Assembly: GCF_030253575.1 (NCBI RefSeq)
Contig: NC_080561.1
Coordinates: forward strand, 34,433,564-34,497,563
Reading direction: 5' to 3'
Source: Rhododendron vialii
Lineage: Eukaryota > Streptophyta > Magnoliopsida > Ericales > Ericaceae
Length of the DNA stretch: 64,000 nucleotides
Every line of letters begins with the position of its first letter. Within the stretch, counting starts at the first letter, position 1. The notes under the pieces are model-generated. The model had not been told where the DNA came from, searched no databases, and saw only the letters and a program-made list of their open reading frames with translations. Below, piece after piece: positions 1 to 64,000 of this stretch. The translations under genes were made by a program, and so were the position numbers.

Positions 1-1850
1 CTTGAATCTTTCAAACCTATGCAAGTCTAGCATGTTCATACTTGCAGTATTTTGGGGGATTGATTTGAGGAGTTGGACACTCCATAATGAATTCAAGGCT
101 AAAATTGAGACCGTGGACGTTTTTTTGGTGGAATTGCAGAAATATCTCCCACCAGCATATATGCTATACGTGCGCAAAATTAGTGCCTCTTCCTGTACGT
201 GTAGCAAATTAGTGCCACATTCTGTTTTTTAGCGCTCGGATGTGGGTACCAGCCCTTTTACTGCACTGTCCACTAGCTTCAAACTACTATATCTCCGTGC
301 GGCGACGCTTCACTCCTTCACTTCGTTCAGTCGTTCCGCGATATATGCTTTTCATTCCCTCCAGGAACATCCTGACTCTGATTGAGGCGAGTTTATGTGT
401 TAAGTGGAGAAAAATCTTTATCGCTGTAATGCCACAGAGTAGTCTTAGGATTCTGTTTCTATTTTTTGGGTTTTTTTTGTATATATAAGAGCATCTTTGC
501 AGTTAATTATGTAGGACTATTTGATCAAGTTCAGAATTGAGGAGAGTATTACGCGCACCTTGGTAAAACTGCAATAAGGATTCCATTTTTTGTTAGTTCA
601 TTACTTTATGTAGTTGTATTCTTTACTGAATTCTATGGATGCTAAACTTTTAATAGTAGTTTACGAATCGACTAATGGCACAACAGATGAGTCCTGCTCG
701 AGGACAGTAAGCATGGTTGGATTTACAGGATTGTGCATCCTGTTGTCAAGCCAGTCGTAATTCATTTTACCATTCATCGGTACCGGACCATAATATCAAA
801 TGTTTGTTTATTGAATTGCTTAGTGACCATTTGGTTTACAAGCACCTTGTTACATGAATTGTTTACTCGTCCCTGGCACATTATAACATTCTTTTCCAGT
901 TATCTCATAAGACGTTAACTTACGTTACTGCTTTACATGTTTTCAGGAACTGTGAACGGGATGTGATTATATTGTAGTTCTCGTGGAGTGAAGACTTGTA
1001 CTTGCTTTGTGTAAATAAGGCAATGCTCATTTATTTGTTTTTGCAATGTTAGCGGTGGTATGGATATCTAGTACTTGCACAGCTTTGGAGGGGTACCTAT
1101 TTGTGTAATTATGGCTTGTCCACCCTCTTCAATGGTTAACAAAGTTATTTTGCTTCCGCTTGAGCTTATTCCCTTTTTGTTACCAACCCAGCGTGGCTTT
1201 GGTACTGCCCTGTTATGATCTGGGTTTGTACCACACAAAGCTTCTGAGATTGTAGGAATTTTCCTGTCATTGTGTTTCAACTCGATCAATCCCTTTATCT
1301 CTCATTCTTCGAGAAACAGAAAGATCCTTCCAAGCTTGAATTTGTTCATTTGGAATTTGTGCAATTCTACGTCCTCATTTTGGAATTTGTTCATTTGGGT
1401 TCGTTGTTTTCTATTTTCACCCTGTTTTTCTGTATCGTTCCTTAAGATTAACATGTTGAAAATTACTATTTTGTTTGCTGAATCAAGTCATGGAAAAATC
1501 TAGCTCCACTTGTCTCGCGTCTCTAATGGAAATTCATCCTTGTGAACTATTGTTTGTAATCTCTTGACTCATCCAGCTATCGGTGCCTAGCTCCGCTTGT
1601 CTCGCGTCTCCAAAGGAAATTCCTCATTGCGAACTATTGTTTGTGTTCTCTTGACTCATCTAGCTATCGGAGCATCGGCCGATTTTTGCAACACTTCATT
1701 GTCCTTTTTGACAATTTATACTCATTGTTGGCCGACTCATTGATTTTATTTGTGCTTCCATTTCATGTTCCTTTGTCTTTTGTCGTCGTTCCTCCTTTGT
1801 TGTTGCTTTCACTATTTTCTCGCCCCTACGGTAAAAGTCTGCAATCATCG
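1..1850 (+). repeat. Unit A: 3' flank of a duplicated F-box unit (coding part lies left of window)
   Basis: Positions 1-1290 align almost base for base with 18655-19990, which is the 3' flank of F-box D. They also align more loosely with 5760-6500 (flank of B) and, inverted, with 7630-9250 (flank of C). From 1270 to 1680 the match continues with 21340-21640, skipping the LINE-bearing segment of unit D. From 1680 to about 1850 it matches the end of flank B (6960-7090). I infer that the F-box gene of this unit lies just left of the window. I see no credible coding region; the short open frames are not conserved between copies. Confidence 0.8.
1501..1674 (+). repeat. 87-bp tandem duplication in unit A
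   Basis: Two adjacent copies begin with TAGCTCC at 1501 and 1588, each followed by a TCTCGCGTCTC motif and ending in a CTCATC(C/T)AGCTATCGG segment. Unit D (about 21555-21640) has a single copy, so the duplication arose after the units separated. Confidence 0.85.
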
Positions 1851-2026
1851 AAACCACCACTTGCTCACTTATACTAATGTTACAATCACCACGCCACTAC
1901 CGTCACTATCATCCCAGTAAGCCACAACCTTTATGCCCCAACCTGGTCACCCCCTCCAGTCCTTTTGCTTAGAAAAAAATAATAATTTTGTAGCATAACG
2001 AAAAAAATAGTAGGGTACAAGTATTA

Positions 2027-3253
2027 CTACCTCCGTCCCAAAATGTTGTCTGTTTTTTTTTTTTTTTAACGTCTCTAAAAATTATCTATATCTTTTAATG
2101 TATAATATTTTATATATTTAATATAGATCTTTTTTTTTTTTTGCTAAGCACAATTTCATTGAACAGCTCAAACGAATACGAACTAAAAGGAGCATCCCCC
2201 ACTGTGAAACAAAATTCCCACTACAAAACGTAATAGGGGCATCCTTCGTGGGAAACACAAAAAACTTTACGGTATCTACTGGTTATACAATGTAAAAATG
2301 TTGATTTTGCACTTCACTTGTACTATCCGGAAGCCTCCATTTGTCACCCAAAGCCCTCTTCAAAGTGGAGTTCTTAGCACATCTTCTGGAGCATAGAAAA
2401 TCTCTGATAGAGTTAACTGCGTTAGGGGACACAACATCAACCTGCTTGGATAGGCCTTTAAACACTCTAGCGTTCCTTTCAATCCAAACGCCATACACTA
2501 CAGTTGCTAAGGTGCTATGTAACACTAAATTTCGAAAACCCTTGGATGTCCCATATTGGACAAGCCAGTCCACAATGTCCGTGAGGGTGTTAGGAATGCC
2601 TCGCGCCAAAGTCCCCACCAAAACTTGCTGCCAGACCATAGAGGAGAAGGGACACTGGAACAATAAATGGTAGTGTGTCTCTCTAGCGTTATTGCAGAGC
2701 ACACATTTGTCTTCCACCTGCATCCCCCAATTAGCTAACCTGTCCTTAGTACTCAGCTTGGTTTGAACGGCCAACCATAACATGAAGGCCCATCAAGGGA
2801 CCATTTGTTTGGACCAGAATTGCTGCCCAATGTGGATTTGGCCTTGTGGTTCGAAGTGCTTCCCATGCAGAGGCAACAAAATAATGGCCACTAGGATGAG
2901 GAATCCAAACAACATAATCCTCCCTTAAATAATGGAGGACCCTTTTGCTTGAAGAGATCTCCTCATATTGAAAACCACATCTTCCCCAAATCTCTTATGC
3001 AAAGGTCCCAAGGGATGTCAATTGTAATACCATAAGAAAGTCCCTGCACCATTTCCAATCCTATATTGGATCAAAGGTTGCCCCAAGCCCCTAATGCCAA
3101 ACAAAAGTTTTGATAGATCTTATTTGATAGATCTCAATAAATTTTTTTACACAAAGATTTTGAAATCATAAAAACATTATAGATTATGATATATAGACAA
3201 TTTTTGTGAGGTTCCAAAAAAGAAACAGACACAACAAATTAGGGCGGAGGGAG
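2027..3253. mobile_element. Stowaway-like MITE, split by a LINE
   Basis: The left end reads CTACCTCCGTCCCAAAAT and the right end is its near inverse (GGGCGGAGGGAG). These are Stowaway (Tc1/mariner) termini, and TA lies at both outer edges (2025-2026 and 3254-3255) as the expected 2-bp duplication. The MITE itself is only about 240 bp; the rest is the minus-strand LINE inserted at about 2131-3112. The remaining inner sequence is AT-rich and non-coding. Confidence 0.75.
2131..3112 (-). mobile_element. 5'-truncated L1-type LINE, 3' end only
   Basis: The minus strand from 2783 to 2283 reads as the C-terminal zinc-binding domain of plant L1 reverse transcriptases (zf-RVT): residues near TKDRLANWGM, then a CVLC..ARETHYHLLFQCPF metal-binding block, then VYGVWIERNARVF. 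This matches the same region of the LINE at 52980-53429. A poly-A tail appears as a T run at 2131-2142. The octamer ATAGATCT flanks both sides (2123-2130 and 3113-3120) and is a plausible target-site duplication. The upstream RT core is missing, so it is a dead 5'-truncated copy. Confidence 0.8.
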
Positions 3254-3455
3254 TATTTTTTAGTCTAATGATTAATCTATTAGACCGACTATAATCTATG
3301 ATTTAGTATGTACAATATCAGGACGGGATAACATCAAGCTGAATCATACTCAACTGTGATGGGATATTTTATATTTTCTTCCAATCCACACCCAGTTGTG
3401 ATCTTTTGGTCTGAAACCAAAATTAGTCAGACATATGTACAAGCGAAGCGCATAT

Positions 3456-3549
3456 CGGATTATAAAAACAAAAGAAAGAAAGTGGGAAAAATGTTGAAAC
3501 GGATTATAAAAACAAAAGAAAGAAAGTGGGGGTGGGAAAAATGTTGAAA
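3456..3549 (+). repeat. 44-bp tandem duplication upstream of F-box B
   Basis: A unit starting CGGATTATAAAAACAAAAG and ending ATGTTGAAA occurs at 3456-3499 and again at 3500-3549. The second copy has a 6-bp GGGTGG insertion. It lies 150-240 bp upstream of the ancestral F-box start, so it may sit in the 5' UTR or promoter. The rest of 3254-3455 shows nothing recognisable. Confidence 0.85.
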
Positions 3550-3696
3550 TGCGTGCAAGAAAATGTTGAAATGTGACATTAGCCACCGCGTGATTCAGTC
3601 AACCCACATTGCAAGAATCCCTTGGGCGGCTCAAGAGCAACATTCTCGAAAATTTCTCAAACCCTCAAAACTTTTGACACAATCACTGCACCATCT

Positions 3697-4893
3697 ATTG
3701 CGACCAACAGCAATTCCACTTGTCGAGAAGATTCTCAGCCATTGCCCAACCTCCCGCCGGAAATCATCGTGGAAATACTATCAAGACTTCCCGTCAACCC
3801 TCTGTTGCGATTGAGGTGCGTTTGCAAGTCATGGCGTTCTTTGATTTCTAATCCCAAATTCGCGAAAACCCATCTCTGTCTAGCATCTGCAAACACTGAT
3901 TATACCAACCATAGACTCCTTCTAAACAGTTTGTATCCCCGTGCTGGTGTCAAGTCATGCTCTCTTTACTGTATTTTGAATGAGAAATCTGATAGTGCTG
4001 TACAACTTGATTGTCCTTTGAAAGTACCTAATCTTCGAGTTACGATTTGGGGTTGTTGTGATGGTTTAGTGTGCATTGGAACGAATAGGGAAGTATTTAT
4101 ATGGAACCCGCCCGCTAGGAAATACAAAGGATTGCCGAATGTTGAGATGTTGCGCGATTGCTTCGCGAGGTTTGGGTTTGGTTATGATGATTACAAGGTG
4201 GTGGGATTCTTTTTTGATAAGCATGCTAGTGGTTCTGTGCCCAACGTGAAGGTGTATACATTAAGGTCTGATTCGTGGAGAAGGATAGGAGACTGTCTTC
4301 ATTGTGTTCCTCCGGATGCCGTAGGGGCATTTGTGAACAGGGCCCTGCACTGGATCCATTTGTCAGCGAGTAGTGATTCCAATGATATTATTGTTTCTCT
4401 CGATTTGGTGAAGGAAATGTATGGAGAGGTTTCGGAGCCTGAGTATCGAGATATTTATTTTTATGACATCTCGTTGGGAGTTTTAGATGGATGTCTGTGC
4501 ATACTCCATAACTGCTCCGGTGCTTGTTCTGATGTATGGGTGATGAAGGAATATGGTATTAGAGATTCTTGGACCAAGTTGGTTGTCATACCTTATCTGT
4601 CACATCCATCGGAACCTTATCTGTCACATTCGTCGGATTGTTCGTTTTCCGCACCATTATGCATTTTGGAGAATGGTGAAGTTTTACTAAATACTACTAC
4701 GAATTTTGTTCGGTACAATCCCAATGATGGCACATTTAGTTATCCTAAGATTTATAATTGGAGTTACACTTATTCTCCAAGTTGTTTTAGTACTTGTTCT
4801 CCACGTAGTTTTAGTGTGTATCCCTACGTTGAGAGCCTTGTCTTGCCTGACTCCGATGCTGACAGTGGGTTTCAGTGGCAACACCAATACTGA
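3697..4893 (+). CDS. F-box protein B (F-box + FBA type 1), start codon lost
   Basis: The open frame encodes an F-box (LPNLPPEIIVEILSRLPV then the KSWRSLIS block) followed by an F-box-associated domain with the hallmarks GCCDGLVC, WNP, FGFGYDDYKVV, VYTLRSDSWRRIG, GALHW-like and SDVWVMKEYG, ending WQHQY. Proteins of this family are substrate-recognition subunits of SCF ubiquitin ligases. The homologous start in unit E is ATGGCGAC; here it is ATTGCGAC (3697). The frame is open back to a TAG at 3580, but it contains no ATG until 4147, beyond the F-box. So the gene needs a non-AUG start or an upstream exon, or it is a pseudogene. A short internal repeat (PYLSH twice) is specific to this copy. Confidence 0.75.
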   Translation: MATNSNSTCREDSQPLPNLPPEIIVEILSRLPVNPLLRLRCVCKSWRSLISNPKFAKTHLCLASANTDYTNHRLLLNSLYPRAGVKSCSLYCILNEKSDSAVQLDCPLKVPNLRVTIWGCCDGLVCIGTNREVFIWNPPARKYKGLPNVEMLRDCFARFGFGYDDYKVVGFFFDKHASGSVPNVKVYTLRSDSWRRIGDCLHCVPPDAVGAFVNRALHWIHLSASSDSNDIIVSLDLVKEMYGEVSEPEYRDIYFYDISLGVLDGCLCILHNCSGACSDVWVMKEYGIRDSWTKLVVIPYLSHPSEPYLSHSSDCSFSAPLCILENGEVLLNTTTNFVRYNPNDGTFSYPKIYNWSYTYSPSCFSTCSPRSFSVYPYVESLVLPDSDADSGFQWQHQY

Positions 4894-4904
4894 AGGGAAT
4901 AAAG

Positions 4905-4910
4905 GTAAGT
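4905..4910 (+). other. Conserved 5' splice site of a 3' UTR intron (unit B)
   Basis: GTAAGT lies 11 bp after the F-box B stop codon, preceded by AAAG. The same donor stands in the same place in units C, D and E, so an intron in the 3' UTR is ancestral to the cluster. I could not identify the acceptor. Confidence 0.65.
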
Positions 4911-6547
4911 ATAGATGTTTGATTATGACTATGTAGCCTTTCCCAACTCTTGTTAATGCACCATGTGTTTGTGTTTGTTCCTTTTGTGTCTTTTAATCAC
5001 CCAGTAGTGTACTCAATGTTGATGTTAGAAAAGGAAAAAAAAGGTCGCTTTGTTCATATTTTGTTGAATTTTGACTAAATTGTGGAAAAACCCTGTGTTA
5101 ATTCGAAAAGAAAATCACGCAAATATGGCTTAATGGGATGATGGTTCTTGAGTTGGCACTTGACTCTTTTGTAACGTTTCCAGTAACTCGAAGGAATAGG
5201 TTGATGTACATTTAAAAATATTCCAAACATGCATGGCAGATGACACTTAAGCCAATATAAGTACATACGTTTCTACAACGTATAAATCCCCATTTCTTTG
5301 TATGTCTTATGGTCTTGAAAAGGAATTTGGAGTTGGTGTTTCGGAAACAGGTAATTGGAAATTATAGTGGTTACTCTATGTTCATCTTATATGTTTCTAA
5401 TCAAGTTCAAATAGAATATCGTAAGAGAAACATTGATGTTCTCTATTTTGGGGAAGTGAGAGGAATAAAATCTTTCCTTCATTGCCGAGGTCTATGGCTT
5501 CAACTTCTCTTTAATTGCCTTGAAAACATTAGACTGTTGTCTGTTTAATAGTTGGAGTTAGCGCTCCTTAACTATAGGCTGAAGCATATTTCTTGCTTGG
5601 AACCTTGAATAGATCCACTCAAGAAGCGAAAACTAGACGAGAAACTGACGGCCATGCATGTTTAATTCGTACTTAATCCACTTGTTTTAGTAGTTTTCAT
5701 GTCTTCACTTGGTTTAATTGGAAGTATGAGTTTGGAAGCCATTGATGAGGTTTTTATATTGAATCTCTTTAACCTCTGTAAGTCTTGCATGTTCATGCTT
5801 ACAATATTGTGGGCATTATTCTGAGGAGTCATTAACTCCATTGTGATGAATTCGTGGCTGGAATTGAGACTGTGGATGTTTTTTGGGTCGAAATGTAGAT
5901 ATCTCTCCCAACTATGGTAACACAGGTGTTGGGCGCAAATTAGTGCGACATTCTGTTTTTGGCAAGTGTTGGTCAGGCACCACTTAGGCGTCGGTGTTTT
6001 GCTGCACGGTCCGCCAACTTCAAACGACTATTGCTCCATCATTTGGGCTCAGATTGAGGCGTGTTTCATGTCTAAATTGAAGCCCCAAAAGTTTACTTTT
6101 CCATAGGATTTGTGGTGGTCCCTTCACCTAATTCTAATTAGAGAAATTGAGAAAATATTATGGCTTTAATGCCACGGACTAGTCTTGGGATTCCATTTCA
6201 ATTTTCTGGGTTTTGTTGCATTGACTTCATCACTCTTCTGGGAACTCCAGGAGTACCCTTTAGAGCGTTGGTGAGATGAGTTTCCCTTTGTTACTTGTTA
6301 GTCAATTACCTATTCCTAATTGCACGTTTATGCGGCATTATTCGATTGAGCCCCGAATTGAGGTGAGTATTTCATACCTCGGTACTGATTCCATTTTGGT
6401 TACTCCCTTACTTTACGAGGTTGTATTTTTAGTGAATTCCATGGGTGTCAAAGGTTTGATAGGGATTAGTTCTTTTTCGGGAGGATAATAAGCATGCTAG
6501 CATTTACATGATTGGGTGTCCTGTCGTCGGCCCAGTCATATTACCGA

Positions 6548-6604
6548 ATTACGTGTTACCTTCGGTTGGTTGTGCTATTACGTGTTACCTTTGGTTGGTT
6601 GTGC
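6548..6604 (+). repeat. 29-bp tandem repeat, two copies
   Basis: The unit ATTACGTGTTACCTT(C/T)GGTT with its tail GGTTGTGC is repeated head to tail with a 29-bp period and one mismatch. It is a slippage-type duplication inside flank B. Confidence 0.85.
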
Positions 6605-6876
6605 ACGAAAAGGTAACATTTAATAGCACATATTTGACATTTTCGTTAGGTTATGGGAATTTTCCTATTGCTTGATTTCTACTGGCAAATATTTGACATT
6701 TTTGTTTGGTTACTTATCTAGGTTTGTCAAATTGTCTCCTCTTCATCTCTCCTAAGGAGCCCAACAAAGTACAAATCCATTGTGGATTTGACTTTTGAGG
6801 AGAAAATGAAAGGCACATTGTGTTGGAGAGAGAAAGTAAAGTTAGGCATTTTTAATACTACTGATTGTGTTCTCTT

Positions 6877-6952
6877 GACCTTCTCTTATTTTCGGCTCAT
6901 TGGCTGTTTCTGATGACCTTCTCTTATTTTCGGCTCATTGGCTGTTTCTGAA
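6877..6952 (+). repeat. 38-bp tandem repeat, two copies
   Basis: A block beginning GACCTTCTCTTATTTTCGG and ending GGCTGTTTCTGA is repeated exactly with a 38-bp period inside flank B. Confidence 0.9.
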
Positions 6953-7095
6953 GCGTTGCCATTTTTTATGGCTTATACCCTTCGTGGGCTCACTCATTGT
7001 TGTTAGCATTACCGTTTCGTGTTTCTTTTATCTGTCGTCTTCATTCTTCCTTTCTGGTTGTTGCAAACCATTTTCCGGGGCCAAGGGTGAAGGTA

Positions 7096-7560
7096 ATTAT
7101 GTATATGTAAATACACACATATGTGATATAAGCATATGGTACGTGTGTGTATGTATTTATATGCTTTGATATTTTTGTAACTAAAAAGGTTAGGCGCAAC
7201 ACGTCAAAAATGTCATAATCCATAATCAAAATTCGAAAGTAGCCCCCGAGCTACTTCTCATATTGTAGCTCTTTAGACTGCATTCTTTTAAATTTATCTT
7301 AAAATAAATTGGTTTATCATTATTTGAATTTTTTTCTTATTTATCAATTTCGCGGCAAACTTTTGTGGATTATTGATTTGTCTCAATAAGAGGAATTGGA
7401 AAAGTAATTTTTTTTTACTTTTACCCGAGTATTTTAAGGAATAACCACTTTTTGGCAGAAAAAGTGAAATGCACAAATACAACTTTCTTTATAGAATAAA
7501 TAAATAAATAATTTTCCTTTCACTTCCTCCTCAGAAAGTCAAATCCACAATTGCATTTTG
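7096..7560. other. AT-rich spacer between convergent units B and C
   Basis: Sequence between the two convergently oriented 3' flanks. I see only AT-rich DNA and short open frames with no recognisable content. Confidence 0.5.
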
Positions 7561-8369
7561 ATGATAGAGAAAGAGAGGAGACTTTTACAAAATCAGATAA
7601 ATTGCCAAATGAAATTATAAAAAAATTGCGAGTTGAAATACAACGATAGGAAAATTTCTACAATATCAGAAGCTTTGGGTGGTACAAACCCAAATCATAT
7701 TGGGTCACATTGGGCTGTGACAAAAAGGATAAGCTCAAGCGGAAGCAAAATAACTTTGTTAACCATTGAAGAGAGTGGGTGGACAAGGCAAAATTATACA
7801 AAAAAAAAAGTTCCCAAAAGACCCATAGGTACCCTCCAAAGTTGTGCAAGTACAAGATTATGTCCATACCACACTAAAATAACAAAAAGAAGAAGAAGAA
7901 GAAGGTACAAACTTAAAACCCTATTTTTTACACAAAACAAGTATGAGTTCACTCCACGAGGACTACAATACAATCATATCTCCTCGTTCATAGTCCTGAA
8001 AGCATTTAAAGCCAGTTAATAAGTTAATGTTCGTATGAAATAACTGCAAACAAATGTTATAATGTTATAATGTAACAAGGTGCTTGTAAACCAAACAGTC
8101 ATTAAGAAGCAATGCAATAAACAACCATCCTAAATTATGGGCCACAGCCAATGAAGCGCAAACGAATTACGACCTGCTCGACAACAGGATACACAATCCC
8201 GTAAACCCTAGCATGCTTATTGTCCTCGAGTAGAAGGACTGATCTGTTGTGCCATTAATAGATTCGTAATCTACTACGGAGTATTAAAAGTTTAGCATCC
8301 ATAGAATTCACCGAAAAATATAACTTCATAAAGTAAGAACTAACAAAAATGGAATCCATATTGCATATA

Positions 8370-8950
8370 TAAACAATGTGAGACGACCCAGATCCTCAAA
8401 CACCTCTCTATTTAAAATCGAAACCATTCAATGCATAAGCTCCATTCCCAAGTCTCCCATGCTTACAGAGATGATTTTGCCATATGAATCACCAAAATCC
8501 ACCACCGTAGACTAAAGAGCCACTGCCCCTAGCTTGATCACTTTGTTTCCTACGGCTTCCTCTCCCCCTTCCGTTAAGGACTTAACCAAGTTCTACTTTA
8601 TACTAAAATTGTAACTAGCTAGCTTAACTCATGAAAAAGATATAAAAATCATGACACAGGTCCATAACTAATTCTTTGATCTGTCTTATGCTGCTTTTAT
8701 TTTCTTGTCTCCTCCTAGTAAAAGCATGAAGTTTATCTACTTACCACTCAGCACGACAAGAAAAAATGCCAACGGCGACATCCTTCTTTGACAACAAATT
8801 TAACTTGTCGCGGAAACTATACAACGGCGACTAGAAATTTTATAGCTTGTCACCGAAAATGTATGAGTAACCCACAGATGCCAGACGGTGCGCCAAATAA
8901 AGAGGAGATTTGGTGACTAAAAATCTAGTCACGTGCTCACAAACACCAAA
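8370..8950. other. Sequence unique to flank C, possibly a decayed DNA transposon
   Basis: This block interrupts the alignment of flank C to flanks A and D. It contains CACGACAAGAAAAAATG at about 8751 and repeated GGCGAC / GTCACCG segments resembling the GC-rich interior of small CACTA elements, but I found no matching right terminus. Otherwise I see nothing in it. Confidence 0.3.
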
Positions 8951-9759
8951 CACCTTTCTCTTTCTCTTTTTTTTTTTTCCTTGCAGACTAATAGTCTTCT
9001 TATAATACTTGCCTTCTTGAACGTAAATTTAGCCAAGGTACCAACAAAAAGACACTTAATTTGTAAAGATAGCAAGTATTTCTTCCATTCCACCCAAATC
9101 AACCCAACTTTAGCCTTGACTAGTGAGTATCCAACTCCTCAAATCAATCCCCCAAAATATCGCAAGTATGAACATGCAAGACTAAACACAGGTTTGAAGG
9201 ATTAAGTTTGAATTAAACATGCATGGACTGTCTCAGTTCTCCCTTGAGCTTTCGCTAGACAATTAAAAAAAGTCGAAGCAATAAGGCTCGCCAAACAAGG
9301 AAACAGATTAATATTCCACATAATTTTTTTTGAACTTGTTTTTTATTTTATTTTTTTGAAAATGAACACAGAATTAACCACTATAATATGGCAGTTGGCC
9401 TAAGTGTGCATGTTTGGAAACTTTTTAAATTTGCCTCAACCTATTCCTTCAAGTTTCCAGAAGCATTATAAAGGAATCAAGGGCCCCTCAAGAAGCCATC
9501 ATCTCTTAAGTGATGTCAATGTTAAAATGATGTGAAACCATCTCTTCTCGCTTTTATTTCACAGTTAACAGGTGATTTTACCAGAATTAAGTTAAACTTC
9601 CATAAATATGAGCAAAATAACCTCTCTTTCTTTCTTAATAACATCAATGTTGAGCACGTCACTAAGAGATTAAAAAGACACGAAAGCACATATATAATAA
9701 CACGTCATTCTTTCAAATGAGTGGGGAAAGGCTAGTAAGACAAAAATCCAAGAATCTAA

Positions 9760-9765
9760 ACTTAC
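9760..9765 (-). other. Conserved 5' splice site of a 3' UTR intron (unit C)
   Basis: On the minus strand GTAAGT follows the F-box C stop codon by 9 bp, in the same position as in B, D and E. Confidence 0.65.
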
Positions 9766-9774
9766 CTTCATTCC

Positions 9775-10944
9775 TCAATATAGGTGTTGCCATGGAACCC
9801 CACCGTCAGCATCCATATCAACCGAGACTAGGCTCTCAACGTAGGGATGCACATTAGAAAATGTTAAATCAATAGGAATTGTAGGATAGGTAAATGTGCC
9901 AACTTTTGGATTGTACCGAACTAAATGCTTATGGGTTTTCAATAAAACTTCACCATTCTTCAAAATGCAAACTGGTATCGTAAAATTGAAATACGATGGG
10001 CTCGTCACATAAGGTACCACAACCAACTTGGTCCAAGACTCTCTTATACCATATTCCTTCAACACCCATAAATCAGCACAATTGCGGTGGTAGTCATGAT
10101 ATAGTACACACAGGCATCCACTGAAAGCACACAACATCTCATAGGAACAACCATATTGATACTCGGGTTCCAAAAACTCTCCATAGGTCTCCTTCGCCAA
10201 ATCAAGAGAAACAATAAGCCTATTGCTGTCCAACTTCCAATGGAGGGCCCCGTTGAGAAATACCCCAGGAAGAAGACGATAATAAGGACGATCATGAGGA
10301 AAGTCTCCAATCCTTCTCCACGAATCGGTCCTCAACGTATACACTTTCACTTCCAAAGCAATACCAATGCTACGCCAATCTTTAAGCATTAACACCACCT
10401 TGTAATCATCAATAGAGGCGTCATAACCCAAACCAAACCCATCAAGTACTACATGAGCGGGCGGCAGATTAAGACTGGGCAATTTCTTGGATTTCCTCGT
10501 TGACGGGTTCCATAGAAATAAAATACATTTACTTTTGATGCACATTAACCCATCACAATCACCTAAAATCCTTACTCCTCCCCATACTCCCCGTGTCTCA
10601 CGACAGAGAGGGTAATCAAGTTCAACAACATCAATAGAGTAAAGAGAGCACGACGTTACACCGGAAAAGAGTCCGATTATTAAGAGTCTATGGCTGGTAT
10701 AAAAAGTGTCCATGGATGATGCTAGACTGAGATGGGTTTTCGCGAATTGGCGATGAGAAATCAAAGAACGCCACGACTTGCAAGCGCACCTGAATCGCAG
10801 CAGCGGCTTGACGGGAACCCTGGACAGTATTTCAACAATGATTTCAGGCGGCAGGTTCGGAAGGGGGATTGGAGAGGTCTTTTTGGTGGTTTGGGCTGAT
10901 GAACACACAAGGAAGAAGCTACAGATTCGTCCAATTAGACCCAT
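9775..10944 (-). CDS. F-box protein C (F-box + FBA type 1), intact
   Basis: A 389-residue protein begins at the ATG of MGLIGRICSFF, the same start as in copy D. The frame extends further upstream but only from a TTG codon. The F-box spans about residues 28-70 (LPNLPPEIIVEILSRVPV, CKSWRSLISH). The F-box-associated domain follows with GDCDGLMC, LWNPSTRKSK, FGLGYDASIDDYKVV, VYTLRTDSWRRIG, GALHWK and ADLWVLKEYGIRESW, ending WQHLY. The expected role is a substrate adaptor of an SCF ubiquitin ligase; the target is unknown. The conserved 3' UTR splice donor follows. Length and motif content are full for the family, making this the least damaged copy in the window. Confidence 0.85.
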   Translation of the reverse strand: MGLIGRICSFFLVCSSAQTTKKTSPIPLPNLPPEIIVEILSRVPVKPLLRFRCACKSWRSLISHRQFAKTHLSLASSMDTFYTSHRLLIIGLFSGVTSCSLYSIDVVELDYPLCRETRGVWGGVRILGDCDGLMCIKSKCILFLWNPSTRKSKKLPSLNLPPAHVVLDGFGLGYDASIDDYKVVLMLKDWRSIGIALEVKVYTLRTDSWRRIGDFPHDRPYYRLLPGVFLNGALHWKLDSNRLIVSLDLAKETYGEFLEPEYQYGCSYEMLCAFSGCLCVLYHDYHRNCADLWVLKEYGIRESWTKLVVVPYVTSPSYFNFTIPVCILKNGEVLLKTHKHLVRYNPKVGTFTYPTIPIDLTFSNVHPYVESLVSVDMDADGGVPWQHLY

Positions 10945-11370
10945 GTCGGATGGTTTGGAAGTCGTGCCCTTATCTAGCACTGCTCCGCCAATTATTAGGA
11001 CTTCAATAATGTCCCTCAAGTAAGCCCGGGCTAGAGTTACTACGACAACAAACTCTCTCCCCTCAGCCGTTTACCCTCTCCCCTCTTTTTCTCTCTCAAA
11101 TCAAGACCGTCCTAAACATGGTTTCGATCTGTGCTCTCGAATATCACGTGTCTCATACCCTATTTAGTTTGGAGAGAAACAAAAAATAATAGTATCCCTA
11201 TAATGGAATTTAAAAGAAAAACATAATGTCTATGAGCACAAACTCATTATACATTACAAGCAAATACGCACACTCTTACAATTATTTGTAGGTCTCACAC
11301 ACTAGATGTATATTGTGTGTGGGTCTCTATGTGAATATTAGTGTGTTTGTGTAACTATCAAATAATCATT
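10945..11370. other. 5' flank of F-box C
   Basis: Upstream region of the minus-strand F-box C gene. Pyrimidine-rich CTCTCTCCCCTC tracts near 11045-11095 may lie in the 5' UTR or promoter. I could not assign a TATA box with confidence, and I see no gene. Confidence 0.4.
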
Positions 11371-11620
11371 ACTCTCTCCATTTAATTTTAAGTGTCCAAC
11401 TTCGAAACTCCAACTTATTAAGGAAATATCATCATTATGTATTTTCATCAACCTTTAGCTTCACTTTCCTTACTTACCCTCTATGGAGAAATTATAATTA
11501 CATTTTTACTCATTAAAATGGAAAATATATCATGTTTTACTCACTAACTTTACAAAATGGACACTTATTAAGAGACAGCCAAAAATAGAATACTGAACTC
11601 TAAAAAGGAGACAAAGAAAG
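11371..11620. mobile_element. Stowaway-like MITE (about 250 bp)
   Basis: The left end reads TACTCTCTCCATTTAATTTT, then AAGTGTCC. The right end inverts to TACTTTCTTTGTCTCC and carries an inverted AAGTGTCC further in. This is the usual Stowaway layout with TA at both ends. The inner sequence is AT-rich and has no open frame. Confidence 0.55.
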
Positions 11621-13189
11621 TATCCCTTTTAATTAGACTGAATGTATTTTTCTAAACGGCAAAATTATTATTAGAGAAACTTGACAATGAGTACATCAAG
11701 TGGGGGGAGAAGGGAGGGGAAATCAACCAAATTATCCACGATGACCCTTCATTTTAACGGTCTTTTGATAGAAGAGTGCTGATTGATTCACGGTTACAAA
11801 TAATGGGTGCTTTCGGGTGTTTTTAAAAATTAGAGGGTGTCGTGTTCAAAACATATAGATGATGGGGTCTCTGTGTAATTTCACGAAAAAAAATAAAGCC
11901 AAGGTTCTGTTTGAAACCCATAGAAAATGAGAGAAAAGAAAGGAAAATAAAAAAAATTCCATAAGTTGTTTGATTCTTATTTAGGGAATAGGAAAAGAAA
12001 TAGGAAGGAAAAGAAAGGAAAGCTTTGGAATATGCTGAGGAAAATGGAGAGAAATAAGGGTGCCAAAATCTGAAGACAACTCTCCCATTAATTTTCCCTT
12101 TCTTTCCATTTTCCTCCTGTAGCCAAACTAGAAAAATTTATTTTCTTGTAGTTTCTTTTCATTTACTTTCTACAATCAAATAAGAGAAAAAAAAATCACT
12201 TTCTTCACATTTTTCCTCTCTTTTCTTTTTCTTTCCTTTCCTTTCCACAAGTTCCAAACAAACCCTAAGTTTTGTAGAGTAACTTTTCACCGGGCCAGCT
12301 AATCAACGACATTATTACTATTTTTTACTATTTACAGCATTGGACTTAAAGCATCCGCATCAGCCTCATTAAATTTCAAATCAAATTACACCATAAACTA
12401 TCACTTTATTACTTTATCTAGTCACTTTTAAAATTCATAGTCCATCAGACTCTCTATTCTAAGGGCATGTACACCAGTTGAGCTAAATGTCATTTTTAGC
12501 TATTCTAAAGAGGAAAAACCAAAAAAATTGGCTGCACCAAATTAGGTATAAGAGAATCTTTTTTACCTTTGCCACATTGCCTCGTTATTTTAAGCGATCC
12601 ACTATTCATCAATGGTGAATTAAATATTATATTTTCACTCCAGCCGTCTCTCGTTTCTCTCACCCCATTGATTTCCATACTTCTCCCCCATTGAATTTAA
12701 TAGTATTTTATAGGATAGAGAAGATGATAGAGACTGTTGGTGCAAGCCCAAACAAAAAGTTAACAGGTAAAAATAAAATTGATAAAGGTAAAATTGATAA
12801 AGGTCCAAATTGAGTAGGTTTTTTAACTAACCTTGATGTACATGTTTTAACATGTGATTTATTAAGTATCTGCTCTTTATTTGAGACTCTGTAGAGCAAA
12901 AATTTGATTATTAAAGTTTTAGAGACAAAAATTAATTACGACCCTTTATAATAATATGATCAGAAAAGTAAAATTTTTGCATTGGTTCAAACAGATTGAA
13001 AATTGAGCCCCATATGTATCAAATGCTCCGCACAACCATTCAAACCAATAACAGAATAATTAAAGAAAGAAAAGTGAGGAGAAGTTCACAAATACTGTAT
13101 AACAAGGAACTGTACCAAAATTACAAATTTTGTAAAGCAGCAAGGTAGCCCACAAGACAAGACTGGTGCATCACACTTTTGAGTAAATT
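11621..13189. other. AT-rich intergenic sequence with repeat debris
   Basis: I see no gene. 11690-11890 resembles 37560-37790 (shared GGGGTCTCTGTG and GATGAGGGGTC-type phrases), so both are copies of an unnamed dispersed repeat. 12470-12700 starts GGGCATGTACACCAG, like ends of hAT-type MITEs, but no partner terminus is clear. 12940-13010 shares a GATCAGAAAA..TTCAAACAGATTG block with the hairpins at 28367-28577 and 29510-29815. Confidence 0.4.
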
Positions 13190-13713
13190 TGTAACGATTC
13201 GGATTTTTGACCCAATTTTTTTTAATACAAATTTATATTTTTAAATTCCTAATTCAATAATTAATTAGATTGAATAATTAAAATATATTATTATGTGTAT
13301 AATTGATATTATTTGCATTATTGTATAAGATATGTATTTAAACTTTAGATATACAGGGAATCAGTGATTCATATTCATCTCTTATCTTTTCTATCTAAAC
13401 CCTAAGTAGAACTCTATTCAAACTAACTCTCCACTTCTCTATCTCTCATCCTATACATAAAAGCGTCCAGATACATTCTCACCATGTACATATATGCGTC
13501 CACATACATTTGAATTGAAAACCCCCCAAATGTGGCACTTGTCACCCATCTTTTTATCATTATCAGTATCACTCTCCTTCCTCATTCCACCACTTCTACA
13601 CTTATCATCTCACATTCTCACTACTTTATTCTCTCTCATTATACATACCCACATAATCCGAAAATTGAACACCAGTATATTATTTCACTCCCAATTTTAT
13701 TGTTGAGTCTAGA

Positions 13714-13715
<2 letters not shown>

Positions 13716-13769
<54 letters not shown>
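13716..13769 (+). repeat. (GA)n microsatellite
   Basis: An uninterrupted AG/GA run of about 54 bp inside the solo LTR. Confidence 0.97.
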
Positions 13770-13771
<2 letters not shown>

Positions 13772-14838
13772 GTGGCCGTAGGTGCGTGCACACCGCTGCT
13801 GCGGGCCCTGTCGGAGTGCCGCCGAACGCTGCCTCGAGATTTCAAAACCACCATGGCGATCTACGGACACCGCATAACACTTATCCGAACTTAGAATCGC
13901 GTTTGAGGTAGTTTTTCGAAAATCCAAAACCTTTATCTGCATTTTAATGGAGTTACTTAGATTTAAAGTTTATTGAAGATGATGATCTGCTGTTAAATTG
14001 TTAATTTATTTTTAGTCCTGTTTATATTAAAATTTAGTCTGATTGTGCTGTAATGATTAGTGTTATATCCTGTGAAAATTTATGATCGTTTAACAAATGT
14101 TTGATTGTGAAATTATTATTGATGATACATTGTTAATTTGTATTTGAGTGGACGTTTACGTATTTAATAAATTATTGGGGTAGATAAATATTTATGAAAT
14201 ATTAACAAGAATATTTTATTAGTAAAAATTTATTTAGATTGTAAACAAGAAATATTTTAGATTATATATTAGTTAATCTTTAACTTTAATAAATATTAAC
14301 TAGAATAGCCTCTCATAATTTTGTTGTTATAAAAATCTCATATTAATATTTAATATAGTTAATAAATACTAAATTTTGCAATAAGTATTTTTTTTCAATA
14401 AAAAAAATTAGTTTGTAAAATCTATAAATAGTATGAGAGTTAAAGAAAATGTTTAAATAGTAGAAATGTTTTATAAAATTTCTAAATGAGAGAAATATAC
14501 TTAATTTTAAGTGTAGTAATTAATTGTTTGACTGAATATTATTTTGTTACTCGCATGATTAATTCTATGACAGGATTAATTTTATCGCATGGTTATGTGT
14601 TGTTAGTACTTTTAGTTGAAATGTTGAACCGTGTGATATTTTGTTGTGGCTGTAGATTGGACAAATAGGTTCCCTGGGTGGTTACGAGTAGTGACTCATG
14701 TAGACGATGTTAAGTAAATGGAAATTGATAAAGTGTTGGAAGTGTGATTGTGTGGATTGTGATTTGAGCCATGGTGATGGCAAGGGTAACCTATGGGGCC
14801 CTGTGTTGAAATGGGTTACCTGAGGGGCCCGGTGTTGT

Positions 14839-14995
14839 GACACTAACGTATGATACGTCATGGGAAGTTTCTCTTCGAGGAAGAGAATGGGTCCCATGAG
14901 ACGATTACAGTTAGTGAGACGTTAATGTATGATACGTCATGGAAAGTTTCTCTTTGAGAAAGAGAATGGGTCCCATGAGACGGTTATAGTTAGCG
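14839..14995 (+). repeat. 79-bp tandem repeat in solo LTR
   Basis: Two copies of a unit containing GTATGATACGTCATGG, an AAGTTTCTCTT segment and GAATGGGTCCCATGAGACG. A third partial copy starts near 15022. Each copy contains a TACGTCA core resembling a bZIP-type site, and the GGGTCCCATGAGACG block recurs again at about 15143. Confidence 0.8.
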
Positions 14996-15661
14996 TAGGG
15001 TAGTGGATGTCCGACCCTAATGTACGATACGTCATGGGATGACTCGATCCTCCTGTTATGGTCTTAAGTGAGAACATACTCGGCACATAACTTAGATGCG
15101 CTCACCTAGGACCCTGGTGCAGGACAAGCAAGAGGAAGGGTGGACCCATGAGACGATTGTAGTTAGTGGATGTGGGAGGAAAGGATCTCGCGGAGAGAAT
15201 CCTTAGATTACATGTAAGATGATGGATAGTAAAGAAAAAGACGATGTGTTATTATTTTGTACCTTCGATGTATTATTAATTATTATATTGTTGATCTGCA
15301 TATTGTGGTATTGGGTTTTAGGATTTCTACTTAGTGAATTATCACTCAGGATACGTTTGTATCCTGGCAAATCGTTTGCTTCGGCGTTCAATTTGCCAGA
15401 GTGTGCAGGATTCCACAGTGGAGCAGTTGATACATGTGGGACCCCTGAAACGGAGTCTGGGCCAACAACATTGCTTGGAATTTCGTGTCAAAACTAGAGT
15501 CGCTCTGGAGTTGCTTTTGTTAAGTAAATGTACGTAGATTTTTGTATTATTTTGAAATTGTAATTTTTGTATAAGGATAAACAGGGGCCTAATAGTTTGT
15601 AAAATTTAGTGTATTTTTGGGTTAATGCTTCCGAAATTCCTTGGAAAATCGGAACGTTACA

Positions 15662-16202
15662 AAATTGCTCGCTACACTAGCGGCAGGAGAGGAATAAAGA
15701 GGGAGATGTGGATGCTCCAGTTTCCCTTAAAAAATTAAGTACTTATTTATAACTTTTAAATTTAAAAATAATAGGTTTACTGAAATTTTAAAAATATGTA
15801 ACATGAATTTTATTTCTATTATATCCTGCAAAAAAAATAAAAAATTATTTTCATGAATCAATTATTATTAAGTTTGGAAATTTATTTTTTAAATACTTAT
15901 CCGAGGGAGTGGAAAGAAAGTAAGCAAAAAAAGACTCTTTAAAGTGTACATAAACGGCTCAAATATAATTCTTTGCTCATTTTCTTTGTCCCTGGCGAAC
16001 TCTTCCACTATTCAAACAGAACGTGACTAATCCACCAATAGCCCGTGGATGGAAGCAAGCAACACCCACTATCACACGAGGCTACCCACGTCCACTTTCA
16101 CCTCCTCTGTAAGAGATCAATCTCGCGCCTCCGGTTGGGAGCAAAACCCTTGTTTGGAGACAACCTTGTTGGGTTATCAACGACATCATCGAAGAGGGAA
16201 AT
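15662..16202. other. 5' flank of F-box D
   Basis: Lies between the solo LTR and the F-box D start. AT-rich to about 15900, then a more complex stretch that probably includes the promoter and 5' UTR. I see no other gene. Confidence 0.4.
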
Positions 16203-17513
16203 ATGGGTCTAATTGGACGAATCTGTTGCTTCTCCCTCATGCGTTCGCCATCCAAATCCACCAATCACCCAGAGGATTTTCAGCCGGAAATCATTGGCGC
16301 GGATGAAGAAGATTTTCAGCCACCGCCTGAAATCACGATGGGCGCCGGAGAAGAAGAGTCTCAGCCAGTACCACTGCCGAACCTGCCGCCGGAAATCACG
16401 TTCGAGATACTGTCCAGGCTAACCGTCAAGTCGCTGCTGCGATTGAGGTGCGTTTGCAAGTCATGGCGTTCTTTGATTTCTGGACGCGAATTCGCGAAAA
16501 CCCATCTCAGTCTAGCATCATCTATTGACACCGATTACGCCCACCATAGACTCTTGATAACCAGTCCATTTGCCGTTGTCATGTCGTGTTCTCTTTACTC
16601 TATTTTGGACGAGCATTCTGATACTGATGTTGTTGAACTTGATTACCCTCTGTATGGTGACGGCTGTGGTGGACATCTAGGAGTAAGGGTCTTAGGATGT
16701 TGTGATGGGTTAGTGTGCGTCGAAACTAAAAGTACATTATGCTTATGGAACCCGTCAACTAGGAAATCCAAGAGATTGCCTAGTGTTAATCTGCCGCACG
16801 GTCATGGAGTAGTCTATGGGTTTGGTTATGACTCCTCTATTGATGATTACAAAGTGGTGGGATTCCTTTATGGGCATAGTGGTATTGATTTTGAAGTCAA
16901 AGTGTATACGTTGAGGACTGATTCGTGGAGAAGGATTGGAGACTTTCCTTATGGTGATCTTCCTTATCGACATAGTTCAGGGGTATTTGTCAACGCGGCC
17001 CTCCATTGGAATGTGGGCGGGGAGCCCAATGGGATTATTGTTTCTCTTGATTTGGCGAAGGAGACCTATGGAGAGATTTTGAAACCTGAGTATCGAGATG
17101 GTCGTTTGTATGAGACATTGTGTGATTTCAATGGATGCCTGTGTGAACTCTATGACTACCGCATTTGTGCTCATGTGTGGGTGATGAAGGAATATGGAAT
17201 TAGAGATTCTTGGACCAAGTTGGCCGTGGTACCTTATGTGACTAGAGTATCGAATTTACAATATACCATGCCATTTTCCATTTTTAAGAATGGTGAAGTT
17301 TTATTGTATACCCGTAAGCATTTAGTTCGCTACAATCCAAAAGATGGCACATTTATCTATCCTACGTGTCCTATTGATTTAGCGTCTTCTATTTTGCATC
17401 CCTACATTGAGAGCCTAGTCTCGGTTGACATGGATGCTGACAAAGGGGTTCCATGTGCACCAATACTAAAGGGAATAAAGGTAAGTTTAGATTGTTTGAT
17501 TATGCCTTACTAG
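16203..17513 (+). CDS. F-box protein D (F-box + FBA type 1) with altered C-terminus
   Basis: The frame opens at ATG with MGLIGRICC, matching copy C. An acidic insert of about 40 residues follows, containing a duplicated EDFQP..EI segment. The F-box (LPNLPPEITFEILSRLTV, CKSWRSLISG) comes next, then the F-box-associated domain with GCCDGLVC, LWNPSTRKSKRLP, YGFGYDSSIDDYKVV, VYTLRTDSWRRIG and AHVWVMKEYGIRDSW. Compared with B and C, two bases are missing near 17453. The usual WQHxY ending is replaced by about 17 unrelated residues, and the frame runs through the conserved splice donor at 17481. The protein is otherwise complete and could act as an SCF substrate adaptor. If the intron is spliced, the C-terminus will differ. 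Confidence 0.8.
   Translation: MGLIGRICCFSLMRSPSKSTNHPEDFQPEIIGADEEDFQPPPEITMGAGEEESQPVPLPNLPPEITFEILSRLTVKSLLRLRCVCKSWRSLISGREFAKTHLSLASSIDTDYAHHRLLITSPFAVVMSCSLYSILDEHSDTDVVELDYPLYGDGCGGHLGVRVLGCCDGLVCVETKSTLCLWNPSTRKSKRLPSVNLPHGHGVVYGFGYDSSIDDYKVVGFLYGHSGIDFEVKVYTLRTDSWRRIGDFPYGDLPYRHSSGVFVNAALHWNVGGEPNGIIVSLDLAKETYGEILKPEYRDGRLYETLCDFNGCLCELYDYRICAHVWVMKEYGIRDSWTKLAVVPYVTRVSNLQYTMPFSIFKNGEVLLYTRKHLVRYNPKDGTFIYPTCPIDLASSILHPYIESLVSVDMDADKGVPCAPILKGIKVSLDCLIMPY
17481..17486 (+). other. Conserved splice donor, now inside the reading frame (unit D)
   Basis: GTAAGT stands where the 3' UTR donor of units B, C and E lies. The 2-bp deletion upstream moved the stop codon beyond it, so here it interrupts the open frame. 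Confidence 0.6.
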
Positions 17514-17951
17514 CCTTTCCCTACTCTTTTGAAAGCACGGCATGTTCATATATTTGTTCTTTGGTGTCTTTTTAATCTCTTAGTGATGTACTCAATGTTG
17601 ATGTTAATACCACACAAAAAAACAAACAGAGAGAAGAGGTTCCTTTGCTCATATTGACTGAATTTTGGTAAAACCACCTGTTAAGTGTGATGGTAAATCA
17701 GGTAAATATGGTTTCACATCAATTTATCTTTGACATCGCTTAAGAGATGATGGGTCTTGTCTTCTTGATGTGCACTTGACTTGATTCTTTTAGAATGTTT
17801 ATGGAAATTTGAAGGAATAGGTTGAGGCAAATTTAGAGAATTTGGTAAACATGCATGACAAATGACACTTAGGCCAAGTTCCAACTACCAATCAATGGTG
17901 TATAAGTTTCTCATATATAGATCCCCTTTTCTTTGTGTGTCGTATGGTTTT

Positions 17952-18372
17952 TGTTAGTGTTTGTCCCACATTGGCTATTATAACCTTCAACACAATTATA
18001 TTAGCTTGAAAGGCCTCTCCACTCATTACCAAATTGTTTTTAGTTGGATGCCTTAACATGATATCAAAGCAACGCTTTCAAAAGTTTTTGGACAAGACTC
18101 TCTTGATCATTTGCCCCTGTTGTTTGTGCCTTAAGCGGACTTTGTTTCGTTGTTCGTTGTGATCTCTATGTTATGGCTCCGTTTGATCAAAAAAAAAAAA
18201 AAAAAAATTGTTATGGCTCCATTGTTTACCTCTCCACTTGCGGGTCAAGGTCACATGTGGGGGTGAGTTTTAGAGTTTGTCCACATTGGTTAATATAACC
18301 TCCAAAACTAGCTTATGAGCTTGTGCGGCCTCTCACTCATTGCCAATTATTGTTACAATAGTTAAATTAACA
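17952..18372 (+). mobile_element. TRIM: miniature LTR retrotransposon
   Basis: Two short direct LTRs of about 107-109 bp, 17952-18058 and 18264-18372, each TG..CA and sharing GTTTGTCC.ACATTGG and GGCCTCTC.ACTCATT.CCAA. Directly after the first is TGATATCAAAGC, a degraded tRNA-Met primer-binding site (TGGTATCAGAGC type). Directly before the second is a purine run CATGTGGGGG, a polypurine tract. The 205-bp interior has an A run and no coding capacity. The LTRs are visibly diverged, so the copy is old. Confidence 0.7.
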
Positions 18373-20615
18373 CATCGAAAGAGGAGTTGAACTTTTGATC
18401 TCCTTTATCCTGGCACCTAAGTGAAAAAGTAGCCATATTAGTTAGATTAATGTTTATGAGGAACATTAATCTGTTTCCTTCACTAGCGAGCCTCACTGCT
18501 TCGACTTTTTTTAATTGTCTTGCGAAAACTCGAGGTGAACTGACAGGCCATGCATGTTTAATTCATATGTAATCCTTGTGATTAATAGTTTTCAGTCTTC
18601 CCTTAGATGTATGAGTTTTGGAAGCCATTGGTTGAGTTTTTGAGCTTGAATCTCTCAAACCTGTGCAAGTCTTGCATGTTCATACTTGCAGTATTTTGGG
18701 GGATTGATTAGAGGAGTTGGACACGTCATAATGAATTCAAGGCTAAAATCGACCGTGGACGTTTTTTTGGTGGAATTGCACAAAAATCTCCCACAAGCGT
18801 ATATGCTACATGTGCGCATATTAGTGCCTCTTTCGCAAATTCGTGCCACATTTTGTTTTTTGCTGCTCGCATGTGGGTACCAGCCCATTTACTGCACTGT
18901 CCACGAGCTTCAAACTACTATATGTCCATCATCCTGACTCCAATTGAGGTGAGTTTATGTCTAAGTTGAAGCCCAAAGTTTACTTTTCCGTGGGATTGGT
19001 GGTGGATCCATCAAGTAATTCTAAGTAGAGAAAAACTTTATCGCTGTAATGCTATGGAGTAGTCTTAGGATTCTGTTTTTATTTTTTGGGTTTGTTGCAT
19101 TTTGACTTCATCGCTCATTTAGGACGTCCACCTTTGACCTTGGACCATACCGTAGAGTATTAGAGCATCTTTGCAGTGAATTATGTCGGACTATTTGATC
19201 AAGCTCAGAATTGAGGAGAGTATTACGCACCTTGGTAAAACTGCAATAAGGATTCCATTTTTGTTAGTTCATCACTTTATGTAGTTATATTCTTTACTGA
19301 ATTCTATGGATTCTAGACTTTTAATTGTAGATTACGAATCGATTAATGGCACAACAGATGAGTCCTGCTCGAGGACAGAAGCATGCTTGGATTTACAGGA
19401 TTGTGCATCCTGTTGTCGAGCTGGTCATAATCCGTTTAACCATTCATTGGTACCAGACCATAATATAGAACGTTTGTATATTGAATTGCTTAATGACCAT
19501 TTGGTTTACAAGCACCTTGTTACATGAATTGTTTACTCGTCCATGGGAAATTATAACATTTGTTTGCAGTTATCTCATATGAACGTTAACTTACGTTACT
19601 GCTTTACATGTTTTCAGGAACTGTGAATGGGATGTGATTATATTGTAGTTCTCGTGGAGTGAAGATTTATACTTGCTTTGTGTAAAAAAATGGGTTGTGA
19701 TGACAGGCAATGCTCATTTATTTGTTTTTGCAATGTTAGCGTTGCACAGCTTTGGAGGGTTACCTATGGGATGGCTCTTTTGGGAACTTTTATTTGTGTA
19801 ATTGTGGCTTGTCCACTCTCTTCAATGGTTAACAAAGTTATTTTGCTTCTGCTTGAGCTTATCCCCTTTTTGTTACAACCCAATGTGGCTTTGGTATTGC
19901 CCTGTTTATGATATGGGTTTGTACCACACAAAGCCTCTGAGATTGTAGGAATTTTCCTGTCGTCATGTTTCAACTCGGCAATTTTTTACAATTTTATTCC
20001 GCAGTTTATCTAAGTTTGCAAAAGCCTCCTCTCTTTCTCTCTCATAAGGAGCCCACAAAATACAAATACAGATGCAATTGTGAATTTGACTTTAGGAGAA
20101 AATGAAAAAGAATTTATTTATTTATTGGATGCAGGAAGCTGTATTTCATTTCTGATACAGCAAAAACATCTGGACCTGCAGAATTGCCATTGGGTCAGTC
20201 ATAGTTTTAGTACAATTAACGGTACCAAACTGCCATGTTATAAGAGTGTTGTTCACAATTCCTGAGATCACTTTGCTATTTGTAAGTCCTATGAGAGGAA
20301 TGAAAACACCATTAGAGCAAGATTACTGACGAGAAAATCTTTTTTATTGAGTTATCTGGGAAAAAAGTGTTTGTGGAGCATCATCGCGCGCATTTAAAGT
20401 GTATTGTATGGTTCAGATTTTAAACATACTTTTTTGGAGAAAATTAAACATACTTTTCTGGAGAAAATTTGAACTCTTCTCCGGAAAAGTTTCATTAAAA
20501 TCCAAACCGTTGATTGCCGAAACAGACAGCTGTGATCTGGCGCCTCCGTGATTTGCTTATTCATGGATCCTCCGTGAACTTATGTATCTAAATGAGAACA
20601 ACATCTAAAATATGC

Positions 20616-21284
20616 ATGGAATGCCCTATGGCCTGCGTAGTGCGTACTGTGTGTCCCGTGGTCCCATGGGCTAAAGGTGTGTGGTTCTCTCACAATGTCC
20701 CTCGGTGGGCCTTTATTGAATGGCTAACTTCCTAGGTAGATTATCCACCAAGGATAGACTTCTAAGTTGGGGTCTAAGGGTGAATGCAACATGGGTACTT
20801 TGCTGCCTGTAAGATGAGTCTCACGAGCACTTATTTTTTGAATGTAACTACTCCAAGTATGTGTGGACTCGTATGCTTGGAAAAAAACAACATTGTTAGG
20901 CCTTGTTATGGGCTGGCTAGGGAAATTGATTGGTTATGCACTCATATGAGGACGGACTCTTATACCAAAAGGACTTATAAACTTTCCTTAGCTGCATCCA
21001 TCTATTGGATATGGAGGGAGAGGAATGTTAGGGTGTTCCAAGGAATTAGCACTTCTGCTGAAAGTTGGTGGTCCAAGATTGCAAATGAAGTCAGAGCAAA
21101 GTTGGTGGCCCAGGAGTTGAGTATTGTTGCTGTCTTTGATAGCTGGGTGTTTTCTTGTAGCATTGTTTGCTTTTTTACTTTGCTTTGTTTTGCTTTGGCC
21201 TTTTTGGCCTGACTACTTGTAAAGGCTATGCCTTATGTTTGGCTTTGTTTGCGTGCATTGAAATGGTTGAGTTACAAAGAAAAA
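20616..21284 (+). mobile_element. 5'-truncated L1-type LINE fragment
   Basis: Broken frames read as the zinc-binding C-terminus of an L1 reverse transcriptase (W.KGVWFSHNVPRWAFIEWL near 20650, then SIYWIWRERNVRVFQG near 21000). The end is an A-rich tail at 21279-21286. A 16-bp target duplication with one mismatch brackets it: AACATCTAAAATATGC at 20600-20615 and AACATCTAACATATGC at 21285-21300. It is dead by truncation and frameshifts. Confidence 0.8.
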
Positions 21285-21650
21285 AACATCTAACATATGC
21301 GTATACGCTCACAGTCTTATAATAAGAACATCAATTCTTTCTCAATCAATCTCTTTATTTCTCATTCTTCGAGAAACAGAAAGATCATTTCAAGCTTGAA
21401 TTTGTTCATTTGGAATTTGTGCAATTCTACGTCTTCATTTTGATTTATTTACTTAGTTTCGTTGTTTTCTATTTTTCACTGTTTTTCTATATCGTTTCTT
21501 AAGTTTAACATGTTGAAAATTATTTGGTGCGCTGAATCAAATCATGGAAAAACCTAGCTCCGCTTGTCTCGCGTCTCCAAAGGAAATTCCTCCTTGTGAA
21601 CTATTGTTAGTGTAATATTGACTCATCTAGCTATCCTTGCAAGGTTTGGC

Positions 21651-22503
21651 AATCTCTCGGCGGTTGATTGATGGAAAATAAATAGTTGAATTTTGGTGTC
21701 ACGGCATGGATGGCTTTCAAAAATGCTAAGCTTTATTACAACAAAATCCTACAACATACTTATAACATCATTACACATCAGCATTGGAGCCCTGATATCT
21801 TGTAGGATTTTATTATAAGCTTATCATTTTTGGGATTGGCTATTGCCATTTGTGGTTCAATTAATATTTGGAAAAACAAAGATATAGAACTATGCCATTT
21901 TAGAACCAAGTTTGCCCCAAACATTGGACTTGGTCTTAGTAGTATCTAATAATAGTGTTACATAATTTCAACTCCAAATGGAGTGCTGCCTTAGAAGGAA
22001 CATAAAGGAAAACACTACGTGAAAAGTATAGTTTTCTTTTAATTAATGATTGGAAAAATGACGGCCAATAATGTATTTTGATTCAGCATCACATGGTTTT
22101 AGAGTTATTGATGCATCATAGAAACGTAGAAACGAGAACAAGGCGAGAATCTTCCGTCACTCACGAACAAAGACAACTCTTCTACAAATTTGTTGAATCC
22201 TAGTAGTACCAGAAATATAGGAAAGCAAGAGATACTCTATCAATTCAATATCATTAATAACAGGATTCCGAAATATTGCCAGCATTCTTGAAGTACCAAA
22301 AAGGAAAATAAGATATAAGGAAACAAAATCAACCGTAATTCCGTTGACCTAGTAACCTTCAAAATAGGAAACATCAATCAAAATAAATTAGGAAACTAAA
22401 TACGTCTACGTTATTCTGACTTAAAAATAAAAATACTAATTAAACCAAAATACGACTTTCTCGGAATTCTCCCTGCATCAATTGTCCAACACTGAAACTC
22501 ATG
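21651..22503. other. Intergenic sequence, little recognisable
   Basis: I see no gene. Near 22055 a TGACGGCCAATAATGTATTTTG segment matches a terminus of the small Mutator-like MITE at 38406-38537, but without a second end. The rest is AT-rich. Confidence 0.4.
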
Positions 22504-23160
22504 TCACTGCTTTCCTGCAATGCCAACCAATTAATTAAACATCAATATCACCAACAAAAGAAGCAATTTCTCTATAGTTTTGTTGTTTTTGAATCTTCCA
22601 TTTATACAAAAAAATGAGAAAAGGTAAGAGATATTATCGTATTACAAAGGCAAAATTAATATACGAAATCCCTAGACTCTGTGTATGCAATCCAACAAGG
22701 AAAGAGAAGACATTTTTTTATTTAACAGGAAATGGAAAATGATAGGAAATTGCGTGAAATATCGGTTCTTGATTCAAATACAATCTTTTAAAGAGTAGCT
22801 AATTTAGCATTTCAAGATTTTTTTTTTCACTTCATGGGAACTCAGTTTTGTTTTTCATTTAATTAATTTAACAAGAAAATATCGGTTAATGGATCATGTG
22901 TCCCTTACCTTGTTGCTGCATCCAGTCATAGCCAACCGAAGCCAACTACAAATTAGGAATGCACAAATTATTAATTAAGGAAGCTTAATTAATTTGTTCA
23001 GTGATAATAATGAATAAAGATAGAGATCTGATTTTAATTAATTACACTTACATTTTTCGCAGCTTGGGTTAAAGCCTGTTGTTGTGTTCTCTCAGGATGG
23101 GCAGCTATGAGACGCTCTGTCTCCTCCCTTCCATTGTAAAAACGTACATATGAGTCACTT
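22504..23160 (-). pseudogene. Possible 3' end of an unrecognised spliced gene
   Basis: On the minus strand three pieces could join with GT-AG borders in phase. Exon 1 (about 23160-23052) contains SYVRFYNGREETERLIA and ends at a GTAAGT donor. A 37-bp exon (22945-22909) encodes LASVGYDWMQQ. A final exon from 22514 ends in TGA at 22504. The peptide looks biased like real coding sequence and the three borders keep phase, but I do not recognise the family and see no 5' end. It may be a gene relic or a fragment carried by a transposon. Confidence 0.35.
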
Positions 23161-23169
23161 GGTCAAGGG

Positions 23170-23608
23170 TTTCTTGAAAAAATAATTCGAAAAGTCTACA
23201 GAAACAGACCACAGCCACCAACGGGCGCACGGGACCCACTCCGGATCCCGCTTGAGTGATACGATTCGTTCAATAAATTTCAATAAATTTTTTTAAAAAC
23301 CGAGCGGGCCATGAAGATCAGTTCAATCCAATATGTGTAGGTGCTCGATTCAATCTTCCATTTTTTCATTCCGATTCCGGATTCGTGGAAAAAATAGAAG
23401 ATTGAATCGAGCACCTAGTACATATCGGATTGAGTTAATTTTTCACAAGTCCGCTCGATTTTTTATTTTAAAATTATTGAACGGCTCCAATCATCCGTCC
23501 CAAGTGAGCCCCGCGTGCCCTTCGGTGGCTATGGTTGGTTTTCATAGGAGGTATGAAAATAATTGGTGAAAGCGTTAGACGAGCAATTTTAATAATTTTT
23601 TCAAAATA
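23170..23608. mobile_element. Hairpin MITE with about 190-bp inverted arms
   Basis: The left arm (containing CACAGCCACCAACGGGC, CAATCCAATATGTGTAGG and TGCTCGATTCAATCTTC) is repeated inverted in the right arm, folding around about 23370. Arms match along most of their length with small indels. There is no coding capacity. The open frame across the right arm is just the antisense of the left. Family not assigned; no clear target duplication. Confidence 0.7.
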
Positions 23609-23817
23609 TGGGTAAAATTGTGTGGAATTCTTATTTCTATACTTACTTCATGAATTGGTGATATCGGCTATGGAAATTTCTTGGGGCAGCTGTGTAACAG
23701 ATAATCCAGAAAAAAATCCGAAAAAATATAAGAATGGTTGGTTGGAATTTACTTATCAAATAATAACTGAAAAGAAACGGAATAAATATCGATATATACG
23801 TACGTTCTGCAACTAAG

Positions 23818-23916
23818 GGTGCTTCAGGAGACGGCGGCCTGATTGATGTGGATGAGGTTGATGAAGGCTCCCCCGCCTGGGATTATGCACAAGAATTTTC
23901 TTCTTATTTTACTTAA
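23818..23916 (+). other. Orphan coding-like fragment (possible terminal exon)
   Basis: After a possible acceptor (AACTAAG) the frame reads an acidic, glycine-rich peptide with IDVDEVDEGSPAWDYAQEF and stops at TAA. Composition is far from the surrounding AT-rich DNA. I do not recognise it. It could be a last exon relic or a fragment transduplicated by a mobile element. Confidence 0.25.
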
Positions 23917-24744
23917 GATGTGAAAATATCGAATTTTCCAAGGAGATTAAAAAAGAGGAAACTGCAATTAGGTTTTTTATTTTATTTTTTCTTCCTGGGC
24001 ATAACAAGTGAACAAAAAGGAAAACCCAACGGCCAAAAAACATGAATATTAGGTTCCGTAGTATATACCTACACACACAGTTGATGTAAAATTGAGAAAT
24101 TTATTTACAAGTAAAGTTTTAGAAATAATTTTTCACCAAGAATAATGTGATCAAAGATTTGGAATTACGATAAAAGTGAGTGTCTTGAAAAATAACCATG
24201 TCATTCCATATGAAATTCTATACAAAAATCATGTTTTTTTTTTATCGGCAATTTTTTTTTTATAAATCGTTGAAAAAGATTACAAAAATTTAAAGGATCA
24301 CAAGCACACCGGCAAAACGGCACCCGAGAACCAAACCCAAAAGAAGGCAAGGACTTTTATGAAAATCATGTGTTGGTATCAGGCTATCAGCCATCAGTGT
24401 TGTGATATAGAGGTCATATAGTTTTTGTCATAGACTTTGATTATCAGCCAAAAAGAGTTTTTAATTTTGTGAGTGAGGTTAATTTGAGTGTTGTGTGGGA
24501 AATTGAATTCTCTCTTTTTCCCGTCAATAAGCTAAAAATAAAACTAATTCTAACAAAGCTTTAACTTTGATCGAAGTACCTTTCATGAATGAATTAATTG
24601 CAATAAATTAAATAGAATGCTTATGAATAATAAAATAAATAGACTGCCAATGTTAAAAGTGGAACCTGGAGATAAGCTTCGGTTATAATCGTGGGTTTAG
24701 GGCAAAACCTGCATTCCACTATGCCTGCGGTTAACGACCCAACC

Positions 24745-24745
<1 letters not shown>

Positions 24746-24827
<82 letters not shown>
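24746..24827 (+). repeat. (AG)n microsatellite
   Basis: An uninterrupted AG/GA run of about 82 bp, the longest in the window. Confidence 0.97.
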
Positions 24828-24828
<1 letters not shown>

Positions 24829-26544
24829 ATTTAGGAATCTACTCCATTAATATCAAGGGGAACAATTTAAACATCACAGACATTGACCTTTCTTTTGGCT
24901 TGCCCTTTTGAGGTTTTTTTTTTTTTTCTTTTTTCAGAGGATAGCTAGAATGTTAGTATGTATGTATATGTAAAATTACTATGAGAGTTAACATCCGTCC
25001 ATAAAAGTCGAACTTTAAACTTCGCGCTCTAAAGAAACGTTGCACAATCATGGAAAGGGTGTATCAAAGTGATAGCTACTGAAAGGGATAGATGAGATAT
25101 ATAATCCAATTAAGAATACCATAATGATAACATAATTTAACTATTTCTGACTAGATGCTTTCTTTGGGGGGACGAATTTCATGCATATTGCAGATAGTTA
25201 AAGAATTTAAAAAAATCGTGCATATTTCGAGACTCGTATTATAGACGTATCGTAAAAGTATAAATATACTAATCTCGGTGTCTCTCTTTATGTATACTAA
25301 TCTATGCATATGTCCAAAAGTATAAATATGTACCGGAATAAGGATGTTGCAGTAGGCGCAGGGTATGTAGCGATCCATGGTGTTGATTTTCTCTTTCCCA
25401 ATATATGAATACAGGAACGAGTAAAAGGGAAGTGGTTTTGATGCTTCGTAGTGTGAGCTATATATATAGCTTCAAAGGTGGCAGATACCATAAACTAAAT
25501 AGGAAATTAGCTAACAATCGCGGTAGCTTTTTTTTTTTTTTGGAAAGAGTCAAAAAAGGAAATCTAAGGTTTACTATTTTGATAGGAACTATATACGTAC
25601 TCTTAATCATAATTTCCTCTTCTCTCCCAATTATAATATCACGTAAAAAAGGAATCTATATTTCAACACAGCAGGGAAAAAGTTAAGGAAAATATTCTTT
25701 TAAGGAATGATTTGTTTAAGGAAACAAGTAAATTCTATATATGTTCGAACGTCCTATTTTTGAACTATTTTAATTTCATAAACTCGAAGGAAATCTCATA
25801 AGAGTATAGGGCCGGGCTCGATGCTTGGGTTGTCCAAACTCGACTTCAAGCTTACATTGTGGTTTTAGCTTGAATTACATCAAAATATCAATATCAAAAT
25901 GAAACCCGAGTAAATGCATGGTTGCCCAAAAATTATTTTTGTTGCCTCATGATAGGGGTTGCCTAAGGCGAAGGTCTTGTGGGGTTTACCTTTGGACCGG
26001 CTCTGTAAAAGTATCATTAATTCTAAAATGATTGTGTTCTGGTGGGAAAATTCTTCAGTGCCGAGTGGATACCTCGTGGTGTCCGCTCAGAACATCTAAG
26101 CCATCCATTGCATTTTTGTATGGCTAGGATTTGGAGAGAGAAAGTGTTAGGATGAGGAGACAAAATGTTTCAATTCGAGCCATCCAAAAATGTATTGGAC
26201 AGTCCGAATATGCCGAACGAATACCACGTGGAATATACCTAGCCGGCACCGTCGTATTGGTGGTATAAACAAAAGGAGAGTTCTTTCCATGAAATGCGTG
26301 CAAGAAGCTTTTTCATTGGATCTCTTCCCTACATGACATTTTTTTTCTTCCCATCTCATCTTCACCTTATGTCACGTACACTTTCCAATTTCCAATTCAC
26401 AAACCATTCTTCAATTTATTTATTTCCTTTTTCATTGATTTGGAAAGTACCGTAAAATCTCATTCCCTATTGTCATATATTTTCTTTTGGTCATACTACG
26501 GTTTAAATCAACGGAATTAGGGGTGTTAGTAAGTTAACAGGTTA
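24828..26544. other. AT-rich intergenic sequence, no gene seen
   Basis: Both strands carry only short unconvincing open frames. I see no terminal repeats or motifs that I can name. Confidence 0.45.
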
Positions 26545-26690
26545 GTCCACATGGGGTCAAAAGGCTGTCTATAGCTCTGAACTCCAAATGCGCCTACTGC
26601 GAGGCTCGAACCTACGCCTCAGTGGGAAGCAATGCCTCACACCAACTGCACTGCAGTGGGTTTGGCCCCATTTAGCCAATTGGCCGGCCA
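26545..26690 (-). mobile_element. tRNA-derived SINE-like element
   Basis: On the minus strand the sequence has a Pol III internal promoter. An A-box-like GTGCAGTTGGTGTGAGGC (about 26655-26637) is followed at tRNA-like distance by a perfect B box GGTTCGAGCC within 26612-26600. The rest does not fold as a functional tRNA, so a SINE head or tRNA pseudogene is likelier. The 3' tail boundary is unclear. Confidence 0.5.
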
Positions 26691-26730
26691 ACTTCCAGCA
26701 TACCTATTCACCTAACCTAATTATTTGCCT

Positions 26731-27038
26731 CACTACAAGAAAGAGTAACGGCACCGGCGCTTAAAAACCGGCGTTGAGGGCAACGCTGATCGTCGGCGAA
26801 GTAGGAAGATATACAGATGGTGGGGCGCGTGGCGTTCAACTTGTCATCGTTGTGTAATTTCTTTATCAAAATGTGTCATCCTGGCTATATAATTCTTTTG
26901 TTGCCGAAAATGTCATAATTATCATCTTGGTCTTTTTCATTTCTTTACCAAAGCATCGGGAAATGCTATGTCCGCGTTTTACGGGCCTTTTGCGGCGTTT
27001 ATTTTAAAATGCCAGTAAATCTGTGATTTCTTGTAGTG
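26731..27038. mobile_element. Miniature CACTA (En/Spm) element
   Basis: The 308-bp element begins CACTACAAGAAA and ends TTTCTTGTAGTG, perfect 12-bp CACTA-superfamily terminal repeats. The interior has GC-rich motifs (GGCACCGGCGC, AACCGGCG) and no transposase, so it is non-autonomous. The flanking triplets (CCT and GAG) do not match as a 3-bp duplication. Confidence 0.85.
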
Positions 27039-28019
27039 GAGGCATTTTCTTAACAAGTATATTTTGAATCCGTATCATTTTATTTTTTTCATTTAGGCCA
27101 CTATTTTTCATCTTTGAAATTTTCTGGTCATTGATGGCTCCGGTAATTGGTAAAGCCGGTTTTTTGGGCTTTATCTTAGATATTTTCAAAAATATAGAAG
27201 TTATATTTTTTTACTTTTCCGATTCGTATTGGAAAACCAAAAAAGTGAGGCGCAAACCTAACAAACACAAAAAATTTGAATGAGAACAAAACAAAATAAC
27301 AAATAAAACTCAAAAAGGCTTAGCGGAATGCCAGCTAGCGCATGCCGCCTGAAGGCACGGGTCAAAGGATTGGGTATTCAATACGGCTCTGAGAATGCTT
27401 AGCAAGGTATGATAAGATATGAGAGTTGACAAAAAAAAAGACGTTATGTTCATATATTGCATTTACATTACGCTATATGGTTGTTTAGTAAAGTAAAAAC
27501 ACATGCCATTATCAAAATAAACGACGTGGATTTCGCAGATCACAATAGTGGTCTAGTATTCCAAGCCATCATTGATGCGAGCGGAGAAGGTACAGACGAA
27601 TAGGTTGAATTAAACCCCTCTAATAAATGGAGAAAATCTTCCAAGTAAAATGCAAGATGTCAATAGCAAATATAATTCAACATCACAACTCAAGAAGAAT
27701 TTTGTGCAGAGTTTTATGCTCCCTTGCTTCTCCATCATACTGAATGACACCAAAAGCATTTCCAATGAGATGCATCAGCAACGGTTCAGTGGGAGTAAGG
27801 TGATGTACGTTGAAGATGTGCCAGCCTACATCAGACTCATCTATGACAATTACCATGTCCAACCAACATGACTCTCCTCAAGTTATAGCGTAGTCTTGAA
27901 CTATCTAAACAGATTAATTATAAGAAGCTATTATGCTGTGTTTGGTTTGGTATTTGAAAAGTTTTTTGAAAACTAGCAAGGGTAATAAGTGGAGAAAGAT
28001 AGAGAAAGAAATGTTAGAA
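27039..28019. other. Intergenic sequence, no named content
   Basis: An open frame at 27650-27871 has no features I recognise. The rest is AT-rich without repeats I can classify. Confidence 0.4.
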
Positions 28020-28026
28020 GCAAACT

Positions 28027-28044
28027 ACTAATGCCTACCCCCCC

Positions 28045-28079
<35 letters not shown>
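28027..28079 (+). repeat. Poly-C tract
   Basis: An almost pure C run of about 50 bp. Its mirror is the G run at 30065-30092 in the opposite terminal arm. Confidence 0.95.
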
Positions 28080-28366
28080 ACACGGCCCTCCTTCCCCCTT
28101 TTACCCTCTCTCTCTCTCTCCCAGCACTCTCCCTCTTATTTGATTTTTTTGTTATAAAATTTTAAATACTAATAACTTGTTTTTCACGTATTTTTTTAAT
28201 AAATTTTATATTTTTGAAATCTACTCAACGAAATCTATCAAACAAGCCTAATATTGATGGTAAAATAATATAAAATGGAAAAATTATATATTTTACGTAG
28301 TCTAAACTGTTTAAAGAGGTTGAAAAATATGTTTCAAATTTCAATCCGTTTTTACGTAGTTTAATT

Positions 28367-28577
28367 ATGACCATTTAGGATAAAATGAGCAGAAAACTAA
28401 AATCTTTCCACCAGTTCAAACAGATTGAAATTTGAAACACTTAATTTTTTAAACATTTTTAGACAGTTTATATATTAAAAAATATAATTAAAAAATTAAG
28501 TGTTCCAAATTTAAATCCAATTGAACCGGCGGAAAGATTTTAGTTTCCTGATCATTTTATCCTAAATGGCCATAATT
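28367..28577. repeat. Inverted repeat with about 88-bp arms
   Basis: The arm 28367-28455 (TATGACCATTTAGGATAAAA through TTCAAACAGATTGAAA) is inverted at 28490-28577 around a 34-bp AT-rich loop. Another copy of the same hairpin family lies at 29510-29815, and a relative of one arm lies near 12940. Confidence 0.8.
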
Positions 28578-28969
28578 AAATTTTGACTCTAGGACTCTTG
28601 TTGATAAGCCCTAAGAGATATTTGATTCTAAGAAGCCAAAAATTCATTATGACCATTTAAGATAAAATGAAAAAAAAACAAGATCTTTCCACCGATTGAA
28701 CCGGATTGAAAATCGGAACACTAAAATAATTTTAAATAAATAAAAAAGAAAAAAGATACAGAGTATAAATATTATTAATTAAATAAAAAAATAACAAAAA
28801 ATAGGTTCTCGGTATTTTTGGAATGAAAAGGTTACAAAATTAAGGTTGAAAGTTGGAAAAAAATTAATCGCACCATTGGTTGAAAGTTGCAACAATTGGC
28901 CAGTTTGAAGTTGGAAAAAAATTAATTGCACCATTGGTTGAAAGTCCTTCTGAACTCACATCATCTTTT

Positions 28970-29170
28970 TCAGATCAACAGAACCCTGCATTGATAGCGT
29001 TGGTTGAAAGTTGGACCTGCAGCATTTTTCAATGTTACCCGTTGCAAAATGCATCAAATGAAGCACAAGGATGGGCTCATCCTTATGAAGCACGCCTCCA
29101 ATTGTGGTATAAAGTGATGCAGATAGATCCGCTGGGGCAACAACCACAACTTGGCGGAAATATTGACTAA
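28970..29170 (+). other. Captured coding-like fragment inside the Mutator-like element
   Basis: The frame to the TAA at 29168 reads a gene-like peptide with GWAHPYEARLQLWYKVMQID and ends GGNID. Base composition rises sharply against the AT-rich surroundings. Upstream, two imperfect copies of a CACCATTGGTTGAAAGT repeat precede it. There is no ATG at its head and I do not recognise the family. Confidence 0.35.
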
Positions 29171-29509
29171 ATTTGTGTATTTATTTATGTTCATGTATTG
29201 ATTCTATATACTTAATTATAATTAAATGAATTTCGATTTCAGTTTGTATTATTGATTGTTCAGAGAAATATAAAGTAAATTTAAGTGAATTCAACATACA
29301 TAATTTATTTGAAAACTCAAATCTAGAAGTTTCAAAAAATGAAGGAAAAAAAAAAAACAAAAAGATAATATATTGGGCCCAAAAAAATTATTTAATATTT
29401 AATATTCAATATTAGACTTGTTTGATAGATTTCGTTGAGTAGATTTCAAATATATAAAATTTATTTAAAAAAATATGTGATTTCAACATTTTCAAACAGT
29501 TTATATATT

Positions 29510-29815
29510 AAAAAATATGATTAAAAAATTAAGTGTTCCAAATTTTAATCCGTTTGAACAGGTGAAAATATTATATTGTTCTGATCATTTTATCCTAGAT
29601 GGTCATAATTAAATTTTGACTCTAGGGCTCTCGTTTTTTAACCCTAAGAGATATTTGATTCTACGAGTTTCTTAGGGTTAATCAACGAGAGCCCCGTATT
29701 CAAAATTTAATTATGACAATTTAGGATAAAATGATTAGAAAACTAAAATTTTTCCACTAGTTCAAACGGATTGAAATTTGGAACACTTAATTTTTCAAAC
29801 TCTTTATACATTTTA
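29510..29815. repeat. Second long inverted repeat of the same hairpin family
   Basis: Arms start at 29510 (TTAAAAAATTAAGTGTTCC) and end at 29815 with the inverse. The inner parts ACTCTAGGGCTCTCGTT and AACGAGAGCCCCG also pair. It lies inside the Mutator-like element. Confidence 0.75.
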
Positions 29816-30062
29816 AACTACCACAAAAATATAGTTTTTCTGTTTTACATTATTTCACCATCGATATTAGGCTCGTTTGATAGGTTTCGTTGAGTAGATT
29901 TTAAAAATATATAATTTATTTTAAAAAAATAGGTGAAAAAAATTATTAGCATTTGCAATTTTATAAAAAAATAAAATAAGAGTGAGAGAATGCGGGGAGA
30001 AAGAGAGAGAGCGCATGGGTAAAACGGGAAAATCTGATGGGCCGGTGTCAGACCCCCCGACA

Positions 30063-30063
30063 C

Positions 30064-30092
<29 letters not shown>
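30063..30092 (+). repeat. Poly-G tract
   Basis: A G run of about 28 bp at the right end of the Mutator-like element, the inverse of the C run at the left end. Confidence 0.95.
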
Positions 30093-30094
<2 letters not shown>

Positions 30095-30215
30095 ATTAAC
30101 ACCTCTCATGTTAGAAATATGGAGAATTTATGGAGAATTTAAGCAAGTCAAAGGTTCTATTGGCACAGATATATAATCTATACCAATGTGTACAAATTCT
30201 TTTTGGAAAAAAAAA

Positions 30216-30455
30216 AATGATTGGAGCTACTCATTTTATTTAAAATACTTTGTTTACAGTCCTTATAAAAAATAAGCTCAATCCGGTATTGGTTAGGGCG
30301 GCACGAAACGTCCAACTTTGTCTCTGAATTCAGGCTTGAATTCTAAAATAAAGTTGTATGTTTTGTAAACGCCTTTATCAATATCGGATTGAACTTATTT
30401 TCTGTAAGAATTATAATCAAAATATTTTAAACAAAATGAGTCGCTACGATCCTTT
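30216..30455. mobile_element. Hairpin MITE upstream of F-box E
   Basis: The left arm (GATTGGAGCTACTCATTTTA through AAGCTCAATCCGGTATT) is inverted at 30375-30455 (AATATCGGATTGAACTTATT through AATGAGTCGCTACGATCC). The loop is about 90 bp. Non-coding; family not assigned. Confidence 0.7.
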
Positions 30456-30518
30456 GTTTTACCTAAAACTTATACACCCATTGAGTGCAGTGGCAAAAAT
30501 TATACTATGCCCTTGGGG

Positions 30519-30618
30519 CATGGCCATGTGGTGCCTCAGGGGCTCTCTGCACCACACAAATATGTGCGGGCCTCATATTTGTGTGGTGTAGAGAGCTCCT
30601 GGGCACCACATAGCCATG
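30519..30618. repeat. 45-bp-arm hairpin just upstream of F-box E
   Basis: The arm 30519-30564 (CATGGCCATGTGGTGCC .. CACCACACAAATATG) is inverted at 30574-30618 with few mismatches around a 9-bp loop. Transcribed, it would form a stem like a small-RNA precursor; it could equally be a tiny foldback transposon. It lies about 145 bp before the ancestral F-box E start. Confidence 0.8.
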
Positions 30619-30762
30619 AATAATCTCTCGTGCAGTGGAAATGTGGAATTCTGTTCGTCCTTCTCATTCGTTCAACGCTTCCAGCCCTAACCCTTATTGA
30701 AGCTTCCTTGTTTACTCTTTAAACCCAACCACGAAGACACAGACCCTATCACAGAACCATTT

Positions 30763-32149
30763 ATGGCGACTGAAAGCGACTCCACTTGTGGAGAATCCGA
30801 AAATGCCAATCAGACACCTCCAAGATGAGTTCGGGCCGAATCTCCCGCCCGAACTCTTCGATGCCATCCTGTCGAGGCTCCCAGTCGAGTCTCTTCTTCG
30901 CTTCAGGTGCGTTTGCAAGTTCTGGCGTTCTTTGATTTCTCATCCCAAATTCGTGAAAACCCATCTCAGTCCAGCATCTATCAACAATGATTATACCCAC
31001 CATAGACTCCTTATAAGACGTGACTATCACACTTATGATGTGAAGTCGTGCTCTCTATACGTTGTTTTGCATGAGCATTCTTATAATGCTGTTGAGCTTG
31101 ATTGCCCTATTAAAATACCTCATCGCTATTGGTTTGGGGATCTATTTGTTGGTTGCCGGGATGGATTAGTGTGCATAGCAATCGAGAGGGAAGTATATAT
31201 ATGGAACCCGTCTACTGGGAAATCCAAGAGCTTGCCGAGTGCTTGTGCCATTACTTGGCGAGGTATGGGTTTGGGTATGATGACACTATTGATGATTACA
31301 AGGTGGTTGGGTTCTTTAGAGATGTTAGTAAAGGTCGTTATGAGGTTGACGTGAAGGTGTATTTGTTGGTTGCCGGGATGGATTAGTGTGCATAGCAATC
31401 GAGAGGGAAGCATACATATGGAACCCGTCTACTAGGAAATCCAAGAGCTTGCCGAGTGCTCGTGCCATTACTTGGCGAGGTATGGGTTTGGGTATGATGA
31501 CACTATTGATGATTACAAGGTGGTTGGGTTCTTTAGAGATGTTAGTAAAGGTCGTTATGAGGTTGATGTGAAGGTGTATACATTGAGGTCGGATTCGTGG
31601 AAGAGGATTGGAGGCTTTCTTCATCATCTTTCTACTTTGGATGGTTTAGGGACATTTGTGAACGGGGCCCTCCATTGGATTGTGAGGATGAAGTCCAACG
31701 TGATTATTGTTTCTCTTGATTTTGCGAAGGAGACGTTTGCAGAGGTTTTGCAACCTAATTATCTAGATGGTCGTTGGTATGAAACATTGTTTGTTTTAAA
31801 TGGATGCTTGTGTATACTCTGTGGCTACAATGTGTGTGCTGATATATGGGTGATGAAACAATTTGGTATTATAGAGTCTTGGACCAACTTGGTTATGATA
31901 CCTAGGGTGGCACATCAATCTGGTTATTTGTATTCTGCACCATTGTGCATTTTGAAGAATGGTGAAATTTTACTGAAGATTGATTCACATTTAGTTTGGT
32001 ACAATCCCAAAGATGGTACATTTAATTATCCTACGATTCATAATTGTTCACCATGTTTTAGTGCGAATTCCTACGTTGAGAACCTAGTTTTGCCTTGCAT
32101 GGACGCTGACAGTGGGGTTCAGTTGCAACACCGATACCGAAGGGATTAA
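30763..32149 (+). pseudogene. F-box pseudogene E (F-box + FBA type 1)
   Basis: The ancestral ATG at 30763 opens a frame that ends in TGA within about 22 codons. The F-box frame instead opens at ATG 30803 and shows LPPELFDAILSRLPVESLL and CKFWRSLIS. The F-box-associated domain runs to FVGCRDGLVC and IWNPSTGKSK, then slips frame near 31255 and stops at 31352. The same frame becomes coding again after a 217-bp tandem duplication (RYGFGYDDTIDDYKVV, VYTLRSDSWKRIG, GALHWI, ADIWVMKQFG) and ends past the usual stop with three extra codons. It is most likely dead. Its 3' flank is replaced by a Ty1-copia fragment from about 32215. Confidence 0.85.
31145..31578 (+). repeat. 217-bp tandem duplication within F-box E
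   Basis: Starting at TTTGTTGGTTGCCGGG, 31145-31361 is repeated at 31362-31578 with about half a dozen mismatches. The length is 3n+1, so the copy alters the frame. The duplicated part covers the middle of the F-box-associated domain. Confidence 0.92.
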
Positions 32150-32151
32150 AA

Positions 32152-32157
32152 GTAAGT
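32152..32157 (+). other. Conserved 3' UTR splice donor (unit E)
   Basis: GTAAGT in the same relative position as in units B, C and D, a few bases after the stop codon. Confidence 0.6.
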
Positions 32158-32217
32158 TTAGATGTTTGGTTATGTCTTACTGGCCTTTCTCAACTTGTTT
32201 TAATGCACCATTTGTTT

Positions 32218-32935
32218 GGGTGTACTTCATGAAACACAAGTTTGAAGTTTTTGCTAAGTTCAGAGTGTAGAAAGTTGAAGTGGAAAACCAGACAGGAAAA
32301 AAGATTAAGTGCTTCAGGATAGATAATGGGAAGGAATTCAAGAATGAGCATTTTCTAAAGTTTTGTGAGGAACAAGAGATTCAGCGACACTTTATAGTTC
32401 GAAAGACACCATAGTAGGATGGGTTGCAAAAAGGATGAATAGAACCATAGCAGAAAAGGCACGGTGTTTTGAGATTGAATGCGGGACTTCTAGAGGTTTT
32501 TTGGACAGAATCAGTGAGTATGACATGTTTTGTTATAAATAAGTCATCGAGTGCTGCTTTGGATGGGAAGATAGTTGAGGAGATGTGGATAGAGAAAGAG
32601 GTTGACTACTCAGGGTTGAGAATATTTGGTTGTCCAGTCTATGTTCATGTTCCTAGTGATGAGAGGTCAAAGTTTAATGTGAATTCTAGATAGTGTATCC
32701 TTCTTGGTTATGAGAAAGGGGTAAAAGGGTACAAGCTTTGGGATCCAGAGACAAAAAAAGGTGGTGATCAATAGGGGTGTGGTATTTGATGAGGAATCTA
32801 TGGTCAAGGCACAGCGGAAGGTTCAAAAAACTGAGTCAGAGGAAGTGAGCAGTAGATAGCAGGGCATACAGGTTGAGCTGGAAAGTTTTGATATAGGTGA
32901 TATGCGGCCAGATGAACAGCAGCAGCAGGAGCAGC
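32218..32935 (+). mobile_element. Ty1-copia pol fragment, integrase part
   Basis: Broken frames read as a copia integrase core and its C-terminal region: VENQTGKKIKCFRIDNGKEF with the catalytic D, then FWTESV, ALDGKIVEE, YSGLRIFGCPVYVHV and LLGYEKGVKGYKLWDPE. Adjacent TAG codons at 32412-32417 stand where the family has glutamines, and several other stops are present. The 5' end is missing. The element resumes at 34880 after an inserted solo LTR. It resembles TNT1-94-like elements. Confidence 0.85.
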
Positions 32936-34874
32936 TGATGCGCCCATTCGGTAGTCGTTGAAATTTACCAAATGACCGTCAAATTCAATTATTTATTGAC
33001 CGGACTACAACTAAAGATTTGCATAGTATAGCGAGAAAGTCCGAGTTGATCCACAGGGAGCTCGAATATAGCTTGTTCGGATTGTAGATGTAAGGGTTTG
33101 TGGCGTTTAGGCGGCCAACTTTTGGTTTTCCTTTGAAAGGTGGAGAAACACTCTTATGGAAAAGACTAGAAATGAATTTTAACTAAGAATTAAAGGTGGC
33201 AAGGTAATGGAGTTACTAACGCCCGTAACTTAAGCCATCTAACAATTCTCAACGAAAACGCGGTTGAATCGCACGGCATAGGCTATGAACCGGAAGATTT
33301 CGCTATGAAAATGGTTAGACTTGATATAGAGTTTGAACAACAAGCTTAACACAATGCGTGACATCGCTCCCGGAACCATATGAGCGAGCACATGATCATC
33401 GGAGATTAACAACGCCAAAACTTGCATTGAAACTAAATATCAAGGTCAAGAACTAGAAGCATGGTTTGGAAAACAAGCAAGTTCTTCGGTTCTTTTGGCA
33501 AACACGAGGCGAGACATAGCTCACGGAACCATATGTGCAAGCATATGATCACCGGAGGTTAACATCGACAAGTTTTGTTAGATAAAAGGCGAACCACTCA
33601 CATTTCCAAACCAAACCTCAAGTCTTAAGTTGAGAAAGGCAAGATTAACCAAAGTCACAAGGTGTTATTCACCCATGGCCAAGCTTTATTGACTACTCAC
33701 ACATAGCTAAAAGACTAGAAAGCATGCTAAAATTGGAAAACATGTTTAACCGATAGAAACGAAAATAAACTTGGTATTAAGGAGAATCTAGTCCGTAGCT
33801 ACAACATTAATAAACGAGAAAACATCAAACTAGGAATTAAACTTACAAGTATTGAAGCTTGAACTAAGAACAACAATGGCAAAAAGACTAGAAAGAAAAC
33901 TAACCTAGAGCATAAAGTAAATTATCAACTAAAGTGAGAGGGAAGGGTATTTATACAACTCAACTTCTCTCCCAACAAATATCCTATAAACATACCAAAA
34001 GTAGCAACTATTCCATAAATGAAAGGTCCAAAAAGCAGCAAATATCTGGCCGAAGGCTCGTGGTATCGATACGGATTAAGCAAAGTATCGATACCATGCT
34101 GCTAAGTTGAAAAGAGCATTTCCCTGTAGTGATCCCGTATCAATACGGGTTAAGGCCATATCGATACAACAAAACTTGTCTTCCCACGAAACTAATGCGT
34201 ATCGATACAGAATAAGGCTGTATCGATACGGGGAGGTTATCTCCAGTCTTCAGGCCAGCTTTCAAAACTTGGCACCCGACGGCTCCCAGCAGCTTCCACA
34301 GCTTCATAGCACCTTATTTTCATTTTCTAAACTTAAGTAAAACTACATTTTAAACATTTCTTTTACATTTTCTTTACTTTAATTTATTTAATGAAAATAA
34401 GAAAGTACCCCCCATTTGAAAACAATAGCATTACCAGAATTTCAAGATTCCAATTAAATCAAAATGTCAACCCCCCACTTTTAGTGTAAAATGGAAAACT
34501 GCGCATTTTTCTCAAGCAAAAATGGCTCAAAACATGACATTGCTCTTCAAATAAAACCTTGTAACTTTGTAGTTACTCTTACAAAAATTCAAGGATCAAT
34601 TACCGCCATTTTTAATCTCGAAAATCAATACTTTTTTCAGAAAGTCATTTTTTCCATACTTAGACAGATTTTAAGGGGCCGATAGGGTCTTCGGATACTT
34701 GGAAGCACTTGGGCCATCCATAGCGTTGAAATGCGCCTTATTTGCATGTTTTTCCTGAAAACACTAAAAACACACCTTACGTGCAGTATCAAATAAAAGC
34801 TAGATAAATGCAAGTTAAAACAACATAAAATGAAACTAGTCGCACCAAATATCTACAATATTGGGTGCTCATCA
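32936..34874 (-). mobile_element. Solo LTR, same family as the 40.7-51.7 kb element
   Basis: Read on the minus strand it starts TGATGAGCACCCAATATTG, identical to the LTRs at 40729 and 50121, and ends in CA. It is flanked by exact duplications GCAGC (32931-32935 and 34875-34879). It is 1939 bp against 1610 bp for the related LTRs and is clearly diverged in the interior, so it belongs to another subfamily. It split the copia pol gene. Nothing coding is present. Confidence 0.85.
34061..34229. repeat. Three TATCGATAC hairpins in the solo LTR
   Basis: Three short inverted repeats follow each other. 34061-34096 has arms TGGTATCGATAC and GTATCGATACCA. 34134-34168 is a degenerate pair, and 34199-34229 has arms GTATCGATAC on both sides. 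The loops contain a TAAG core. The LTRs at 40729 and 50121 have analogous but different hairpins in the same region. Confidence 0.8.
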
Positions 34875-34879
34875 GCAGC

Positions 34880-36640
34880 ACCAAAGCTTAGCCACTGGGA
34901 AAATCAAGCACACTATCAATCAACCGGTGAGATATGGGTTTGAGGAATTGGTTTCTTATGCATTGACTACTACTAGTGGTGATCCATCTACTTTTCAGGA
35001 TGCTATCACGAGTTCTGAAAGGGACAGATGGATGGAAGCCATAGTGGATGAAATGGAGTCTTTACATAAGAATAAGACTTGGAAGTTGAAAGAACTGCCC
35101 AAGGGAAATAAGCCAGTGGATTGTAAGTGGGTATACAAACAGAACGAGGCAGCCACAGAAAAGGAGAGGGAAAGTTCAAGGCTTGGTTAGTAGCAAAAGG
35201 GTATTCACAGGGGAATGGGATTGATTTTGATGAGGTCTTTTCTCCAGTGATGAGGCATACATCAATCAGGGTTATCTTGGCATTGGTGGCTAGCTATGAT
35301 CTAGAGTTAGAGCAGATAGATGTGAAAACAGTATTCCTTCATAGTGATTTGGAAGCAGTCATATACATGGAGCAGCCTGAGGGGTTCATGTAGCCAGAGA
35401 CTGAGTATCTTGTTTGTAAGTTGAAGAACTCACTTTTATGGGCTGAAACAGTCTCCAAGACAATGGTATAAGAGGTTTGACTCTTTCATAATATGGATTA
35501 GGTATACACGCTGTGAGTATGATTGTTGCGTTTATGTTAAGAGTCTTGATGATGGTTCCTATATTTTCTTGCTTCTTTATGTGGATGATATGTTGATTGC
35601 TGCAAGGAGTATGGTTAAGGTAAACAAGTTGAAGTCTTTGTTGGATAAAGAGTTTGAATGAAGGATTTGAGAGCAGCTAGAAAAATACTTGGGATGGAGA
35701 TTCGCAGAGATAGGTCAGCTGGTAAGTTGTGGTTATCTCAGAAGAATTATGTGGTGAAAATGTTGGAGAGGTTTAGTATGAATAATGCCAAACCGGTCAA
35801 CACTCCATTAGTAAGTCATTTCAGATTATTTTCGGCTCAGTGTTCGATGTCAGATGAAGAAATTGAGGATATGTCGTGGGTGCCTTATGCGAGTGCAGTG
35901 AGTTGCTTAATGTATGCAATGATTTGTATGAGACCCGATTGGCACATGCGATTGGCACATGCGATTGGCATAGTCAGTAAGTATATGGCCAATCCAGGTA
36001 GAGACCATTGGAAGGCCGTCAAGTGGATGTTCAGATACTTCAGAGGTACTTCGAATCACAAGATTATGTTTGGTAGGCAACGGGATCAGATTTCAGTTGT
36101 GGGGTATGTCGATGTGGATTATGCTGGGGGTTTGGATGATAGAAGGTCTACAACTGGTTATATGTTTACACTTGTGGGTGGGCCTATTTGTTGGAGATCC
36201 ATGGTACAACCTTTGGTGGCTTTTTCTACCACTGAGTCTGAGTATATGGCGGTGACTGAGGCTGCTAAGGAAGCATTGTGGTTGAAAGAGTTTGTTAAGG
36301 AGCTTGACATAGATTAAAGTGGAGTTCAGTTACATTGTGACAGTCAAAGTGCCATTTATTTGGCAAAAGTATCAGGTGTATCATGCTCGAACCAAGCATA
36401 TCGGTGTGAGGTTTTACAAGGTGAGATAGTTGATTGATGCAGGTGATTTGATATTGGAAAATGTGCACACTTCTGATAATGCAGCTGATATGTTGACAAA
36501 GACGGTTACTGTAGACAAGTTCGAGCATTGCTTGGACTTGGTTAATGTCTCCCGGTGCTAGGAAAAGGAAGGCATCCCCCCTAACTTACTGGATGGTGAT
36601 GGTTATCTTCTGAAGGGGCGAGAGTATATTCGCCAAGGTG
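34880..36640 (+). mobile_element. Ty1-copia pol fragment, RT and RNase H
   Basis: Continuation of the copia element: RT start (DRWMEAIVDEMESL, KWVYK), AWLVAKGYSQ, DFDEVFSPV, the catalytic LYVDDM near 35578, the KILGMEIRRDR block, and RNase H (GYVDVDYAG, RRSTTGYMF, TTESEYMA). Frames are interrupted by many stops and a short tandem repeat of GGCACATGCGATT near 35940. A polypurine-like AAGGTGGAGAT lies at 36635-36645. It is a dead element. Confidence 0.88.
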
Positions 36641-36648
36641 GAGATCCT

Positions 36649-37081
36649 TGACGTAGAGGAATTCACGAGAGACTAGTTAACGTACTAGTCTAAAAGAGAT
36701 AAACAACTTGTCGCAACGAGCTAATCTTGCACACAAGAAAGAAAGAGAAAATCTCTACAATATTATTGATTAAAAGCTTTAAAAGCTAAATAAGTGAATA
36801 GGTTACAATCCTTTTTATAAGTCTCTAACCTTAGAAATCTTACTGAAAAAGAAATCTTAAATCAAGTCAAAACAAGTGGCATTAAAGAAAAGATATTTCC
36901 TATTTAATTAAATAAAATTCTAATTCTTGTAGACCAATAATCCAAATAAAGGTAAAAATTAAAATCAAATTAAATATGAAAAGTTAATAATTCTAACCTA
37001 AATGAAAATATTCCTAGTAAAAATCTTATTCTAAAACAATAGAAATAAAATATAGAATCACCTCAATCTTGTCCTACATCA
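36649..37081 (-). mobile_element. LTR-like segment, minus orientation
   Basis: Read on the minus strand it begins TGATGTAGGACAAG, carries a TATAAAAAGG box about 280 bp in and ends CTCTACGTCA, an LTR layout of about 433 bp. No matching 5-bp duplication is seen, so it is probably part of a rearranged element abutting the copia 3' end. Confidence 0.45.
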
Positions 37082-37084
37082 GTA

Positions 37085-37531
37085 AAGAATCAACACAAAT
37101 ATGCACAATTTACGAGTATAAAACAGTAAAGAATCAACATAAAGATATACGTGGTTTCCCAAAATCGGATACGTCCACGGGAGCGAGAGTAGCTGATGTT
37201 CTTTATAATCACAATATGGAATAGGGTTTACAATATAGAGTATTTATAACTACTATATTCTAACCCTAATCAGATTTGGCCTGTATCCCAAAAATACCCT
37301 TGTACGATACCGTACAATACTGCGGGGGGTGTTGCCTCCTTACCCCTCAATTACAGAACGCCTAAGCCTTCGGCCCAGTCTACTTTCATTGGATCATCGA
37401 CGATGGGCCAGATGCCGTTGCTCTGCTACGCTCCACTCGTTCTGCTCCATTTCAACATCTGACATTCTTTATAGAACTCCTTAATACCTCTTCATACTTA
37501 ACATATGACCCACAGTTCTAACAATTATTAA
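37085..37531 (-). mobile_element. Second LTR-like segment, minus orientation (copia type)
   Basis: On the minus strand it begins TGTTAGAACTGTGGG and contains TATAAATACTC followed by a CTCCCGTGGACGTATCC phrase and an ACCACGTATATC block common in the R-U5 region of plant Ty1-copia LTRs. No internal domain is next to it. Boundaries are approximate. Confidence 0.45.
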
Positions 37532-39340
37532 CCAATCAGCATCCTTTTATCAAAAGACCATTAAGATGAATGAGTCAACATGGACATTTTTTCATAAGGG
37601 GGTTAGTGTGGGCGAGTTTTAAGGTATAGAATCGTCATTTTTCCTCATTCCGTCAACAGAGTTAGCCAATTTTTTTATTTCATATAGATGAGGGGGTCTG
37701 AATAAGCAGTTTTAAAGGTTATGGGGTCTCCGTGTCCAAAATGTATTGATGAGGAGGTCTCTGTTCATTTCATCTTATTTTTCTTCCTGTCATTTTTGTT
37801 ATAATTATAACATGTCTTGATTAGCTTACGTGCATCTCGATTAATCATGAGGGACCAATTCTACTATCCATTAGCGATGGCCCCATTTAAATCAGAGCAA
37901 AGTTCTGTATGGCTTAGCCCAGAGGTTTCAAACCTGAAATCTTAGGAGGGAACAATCTCTGAAATATGATCATAATCGAGGCAACCTCTTTGGGTTCATT
38001 TTTTCTTCGCGTCATGAGATTGGTGAAGAGAGAGAGACATTTGTGCTAATTAACACTAGGATTGCATCCTAGGAACTAAACCACGCCATCAATTCCTTTG
38101 ACAATAAAGATGCTAGAAGCCGGAAGGGGGAAAAATATTTGGGCAAATAAAAAGTGTCAGCTCTGGGCAAATAAAAAGTGTCAGCTCTAGTGCAAGTGGT
38201 CTAGCATTGCCTAGCAACTAGTATTATCATCTTTAATGGGGCCTCTTTTATATGAACCAATCAAATCATTTTTTAGTTTATTGAGGAGTTCATCATCGGG
38301 CCAGGCCACGAAGCTGCTACCCAAGCCCATTCGTAGGCCGGGCCTAGCAGTTTTTCTGTTTTGGTGGGCCCAGCGGCCGAGCTGGTCTATCTGTCAAAAG
38401 TTAAAGGGAAAATGACGGCCAATGACGTGTTTTGATAATTAATACCCGCTAAGGATATTTTGTTCATTAACAAATATTCTTAGCATGTCCTTAAAAGGTA
38501 TTAATTATTAAAACACGTCCTGGGCCATTATTTTCCCAAAGTTAAAACCCGCGGACTTAGTTCTATCGTACGAGCCATGAGCCTGGCGGCCAAGCAGCGC
38601 ATTTTTAATTTTTTTAATCTGAATTAAATTGCACATGCAAGTGCAAGTTTGAATAGTCCAACTTCAAAATGACATGGAAAAAAAATCCACTCTTGCCCTT
38701 ACAACAGTAGATAAATAAACTATTTTGAGCCAACAAAGGCTGATTTAGGGGGGGGAACCAACCAAGTCCACTTATGGGGCCAATTAAGTATCGACGGTCT
38801 AAAACACTAACTTAGTATTATTTTTTTCTTTTTGATCGAAATACTACCTTTGTTAAGATTAAAAAAATCATATTTGTTGTTTCTTGTTTAGTTAAAGCCA
38901 TAGTAACAATAACAAAATCAAACAAAACTACAAACTTGCAGGCCGTGAGATAAATGGAATATTTTATCAATTGAAACATGAAAAGAAATTATCTAATTTT
39001 CGTAGCTAGCTAGAAGACCTATTCTTGTGATTTGAACCCTATTAATGATACCATGTAAACCTATTGATATCGGAATGGGAAGGAAATCAAATAATAGTAA
39101 GCAACTGCAAGGTTAAATTAATGTACAGAACAATAAGGACAATAAATAGGGGCCGGGCAAGGAACGTACTCTAGCTCTGTATAGATATGATCGATCTCAA
39201 AAAAGCAAGCGCTCTTCTTCGTCTTGTATCGATACAGCTCAAGTGACGGACCCAGGAATTTCCTATACTAGGAGCATCTATTATTCATAATGTTCAACAA
39301 AAATAAGCAATCCAAACAGAATTACAAAACACTAGGCTCA
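37532..39340. other. Intergenic sequence with one small MITE
   Basis: Apart from the MITE at 38406-38537 I see no gene. 37560-37790 is a diverged copy of a dispersed repeat also at 11690-11890. Confidence 0.4.
38406..38537. mobile_element. 132-bp Mutator-like MITE
   Basis: Inverted arms of about 40 bp (GGGAAAATGACGGCCAATGA and GGGAAAATAATGGCCCAGGA, each followed by CGTGTTTT(G/A)ATAATTAATACC) leave a 50-bp centre. The 9-bp duplication AAAGTTAAA flanks it at 38397-38405 and 38538-38546. Confidence 0.85.
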
Positions 39341-40728
39341 AACATTGATTGCAAAAGAGTAAACTAGATAGAGTGCTCACTAACCTTGCTTGGTTGGATA
39401 TGTTCCCTAATGCTGAAACTTGTTTTCTTGCTCCTTGGGTTTCAGACCATTGCCTTATCTCTGTGGCTATGGTTTCTCCCAATGGCAGAAGGAAGCCTCT
39501 TAAAATTTTCAACTTCTGGTTGCAACATCCTGATTTCGGTCAGATTTTGAATAATTCTTGGTGTAATCCTGTGGAAGGGGGGCCTATGTTTGCTCTCTTC
39601 TCCAAGCTCAGAAGATTAAAGAGTGTTTTGAGATAGCTGAACCTGAAGTGCTACTCTAACATCAGTAAAAGGGTTGTGGAAGCTAAGGTTGAGTTATGTA
39701 CTGTGCAGGAAAGATTGTTTGCCTCTCCCACTGATGACACCTTATGCACACAGGAAAAGGAATTAGTTTCCAAGTATATGGAGTTAAGATACGCAGAAGA
39801 GGCTTTTGTTAAACAATGTTCCAGGATCAAATGGTTAGCTTTAGGAGATAACAATACTAGTTTTTTCCACCAAAAAGTTTGTGCTCACAGAGCTAGGAAC
39901 ACAATCTTGAGTTTTCAAAATGGTGAAAGCCTACTACTAGAAGATCCTATGGCTATTAGATCTGAAATTTTGGGTTACTTTGAAGGGTTGCGTGGTACCC
40001 CTTTTAGCAATAGAGTTGATGCTAAGCTCCAGCTTCAACATGCTATCCTTTCTAAAGTTTCTGATCCTCAGAAAGCAATGTTGATTGCTCCTGTTTCTGA
40101 GGCTAAGATCAAGAAGGCTTTGTGGTCAATTAATGGGGATAAGTCCCCAGGCCCGGATGGTTATAACTCCCTCTTTTTTCAGAACAACTGGCAAGTGGTG
40201 GGTGCTAATTTGATTACAGTTGTTCAGTCTTTTTTTGTACCTAGTGTCATGCCCCAAGCTTGGAATCCTACAGCCATTTCTCTTATTCCTAAGGTCAATT
40301 CCCCTACCTCTATTAAAGATTATAGGCCTATTTCTTGCTGTAATGTAGTGTATAAATGCATTACCAAGGTGTTGGCTAACAGATTGCAACCTCTCTATCC
40401 TAGTCTTATCAATCAATCACAGTCTGCTTTTGTCAAGAACAGATCTATAGTTGATAATATCCTCCTAATGTAAGAACTGGTTAGGGGTTATCATAGGGAT
40501 GTTGGTGAGCCGAGAAGTGCTATTAAGATGGACTTGATGAAGGCTTACGATTTAGTGGACTGATCTTTCCTCTTTGACATTATGCAGCTAATGGGCTTTC
40601 CTTTTGCATTCATTAAATCGGTCAAAAGTTGTGCTTGTTCGGCTAGATATTCTGTTGTCATCAATGGGACTCTGGAAGGTTATTTTCAGGGCAAGAGAGG
40701 TTTAAGACAAGGTGATCCTTTGTCTCCC
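39341..40728 (+). mobile_element. L1 LINE, left part (EN end to RT)
   Basis: The insertion starts after a 16-bp target duplication AACATTGATTGCAAAA (39341-39356, repeated at 53615-53630) and is 5'-truncated inside the endonuclease (VSDHCLI motif at about 39445). It continues with SRIKWLALGDNNTSFFH and RT motifs GDKSPGPDGYN, KDYRPISCCNVVYK, FVKNRSIVDNILL and GLRQGDPLSP. Frame stops at 39634 (TAG), 40471 (TAA) and 40559 (TGA) make it inactive. The frame is cut at 40728, inside the GDPLSP block, by the gag-only retrotransposon. Confidence 0.92.
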
Positions 40729-42338
40729 TGATGAGCACCCAATATTGTAGATATTTGGTGTGACTAGTCCCGTTTTATGTTGTTTTAACTTGCATTTATT
40801 TAGCTTTTATTGCGATATTGCACGTAAGGTAAGTTTTTGTGTATTTCAGGTAAAACGTGCTAATAAGCTGGTTATGAACGCCAAGGAATGCTCTGGATGC
40901 AACCAAGTGCCCAAGGCCACGTGCCACCCCGTTGTGGTGCCCGAAAAGTCATGAAGAGATGGTTTGGAGGTTGGTCGGATCGCCCAAAGGTCAAGGGAAT
41001 TGAAGGAGAAGTGAGGATTTTACCAAAGCAACTCATCTTCTGACCAGCTGAGGGTAGAATTGTCATATCTTTTTATGTACAAAGTACTTTTGATCCAAAC
41101 CACTTGGGTTAGAAGGTAGACTCGTTGAGCTTTCCAACAGTCCAAAGAACACCCAAATCCGAGTTCGGGAGTGTCCGGAGCGAGCCCGTGAAGTTTCCGA
41201 AAAAATCTGTCCGGTTGGTACCGATACCTCAAAAATAAGGTATCGGTACCTTGATGCTCCAAGTGAAGACAGGTTGTTTGGTACCGATACCTCAAAAATA
41301 AGGTACCCGTACCAATGCCCTTCGACCAGCACATTATGCTGAATGGTTCAACCTTCCATTTATGGAAAGTTTCCACTTTTGGATTGATTTTGGGATATTT
41401 TGGGGGCTTTTTTGTCCATTGTAAGGCTGATTTTATAAGCCCTATAAATAGGCTTGTATGCCATTTATGGAAGGATGGTCATTAGTTAGTTTTTAGGCCT
41501 AAGTTTCTTTCTTCCTTTCCTAGGAACTCCATTGTTGTTCTTAAGCTTTTCAAGTTATTTCCTTCAAGAACTCAAGTAAGTTTAAGTGTTTTGATGTTTT
41601 CTCATGTATTAATGTTGTAGCTACTTGTTAGATCTTCTTATAAATCTAGTTTATTTTTGTTTTCATCAGTGAATCATATTTTCCATGGTTAACTCTTTTT
41701 CTAGTCTTTTTGCTATGTGTGAGTAGTATATAGGTTTGGTCATGGGGTGAGGTTCACTCTATGATTTAGTTGTTCAAATGGTTTCTCTTAACCTTTAGCT
41801 TAATTTCAAGGTTTTTGAATGAATTAAACCCATGATGTTTAGTTTTGATCATGGGGTTGGTGGCTTCTTTGATCAATGAAGTTTATTGTCTTGTGCTACG
41901 AGCTTGATAATCCTACGTGTGCGAACGATTCTTTTTCATCTCTCACTTGCGTTAAATGAGTTCAGTTTGAATCAGAGCCTTGAGTTAAGTTATAAGTAGT
42001 CTTCAGCTTTTAATTCTTCTAGTGGAATCCAGACGGTTTCGGTCCACTCTTGAGTTAGATGAAAAAACCGTTTGATGGCTAAGTTGTGGGTAAATCAATC
42101 TCTTTGACTTGACCATCTCTAATCTAGTTTAATTCTAAGTTTAAATTTCATCATTCAAATCTAATACCAAAGTTGGCTGCTTGAACGCCACAACTCTCTA
42201 CGCAACATCTAATCCGAATTAGCTATAGAGATTATCTCTGTGAGAACGATTCCGGTCTTACCAGTTATTATGCTTTCAACGACCTAGCCCTACGCTTGGG
42301 GTGTGAACCTTTCTAAGAGGTTAGGTTGCGGCGAAGCA
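40729..42338 (+). repeat. 5' LTR of the gag-only element
   Basis: TG..CA LTR with a TATAAATA box at 41443-41450 and two GGTACCGATACC hairpins upstream of it. Its sequence repeats at 50121-51729. Open frames on the minus strand occur in both LTRs and are by-products of the repeat. Confidence 0.95.
41217..41314. repeat. Twin hairpins in U3 of the 5' LTR
   Basis: GGTACCGATACC, a TCAAAAATAA loop, then GGTATCGGTACC forms a 12-bp stem at 41217-41250. It recurs 64 bp later at 41281-41314 with one arm changed. Both recur in the 3' LTR at about 50609-50642 and 50673-50706, where the second is perfect. Confidence 0.9.
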
Positions 42339-42345
42339 TATTTTT

Positions 42346-42362
42346 TGCGCCGTTGCCGGGGA
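42346..42362 (+). other. Primer-binding site for tRNA-Asp
   Basis: TGCGCCGTTGCCGGGGA lies 7 bp after the 5' LTR and complements the 3' end of plant tRNA-Asp, apart from one base near the CCA end. Confidence 0.85.
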
Positions 42363-42612
42363 TGTCTTATTATAGCTTATTTGGAGGTTCGACAAACCAT
42401 TTTAAGTATTCCACTTTATTTTACTTTGCGCAATTCCTACTTAATCTAGCAGAGACCTCTAACCGATCATCTTATCAAACTTGAGGTGTAACGAAGCCAG
42501 ATTAAGTATCGATTGCCTTTTCTTTCTGTTGTCCATATAACGTGGTGGTGGCTTAACCCCACAGAACTGTTTTGAGAGAGGTGGCGGCATAGCCCTCTCG
42601 CCTATTTACTCT

Positions 42613-43755
42613 ATGTCTTATCTATCTAATAGAATGGTGGCGGCAAATGGGGAAATAGTCCCCATGACTATGCGGGAGTACCTTTATCCCAATCAAATTT
42701 TTACACCCTCTTGCATAGTCACCCTTTCTGCCAATGTTTTAAGTGTTAATTCGAGCATGCTTCAAGTGTTGCCCCATTTTCATGGCTTAGCCTCTGAAAA
42801 TCCATGTCCGCACATCATAGAACTCGAGGAGCTTTGCATGAACGATAAAGAGGTCTTATTTAAGATATTTCCATCATCTTTGAAAGACATGGCTAAGAGT
42901 TGGTTTCATTCCTTGAACTCAAGTTTAATACTTACTTGGCAAGATATGGAAGAGCAATATTTCAATAAGTTTTCCCCAATGCATGAGACTCATATGCTGC
43001 TACGTCAAATCGTAAATTTTTATCAATTTGATGAAGAGTCTTTTGCATGTTATTGGTGGCAGTTTAGATATCCTGTACTCTATTGGTCGCAGCATAGCTG
43101 CGAAACAAGGCACCTTATTCCCATTTTCTATAAGAGTTTAAATTCTACAACACGTTAGCTTGTAGAACATATGGTTGATGGTGCATTTTTGGATAAAATC
43201 GTTAATGAAAGTTGGGATTACTTTGATCAATTGGCTGAAAATTCTGAATCTTGGGTTTATGAAGTCAAAGTTGCAGATGCCAACTTAAATGTTGAGAAAG
43301 AGGAAATAGAGCCGCTTATCATTATTGAAGAAGTTGGTTTAGAGTTGAACAAACCCTCAAAGTTAGGATGCCGTGATGAGTTTAATGTCCAATGTTCTCC
43401 TCATGAGAATTCTGTAGATGCTGTCGGCACTCCTGTTGAGTCTTCACCATTCCAAGATTTTGTGGGAGTGGAACTAATTGATTTTCTAGCTGTTGATGAC
43501 TTTGATTTGGGTTACCATCCTTACATTGTAGATTTTGTCAACAGTGTAAAAATCAATCTAGTTTGGAATGCGCACTTGGTTGAACATAAATGTATGAAAC
43601 GAATTCGACAATTGCTTTACTCGAAGTATCTATTTTTGTGGCATGGTCGGATTCAATTTTTGAAGCAGAGTGTAGAGTGCAGTGCTATGTTCATTTTATT
43701 AGCTCTCATTGGCATGATAAATGTTCGGAGCCCACGTTTGCCTAACTATACATAA
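42613..43755 (+). pseudogene. gag-like frame with one amber stop
   Basis: An ATG opens a 181-codon frame with the retrotransposon gag core (LKDMAKSWFHSLNSS, LTWQDMEEQYFNKFSP, then the LRQIVNFYQFDEES region). A single TAG at 43156 interrupts it, and the same frame resumes and runs to 43755 with an acidic linker. Plant Ty3-type gags show this domain order. There is no zinc knuckle and no protease. I see a CAG-to-TAG change as the simplest explanation of the stop, which is inference. Confidence 0.8.
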
Positions 43756-43918
43756 ACTCTTTCTTTCTTTCTCTTTCTCTTTTCTTTTTTTTCTTTTTTG
43801 TGGTTTGGTATAGCCACCAGTTTCTCACTTGGGGAATGGGGAGAAAAGTAGTATTCGTTCAATCGCGTGAATATTTGGCAGTGGCACAAATCCTCAAACT
43901 TGGTTGAGGTATAAGGGG

Positions 43919-46223
43919 TGTCACGCCGTCAATTTTTAACATAAATAACAATACCGTTTTAAATACGAATCCTCACAATAGTACATACGGTTCCCCAAAT
44001 TACAATACAGTTTCTGAATCTCACAAATCTGTCAATTGATACAGTATTCCAAAATAGAGAGAATAGTGCAATGCAATTTAATTTACGATGAAAGACAAGT
44101 ACTTCAGAAAATAAATTTAGTTTGTGATGTCTTCATGCACTTCACACCCTCCAAGACTGTGTTCCTGTAGTGTACCTGAAAATGATAGGTTGAGATACAC
44201 TAGCCCAGTAGAGAAATCTATACTCAAGTTATATGAAAATACGATGAAGTATGCACAAAGAGTGAAAGAATTCGATAAGTGAACATGAGAAACACAAGTT
44301 TACCACAACGAAAGACAGACTACGGCCAAAGAGTTCCAAACAACTTGTAAGTATTCCTAACCGTTCACATGTCATGTAGAAACATTATTACAGTCACATC
44401 AATCAAACGTACTCACAATAGGTTTGCAACCATTTCGACACTTCTCATAATCTCAACCATTCTACATTTCCACCCCTTACATTGCAGTCTCCATTACTAC
44501 CCCTTGCGTTGCATCCATTTCCTCATTCCAATTCTCAATTACATTCACTCGAATCCCAACAATCACACAATCCCTTGAACAAATACTTCTCATAATCTCA
44601 TGACGCAAAATCAAACAGACTTATAGGTTAAACACACATCGACAATCACATTTCAACGCATTCCAAACAATCAATCATAACATAACATCGACCGATAAAA
44701 GAGTACGCGCCTTTTTCTCTTAATATATCACAATATCGTACCAACCTCCTAACGACTCTACAACATACTACCCGCAAATATTAATATTTAGACCTCATGG
44801 AACGAGCGCTAAAAGAGTTTGAAGAAACCTGAACGATCAACGAATCATTAGAACTTGAGTAATCAAGCTTAGGAATGATTTAACGATGCTTAAAATGGAT
44901 TAGAAGTGATCGAAAGTCAAAAAAAATGGGCGAATGAGAACTAACGGACCAAAACTGTCCCAGCGAGCAGTCAGTGTTCGACAATTCGTTAAAAATTTCA
45001 TACTCAATATTTTTCAATGATTCCAACGCGAAAAGATCACCAACTTACCAATCTTTAAAACTCATAAGGACCCATAACCAATAGCGTCATTTAACCATAA
45101 CAAACAATGAAAAACACAGCCCAGTGCGCTGCCCAGATTTTCAGATTTTAGTTCAATCTTCTAAAAATCACTATAAATCGAGTTCTTAATATTTTTGAGT
45201 GATTCCAATCCCAATAGTTGCATGATTGAATGAAGCTTAAAAGCCACGAAGGAACCCTTGTCAAATCTGCACTCCAAGGGTTGTTAAACAGGGGTTTTCC
45301 GAGGCTACACGAATCTGTCACGCAGCATGACAGATTGACACACCTCTACTCAAACGATCATAACTTTCTGTGTACTAAGAGTTTTAAGAGGATTCTAGTG
45401 AAAAATGAAAGCTGACTTCAAGACCTTCGAATCAATATAAAGTTTGCATGAAACAGACATTGGACGAGGAAGTTATGGCCATTCGAAGTGGGCTGAAATC
45501 CAGAACACGAGACAGATTGCAGACCAGTTTTCTAAAAATCACCATCAATTCAATTCTCAACGGTTTCGTATGATTCCAGCGGCATTAGAACGGGCTCTAA
45601 GTCTACTCTATTTCATACGAAGGAACCAAAATTCAAATATGAGCTTAAGAAGGCGTAAAACCTCAAAAACGCAGGCCCTGTTCTGCTGATTTTCGGAAAT
45701 GGAAGGAACAAGCTTAAACAACGAAGCAGGATAAGATCTAGGTACATAAACACCGTATAAACGCATAACAAGAGTAAGAAATCCCTATCTTATGGGTTTT
45801 GAGCAAAACCCGGCCCTTTGACCAAGTCAACCGAGCTCCCACGAGGTCCAATCATGATTTTTCTTGAATATTCGGAAAGCCCGTACTCCGAATAGCAACT
45901 TTAATACTCGGACCTTGTCCGGAATCACAACCTAGGTGGATGAAATCGAAGAGAGAAGAGAGGAGAGAGAGTTTCGGAGGAGAGGAGAGAGAGATAGCCG
46001 AGAGTGAGAAAGGGGGAAAATGGGAGAAATTATTCTTTTGGGAAAATTAATAGCATGGGGAGTAATCCCATGCTTCCACCCCCCACACACACACATGCAC
46101 CTCTCGCACAATTATTCTTATATCCTCCCACGAAGAAGTCACACCGAATATATGCACTGTCTATCTCGACGGGCCGTACGTTTATAAAAGAAAAATACGA
46201 CCTCAAAAATACAGGTCTCTACA
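43919..46223 (+). mobile_element. Solo LTR nested in the gag-only element (first)
   Basis: A 2305-bp TG..CA element begins TGTCACGCCGTC and ends GGTCTCTACA, flanked by exact duplications AGGGG (43914-43918 and 46224-46228). Inside are repeated GATTCCAA(T/C) and ACAGATT motifs but no gag or pol. It is a solo LTR of a long-LTR family, probably Ty3-type. Confidence 0.85.
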
Positions 46224-46228
46224 AGGGG

Positions 46229-47665
46229 GTTGACATTCCACCCGGAAGGTACGTTTACTCCCTCCCTTGTATTTCATTTCAATTGTCTTCATGCTATGAG
46301 GACATAGCATCGTTTAAGTTGGGGGGAGGGATATATATATGTTATATATATGTTCATGAGACTTGTCTCATTTTTTTTGTTTTTGGTAAAATTTTCAAAT
46401 TTTGTGCAATCTTCCATTGTTAATAGTGATTTTTTTATGTTAGATACTTTAAATATGCTTAATTGTTCAAATATGGCAAAAGTCATGTATCCCGTCGAAT
46501 TCGGTTGTGTGTTTGAATTCATGTCATGTGGATATACATGAACATGGATAAACAAGTTGAGCCTAAAAGTCAAGTTAAGCATTGTGCATCGCTAGAGTGG
46601 AGATTCGTTTCTTAAGCATCCCATGCTTTTTGCTTTCATTTCCCGCACTTGCGTAAATAATACATTTTGTTCATTCTTGAGTAGTGTATATATCTTTCAT
46701 ACATCTTGTTGGAGTTGTTGGCATACTTAGGAAATGATTCAAGGCATTTTTGTTTGATTAAACCACATAAGAATCTCCTCGTCCTTGTTTTGAACCATAG
46801 TCCGAGTCTTTTCCATTTTTCAAACTTAGGTAACCGTATGTTTGGAGGGTTGTGTGACAATAGTTTTCAACCATTCAAGGAGGTTTGGAGGTGGTGTGAA
46901 TGTGATAGAAGTGGTTGGGATGCGCAAAAAGGCGAAGAATTGGTATGTGATTCCCTATCTCTCCTCTCCCACTACAAAAACTAAAGCCCCAAATTTTCAT
47001 GTCCCTTTCTAAAGCCTCAAAATTGGCCCCTCAATCTCTCTCACTACAAATTTCACCTCAAATGACTCTATTCCTCAAAGAAAAATCAAAGAAATGCTAT
47101 GAAAGAGCAAAATCATATTCGAAAGAGGGTTGAATATTATGATGAGAGGATTGGTGTGACCTTCGGGCTAGCATGCATTTCGGATGAGAAAGTGTCCGAT
47201 AAGGAGGGGGAGCTCGATACTTGATACCGTGAGGAGCCGGATGGGGATGACGACTACATGTGGTGGAGTCGGTGGTAGTAGTTTTTCTTTATTTCTTTTT
47301 CGTAACTTTGTTTAGTGTTTGGCCGATATGTGGCCATGCCTTGGGTAATTTAGGGTTGGTAGTGCCAAGGGTAGATGAACCATGCAAGTCTATGGCCACT
47401 ACATTTTTGTAGTCCGTTTCTCTTTGTATCCAAGGTCGTTATAAGCTAATAAAGTCCTCATTTGATCTTTTGTATGCTACTTAACTCCGTTTGATGCATG
47501 ATTGATATCTATTACTTTTTGAGTATGATTTGTCCCTTGACGTGCATAGTTGTGAATAATTAACTTTCCTTTCGTTCTTAGCGCTTTTTTGATAGCATGC
47601 GTAGATTTTTGTCTCTGGCTATTGCATTTACTCGCTAGCGCTTGTCATGGAATGTATCTTGTATC
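46229..47665 (+). other. Interior of the gag-only element, non-coding
   Basis: Sequence between the two solo LTRs. A GTTTAAGTTGGGGGGAGGG purine run at 46312-46330 resembles an internal polypurine tract of Athila/Tat-like elements. Broken acidic frames near 47100-47280 (GDDDYMWW) may be relics of coding sequence downstream of gag. Confidence 0.5.
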
Positions 47666-49391
47666 TGTCACGCCCCAAATCCGGGAGCATGACCGGCCGT
47701 GCACCATGAAGCAATCATGGGATACGAAACCTAATTAAAAATATTTTTACAATTCGAACTACTAAGAGAAAGACTGTATATTTTATTAAAGCAAAACGTG
47801 CAAACTCAAAACTAGTATTTTTGTTAAAACATCTCATATTCTCCAACTCCAAACTCGACAATGAACTGCCAATTAATAAAAGTGCGGAAGCTAATAAATA
47901 AAAGTGCGGAAGCTTTTTGACAATAGAAAAGAAATAAAAATGCAGACGTCCTAGAGGTCCAAACAGAAGGTCCCGACAAAGCCACAGAGTCCACTATAAT
48001 GCCCCATGCACTAGCCTAAAAAAAAAAAGTGGAATAAATCCGTCAGCTGACGAGCTCAGTGAGTAGTTAAGCATGCTAAGGGTGATAGTACAAAGTGGCA
48101 TACTTTTGAACAAATGATAATGAGGGTTCCAAGAAGTGGTTTCAAATTAATAAGGGAGATAGATAGTTCAACGAATACTAACAGCAAACCGAATATTGAA
48201 CAAAGAGATCAACTGCTCAACAAATAGTATCCATAAGATGAATAACGGATTAATGAATAGCAACAACAATAATCGAATCACTACAATAATTATTCCAAAC
48301 AATGAGTTGTCCAATAATATCCAAAAGATGAACAACGATAAACGGAAGTATAAACCAGAGTGGGAACCATAATTACCAATTTCCAATTACCATTACCAAA
48401 TGCCAAATATTTTCTCAGGGCTTCGCCCGTTGGATCCAACACCGTACTTAGAGTCACCACAGGATGGCGCCTGGGACCTTTTCCCTAAGCCGATCCGGAA
48501 TAGGGTTACAGGGTATTCCACAAGTCTTTTCCCTATCCGTTGAGCACTAGAGTCACAGGGTATTTCACAAGTCTTTTCCCTAGTGGCCAAAGTCACCACG
48601 ATATTTCACGGGTCTTTTCCTTGGACTTTCACAAATTAATATAAACATAAATCCATGGTCCCAAACACACAGAACAACGGCGAACCGGAGTCACTTGCAC
48701 CAGGATTATTCTCCGTGTCATTGCAGAGTCACAATAATATTATGGAGCAATAAGAAAAATATGGGCAATCCAACAATCAAAAATATCATCAATAAACCTT
48801 GTATGCCAAAGGGTACGTCAATCGTCAATAAATATGAGAGCGACGAATAAGAACATCACTTATCGAATTACAGCGAGTAAACGAATTGTCAAGAACAGAT
48901 AGGCTCAAGGGGAATCCAAAAGAAGGGATTACATGCTTAACCACTCACCTCGATTGGAACAATAGATCACCAAAATGCAATGCTCGCGTACTCTACTAAT
49001 CTGAATTACAATAAGGCACGGGACTGTAATCAATTTACTGGAAAAACTATTGATTTGATTAGTACTAAAACTATGAATACTACTCTAGTTACCACTGTAA
49101 CTAATAACAATATAATTAGTTGATTACTACAAATATTGACTCTTCCACAACTAAACTCCAGGAACAGTCGTATGGATTAATTTCACTATTCTCTCGTCTC
49201 AACACACGCACACACCGAAACGCCTTGCCACATGCCAAACTTTGGTACCCCAATGACAACAAATCAAAATCCAAACTACATATATAATATAGCTATGAAA
49301 TACATATCCCGCACAAAGAAGAGAAAAAGAAAAGGAGAAGGTTATTACCGAGGGATTTCTCGATAGCCCACTACACCAAAATCCATCGCTG

Positions 49392-49392
<1 letters not shown>

Positions 49393-49463
<71 letters not shown>
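49393..49463 (+). repeat. Compound (AC)n(TC)n microsatellite
   Basis: About 30 bp of AC followed by about 42 bp of TC, inside the second nested solo LTR. Confidence 0.97.
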
Positions 49464-49464
<1 letters not shown>

Positions 49465-49669
49465 ACGTGATGTATAAAAAAACAAACCCTACCACATGCC
49501 TTCCCTAAATAACTAACTACGTATAAATCCAACCTTTTTAGTCTAATTACATATTCAGCCCGAAATTTCGCTTCCACATACAATAATCACTCGTCGGGGA
49601 CCCACTCCCAGTTTAACCAAACTTAGGATTTCAAGCGATACGTGTAAGTGACGCCAAAAATAAGCAGGC

Positions 49670-49673
<4 letters not shown>

Positions 49674-49727
<54 letters not shown>
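49674..49727 (+). repeat. (TA)n microsatellite
   Basis: About 54 bp of uninterrupted AT/TA near the 3' end of the second nested solo LTR. Confidence 0.97.
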
Positions 49728-49730
<3 letters not shown>

Positions 49731-50104
49731 AGCAAGAAGTTTGAAAAGAAAAAATGAAAGATTTAATTATTTGCATCAAAAATATTATTATTATTTTTAA
49801 CTGAAAAAGTGGGACGTCACAATATCTCATTGTGTGAAAAGTCGAATAAGAGCGTATCCTTGTGAGTTTTGGAGTTGAAACTCATTGTGAGGCATATGTG
49901 CTTGACTGCTCTAATATGGCATAGTTTGTTCATCCTAGTTCATGGCATGTTTGTGCGTGGATTGCATGTAATCAGATTTGAAAGGGTGTTTTTGGACTCT
50001 TGCCTAGTTGTAGTTATTGAGCATAGTTTTTGTATCTTTGTTTTTGGAAGATTGCATAGTTTAGTTAAATACATTTTGTTTTAGTTTGCTAGGGACTAGC
50101 AAAG

Positions 50105-50120
50105 TTCAAGTTGGGGGGTG
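50105..50120 (+). other. Polypurine tract of the gag-only element
   Basis: TTCAAGTTGGGGGGTG stands immediately before the 3' LTR start (TGATGAGC at 50121), the position of the plus-strand primer. Confidence 0.8.
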
Positions 50121-51729
50121 TGATGAGCACCCAATATTGTAGATATTTGGTGCGACTAGTCCCGTTTTATGTTGTTTTAACTTGCATTTATTTAGCTTTT
50201 ATTGCGATATTGCACGTAAGGTAGGTTTTTGTGTATTTCAGGTTAAACGTGCTAATAAGGCGGTTATGAATGCCAAGGAATGCTCTAGATGCAACCAAGT
50301 GCTCAAGGCCATGTGCCACCCCGTTGGGGTGCCCGAAAAGTCATGAAGAGATGGTTTGGAGGTTGGTTGGATCGCCCAAGGGTCAAGGGAATTGAAGGAG
50401 AAGTGAGGATTTTACCAAACCAACTCATTTTCCGACTAGCTGAGGGTAGAATTGTCATATCTTTTTATGTACAAAGTACTTTTGATCCAAACCACTTGGG
50501 TTAGAAAGTAGACTCATCTAGATTTCCAACGGTCCAAAGAACACCCAAATCCGAGTTCGGGAGTGTCCGGAGTGAGCCCTTGAAGTTTTCGAAAAAATCT
50601 GTCCAGTTGGTACCGATACCTCAAAAATAAGGTATCGGTACCTTGATGCTCCAAGTGAAGACAGGTTGTTTGGTACCGATACCTCAAAAATAAGGTACCG
50701 GTACCAATGCCCTTCGACCAGCACTTTATGCTGAATGGTTCAACCTTCCATTTATGGAAAGTTTCCACTTTTGGATTGATTTTGGGATATTTTGGGGGCC
50801 TTTTTGTCCATTGTAAGGTTGATTTTATAAGCCCTATAAATAGGCTTGTATGCCATTTATGGAAGGATGGCCATTAGTTAGTTTTTAGGCCTAAGTTTCT
50901 TTCTTGCTTTCCTAGGAACTCCATTGTTGTTCTTAAGCTTTTCAAGTTATTTCCTTCAAGAACTCAAGTAAGTTTAAGTGTTTTGATGTTTTCTCATGTA
51001 TTAATGTTGTAGCTACTTGTTAGATCTTCTCATAAATCTAGTTTATTTTCATTTTTATCGGTGAATCATATTTTCCATGGTTAACTCTTTTTCTAGTCTT
51101 TTTGCTATGTGTGAGTAGTATATAGGTTTGGTCATGGGGTGAGTTCACTCTATGATTTAGTTGTTCAAATGGTTTCTCTTAACCTTTAGCTTAATTTCAA
51201 GGTTTTTGAATGAATTAAACCCATGATGTTTAGTTTTGATCATGGGGTTGGTGGCTTCTTTGATCAATGAAGTTTATCGTCTTGTGCTACGAGCTTGATA
51301 ATCCTATGCGTGCGAACGATTCTTTTTCGTCTCTCACTTACGTTAAATGAGTTCAATTTGAATCAGAGCCTTGAGTTAAGTTATAAGTAGTCTTCAGCTT
51401 TTAATTCTTCTAGTGGAATTCGAACGGTTTCAGTCCACTCTTGAGTTAGATGAAGAAACCGTTTGATGGCTAAGTTGTGGGTAAATCAATCCCTTTGACT
51501 TGACCATCTCTAATCTAGTTTAATTCCAAGTTTAAATTTCGTCATTCAAATCGAATACCAAAGTTGGCCGATTGAACACCACAACTCTCTACGCAACATC
51601 TAATCCGAATTAGCTATAGAGATTATCTCTGTGGGAACGATTTCGGTCTTACCGGTTATTATGCTTTCAACGACCTAGCCCTACGCTTGGGGTGTGAACC
51701 TTTCTAAGAGGTTAGGTTGCGGCGAAGCA
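50121..51729 (+). repeat. 3' LTR of the gag-only element
   Basis: Second copy of the 1.6-kb LTR with TATAAATA at 50835-50842. It ends GCGAAGCA and is followed by the target duplication CTCCC. Confidence 0.95.
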
Positions 51730-53630
51730 CTCCCTATCTTTTCCTCTTTGTTATGGAGGCATTTACAGCTCTTCTTCGTTCTAGAGTGGATATGGGTCCT
51801 TTCAGTTTTCATCCTAAACGCAGAAGTATAGGCCTGACTCACTTGGTGTTTGCTGATGATCTATTCATCCTGTGTGGTGCCTCTCAGGACTCTTTCAGTC
51901 TTATTAATCAATTGTTGACAAATTTTCATTCTTTTTCTGGTCTCAAACCTAACATGCAAAAGAGCTCTGTTTTTTATGTTAGGGTTTTTGAGACTGTTAA
52001 GCTTACTTTGAGTAGTATTTTGCCCATTCCTGAAGCTCATCTCCTTGTAAAGTACCTTGGTGTTTCTCTTATATCTACTCGTTTAAAGGCTGCTGACTGC
52101 TTGATTCTTAAGGAGAAAATTTTGAAAAGGATTCAGGGTTGGTCAAATAGGCCGGTTTCATATAGAGGTAGAGCACAGCTAATTCAGTTAGTGCTCTTTT
52201 CTGTGCAAGTCTACTGGAGCTCCATCTTTGTTATTCCTAGCAAAACCATCAAAGAAATTGAGAGTACTTTGATGGCTTTCCTTTGGTCAAGTTTAGAGAT
52301 GAAATCCTATGCTGCTAAAGTCCAATGGTACCATGTTTGTAGCCCTAAGGAGGAGGGTGGTCTTAGCTTTAGGAGGATAAAGGAATGGAATAAAGCCACA
52401 ATGCTTCGACACCTTTGGGCCATTTGTAATAAAGCTGACACTCTTTGGGTAAAATGGATTCATAATTATATTATAAAAGGACAATGTTTTTGGTCCATGG
52501 ACATACCAAGTGATGCCTCTTGGACAATGAGAAAGGTGTTGAACCTCCGGAGTTTGGGTCAATCCCTCATTAAATACCAAGTTGGGAATGGTCAGAATAC
52601 TCACTTATGGTTGGATAATTGGCATCCTCTGGGTCCTCTTTTTAAAAGATTTGGTGAGAGTGTTGTGTACAATCTTGGCAAGTCTTTGCTTTCAAAGGTG
52701 TCCTTTATTATTCACAATGGTGCTTGGAGATGGCCTAGGCAAAGAAATAGGGTTACTCAGTTTATAGTAGTTCACACCCCCGTAGATTCTCAGCCAAACT
52801 GCTTACATGAAGATTCAGTCGTGTGGCTCCCTCATCCTAGTGGCTTTTCAGTATTTTCTGCATAGGAAGCTATCAGGGTGAAACTTCCAGTTCAAGATTG
52901 GGCTCATGTGGTTTGGTATAAGAAGAATATCCCTAAGTGGTCATTTATTTTGTGGTTAGCTGTCTAACAAAAGTTAAACACTAGAGATAGACTTTTGAGG
53001 TGGGGAATGAATGTAGAAGGTGACTGCACCTTTTGTACCAATGGCCAAGAAACCCACCATCGCCTCTTTTTTCAGTGTCCTTTGTCTCTCTGTGTGTGGG
53101 ATAGCATGTGGAGAAGGTCTTCAAGTGATCGAATGCCCTCTACCTTGCCTGAAGTCATTGCTTGGTATATCCAGCAAGTGAAAGGAACAAGTTTCAGAAG
53201 TTTGCTTTTGAGGAATGTTTTAGCTGCAACTGTGTATAATCTTTGGATGGAAAGGAACCAACGGGTTTTCAATCAAAATGCCTCAACTCAAGATCAGATT
53301 ATACTTTGGACTATTTCTTGTGTTAAAGAATCTTTGTGTTTGAAAAGGGGAGTGGATAAGATACAACTAAATAGAGCTCTTTGCAATAGTTGGGGACTCA
53401 CGGACAAGATTTTTGGCCCTTCGCACTAGTAGCTTTGGAGCTGGAAATTTGGAATTGGATGTATAGAATTCTTTCTAGTTTTTTTATTCTTGCTCATTTC
53501 AGTTGGCATTAGTTTTCAGATGTATAGGTAGGTGCCTTGTTCTTTACGGGGGAATGCCCCTTTGAGTTTGTAGTTGGGTTTGAGCTTTTAATAGAAAGTA
53601 CTTATCAAAAAAAAAACATTGATTGCAAAA
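51730..53630 (+). mobile_element. L1 LINE, right part (RT catalytic end to poly-A)
   Basis: The RT frame resumes exactly after the inserted element with YLFLFVMEAF, then the catalytic LVFADDLF (about 51842), the SGLKPNMQKSS and VKYLGVSL blocks, a long connector and the zinc-binding end (RDRLLRWGMNVEGDCTFC..ETHHRLFFQCP) followed by VYNLWMERNQRVFNQ. TAG at 52863 and a TAA near 52965 break the frame. A 3' UTR of about 180 bp ends in an A run, then the 16-bp target duplication at 53615-53630. Confidence 0.92.
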
Positions 53631-53689
53631 AGATCTTTAACAAACTCCACCTGGTTTGTGCTTAGAGCCTTATCTTTATTCCCCAGTCG

Positions 53690-54381
53690 GTCCCAAGCTC
53701 GGATAAAGGAGGAGGGTTGTGCGTTAGGTAACTGACAGCCAGCATGTAAAAAACCCCGTCAGATCTCTATGACATGAATCCAAATATGATAACGAAACAT
53801 GCTAGGGCGTTCCCTTTAAGCGACGCGTTGTGCCTGCCTTCGGGTGCTTCGAAAAATGAGCAAGGGGCGCCACACCGGCGCCCGGGTGTGGTGATAAGTG
53901 AGCAAAGGTTCCCATGTGTACCTAGACGATCACGGGCAAAGAAGCTAGCCCAAGATTATAGGATTCGTTTAGCAACTTGGAATATAAGGACATTAACGGG
54001 TAAGACTAGGGAGCTAGTTGACACCATGCTTAAAAGGAAGATTAGTATAGCTTGTCTTTAGGAAACTAAGTGGGTAGGGGAGAAAGCTAGGAAAATAGAG
54101 AACACAGGTTATAAGCTCTACTATACAGGTAAGAATAGACATAGAAATGGAGTAGGTATCGTAGTAGATAAACACCTGAAAGATTCGGTAGTTACAGTCA
54201 CGAGGAAAGGAGATCGGATTATTTTAGTTAAGCTTATGATTGGAGGGAGCATAGTTAATATTATTAGTGCTTACGCATCCCAAGTAGGTTTGGATGATCT
54301 CACTAAAGAGCAATTCTGGGAGCAGATGGATGACGTGGTTCAAGATGTACAAGAAAGCTTTTCAAGGCTCAAGCTACAATA
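53690..54381 (+). mobile_element. RTE-type LINE fragment, endonuclease domain
   Basis: After a GGAGGAGGGTTGTGCGTTAGG leader, an ATG at 53774 opens a frame with RIRLATWNIRTLTGKTREL, the start of an RTE apurinic endonuclease. A TAG at 54059 replaces the glutamine expected before the catalytic ETKW. The frame continues NGVGIVVDKHLKDSV, GDRIILVKLM, IISAYASQVGL and FWEQMDDVVQ, and homology ends near 54350. No RT follows, so it is a truncated, inactive copy of a family unrelated to the adjacent L1. Confidence 0.82.
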
Positions 54382-55368
54382 ACAAACATAGTATATTCGA
54401 TTAAGAAAAGAAAGTTTTTTCTTCTATTGGATGACAAACACAGCCGACAACAAGAGAATCTGAGTAATGTATTCCAATAGCATCTATTAATGTATTCCTC
54501 TTCCTTTACACAGTTACACACAGCACTTACACTGTACACAAATGACAAACCACAGTTTTTTTTCCCCCAGCAATACACAGTGCACAACTTACACTGTACA
54601 CAGAGAGAGAGACCTTGGTTTAATCATTGATTTGAGTTTCCTCGAGAAATCTGGGTAGATTGCGGGTTGGGCAAATCGGTTGCCGGTTGGTGATTGCTGA
54701 TTGGTGAGGGAACCGGCCGGCGAGGCGAGATACACTGGTGACGACAAGGTGAATTCTCCATCATTTATGACTCGTGAGCGAAAGGGGCTGTGGGCATGCG
54801 TGCCCCTTTTTCTTCCCTAGGAAGGGATTCCGTTCCCTTCCTAAAAGAGAAAAGTGCCGGTTCGCGGGAGCGCCTAAGCTGGACGTCGAGCGCTCGCAAA
54901 ATACAGAGTCGCCACTCGGGTTTGAAGGTCCGACACCCAAGGAACCGTATTTCGAAGCACTCGTCGCGCTGTTTGATTTGAAAAAAAGTTTAAGGAACCA
55001 GCCCGTCATAACCATATCTGGGTTCGGGAGCCAGGTTACGAGAGTGGAAGGGTTTTATGGCACCCCTCTCGACCAATCCGGAGATCGGTCTCTACTTAGG
55101 CACTTGCGAAAAAAAGAGTTTATTTGCGGTTCTGTTATATTAATCAATTTTAAGCCATTTAGGGCAGGGGAACAGTTAATCGGGGATTTAATACTGTAAC
55201 ACGTTTGCAAGATGTGATAGATATGGCATGGATGGGCGAGATAACAAATAAAAAAAATGGAATAAAATTCAAAATGTTGATCAAGCATCAAGACAGCGTT
55301 GTGTATGATTTTGGCACGAACAAACAACCAACTTGCATGCATGAATCAATCTGCATGCAAGAAAACCA
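54382..55368. other. Transition region; retroelement-like leader
   Basis: 54382-54740 holds repeated CACAGT and TTACACTGTACACA phrases and no gene. From 54770 the GC content rises. The frame 54774-55199 (PKEPYFEALVALFDLKK, RVEGFYGTPLDQSGD) with the phrase GAGTCGCCACTCGGG resembles sequence that recurs around large plant retroelements, in my recollection. I cannot place it in a named domain. Confidence 0.35.
55332..55361. repeat. Inverted repeat CTTGCATGCA .. TGCATGCAAG
   Basis: Perfect 10-bp inverted arms with a 10-bp loop, placed 7 bp before the first TCGCGCGA site. The arms contain the CATGCA core of RY-type elements. Confidence 0.8.
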
Positions 55369-55397
55369 TCGCGCGACAATCCTATACTCTCGCGCGA
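55369..55397. promoter_or_regulatory. TCGCGCGA pair 1 (21-bp spacing)
   Basis: Exact TCGCGCGA at 55369-55376 and 55390-55397, start-to-start 21 bp, with a spacer of unrelated sequence. See findings. Confidence 0.7.
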
Positions 55398-55622
55398 GTA
55401 TTGATGCCTCACCCACAGTTTGAATGTTATTCCCTTCTGGGCTCTGGAAGGACCAGTGCACACCCAGGTGCAAACCAAGCAATGTATATGTACTTGAAAG
55501 CAAATAATATTACAACAGGCAGTAATAATTTTGAAATACAACCCCTAAACAGTGGGGGTGATTAATCAGAGGCCAAGACCAAGTTGCCCATGCAAGGGCA
55601 ATCTCTGGAAATCAACGTACCA

Positions 55623-55651
55623 TCGCGCGACAGAGTGAAATACTCGCGCGA
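55623..55651. promoter_or_regulatory. TCGCGCGA pair 2 (21-bp spacing)
   Basis: Exact sites at 55623-55630 and 55644-55651; spacer CAGAGTGAAATAC. Confidence 0.7.
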
Positions 55652-55908
55652 GGTTGATGACTGGACTTCCAGGAATTGCTTTGCATGCCTGGGCTCTGAG
55701 ACATGTTCAGAAACAACCCAGGGGCATTCTTAAGTTAAATAACCTAGAGTTCTAAGTTAAATTACCAATTTTATCATGCAAGTCAGTGAGACAACTTTGA
55801 ATATATTTCACAGTAAAGAGGAAAAATCTAATAAACAAGCAGGATCAGGATCCCATCCCCACGAGGACCATGTCATGCTGACTAGAACAGTCGCGCTGAC
55901 TAGAACAG

Positions 55909-55938
55909 TCGCGCGACAGAGTGGGTCACTAGCGCGCG
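55909..55938. promoter_or_regulatory. TCGCGCGA pair 3, second site decayed
   Basis: Exact site at 55909-55916; the partner TAGCGCGCGG begins at 55930, again 21 bp on. The spacer shares CAGAGTG with pair 2. A truncated TCGCGCTG lies 18 bp upstream. Confidence 0.6.
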
Positions 55939-56466
55939 GGAGAGCTGGTCCGAGGTAACTTGTAACTTTGCTGGCCTTGGGGCCAGGACTGGTATTGATT
56001 ACCAGCATTGACCCTGCCAGCCCCCCTCAAAGACCAAAACAGTAAACAGTAAGGCTATACCTTTACTTGAGTGTCTTGAAAATTGCTTGAATAAGGTGGT
56101 GTAGATTGGAAAATGAGTGTGTGGGAATGGTTTGGAATGGAAGAAGTGCTTCGGGCTTATGTCTCCTTCTCTCTCTTTCACAATTTTTGGCAACCCTTTG
56201 GAAGATGGACCATGGGGGGTACTTATAGAAAGGGGAGGGATGTTGGTTGGTGGCAAAACAAGGCAATACAACCAGCCAACTGGTTGGTTGTAGTTACTTG
56301 GTGGAGAAGTGGGGTGCCAAAGATGATGGGAAAGTGGGGTAGAGGTGGTGCAAAGGGAGCCCCCCAGAATGCTGTTCAGTCGACACAACGGGTTTACATA
56401 GGCCTGTAGCCCCCTGATTATCACGCAACCCAACTGGAAATCGGTGAAAATGACAGGTGTCGACCA

Positions 56467-56495
56467 TCACGCGAGGGTCTGAATCCATCGCGCGA
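56467..56495. promoter_or_regulatory. TCGCGCGA pair 4, first site changed
   Basis: TCACGCGA at 56467 and exact TCGCGCGA at 56488-56495, 21 bp apart; both are followed by GGGTC. Confidence 0.65.
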
Positions 56496-56545
56496 GGGTC
56501 AACAGTCAAAACTTCGACATTGACCACCACCTGGCAAGTGAATTA

Positions 56546-56574
56546 TCGCGCGAGGGACCCAATAAATCGCGCGA
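56546..56574. promoter_or_regulatory. TCGCGCGA pair 5 (21-bp spacing)
   Basis: Exact sites at 56546-56553 and 56567-56574. Confidence 0.7.
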
Positions 56575-56918
56575 CGGTCGAACCTATGGTCTAGGTTCAG
56601 ATTCAAGGGTTTCAGGGCTAAGAACGGGTTCCACACACGACAAGCTCGAGCCATTTCATTTTCTCAAGACCATTTTCGACCTGATTCATCATCGGGGAAA
56701 TAAGAAACCGAAAAACGAAGTAAAGATGGGAAAGTCAGATTGGGGTGTCTACAGTAGTCCCTCTTTGACGGCACGCGGAGCACTATTGGCTGGTACGGGT
56801 AACGTCAAAGATTTCTAGACACCCATCTAATTTTACCCAAAAGCCAATCTAAACGAAAAATGCAAGCAAGTATATACAAATACCGTGCACCAAGGGATCA
56901 GAGAGTAGCTCAATCGCT

Positions 56919-57188
56919 GATTTGAATTCGGACGGATGGATCGTCACTGATTTGAAAGTGGACGGATGGATCGTCGCTGGTTTGAAATTGGACGGATGGA
57001 TCGTCGCTGATTTGAAATTGGACTGATGGATCGTCGCTGATTTGAAATTGGACTGATGGATCGTCGCTGATTTGAAATTGGACGGATGGATCGTCGCTGG
57101 TTTGAAATTGGATGGATGGATCGTCGCTGATTTGAAATTGGACGGATGGGTTGTCGCTGATTTGAAATTGGACGAATGGATCATCGCT
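56919..57188 (+). repeat. 30-bp minisatellite, nine units
   Basis: Nine head-to-tail 30-bp units of the form GATTTGAAATTGGACGGATG + GATCGTCGCT, with scattered substitutions and no indels. The unit is divisible by three, so both strands show open frames of repeated peptides, but neither has other coding signs. It lies between two TCGCGCGA clusters, 390 bp before the PMD gene. Confidence 0.95.
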
Positions 57189-57326
57189 GGGGAAATAAAG
57201 GACATCTCGAAGGGATCCTAAAATCAATTGCAAGGCTCGAGTAAGACTCCTGGGCCATCATTAAAGCGATACATATGATCGGGCCTGAACCAGAGGCTGA
57301 ACCTGGTCAACGGCCCAGTTTGACTA

Positions 57327-57376
57327 TCGCGCGATGAAGTCACACCATCGCGCGATGAAGTCACACCATCGCGCGA
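57327..57376. promoter_or_regulatory. TCGCGCGA triplet (21-bp period)
   Basis: Three exact sites at 57327, 57348 and 57369. Here the spacers are identical (TGAAGTCACACCA), so this cluster is a true 21-bp tandem repeat. It ends 198 bp before the PMD start codon. Confidence 0.75.
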
Positions 57377-57574
57377 TGGTTTTTTGTTAGGGCTTGGATC
57401 TGAAACCAGCCCAGACCCAGCCCATGGCAGCCTTCTTCCTTTTAAACGACGGGGACGTTCTGAAACCGCTCACAGTAGTTTCGAACTTTACCTAACTCCA
57501 TTCTCTCTCAAATTCCTCTTCCAAACCCTTGATTTTATTCCAAAACCAAGAAATCCATACGCGTACCAACATCC

Positions 57575-60500
57575 ATGGCAGACCACGGCGTCAACCGGGG
57601 CAGTGGAGAAGTAGTTGATCGTCTGGAGGACGAGGAAGGACCAATGGAGGTCGAAACAGAGGATCAAACGCCAGTAGGGGCTGTTGCAGATACCAGTGCA
57701 GAGGTAATGGGCGGCGGCGATGGCGAACAGGGTTGCATGCAGGAAACTAGTGGTGGCGTCGAGCATCGCGCGACAGAGCCAGACTATCGCGCGGAGGAAG
57801 TCGGGACCGTGAGGCCTGGAGTCGAGCAACTAGACCCGAGCGAGACCGTGAGTGGCTCGGTGGTGGTTGGTGGTAGTCCTGAGGGTGCAGGCAGTGGAGG
57901 CGCCGCGGGTGGCGGTGCCGGGCCGAGCGAGACTCCGCCGAGGGATCCGGCGAGAGGTAAGGGCATAGCAACCGAGGAGGAGGGTGCCACAGAGGTTCCT
58001 GAAGAGGAGGTACTGTTTCGGCCAGCAGCAACATCGTCGGGCCACAAACCAATCACGAGACAGGATCTCGCAGAGTTTCTGAGTGATGAGAGACTAGCCC
58101 GGCTCCTCGAGGAGGATCCCATGATTTGGGCTGCTGTTTTGGAGGCTCGAGAGGAGCGAGAGCGGGTGATAGCCGCGTCAGAGGTCGCTGCGAGGGCCGA
58201 GAGGGCTAGAGCAGCTGAGAAGGAGGCTCTGAGGGACGTAGAGACCGAGGAGAGGATTGGAGCCAGGGTACACGGGCCTAGGGTGACAGTGGTGTCTAAG
58301 GCGGAGAGTTTGACTCGTGCTCCGTTTTCAGCAGAAGGGTATAAGCCACCCGTTCCACACTTGTTCGAACCATCGGGTCTTGCAGCTTACAACCCACGGC
58401 AGGCGGAGTACGACCCCGAGCTCATTCTGAGAGACCCCGATACCCATATTTCAAGCAGCTGGGCTGAGGTAAACTTTTGAGAGTCCCTCATTTCCTTTTG
58501 TGATTGCAAATTTAAATACAATGTATGTGCTTAAATACCTAGAAGTGTAGGGTAATCGTTTGAAATATATTCGAATGGTGATACCATGGTTTCACGTTGA
58601 ATGCCATGTGTGAGACATAATAACTTGAACCAACCATCTACTGTTAGGTTACATTGATTACCTAGAACTTGAGGATGAAAACTTTACATACTGATATATC
58701 TCTTGTTGCTTATTTCTGTGTCTAATGCAGGAGAGAGCGAGACAGAGAGACATTCAAGGTTTTGGGGGCGCATGCAGCTCCTTGGCATTGTACCAGGGTT
58801 TACCTGAGAGGGTGAGGCAGTTGGTGGATGAGGCAGGCTTCGGGGAGTTCATACAGACCCTTTCCCCGGCCAGAAATGACCATGCTGTCCTGGTTGCACT
58901 TGCAGAGAGGTGGAGGGATACCACCAACACCTTCCACCTCTTGCTCGGGGAGATGACGGTGACGCCTACTGACTTTGCGGCGATCACCGGCTTAAGGGTT
59001 GGAGGTGATCCTATCCCGTTTGATTCAGGCATTCAGAAGGACGAGGCGGCCTTGGAATGGTTCTTGGGAGGGGTGCCCAAGGTTGAAGAGGGGATGGCGA
59101 GATATGGACAGTTTACCCGGTACCTCGCGAAGGAGGTGGCGACTGAGTAGGAGGCAGAACAAATGGCCCGGGCCTACCTGTTGTGTCTTTTCGGCGCTAC
59201 CCTATACCCGAATAGGCGTAGCAAGGTTCACCTATTGTACTTGCCTGCATTGAAGGATCTGAGGACAGCCTCAAGCTTTGACTGGGGAGGAGCTGCACTT
59301 GGCGCAGCTTATGGCTTTATGGGGGACTCGTCGAGGACAGAGATGAGCACTGCTGGGTACTGGCGGATTTGGGAGGTATGATCATAATAGAGTAAAGCAC
59401 ATTTCCAATGTACACTTATCTATTTGAGTATATAACCTGCTTAATCATATTCCTGCGCTGTACTAATGACTTGATCTCTTGATAACTGTGCAGCTCTGGG
59501 CCTATGAGGTTTTGAACATGTGTCGTCCAGTGACGAAGAGCCTAGACTTGGGGATCCTCCCACGTGCTTATATCTGGAGCAAGAAGAACATGGGAGAGAA
59601 GAGAGGGAAAGGTGACCTGAATGGCTTCAGGATATACCTAGACGAGCTCCGACCTTCACAGGTATGACATGACTTTACCAAACGGGAGTACGCATCCCTT
59701 TTTATTGCTTTAATGTTGTCGCTGACCGATACTTGCATTGCTTGCTTGTGCAGGTAGAGTGGGATCCTTGGAGGGTGGCAGAGCCAGAGCCTGAATACTT
59801 GGCCAAGAGCAGGGTCGTGACAGCGAGCAAAGTGCTGCTCGAGTCGGCATTTGGTTGGCAGTGGTACTTGGGTGACCGAGTGACACGCCAGTCACTTGGC
59901 TATGCAGGGTTCCAGGTGCCTGGACCGCTTCCACCACGGGCTTCACACACAGGGGAGTACGCGCTGGCCGAGCTAGAGATCTTCACACGGCCTGACACCG
60001 ACTTGACACGTTACTTGCGTCCTGGCATGGACTATGCGGTTTACCAGAGAGAGCGCTTGGCGGGGCCGCTGAGAGTGCGAGAGTTCAGGGAGGTCCGGAG
60101 TCAGGCTCGTGGACCCGCTGAGGAGAGGAAAGCCATTACCGTGAGGCAGAGTAGTGGCGAGAGTCGTGTGAGACGGGGTCCGAGTGGACCTGTGAGAGGT
60201 GGGCCACCAGAGTTGACGTGGCAGATAGCAGTGGTGGGCTCTCAGGGCAATCCAGCTGAGCTACACCTAGCCCCTGCCAGAGTTGAGCCAGCGCCCGTTA
60301 CTGTGTCGGTAAGACATTGTAGCCTTTATTATTGTACTTCCATAAAATCTTGAAACACTGCCCAATTGCTTATGTTCAAATTATTCTTGCAGGTGCCCAA
60401 TGAGTGGGTGAACGAGGCTGTTCGGCGTATGCTTGCACTAGAGAACATGATAAGGCGAGCGGCAAGTGACTTGCCTTTAGACTTGCGCTACCCACCACCG

Positions 60501-61100
60501 GCGGTTCAGAGACCTCAGGTATAACCTTCAAAACAAACGATACATTCCTGCATTCGATACTTGACATATGCATGCTTTGCTCGATACATAGTATTCCTTA
60601 ATTGCCATTGACTTCAAAATTGATCTTACCTGCTTACAAACATGCAATACATAGAATGTATACTAAATGTGCAAAAATTTATAATGCAGACACAGGGACG
60701 GGTGGCTCCTAGGAGGAAAAGCGCAAAAGAGCCTCCACAAAAGAAGCTAGCAACTAAGACTCCTGTTCCTCCACCTACTACTAGACCACAGACGCGGGGC
60801 ATACAGCCACCTGTTGCGAGTGAGGAGGCGGCCCGAGAGGCCGTGGCGCGCGCTGAGGAGAGGTATCAACTAAAAATGCGCCAACGGCCTTCGCAAGATG
60901 AGCCGGTCCGCAAGAAATGGCTGGTTCTGCCCGAGGATTCCGGGGAGGAAGGGGAAGAGGAGGAAAAAGGAGAATACGAGGAGGCGCCCGACAGCAGCGG
61001 TTCAGACGACTCAGCGGACGATCCTGGTTTTAGGCAGGATCCTAGAGAGAGGGACGACGACGATGACGACGAAGATAGTGATTGGTTCGGAGAAGACTGA
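57575..61100 (+). CDS. Plant mobile domain (PMD, MAIN-like) protein, six exons
   Basis: All introns are GT-AG in phase 0. Exons: 57575-58468, 58731-59375, 59494-59661, 59754-60308, 60393-60518, 60690-61100, giving 932 codons plus the stop. Exon 1 encodes an acidic, Gly/Pro-rich region. Exons 2-4 carry the PMD: AERWRDTTNTFHLLLGEMTV, TPTDFAAITGLRVGG, YLLCLFGATLYP and DWGGAALGAAYGFM, then LWAYEV and the VEWDPW / DRVTRQSLGYAGF blocks. Exon 6 has a basic PRRKSAKEPPQKK stretch and a very acidic tail. PMD proteins are nuclear and occur both as MAIN/MAIL genes and within Mutator and Ty3 transposons. One in-frame TAG (59148) breaks exon 2, within the PMD, so the allele may be inactive. A TCGCGCGA pair lies inside exon 1. 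Confidence 0.8.
57766..57794. promoter_or_regulatory. TCGCGCGA pair within PMD exon 1
   Basis: Exact site at 57766-57773 and TCGCGCGG at 57787, 21 bp apart, inside coding sequence (reading HRATEPDYRAE). The spacer begins CAGAG, as in pairs 2 and 3. Confidence 0.6.
59148..59150 (+). other. In-frame TAG in PMD exon 2
   Basis: GAG TAG GAG in an otherwise open 215-codon exon; PMD homology continues immediately after it. Confidence 0.85.
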
Positions 61101-62045
61101 GGGCTACTGAGAAACCTCATATCACTTTCCGCACTTTTGATTTTTGCTTTTGGGCCTGCGTGCCTGCGTAGATAGATCGAAGGTCGGAGTGCCTTAGTTG
61201 ATACTTGATACATGTTTTTGAGGCCTGCGTGCCCTTTGACTTGATGGGCGAGTGTGCCCGAGTTGACATGATGACTTTTGCGTGGGCGAAGTGCCGCACA
61301 CACAGTGGTTTACTTTGACACAGATAGATTATGGCTTAGCTATAAAATTTGCATTTTCGGTTTATTTCACTCTTATAATGAATTAGAGTAAATAAGCGTT
61401 TGCCACTAATACCATGCTTGCATTGATAATGTACTGAGACTGCTCACAAATACACGCATATGCACAGACAGAACTAGCTCAAAAGGAAAACAAGAATGTA
61501 CTTTAGGATACGGCTAGAATACGAGGATACAAGGGAATGAAACATCAGTCATTCACAAGTCAAAACTCAAAATACTCTATCTTGGATGAAAATGATGCTT
61601 CCGTAAAGTCATGTATATGTGAAATAACCCACGAGAGCTGACGGAATTGAGAAACGCATCCCAAAACGCAAACTTAACCGAAAATGTTACAAAAGACACA
61701 AAACGGACACGAGATGGAAAAACATGACTCTATATGTCCCGGACTGAAACCGACACCTCCGTATAGTCATATTAGGTCACAATGACCTGTACGGCCTGAG
61801 TGAAAAGAGCTTGAACTTTTGAACTGAGTTTCGAATCCCCGAAATGGTTATTTGGACTTGAAACAGGCCATCGAGGGTACAAAAACTTCGTTAAACGCAA
61901 TTTCTCAAATCCGACGATTGGATACGGTCACATATGCTCATAGTGACTTGCTAGAACCATAAAAGTTGCAAAAGAACCCTTGGAACAGGAAGCGACCAAA
62001 ATTGGACAGTAGCTGGTGTAATCTGTCAATTTGCAGGCTGAACCA
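61101..62045. other. 3' flank of the PMD gene, no gene seen
   Basis: 61101-61320 is probably 3' UTR. Between about 61585 and 61800 two loose copies of a CTTCCGTAAAGTCATG / CCTCCGTATAGTCATA phrase are about 180 bp apart, resembling retroelement U3 repeats. Otherwise nothing is recognised. Confidence 0.4.
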
Positions 62046-62121
62046 TCACGCGAGGGAGTGAGTGTATCGCGCAATGGAGTGATGCTGCTCACTCGCGCGA
62101 GGGAATGAGAGCATCGCGCGA
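62046..62121. promoter_or_regulatory. Four TCGCGCGA-type sites upstream of the DUF7745-like gene
   Basis: TCACGCGA 62046, TCGCGCAA 62067, TCGCGCGA 62093 and TCGCGCGA 62114. The spacings are 21, 26 and 21 bp. The cluster ends about 270 bp before the start codon. Confidence 0.7.
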
Positions 62122-62321
62122 TGGTTGGACCATACCAGGCCACCTTTATTTGACCGTTTCAGATTTTTAGGATAACCGAGCCTTGTCATCAACCTTTAAC
62201 TGCTCAGAGTGCTTCGGGGGGGGTGGGGAGGAAGTGCAGAGATGCCTTCACTTTGGAGAAGAGGATGCCACGTTGTATGGATATTTGCACTGGGAAAGGA
62301 CAACACTTTATGTATTCTGTC

Positions 62322-62327
62322 TATAAA
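62322..62327 (+). promoter_or_regulatory. Probable TATA box of the DUF7745-like gene
   Basis: CTATAAAGAGG lies 70 bp before the ATG at 62392, leaving room for a short 5' UTR. Confidence 0.5.
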
Positions 62328-62391
62328 GAGGCCAATGCTCCGCTAATGGAAAGCATTCCCCCCACAGTTTGAGAGTCCCACGAGAAGCAAA

Positions 62392-63651
62392 ATGGCAAAT
62401 AACCTTCCGGTCTTGATTAGCCCATGGCTCGCAGCCTTTGTTGCTGGAGATTGGCTGTCATTCAGGTTTCACGGGCTGGCCGCCTTTCGTTTTCTCCGCA
62501 ATGTGAGGGTTCGTTCTGAATTTCTGAGGCCAACCCTACAATTCTGGGACCCGGAGGTTCACGTGTTCAGGTTTGGGGTTAATGAGCTGTGCCCAACCGT
62601 TGAGGAATTCCAAGCATACCTCCAAGGAGTCGCCTCAAGCGTGATTGTCGTGCCGCCTTATAGGAAAAGCATGCCAAAGCTCCTACAGTCAAGTCTTGAC
62701 ATTACCCGGGGAGCGGCCGAAAGTTTACTAACCGGAGGGCAAATCAACATCATATGCCTAATGGAGTGGTATGGGCCAGAGGGGGACGTAGAGGACATAG
62801 CCGCGCAGGCTCGGTGTCGATTTGCTCTGGCAATCAGCGTGCTAGCCGCTTATTTACTGGTATCTCCGAATGGGCAAGTTAACCCTATGCTGGTGAGCGT
62901 TGCAGCTCAAATGGGCGCCCGAAGAAATGTGGGGCCACTGGTTCTGGCAGAGATACTCATAGGTTTGGATTTGGTTTCTACCGGCCAAACAGACGTGTTC
63001 GGTGGTAGCCCACTCCTACTGCAGGTCGACTCTCACTCAGCTCACCTTTTTCCAGTTTTCTCACGTTCTGTTTTTTTGCCTCATCTCTCGGCTAAGGTTA
63101 TATGGAAGCTTCTTACTTGTCTTTCCTCTCAAGCTTTATATGACTTCTCACTTGTTTTTCCACTCATGCAGCTTTGGCTGTCTGACAAATTGGGATTGCT
63201 TATAGCACCGAAAGCAAATTGGCCTCATCTGCCCGGTCGAATGCATTAGCGGGGCATGATCTACCCAGAAATGTCTGCGCATCAATGGTACATATTCATG
63301 AGAGAAATGCTGCCGAATGAAATCACATGGCGGCATGAAGCCTTAAACATTCCAGACATGGCCCTGAGTTCTGCAGATTTCGAGAGAGTAGTGATCGCTG
63401 GACTGACCGTTTTCACATTCTATATCCTTGGACGCATCCTTCGTCAGTTAGGAATGAGCCAAGGGCTCCATCGAGCTGGGATTGAAGACTTCCAAATCCC
63501 TGCTTTCACTGCCCGAAATTTGAGAGGATATGAGCACAATTAGGGCCTGAGGCAACTCGGGGGAGCTGACCCAGACTTCAGCACAGAACTTATGCACGGA
63601 TATCAAGTATGGCTAAGAAGGGAAGTTGCAAGCAGGCAAAACAACAGCTGA
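62392..63651 (+). pseudogene. DUF7745-like protein gene, two exons, two in-frame TAGs
   Basis: Exon 1 is 62392-63024 and exon 2 starts at 63172 after a GT-AG intron in phase 0 with a pyrimidine-rich acceptor. Residues 5-85 read ISPWLAAFVAGDWLS, RPTLQFWDPEVHVFRFG and ELCPTVEEFQAYLQG, the layout of the plant-specific DUF7745 family often seen next to retroelements; this assignment is from memory. Later blocks include VNPMLVSVAAQMG and LVLAEILIGLD, then LWLSDKLGLL across the splice. TAG codons at 63247 and 63541 interrupt exon 2 before a TGA at 63649. The function of the family is unknown. It follows the PMD gene in the same orientation, with the same upstream sites. Confidence 0.6.
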
Positions 63652-64000
63652 CTTCTGACGGACCCTGATGATCTAGAATAAACCGTGAGCCTGTAAAGGC
63701 CTCGAGCACTTTATTCTGTTTGTATGCTCAACTCTTTTTAAGACTGCTCAGCCTGTGTAATAGAAGTTATAATTTGAATAAAAATGAAAGTTTGAGAGTT
63801 TTCCCTTTTTTATTCAAGTGTTGAACCGTTGCGTCACGAAAGTATTGAGTTAACTTTTGGTAATAGGAAACCGTGGATCAAGTTGATGGATTGTGACCGA
63901 ATCTCACAGAGAGATTGCCTACGTATCCCTTTTCAGGGAATCAGGTCAGCACGTAGTTCAGGCTAAGGTTCACTCGAGTGTTTTAGCTCTCCTTTTATGC
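63652..64000. other. 3' flank of the DUF7745-like gene
   Basis: AT-rich likely 3' UTR to about 63800 (AATAAAAATGAAAG near 63777 is a possible poly-A signal), then a structured stretch at 63917-63963. No gene is seen to the window end. Confidence 0.4.
63917..63963. repeat. Compound inverted repeat (stem-loop)
   Basis: GCCTACGT pairs with ACGTAG..AGGC, enclosing an inner TCCC-TTTTCA-GGGA hairpin. The phrase resembles ones I recall near large plant LTR elements. Confidence 0.5.

What the first reader, a model, noticed from the sequence alone, without database searches (positions are those of the whole stretch)
55369..62121. TCGCGCGA palindromes in pairs spaced exactly 21 bp, around and inside two adjacent genes
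I count 14 exact TCGCGCGA octamers and about seven one- or two-base variants between 55.3 and 62.2 kb, and none elsewhere in the window by eye (the nearest is TCGCGCGC near 20384). They fall into nine clusters. In every pair, and twice in the triplet, start-to-start spacing is exactly 21 bp (8-bp site plus 13-bp spacer). The spacers mostly differ in sequence, so the sites and the period are conserved rather than the whole repeat. 21 bp is two turns of B-DNA, placing both sites on one face, as expected for a dimeric or tandem binder. 21 is also seven codons and the length of a plant small RNA. Six clusters lie before the PMD gene, one inside its first exon and two before the DUF7745-like gene, tying the genes together. 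The octamer has three CpGs and does not fit the usual CAMTA CGCG box (A/C/G before, C/G/T after).
Basis: partly seen in the sequence, partly recalled or inferred. Interest (0 to 1): 0.88.

Follow-up and report, generated by a model that had tools for sequence, protein, structure and literature searches.

The report
Retrotransposon with own paired switch sites
The repeated TCGCGCGA pairs are conserved control sites of a large jumping element of a Rhododendron-like plant, and a sister element carries a different palindrome in matching places at the same 21-base spacing, which suggests that each family carries its own matching lock and key.

Summary
Observation confirmed: 14 exact TCGCGCGA, all at 55369-62121, nine clusters, 21-bp spacing. 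All nine belong to one Tat/Ogre-type LTR retrotransposon lying antisense (3' LTR 54789-56753, TSD GGGGC, about 20.6 kb; 5' LTR outside the window). Five pairs lie in the LTR; the others lie before and inside the antisense PMD gene and before the antisense DUF7745-like gene.

Genome-wide there are 2971 exact pairs at 21 bp. In 30 LTRs fetched without using the motif, octamers hardly change on internal branches of the tree (13 changes, 115 on tips), whereas spacers change freely (84 and 94). The sites are held by selection while the element replicates and decay after insertion. Both antisense proteins are under purifying selection.

Strongest result: a diverged sister family (PMD 39-77% identical by exon) lacks TCGCGCGA but has another palindrome, GGCGTRCGCC, at matching offsets in its LTR, before its PMD gene and in PMD exon 1, in pairs at 21 bp. 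Genome-wide: 217/225 exact pairs at that spacing, 17/16 over the 30 next longer spacings.

Best reading: an element-encoded, co-evolving protein/target system, analogous to VANC/VANDAL anti-silencing but in an LTR retrotransposon. Binding is untested.

The parts
54784..54788 (.). Target-site duplication GGGGC (left copy; the right copy follows the other LTR at about C5:34508913)
   Evidence: Alignment of the two LTR edges
54789..56753 (-). 3' LTR of the element (1965 bp), lying antisense; reads TGTGGG...TCTACA on the + strand
   Evidence: 95.6% identical over 1986 aligned positions to the right LTR at C5:34506946-34508912
55369..55397 (.). LTR cluster 1: TCGCGCGA-13-TCGCGCGA
55623..55651 (.). 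LTR cluster 2: TCGCGCGA-13-TCGCGCGA
55909..55937 (.). LTR cluster 3: TCGCGCGA-13-TAGCGCGC
56467..56495 (.). LTR cluster 4: TCACGCGA-13-TCGCGCGA; gains and loses whole 21-bp units between copies
56546..56574 (.). LTR cluster 5: TCGCGCGA-13-TCGCGCGA
56222..56228 (-). Probable LTR TATA box in element sense (CTATAAG), 239-346 bp downstream of clusters 4 and 5
   Evidence: CTATAA in 28 of 30 LTRs; promoter function inferred
56754..56768 (-). Probable polypurine tract next to the 3' LTR
   Evidence: read from sequence; inferred
56914..57189 (.). 30-bp tandem array, 9.2 copies; longer in some other copies
57327..57376 (.). Triplet of TCGCGCGA at 21-bp steps upstream of the PMD gene
57575..61100 (+). 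PMD gene, antisense to pol, several exons (borders estimated); one in-frame stop at 59148
   Evidence: Pfam PF10536 58.7 bits on 58695-59147 and 28.8 bits (below the cut-off of 34.9) on 59151-59378; purifying selection
57766..57794 (.). Pair TCGCGCGA-13-TCGCGCGG inside PMD exon 1; each site holds an Arg (CGC) and an Ala (GCG) codon
60164..60171 (.). Decayed single site TCGTGTGA inside the PMD gene
   Evidence: TCGCGCGA in L007, L010, L013; not in L017, L019, L020
62046..62074 (.). Pair TCACGCGA-13-TCGCGCAA upstream of the DUF7745-like gene
62093..62121 (.). Pair TCGCGCGA-13-TCGCGCGA upstream of the DUF7745-like gene
62321..62327 (+). Probable TATA box of the DUF7745-like gene
   Evidence: CTATAAA in 7 of 7 copies aligned, window included
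62392..63651 (+). DUF7745-like gene (PMD relative), antisense to pol; in-frame stops at 63247 and 63541 compared with the open copy L010
   Evidence: PF24924 21.4 bits on 62392-63027, below the cut-off of 26; 39.3 bits in L010; frames

Best explanation
A dimer or two adjacent subunits would read a palindrome on one face of DNA and again two turns (21 bp) away. Bound sites in the LTR, before both antisense genes and in PMD exon 1 would keep the element's promoters open or counter silencing of its own family only, as VANC does for VANDAL elements. Shown: the element's structure, the sites, their spacing, selection on sites and on both proteins, and a sister family with another palindrome at matching places. 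Inferred: that the element's own protein binds, and the direction of the effect (activation or anti-silencing).
For: Element: LTRs, TSD, pol order RT-RH-aRH-INT. Family: 2971 exact pairs. Of the 150 family-A PMD hits, the 10 that lie on C1 below 28.87 Mb (where pair lists were in view) all have an A pair within 5 kb (nearest 1.0-3.3 kb; 0.15 of 10 expected for random places); of all 18 on C1, none has a B pair within 5 kb (two of the 10 lie in one duplicated stretch). Selection, in 30 LTRs fetched with a motif-free query: octamer columns 13 internal / 115 tip changes, spacers 84/94, other LTR 1169/1401, other mostly-CpG columns 63/139 (Fisher p 1e-12, 4e-17, 7e-6). Pair span 29 bp in 140 of 142 clusters present of 150, against 5343 of 8415 cells for control 29-bp windows. 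Proteins, window against each copy: dN/dS 0.108-0.167 for PMD in six of seven loci and 0.275 in the diverged L015; 0.079-0.207 for the DUF7745-like gene in seven loci, six copies. Exon-1 site codons: 15 of 15 four-fold sites unchanged against 295 of 481 elsewhere in exon 1 (p 0.0016). Switch: sister family B in L015 has seven GGCGTACGCC-like pairs (up to two mismatches), all at 21 bp, none in 100 shuffles, and no TCGCGCGA within one mismatch. The prediction written held genome-wide: 217/225 exact pairs at spacer 11, control 0, against 17/16 over spacers 12-41. It held in part at the DUF7745 gene: two exact sites 346 and 280 bp upstream of the ATG.
Against: No binding, expression or methylation data. 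In the passages read, no PMD or DUF7745 protein is shown to bind DNA. No related solved structure: none at E up to 1 for the DUF7745-type alignment, two chance-level hits for a 139-aa PMD exon; structure prediction never ran. Family B rests on one element read in detail, one further LTR (L052) and pattern counts; spacers 0-10 of the B palindrome were not searched. The predicted 21-bp pair before the family-B DUF7745 gene is absent at two mismatches; partners with three mismatches stand at 21 and 20 bp (read). No TATA box conserved before the PMD gene was seen. A family-A LTR lies next to the family-B element in L015. The octamer also occurs in other arrays, and not all pairs were assigned to a family.
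Confidence: 0.66

Rival explanations
1. A host transcription factor or CpG-reading chromatin protein binds the pairs, and the element exploits it as its LTR enhancer.
For: Conserved sites sit 239-346 bp upstream of the probable LTR TATA box, a usual enhancer place; related LTRs keep them.
Against: The sister family has another palindrome at all seven matching places in the stretch read, with the 21-bp step kept; a fixed host factor does not explain this. The base before the octamer is not T in 166 of 169 and the base after is not A in 168 of 169 exact octamers, against an E2F-like TTCGCGCGAA (motif recalled).
Confidence: 0.2
2. The sites are targets of host silencing (21-nt siRNA, RdDM or a repressor) rather than of the element's own factor.
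For: PMD genes of Camellia, also Ericales, produce 21-nt phasiRNAs (PMC10673657, passages); 21 bp equals a siRNA length.
Against: Within the 21-bp unit only the octamer is conserved, while siRNA pairing needs the whole stretch; an element would hardly keep a silencing target under purifying selection (inference).
Confidence: 0.06
3. The pairs act in the RNA or cDNA stage (packaging, dimerisation, strand transfer, integration) rather than as DNA-bound regulators.
For: Palindromes occur in the LTR and in internal RNA; constraint is seen on internal branches only.
Against: Sites sit at the 5' parts of both antisense genes and are spaced by two DNA turns; spacers show no excess of dyad symmetry, so no longer hairpin appears to be selected.
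Confidence: 0.06
4. Old 21-bp tandem repeats homogenised by slippage or conversion, with no function.
For: Cluster 4 gains and loses whole 21-bp units (L028, L047, L048 less one, L030 plus one); the triplet 57327-57376 has two identical spacers.
Against: Homogenisation would keep spacers too, yet spacers are the least conserved part (identity 0.683, octamers 0.879, other LTR 0.839 between elements), and without selection CpG octamers would decay fastest.
Confidence: 0.02

Closest known systems
VANC/VANDAL anti-silencing system of Arabidopsis (VANC21 with YAGTATTAY; VANC6 with AGTTGTCC and AGTTGTAC; PMC5735166 and PMC10398659, passages read)
   Same: Short motif at high density in the element's own family, with gain and loss of tandem units; related families with diverged proteins have different motifs.
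   Different: LTR retrotransposon, not a MULE; palindromes in fixed pairs two DNA turns apart; candidate reader is PMD or DUF7745-like, not VANC; binding and demethylation not shown; one pair lies in a coding exon.
Tat/Ogre and Retand LTR retrotransposons with extra ORFs (PMC6317226 passages and section 13; PMC11963269 abstract, passages and Discussion; PMC7264820 passages)
   Same: RT-RH-aRH-INT order, PMD extra ORF, large size, tandem arrays, antisense ORFs between pol and 3' LTR.
   Different: Conserved paired palindromic sites and a site switch between sister families were not mentioned in what was read.
MAIN/MAIL1/PP7L and the DOWN motif of Arabidopsis (PMC7156037, PMC9899485, PMC5418596, passages)
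   Same: PMD proteins tied to a short promoter motif and to transposon silencing.
   Different: DOWN reads CATGCAGTTT in the MORC1 promoter; not enriched in the window (3 hits within one mismatch, 6.55 expected); host genes, acting in silencing of transposons.
HTLV-1 Tax-responsive 21-bp repeats and antisense gene (21-bp repeats recalled; antisense genes named in PMC11963269 Discussion)
   Same: Retroelement LTR with 21-bp elements and accessory genes near the 3' LTR, one antisense.
   Different: No sequence relation tested; analogy only.

Membership tests
Tat/Ogre LTR retrotransposon | Two LTRs, TSD, PPT | tested here: met
   LTRs 95.6% identical, 5-bp TSD GGGGC; PPT read from sequence only
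Tat/Ogre LTR retrotransposon | aRH domain between RH and INT (Ogre and Retand clades, PMC6317226 section 13) | tested here: met
   RVT_1, RT_RNaseH, then RVT_3, Integrase_H2C2, rve on the minus strand of L005
Tat/Ogre LTR retrotransposon | PMD extra ORF (57% of Ogre elements) | tested here: met
   PF10536 58.7 bits
Tat/Ogre LTR retrotransposon | Placement in the Ogre clade rather than Retand by polyprotein phylogeny | not tested
   No tree made; no Transposase_28 hit in the pieces scanned
VANC-type anti-silencing system | Element protein binds the motif (ChIP, EMSA) | not testable with these tools
   -
VANC-type anti-silencing system | Protein causes loss of DNA methylation on its family | not testable with these tools
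   -
VANC-type anti-silencing system | Dense motif concentrated in non-coding DNA of its own family | tested here: inconclusive
   14 of 14 window octamers in the element, dense in 30 motif-free LTRs; but one pair is coding, other arrays carry the octamer and most of the 2971 pairs were not assigned
VANC-type anti-silencing system | Related families with diverged proteins carry different motifs | tested here: met
   Two families, A and B, B read in one element
VANC-type anti-silencing system | MULE-type (VANDAL) element | tested here: not met
   LTR retrotransposon; a VANC gene was not sought. It may work like VANC; it is not a VANDAL
   By inspection: the first CGCG of TCGCGCGA follows T, the second precedes A
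DOWN motif of PMD-C proteins | CATGCAGTTT | tested here: not met

The most novel reading that the evidence does not exclude
Gypsy-type PMD/DUF7745 proteins are sequence-specific DNA readers that co-evolve with paired palindromes carried by their own element: a retrotransposon lock-and-key whose specificity has switched at least once (between TCGCGCGA and GGCGTRCGCC) with the geometry fixed at two helical turns. This would give the antisense ORFs of Ogre-type elements their missing function and suggest that host MAIN/MAIL1 share a motif-reading module with them.
Probability: 0.5. Interest if true: 0.92.

Novelty: new variant of a known kind. Interest (0 to 1): 0.84.

Why it matters
The roles of antisense extra ORFs in plant LTR retrotransposons and of PMD proteins are open questions in the papers read (PMC11963269 Discussion; PMC7156037 and PMC9899485 passages). 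Here a candidate target is named to the base, with two versions in one genome, so a simple swap test (A and B proteins on A and B sites) can settle whether PMD or DUF7745-like proteins read DNA. If true, sequence-specific self-recognition by a selfish element is not peculiar to Arabidopsis VANDALs.

Tried and rejected
Considered and set aside: CAMTA box, E2F-like site, DOWN motif, small-RNA phase, long hairpins (81 unique spacers show fewer dyad matches than shuffled halves, 1.96 against 2.43 of 6), satellite DNA. A first conservation test used 10 LTRs chosen because they carry a pair (octamer 0.944, spacer 0.671, other 0.814 between elements); because of that bias it was redone on 30 motif-free LTRs, 24 of them taken as independent, where octamers score lower (0.879) but the contrast stays. 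Within four LTR pairs octamers decay faster than the rest (0.8935; spacer 0.941, other 0.947); two further pairs (L030/L035 and L037/L038, 34 and 55 kb apart) were left out of that count as not shown to be one element. Restricting to CpG-like columns weakens the per-site contrast (28 octamer sites mean 0.894, 40 others 0.784, p 0.014). In one search cluster 4 could not be scored in window coordinates, because the window copy has a 20-bp gap there. In one search pieces with under 40 codons were dropped and stop codons left out. L052, fetched with a DUF7745 relative, has two pairs 21 bp apart of an NCGCGCGA variant (some sites further changed) before its gene; L053 is unclear. The family-B PMD search did not complete. 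Paper searches: for the octamer (120 papers hold the string, 25 listings seen, none of them on this subject by title); for PMD, Ogre, Rhododendron, anti-silencing and motif terms (listings; nine papers then read as passages or single sections) showed no report of these sites.


Full report
What was checked. The window lies at C5:34433564-34497563 of a 532.6-Mb, 13-contig genome.

What it is. The pair pattern recurs 2971 times exactly. Fetched copies show the same string of clusters, and one has a second set of LTR clusters 19.3 kb away. Comparing the window with the DNA to its right gave two LTRs (54789-56753 and C5:34506946-34508912; 95.6% identical in the BLAST alignment, 97.5% with gaps left out), a 5-bp duplication GGGGC, and between them on the minus strand RT, RNase H, a second RNase H and integrase in that order. 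That order is a feature of the Ogre and Retand clades of the Tat group, and a PMD extra ORF is common in Ogre (PMC6317226, section 13). The LTR divergence means an insertion under 2 million years old at a rate of 1.3e-8 (rate recalled). In this copy both antisense genes have in-frame stops; the DUF7745-like gene is open in L010. Hence clusters 1-5 are in the LTR, the triplet stands before the PMD gene, one pair is in PMD exon 1, and two stand before the DUF7745-like gene.

More than chance, and selected. A motif-free 501-bp LTR query returned 44 places from 40 scored of 1794 first-look candidates; the first 30 were cut out and aligned. Of 300 octamer cells 291 are readable; 168 are exact and 265 within one mismatch. 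The 29-bp pair span is kept in 140 of the 142 clusters present (150 in all), against 5343 of 8415 cells in 305 control windows and 816 of 1602 in 59 control windows of low identity; the alignment is anchored by the octamers, which flatters this. In the 30 loci, 131 of 138 octamer distances up to 60 bp are 21 (up to one mismatch). On a tree made without octamers and spacers, octamer columns have 13 internal and 115 tip changes, spacers 84 and 94, other columns 1169 and 1401, other mostly-CpG columns 63 and 139. So octamers change on tips, where most change follows insertion, but barely along replicating lineages; columns and copies are not independent, so the p-values are a guide. The base before an exact octamer is T in 3 of 169, the base after is A in 1 of 169.

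The proteins are selected too. Codon comparison of window pieces with other copies gives dN/dS 0.108-0.167 for PMD in six loci and 0.275 in L015, and 0.079-0.207 for the DUF7745-like gene in seven loci from six copies. A PMD exon search scored the best 150 of 1378 candidates, all at least 92% identical. In exon 1 the site codons kept all 15 comparable four-fold positions in four copies, the rest of exon 1 295 of 481 in five; L017 gave no comparable site codon.

Promoters. In element sense a CTATAA box at 56228 is present in 28 of 30 LTRs, with clusters 4-5 239-346 bp upstream; the DUF7745-like gene has CTATAAA in 7 of 7 copies aligned. The PMD gene showed no conserved TATA box.

The switch. 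L015 holds a second, diverged element (LTR about 3700-5740) whose PMD pieces are 41, 64, 77, 46 and 54% identical to the window's; exon 5, in L051, 39%. That element shows no TCGCGCGA within one mismatch in L015 from 3691 on or in L051. A count of repeated words put ACGCCAGT on top, part of the palindrome TGGCGTRCGCCA. Within two mismatches GGCGTACGCC makes seven pairs at 21 bp, and one at 57, in L015 from 3691 on: five pairs in the LTR, one before PMD, one in PMD exon 1; none at 21 bp in 100 shuffles. LTR offsets are close to family A's: about +600, 863, 1136, 1749, 1827 against +580, 834, 1120, 1678, 1757 (left edge of the B LTR estimated from alignment), and its CTATAAATACCCCCC box lies 230 bp from cluster 4. 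The motif was found after looking, so a prediction was written before the tests. Genome-wide, spacer 11: 217 forward and 225 reverse, control 0. Spacers 12-41 together: 17 and 16; of the 25 distinct places printed there, 12 lie 40 or 42 bp apart and 12 lie 45 or 46 apart, as expected of two steps or of two neighbouring pairs. Spacers 0-10 were not searched. Before the family-B DUF7745 gene (59.8% identical to L010) two exact sites stand at -346 and -280; no 21-bp pair is there at two mismatches, while weaker partners (three mismatches, read by eye) stand 21 and 20 bp away; family A's first pair also starts at -346. A further B LTR in L052, fetched with a DUF7745 query, shows four pairs at 21 bp within two mismatches.

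Association. Of 150 PMD hits, 18 lie on C1. The 10 below 28.87 Mb, where pair lists were in view, all have an A pair within 5 kb (0.15 expected); none of the 18 has a B pair within 5 kb. The reverse test, with family-B PMD, did not complete.

Reading. The site differs throughout between two sister elements while place and period are the same. The simplest cause is a trans-acting reader that changed with its element, hence element-encoded; PMD and DUF7745-like are the two candidates, and the data do not separate them. VANC21 and VANC6 behave so (PMC5735166, PMC10398659, passages). Whether the effect is anti-silencing or plain activation is open; CpG-rich sites suggest methylation sensitivity (inference).

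Limits. Papers were read as passages or single sections only, as named with the calls.

Noticed in passing
L017, L018, L019, L020 (C1:20119194, C1:20126020, C2:22722537, C4:25046834, C5:26309026): Related elements carry TCGCGCGA at 19- and 20-bp steps mixed with 21-bp steps, mostly before the DUF7745-like gene (64 exact pairs with spacers 0-12 genome-wide).
   Followed up: partly
C1:8457672-8457777, C1:19370781-19370886, C1:23698165-23698270 and others: Arrays with 28- and 49-bp steps combine TCGCGCGA with another palindrome (GCGCCAGGGCGC-like); perhaps a third site type or a mixed array.
   Followed up: no
L052:3016-3085: A further DUF7745-type gene has NCGCGCGA variants in two pairs 21 bp apart upstream.
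   Followed up: partly
window 56914-57189: 30-bp tandem array between LTR and PMD gene, longer in other copies such as L007.
   Followed up: partly
window 55336-55362: RY-type words (CATGCATG, GCATGC) just beside LTR cluster 1.
   Followed up: no
window 3586-4893, 9778-11070, 16116-17513, 30704-32149: Several F-box and F-box-associated reading frames; a 217-bp tandem duplication (31143-31579) lies where the last one is broken in two.
   Followed up: partly
window 39640-40473, 51711-52865, 42544-43158: Fragments with reverse transcriptase (RVT_1, two places) and a retrotransposon gag.
   Followed up: no
window 28038-28079 and 30064-30092: Long C and G homopolymers.
   Followed up: no
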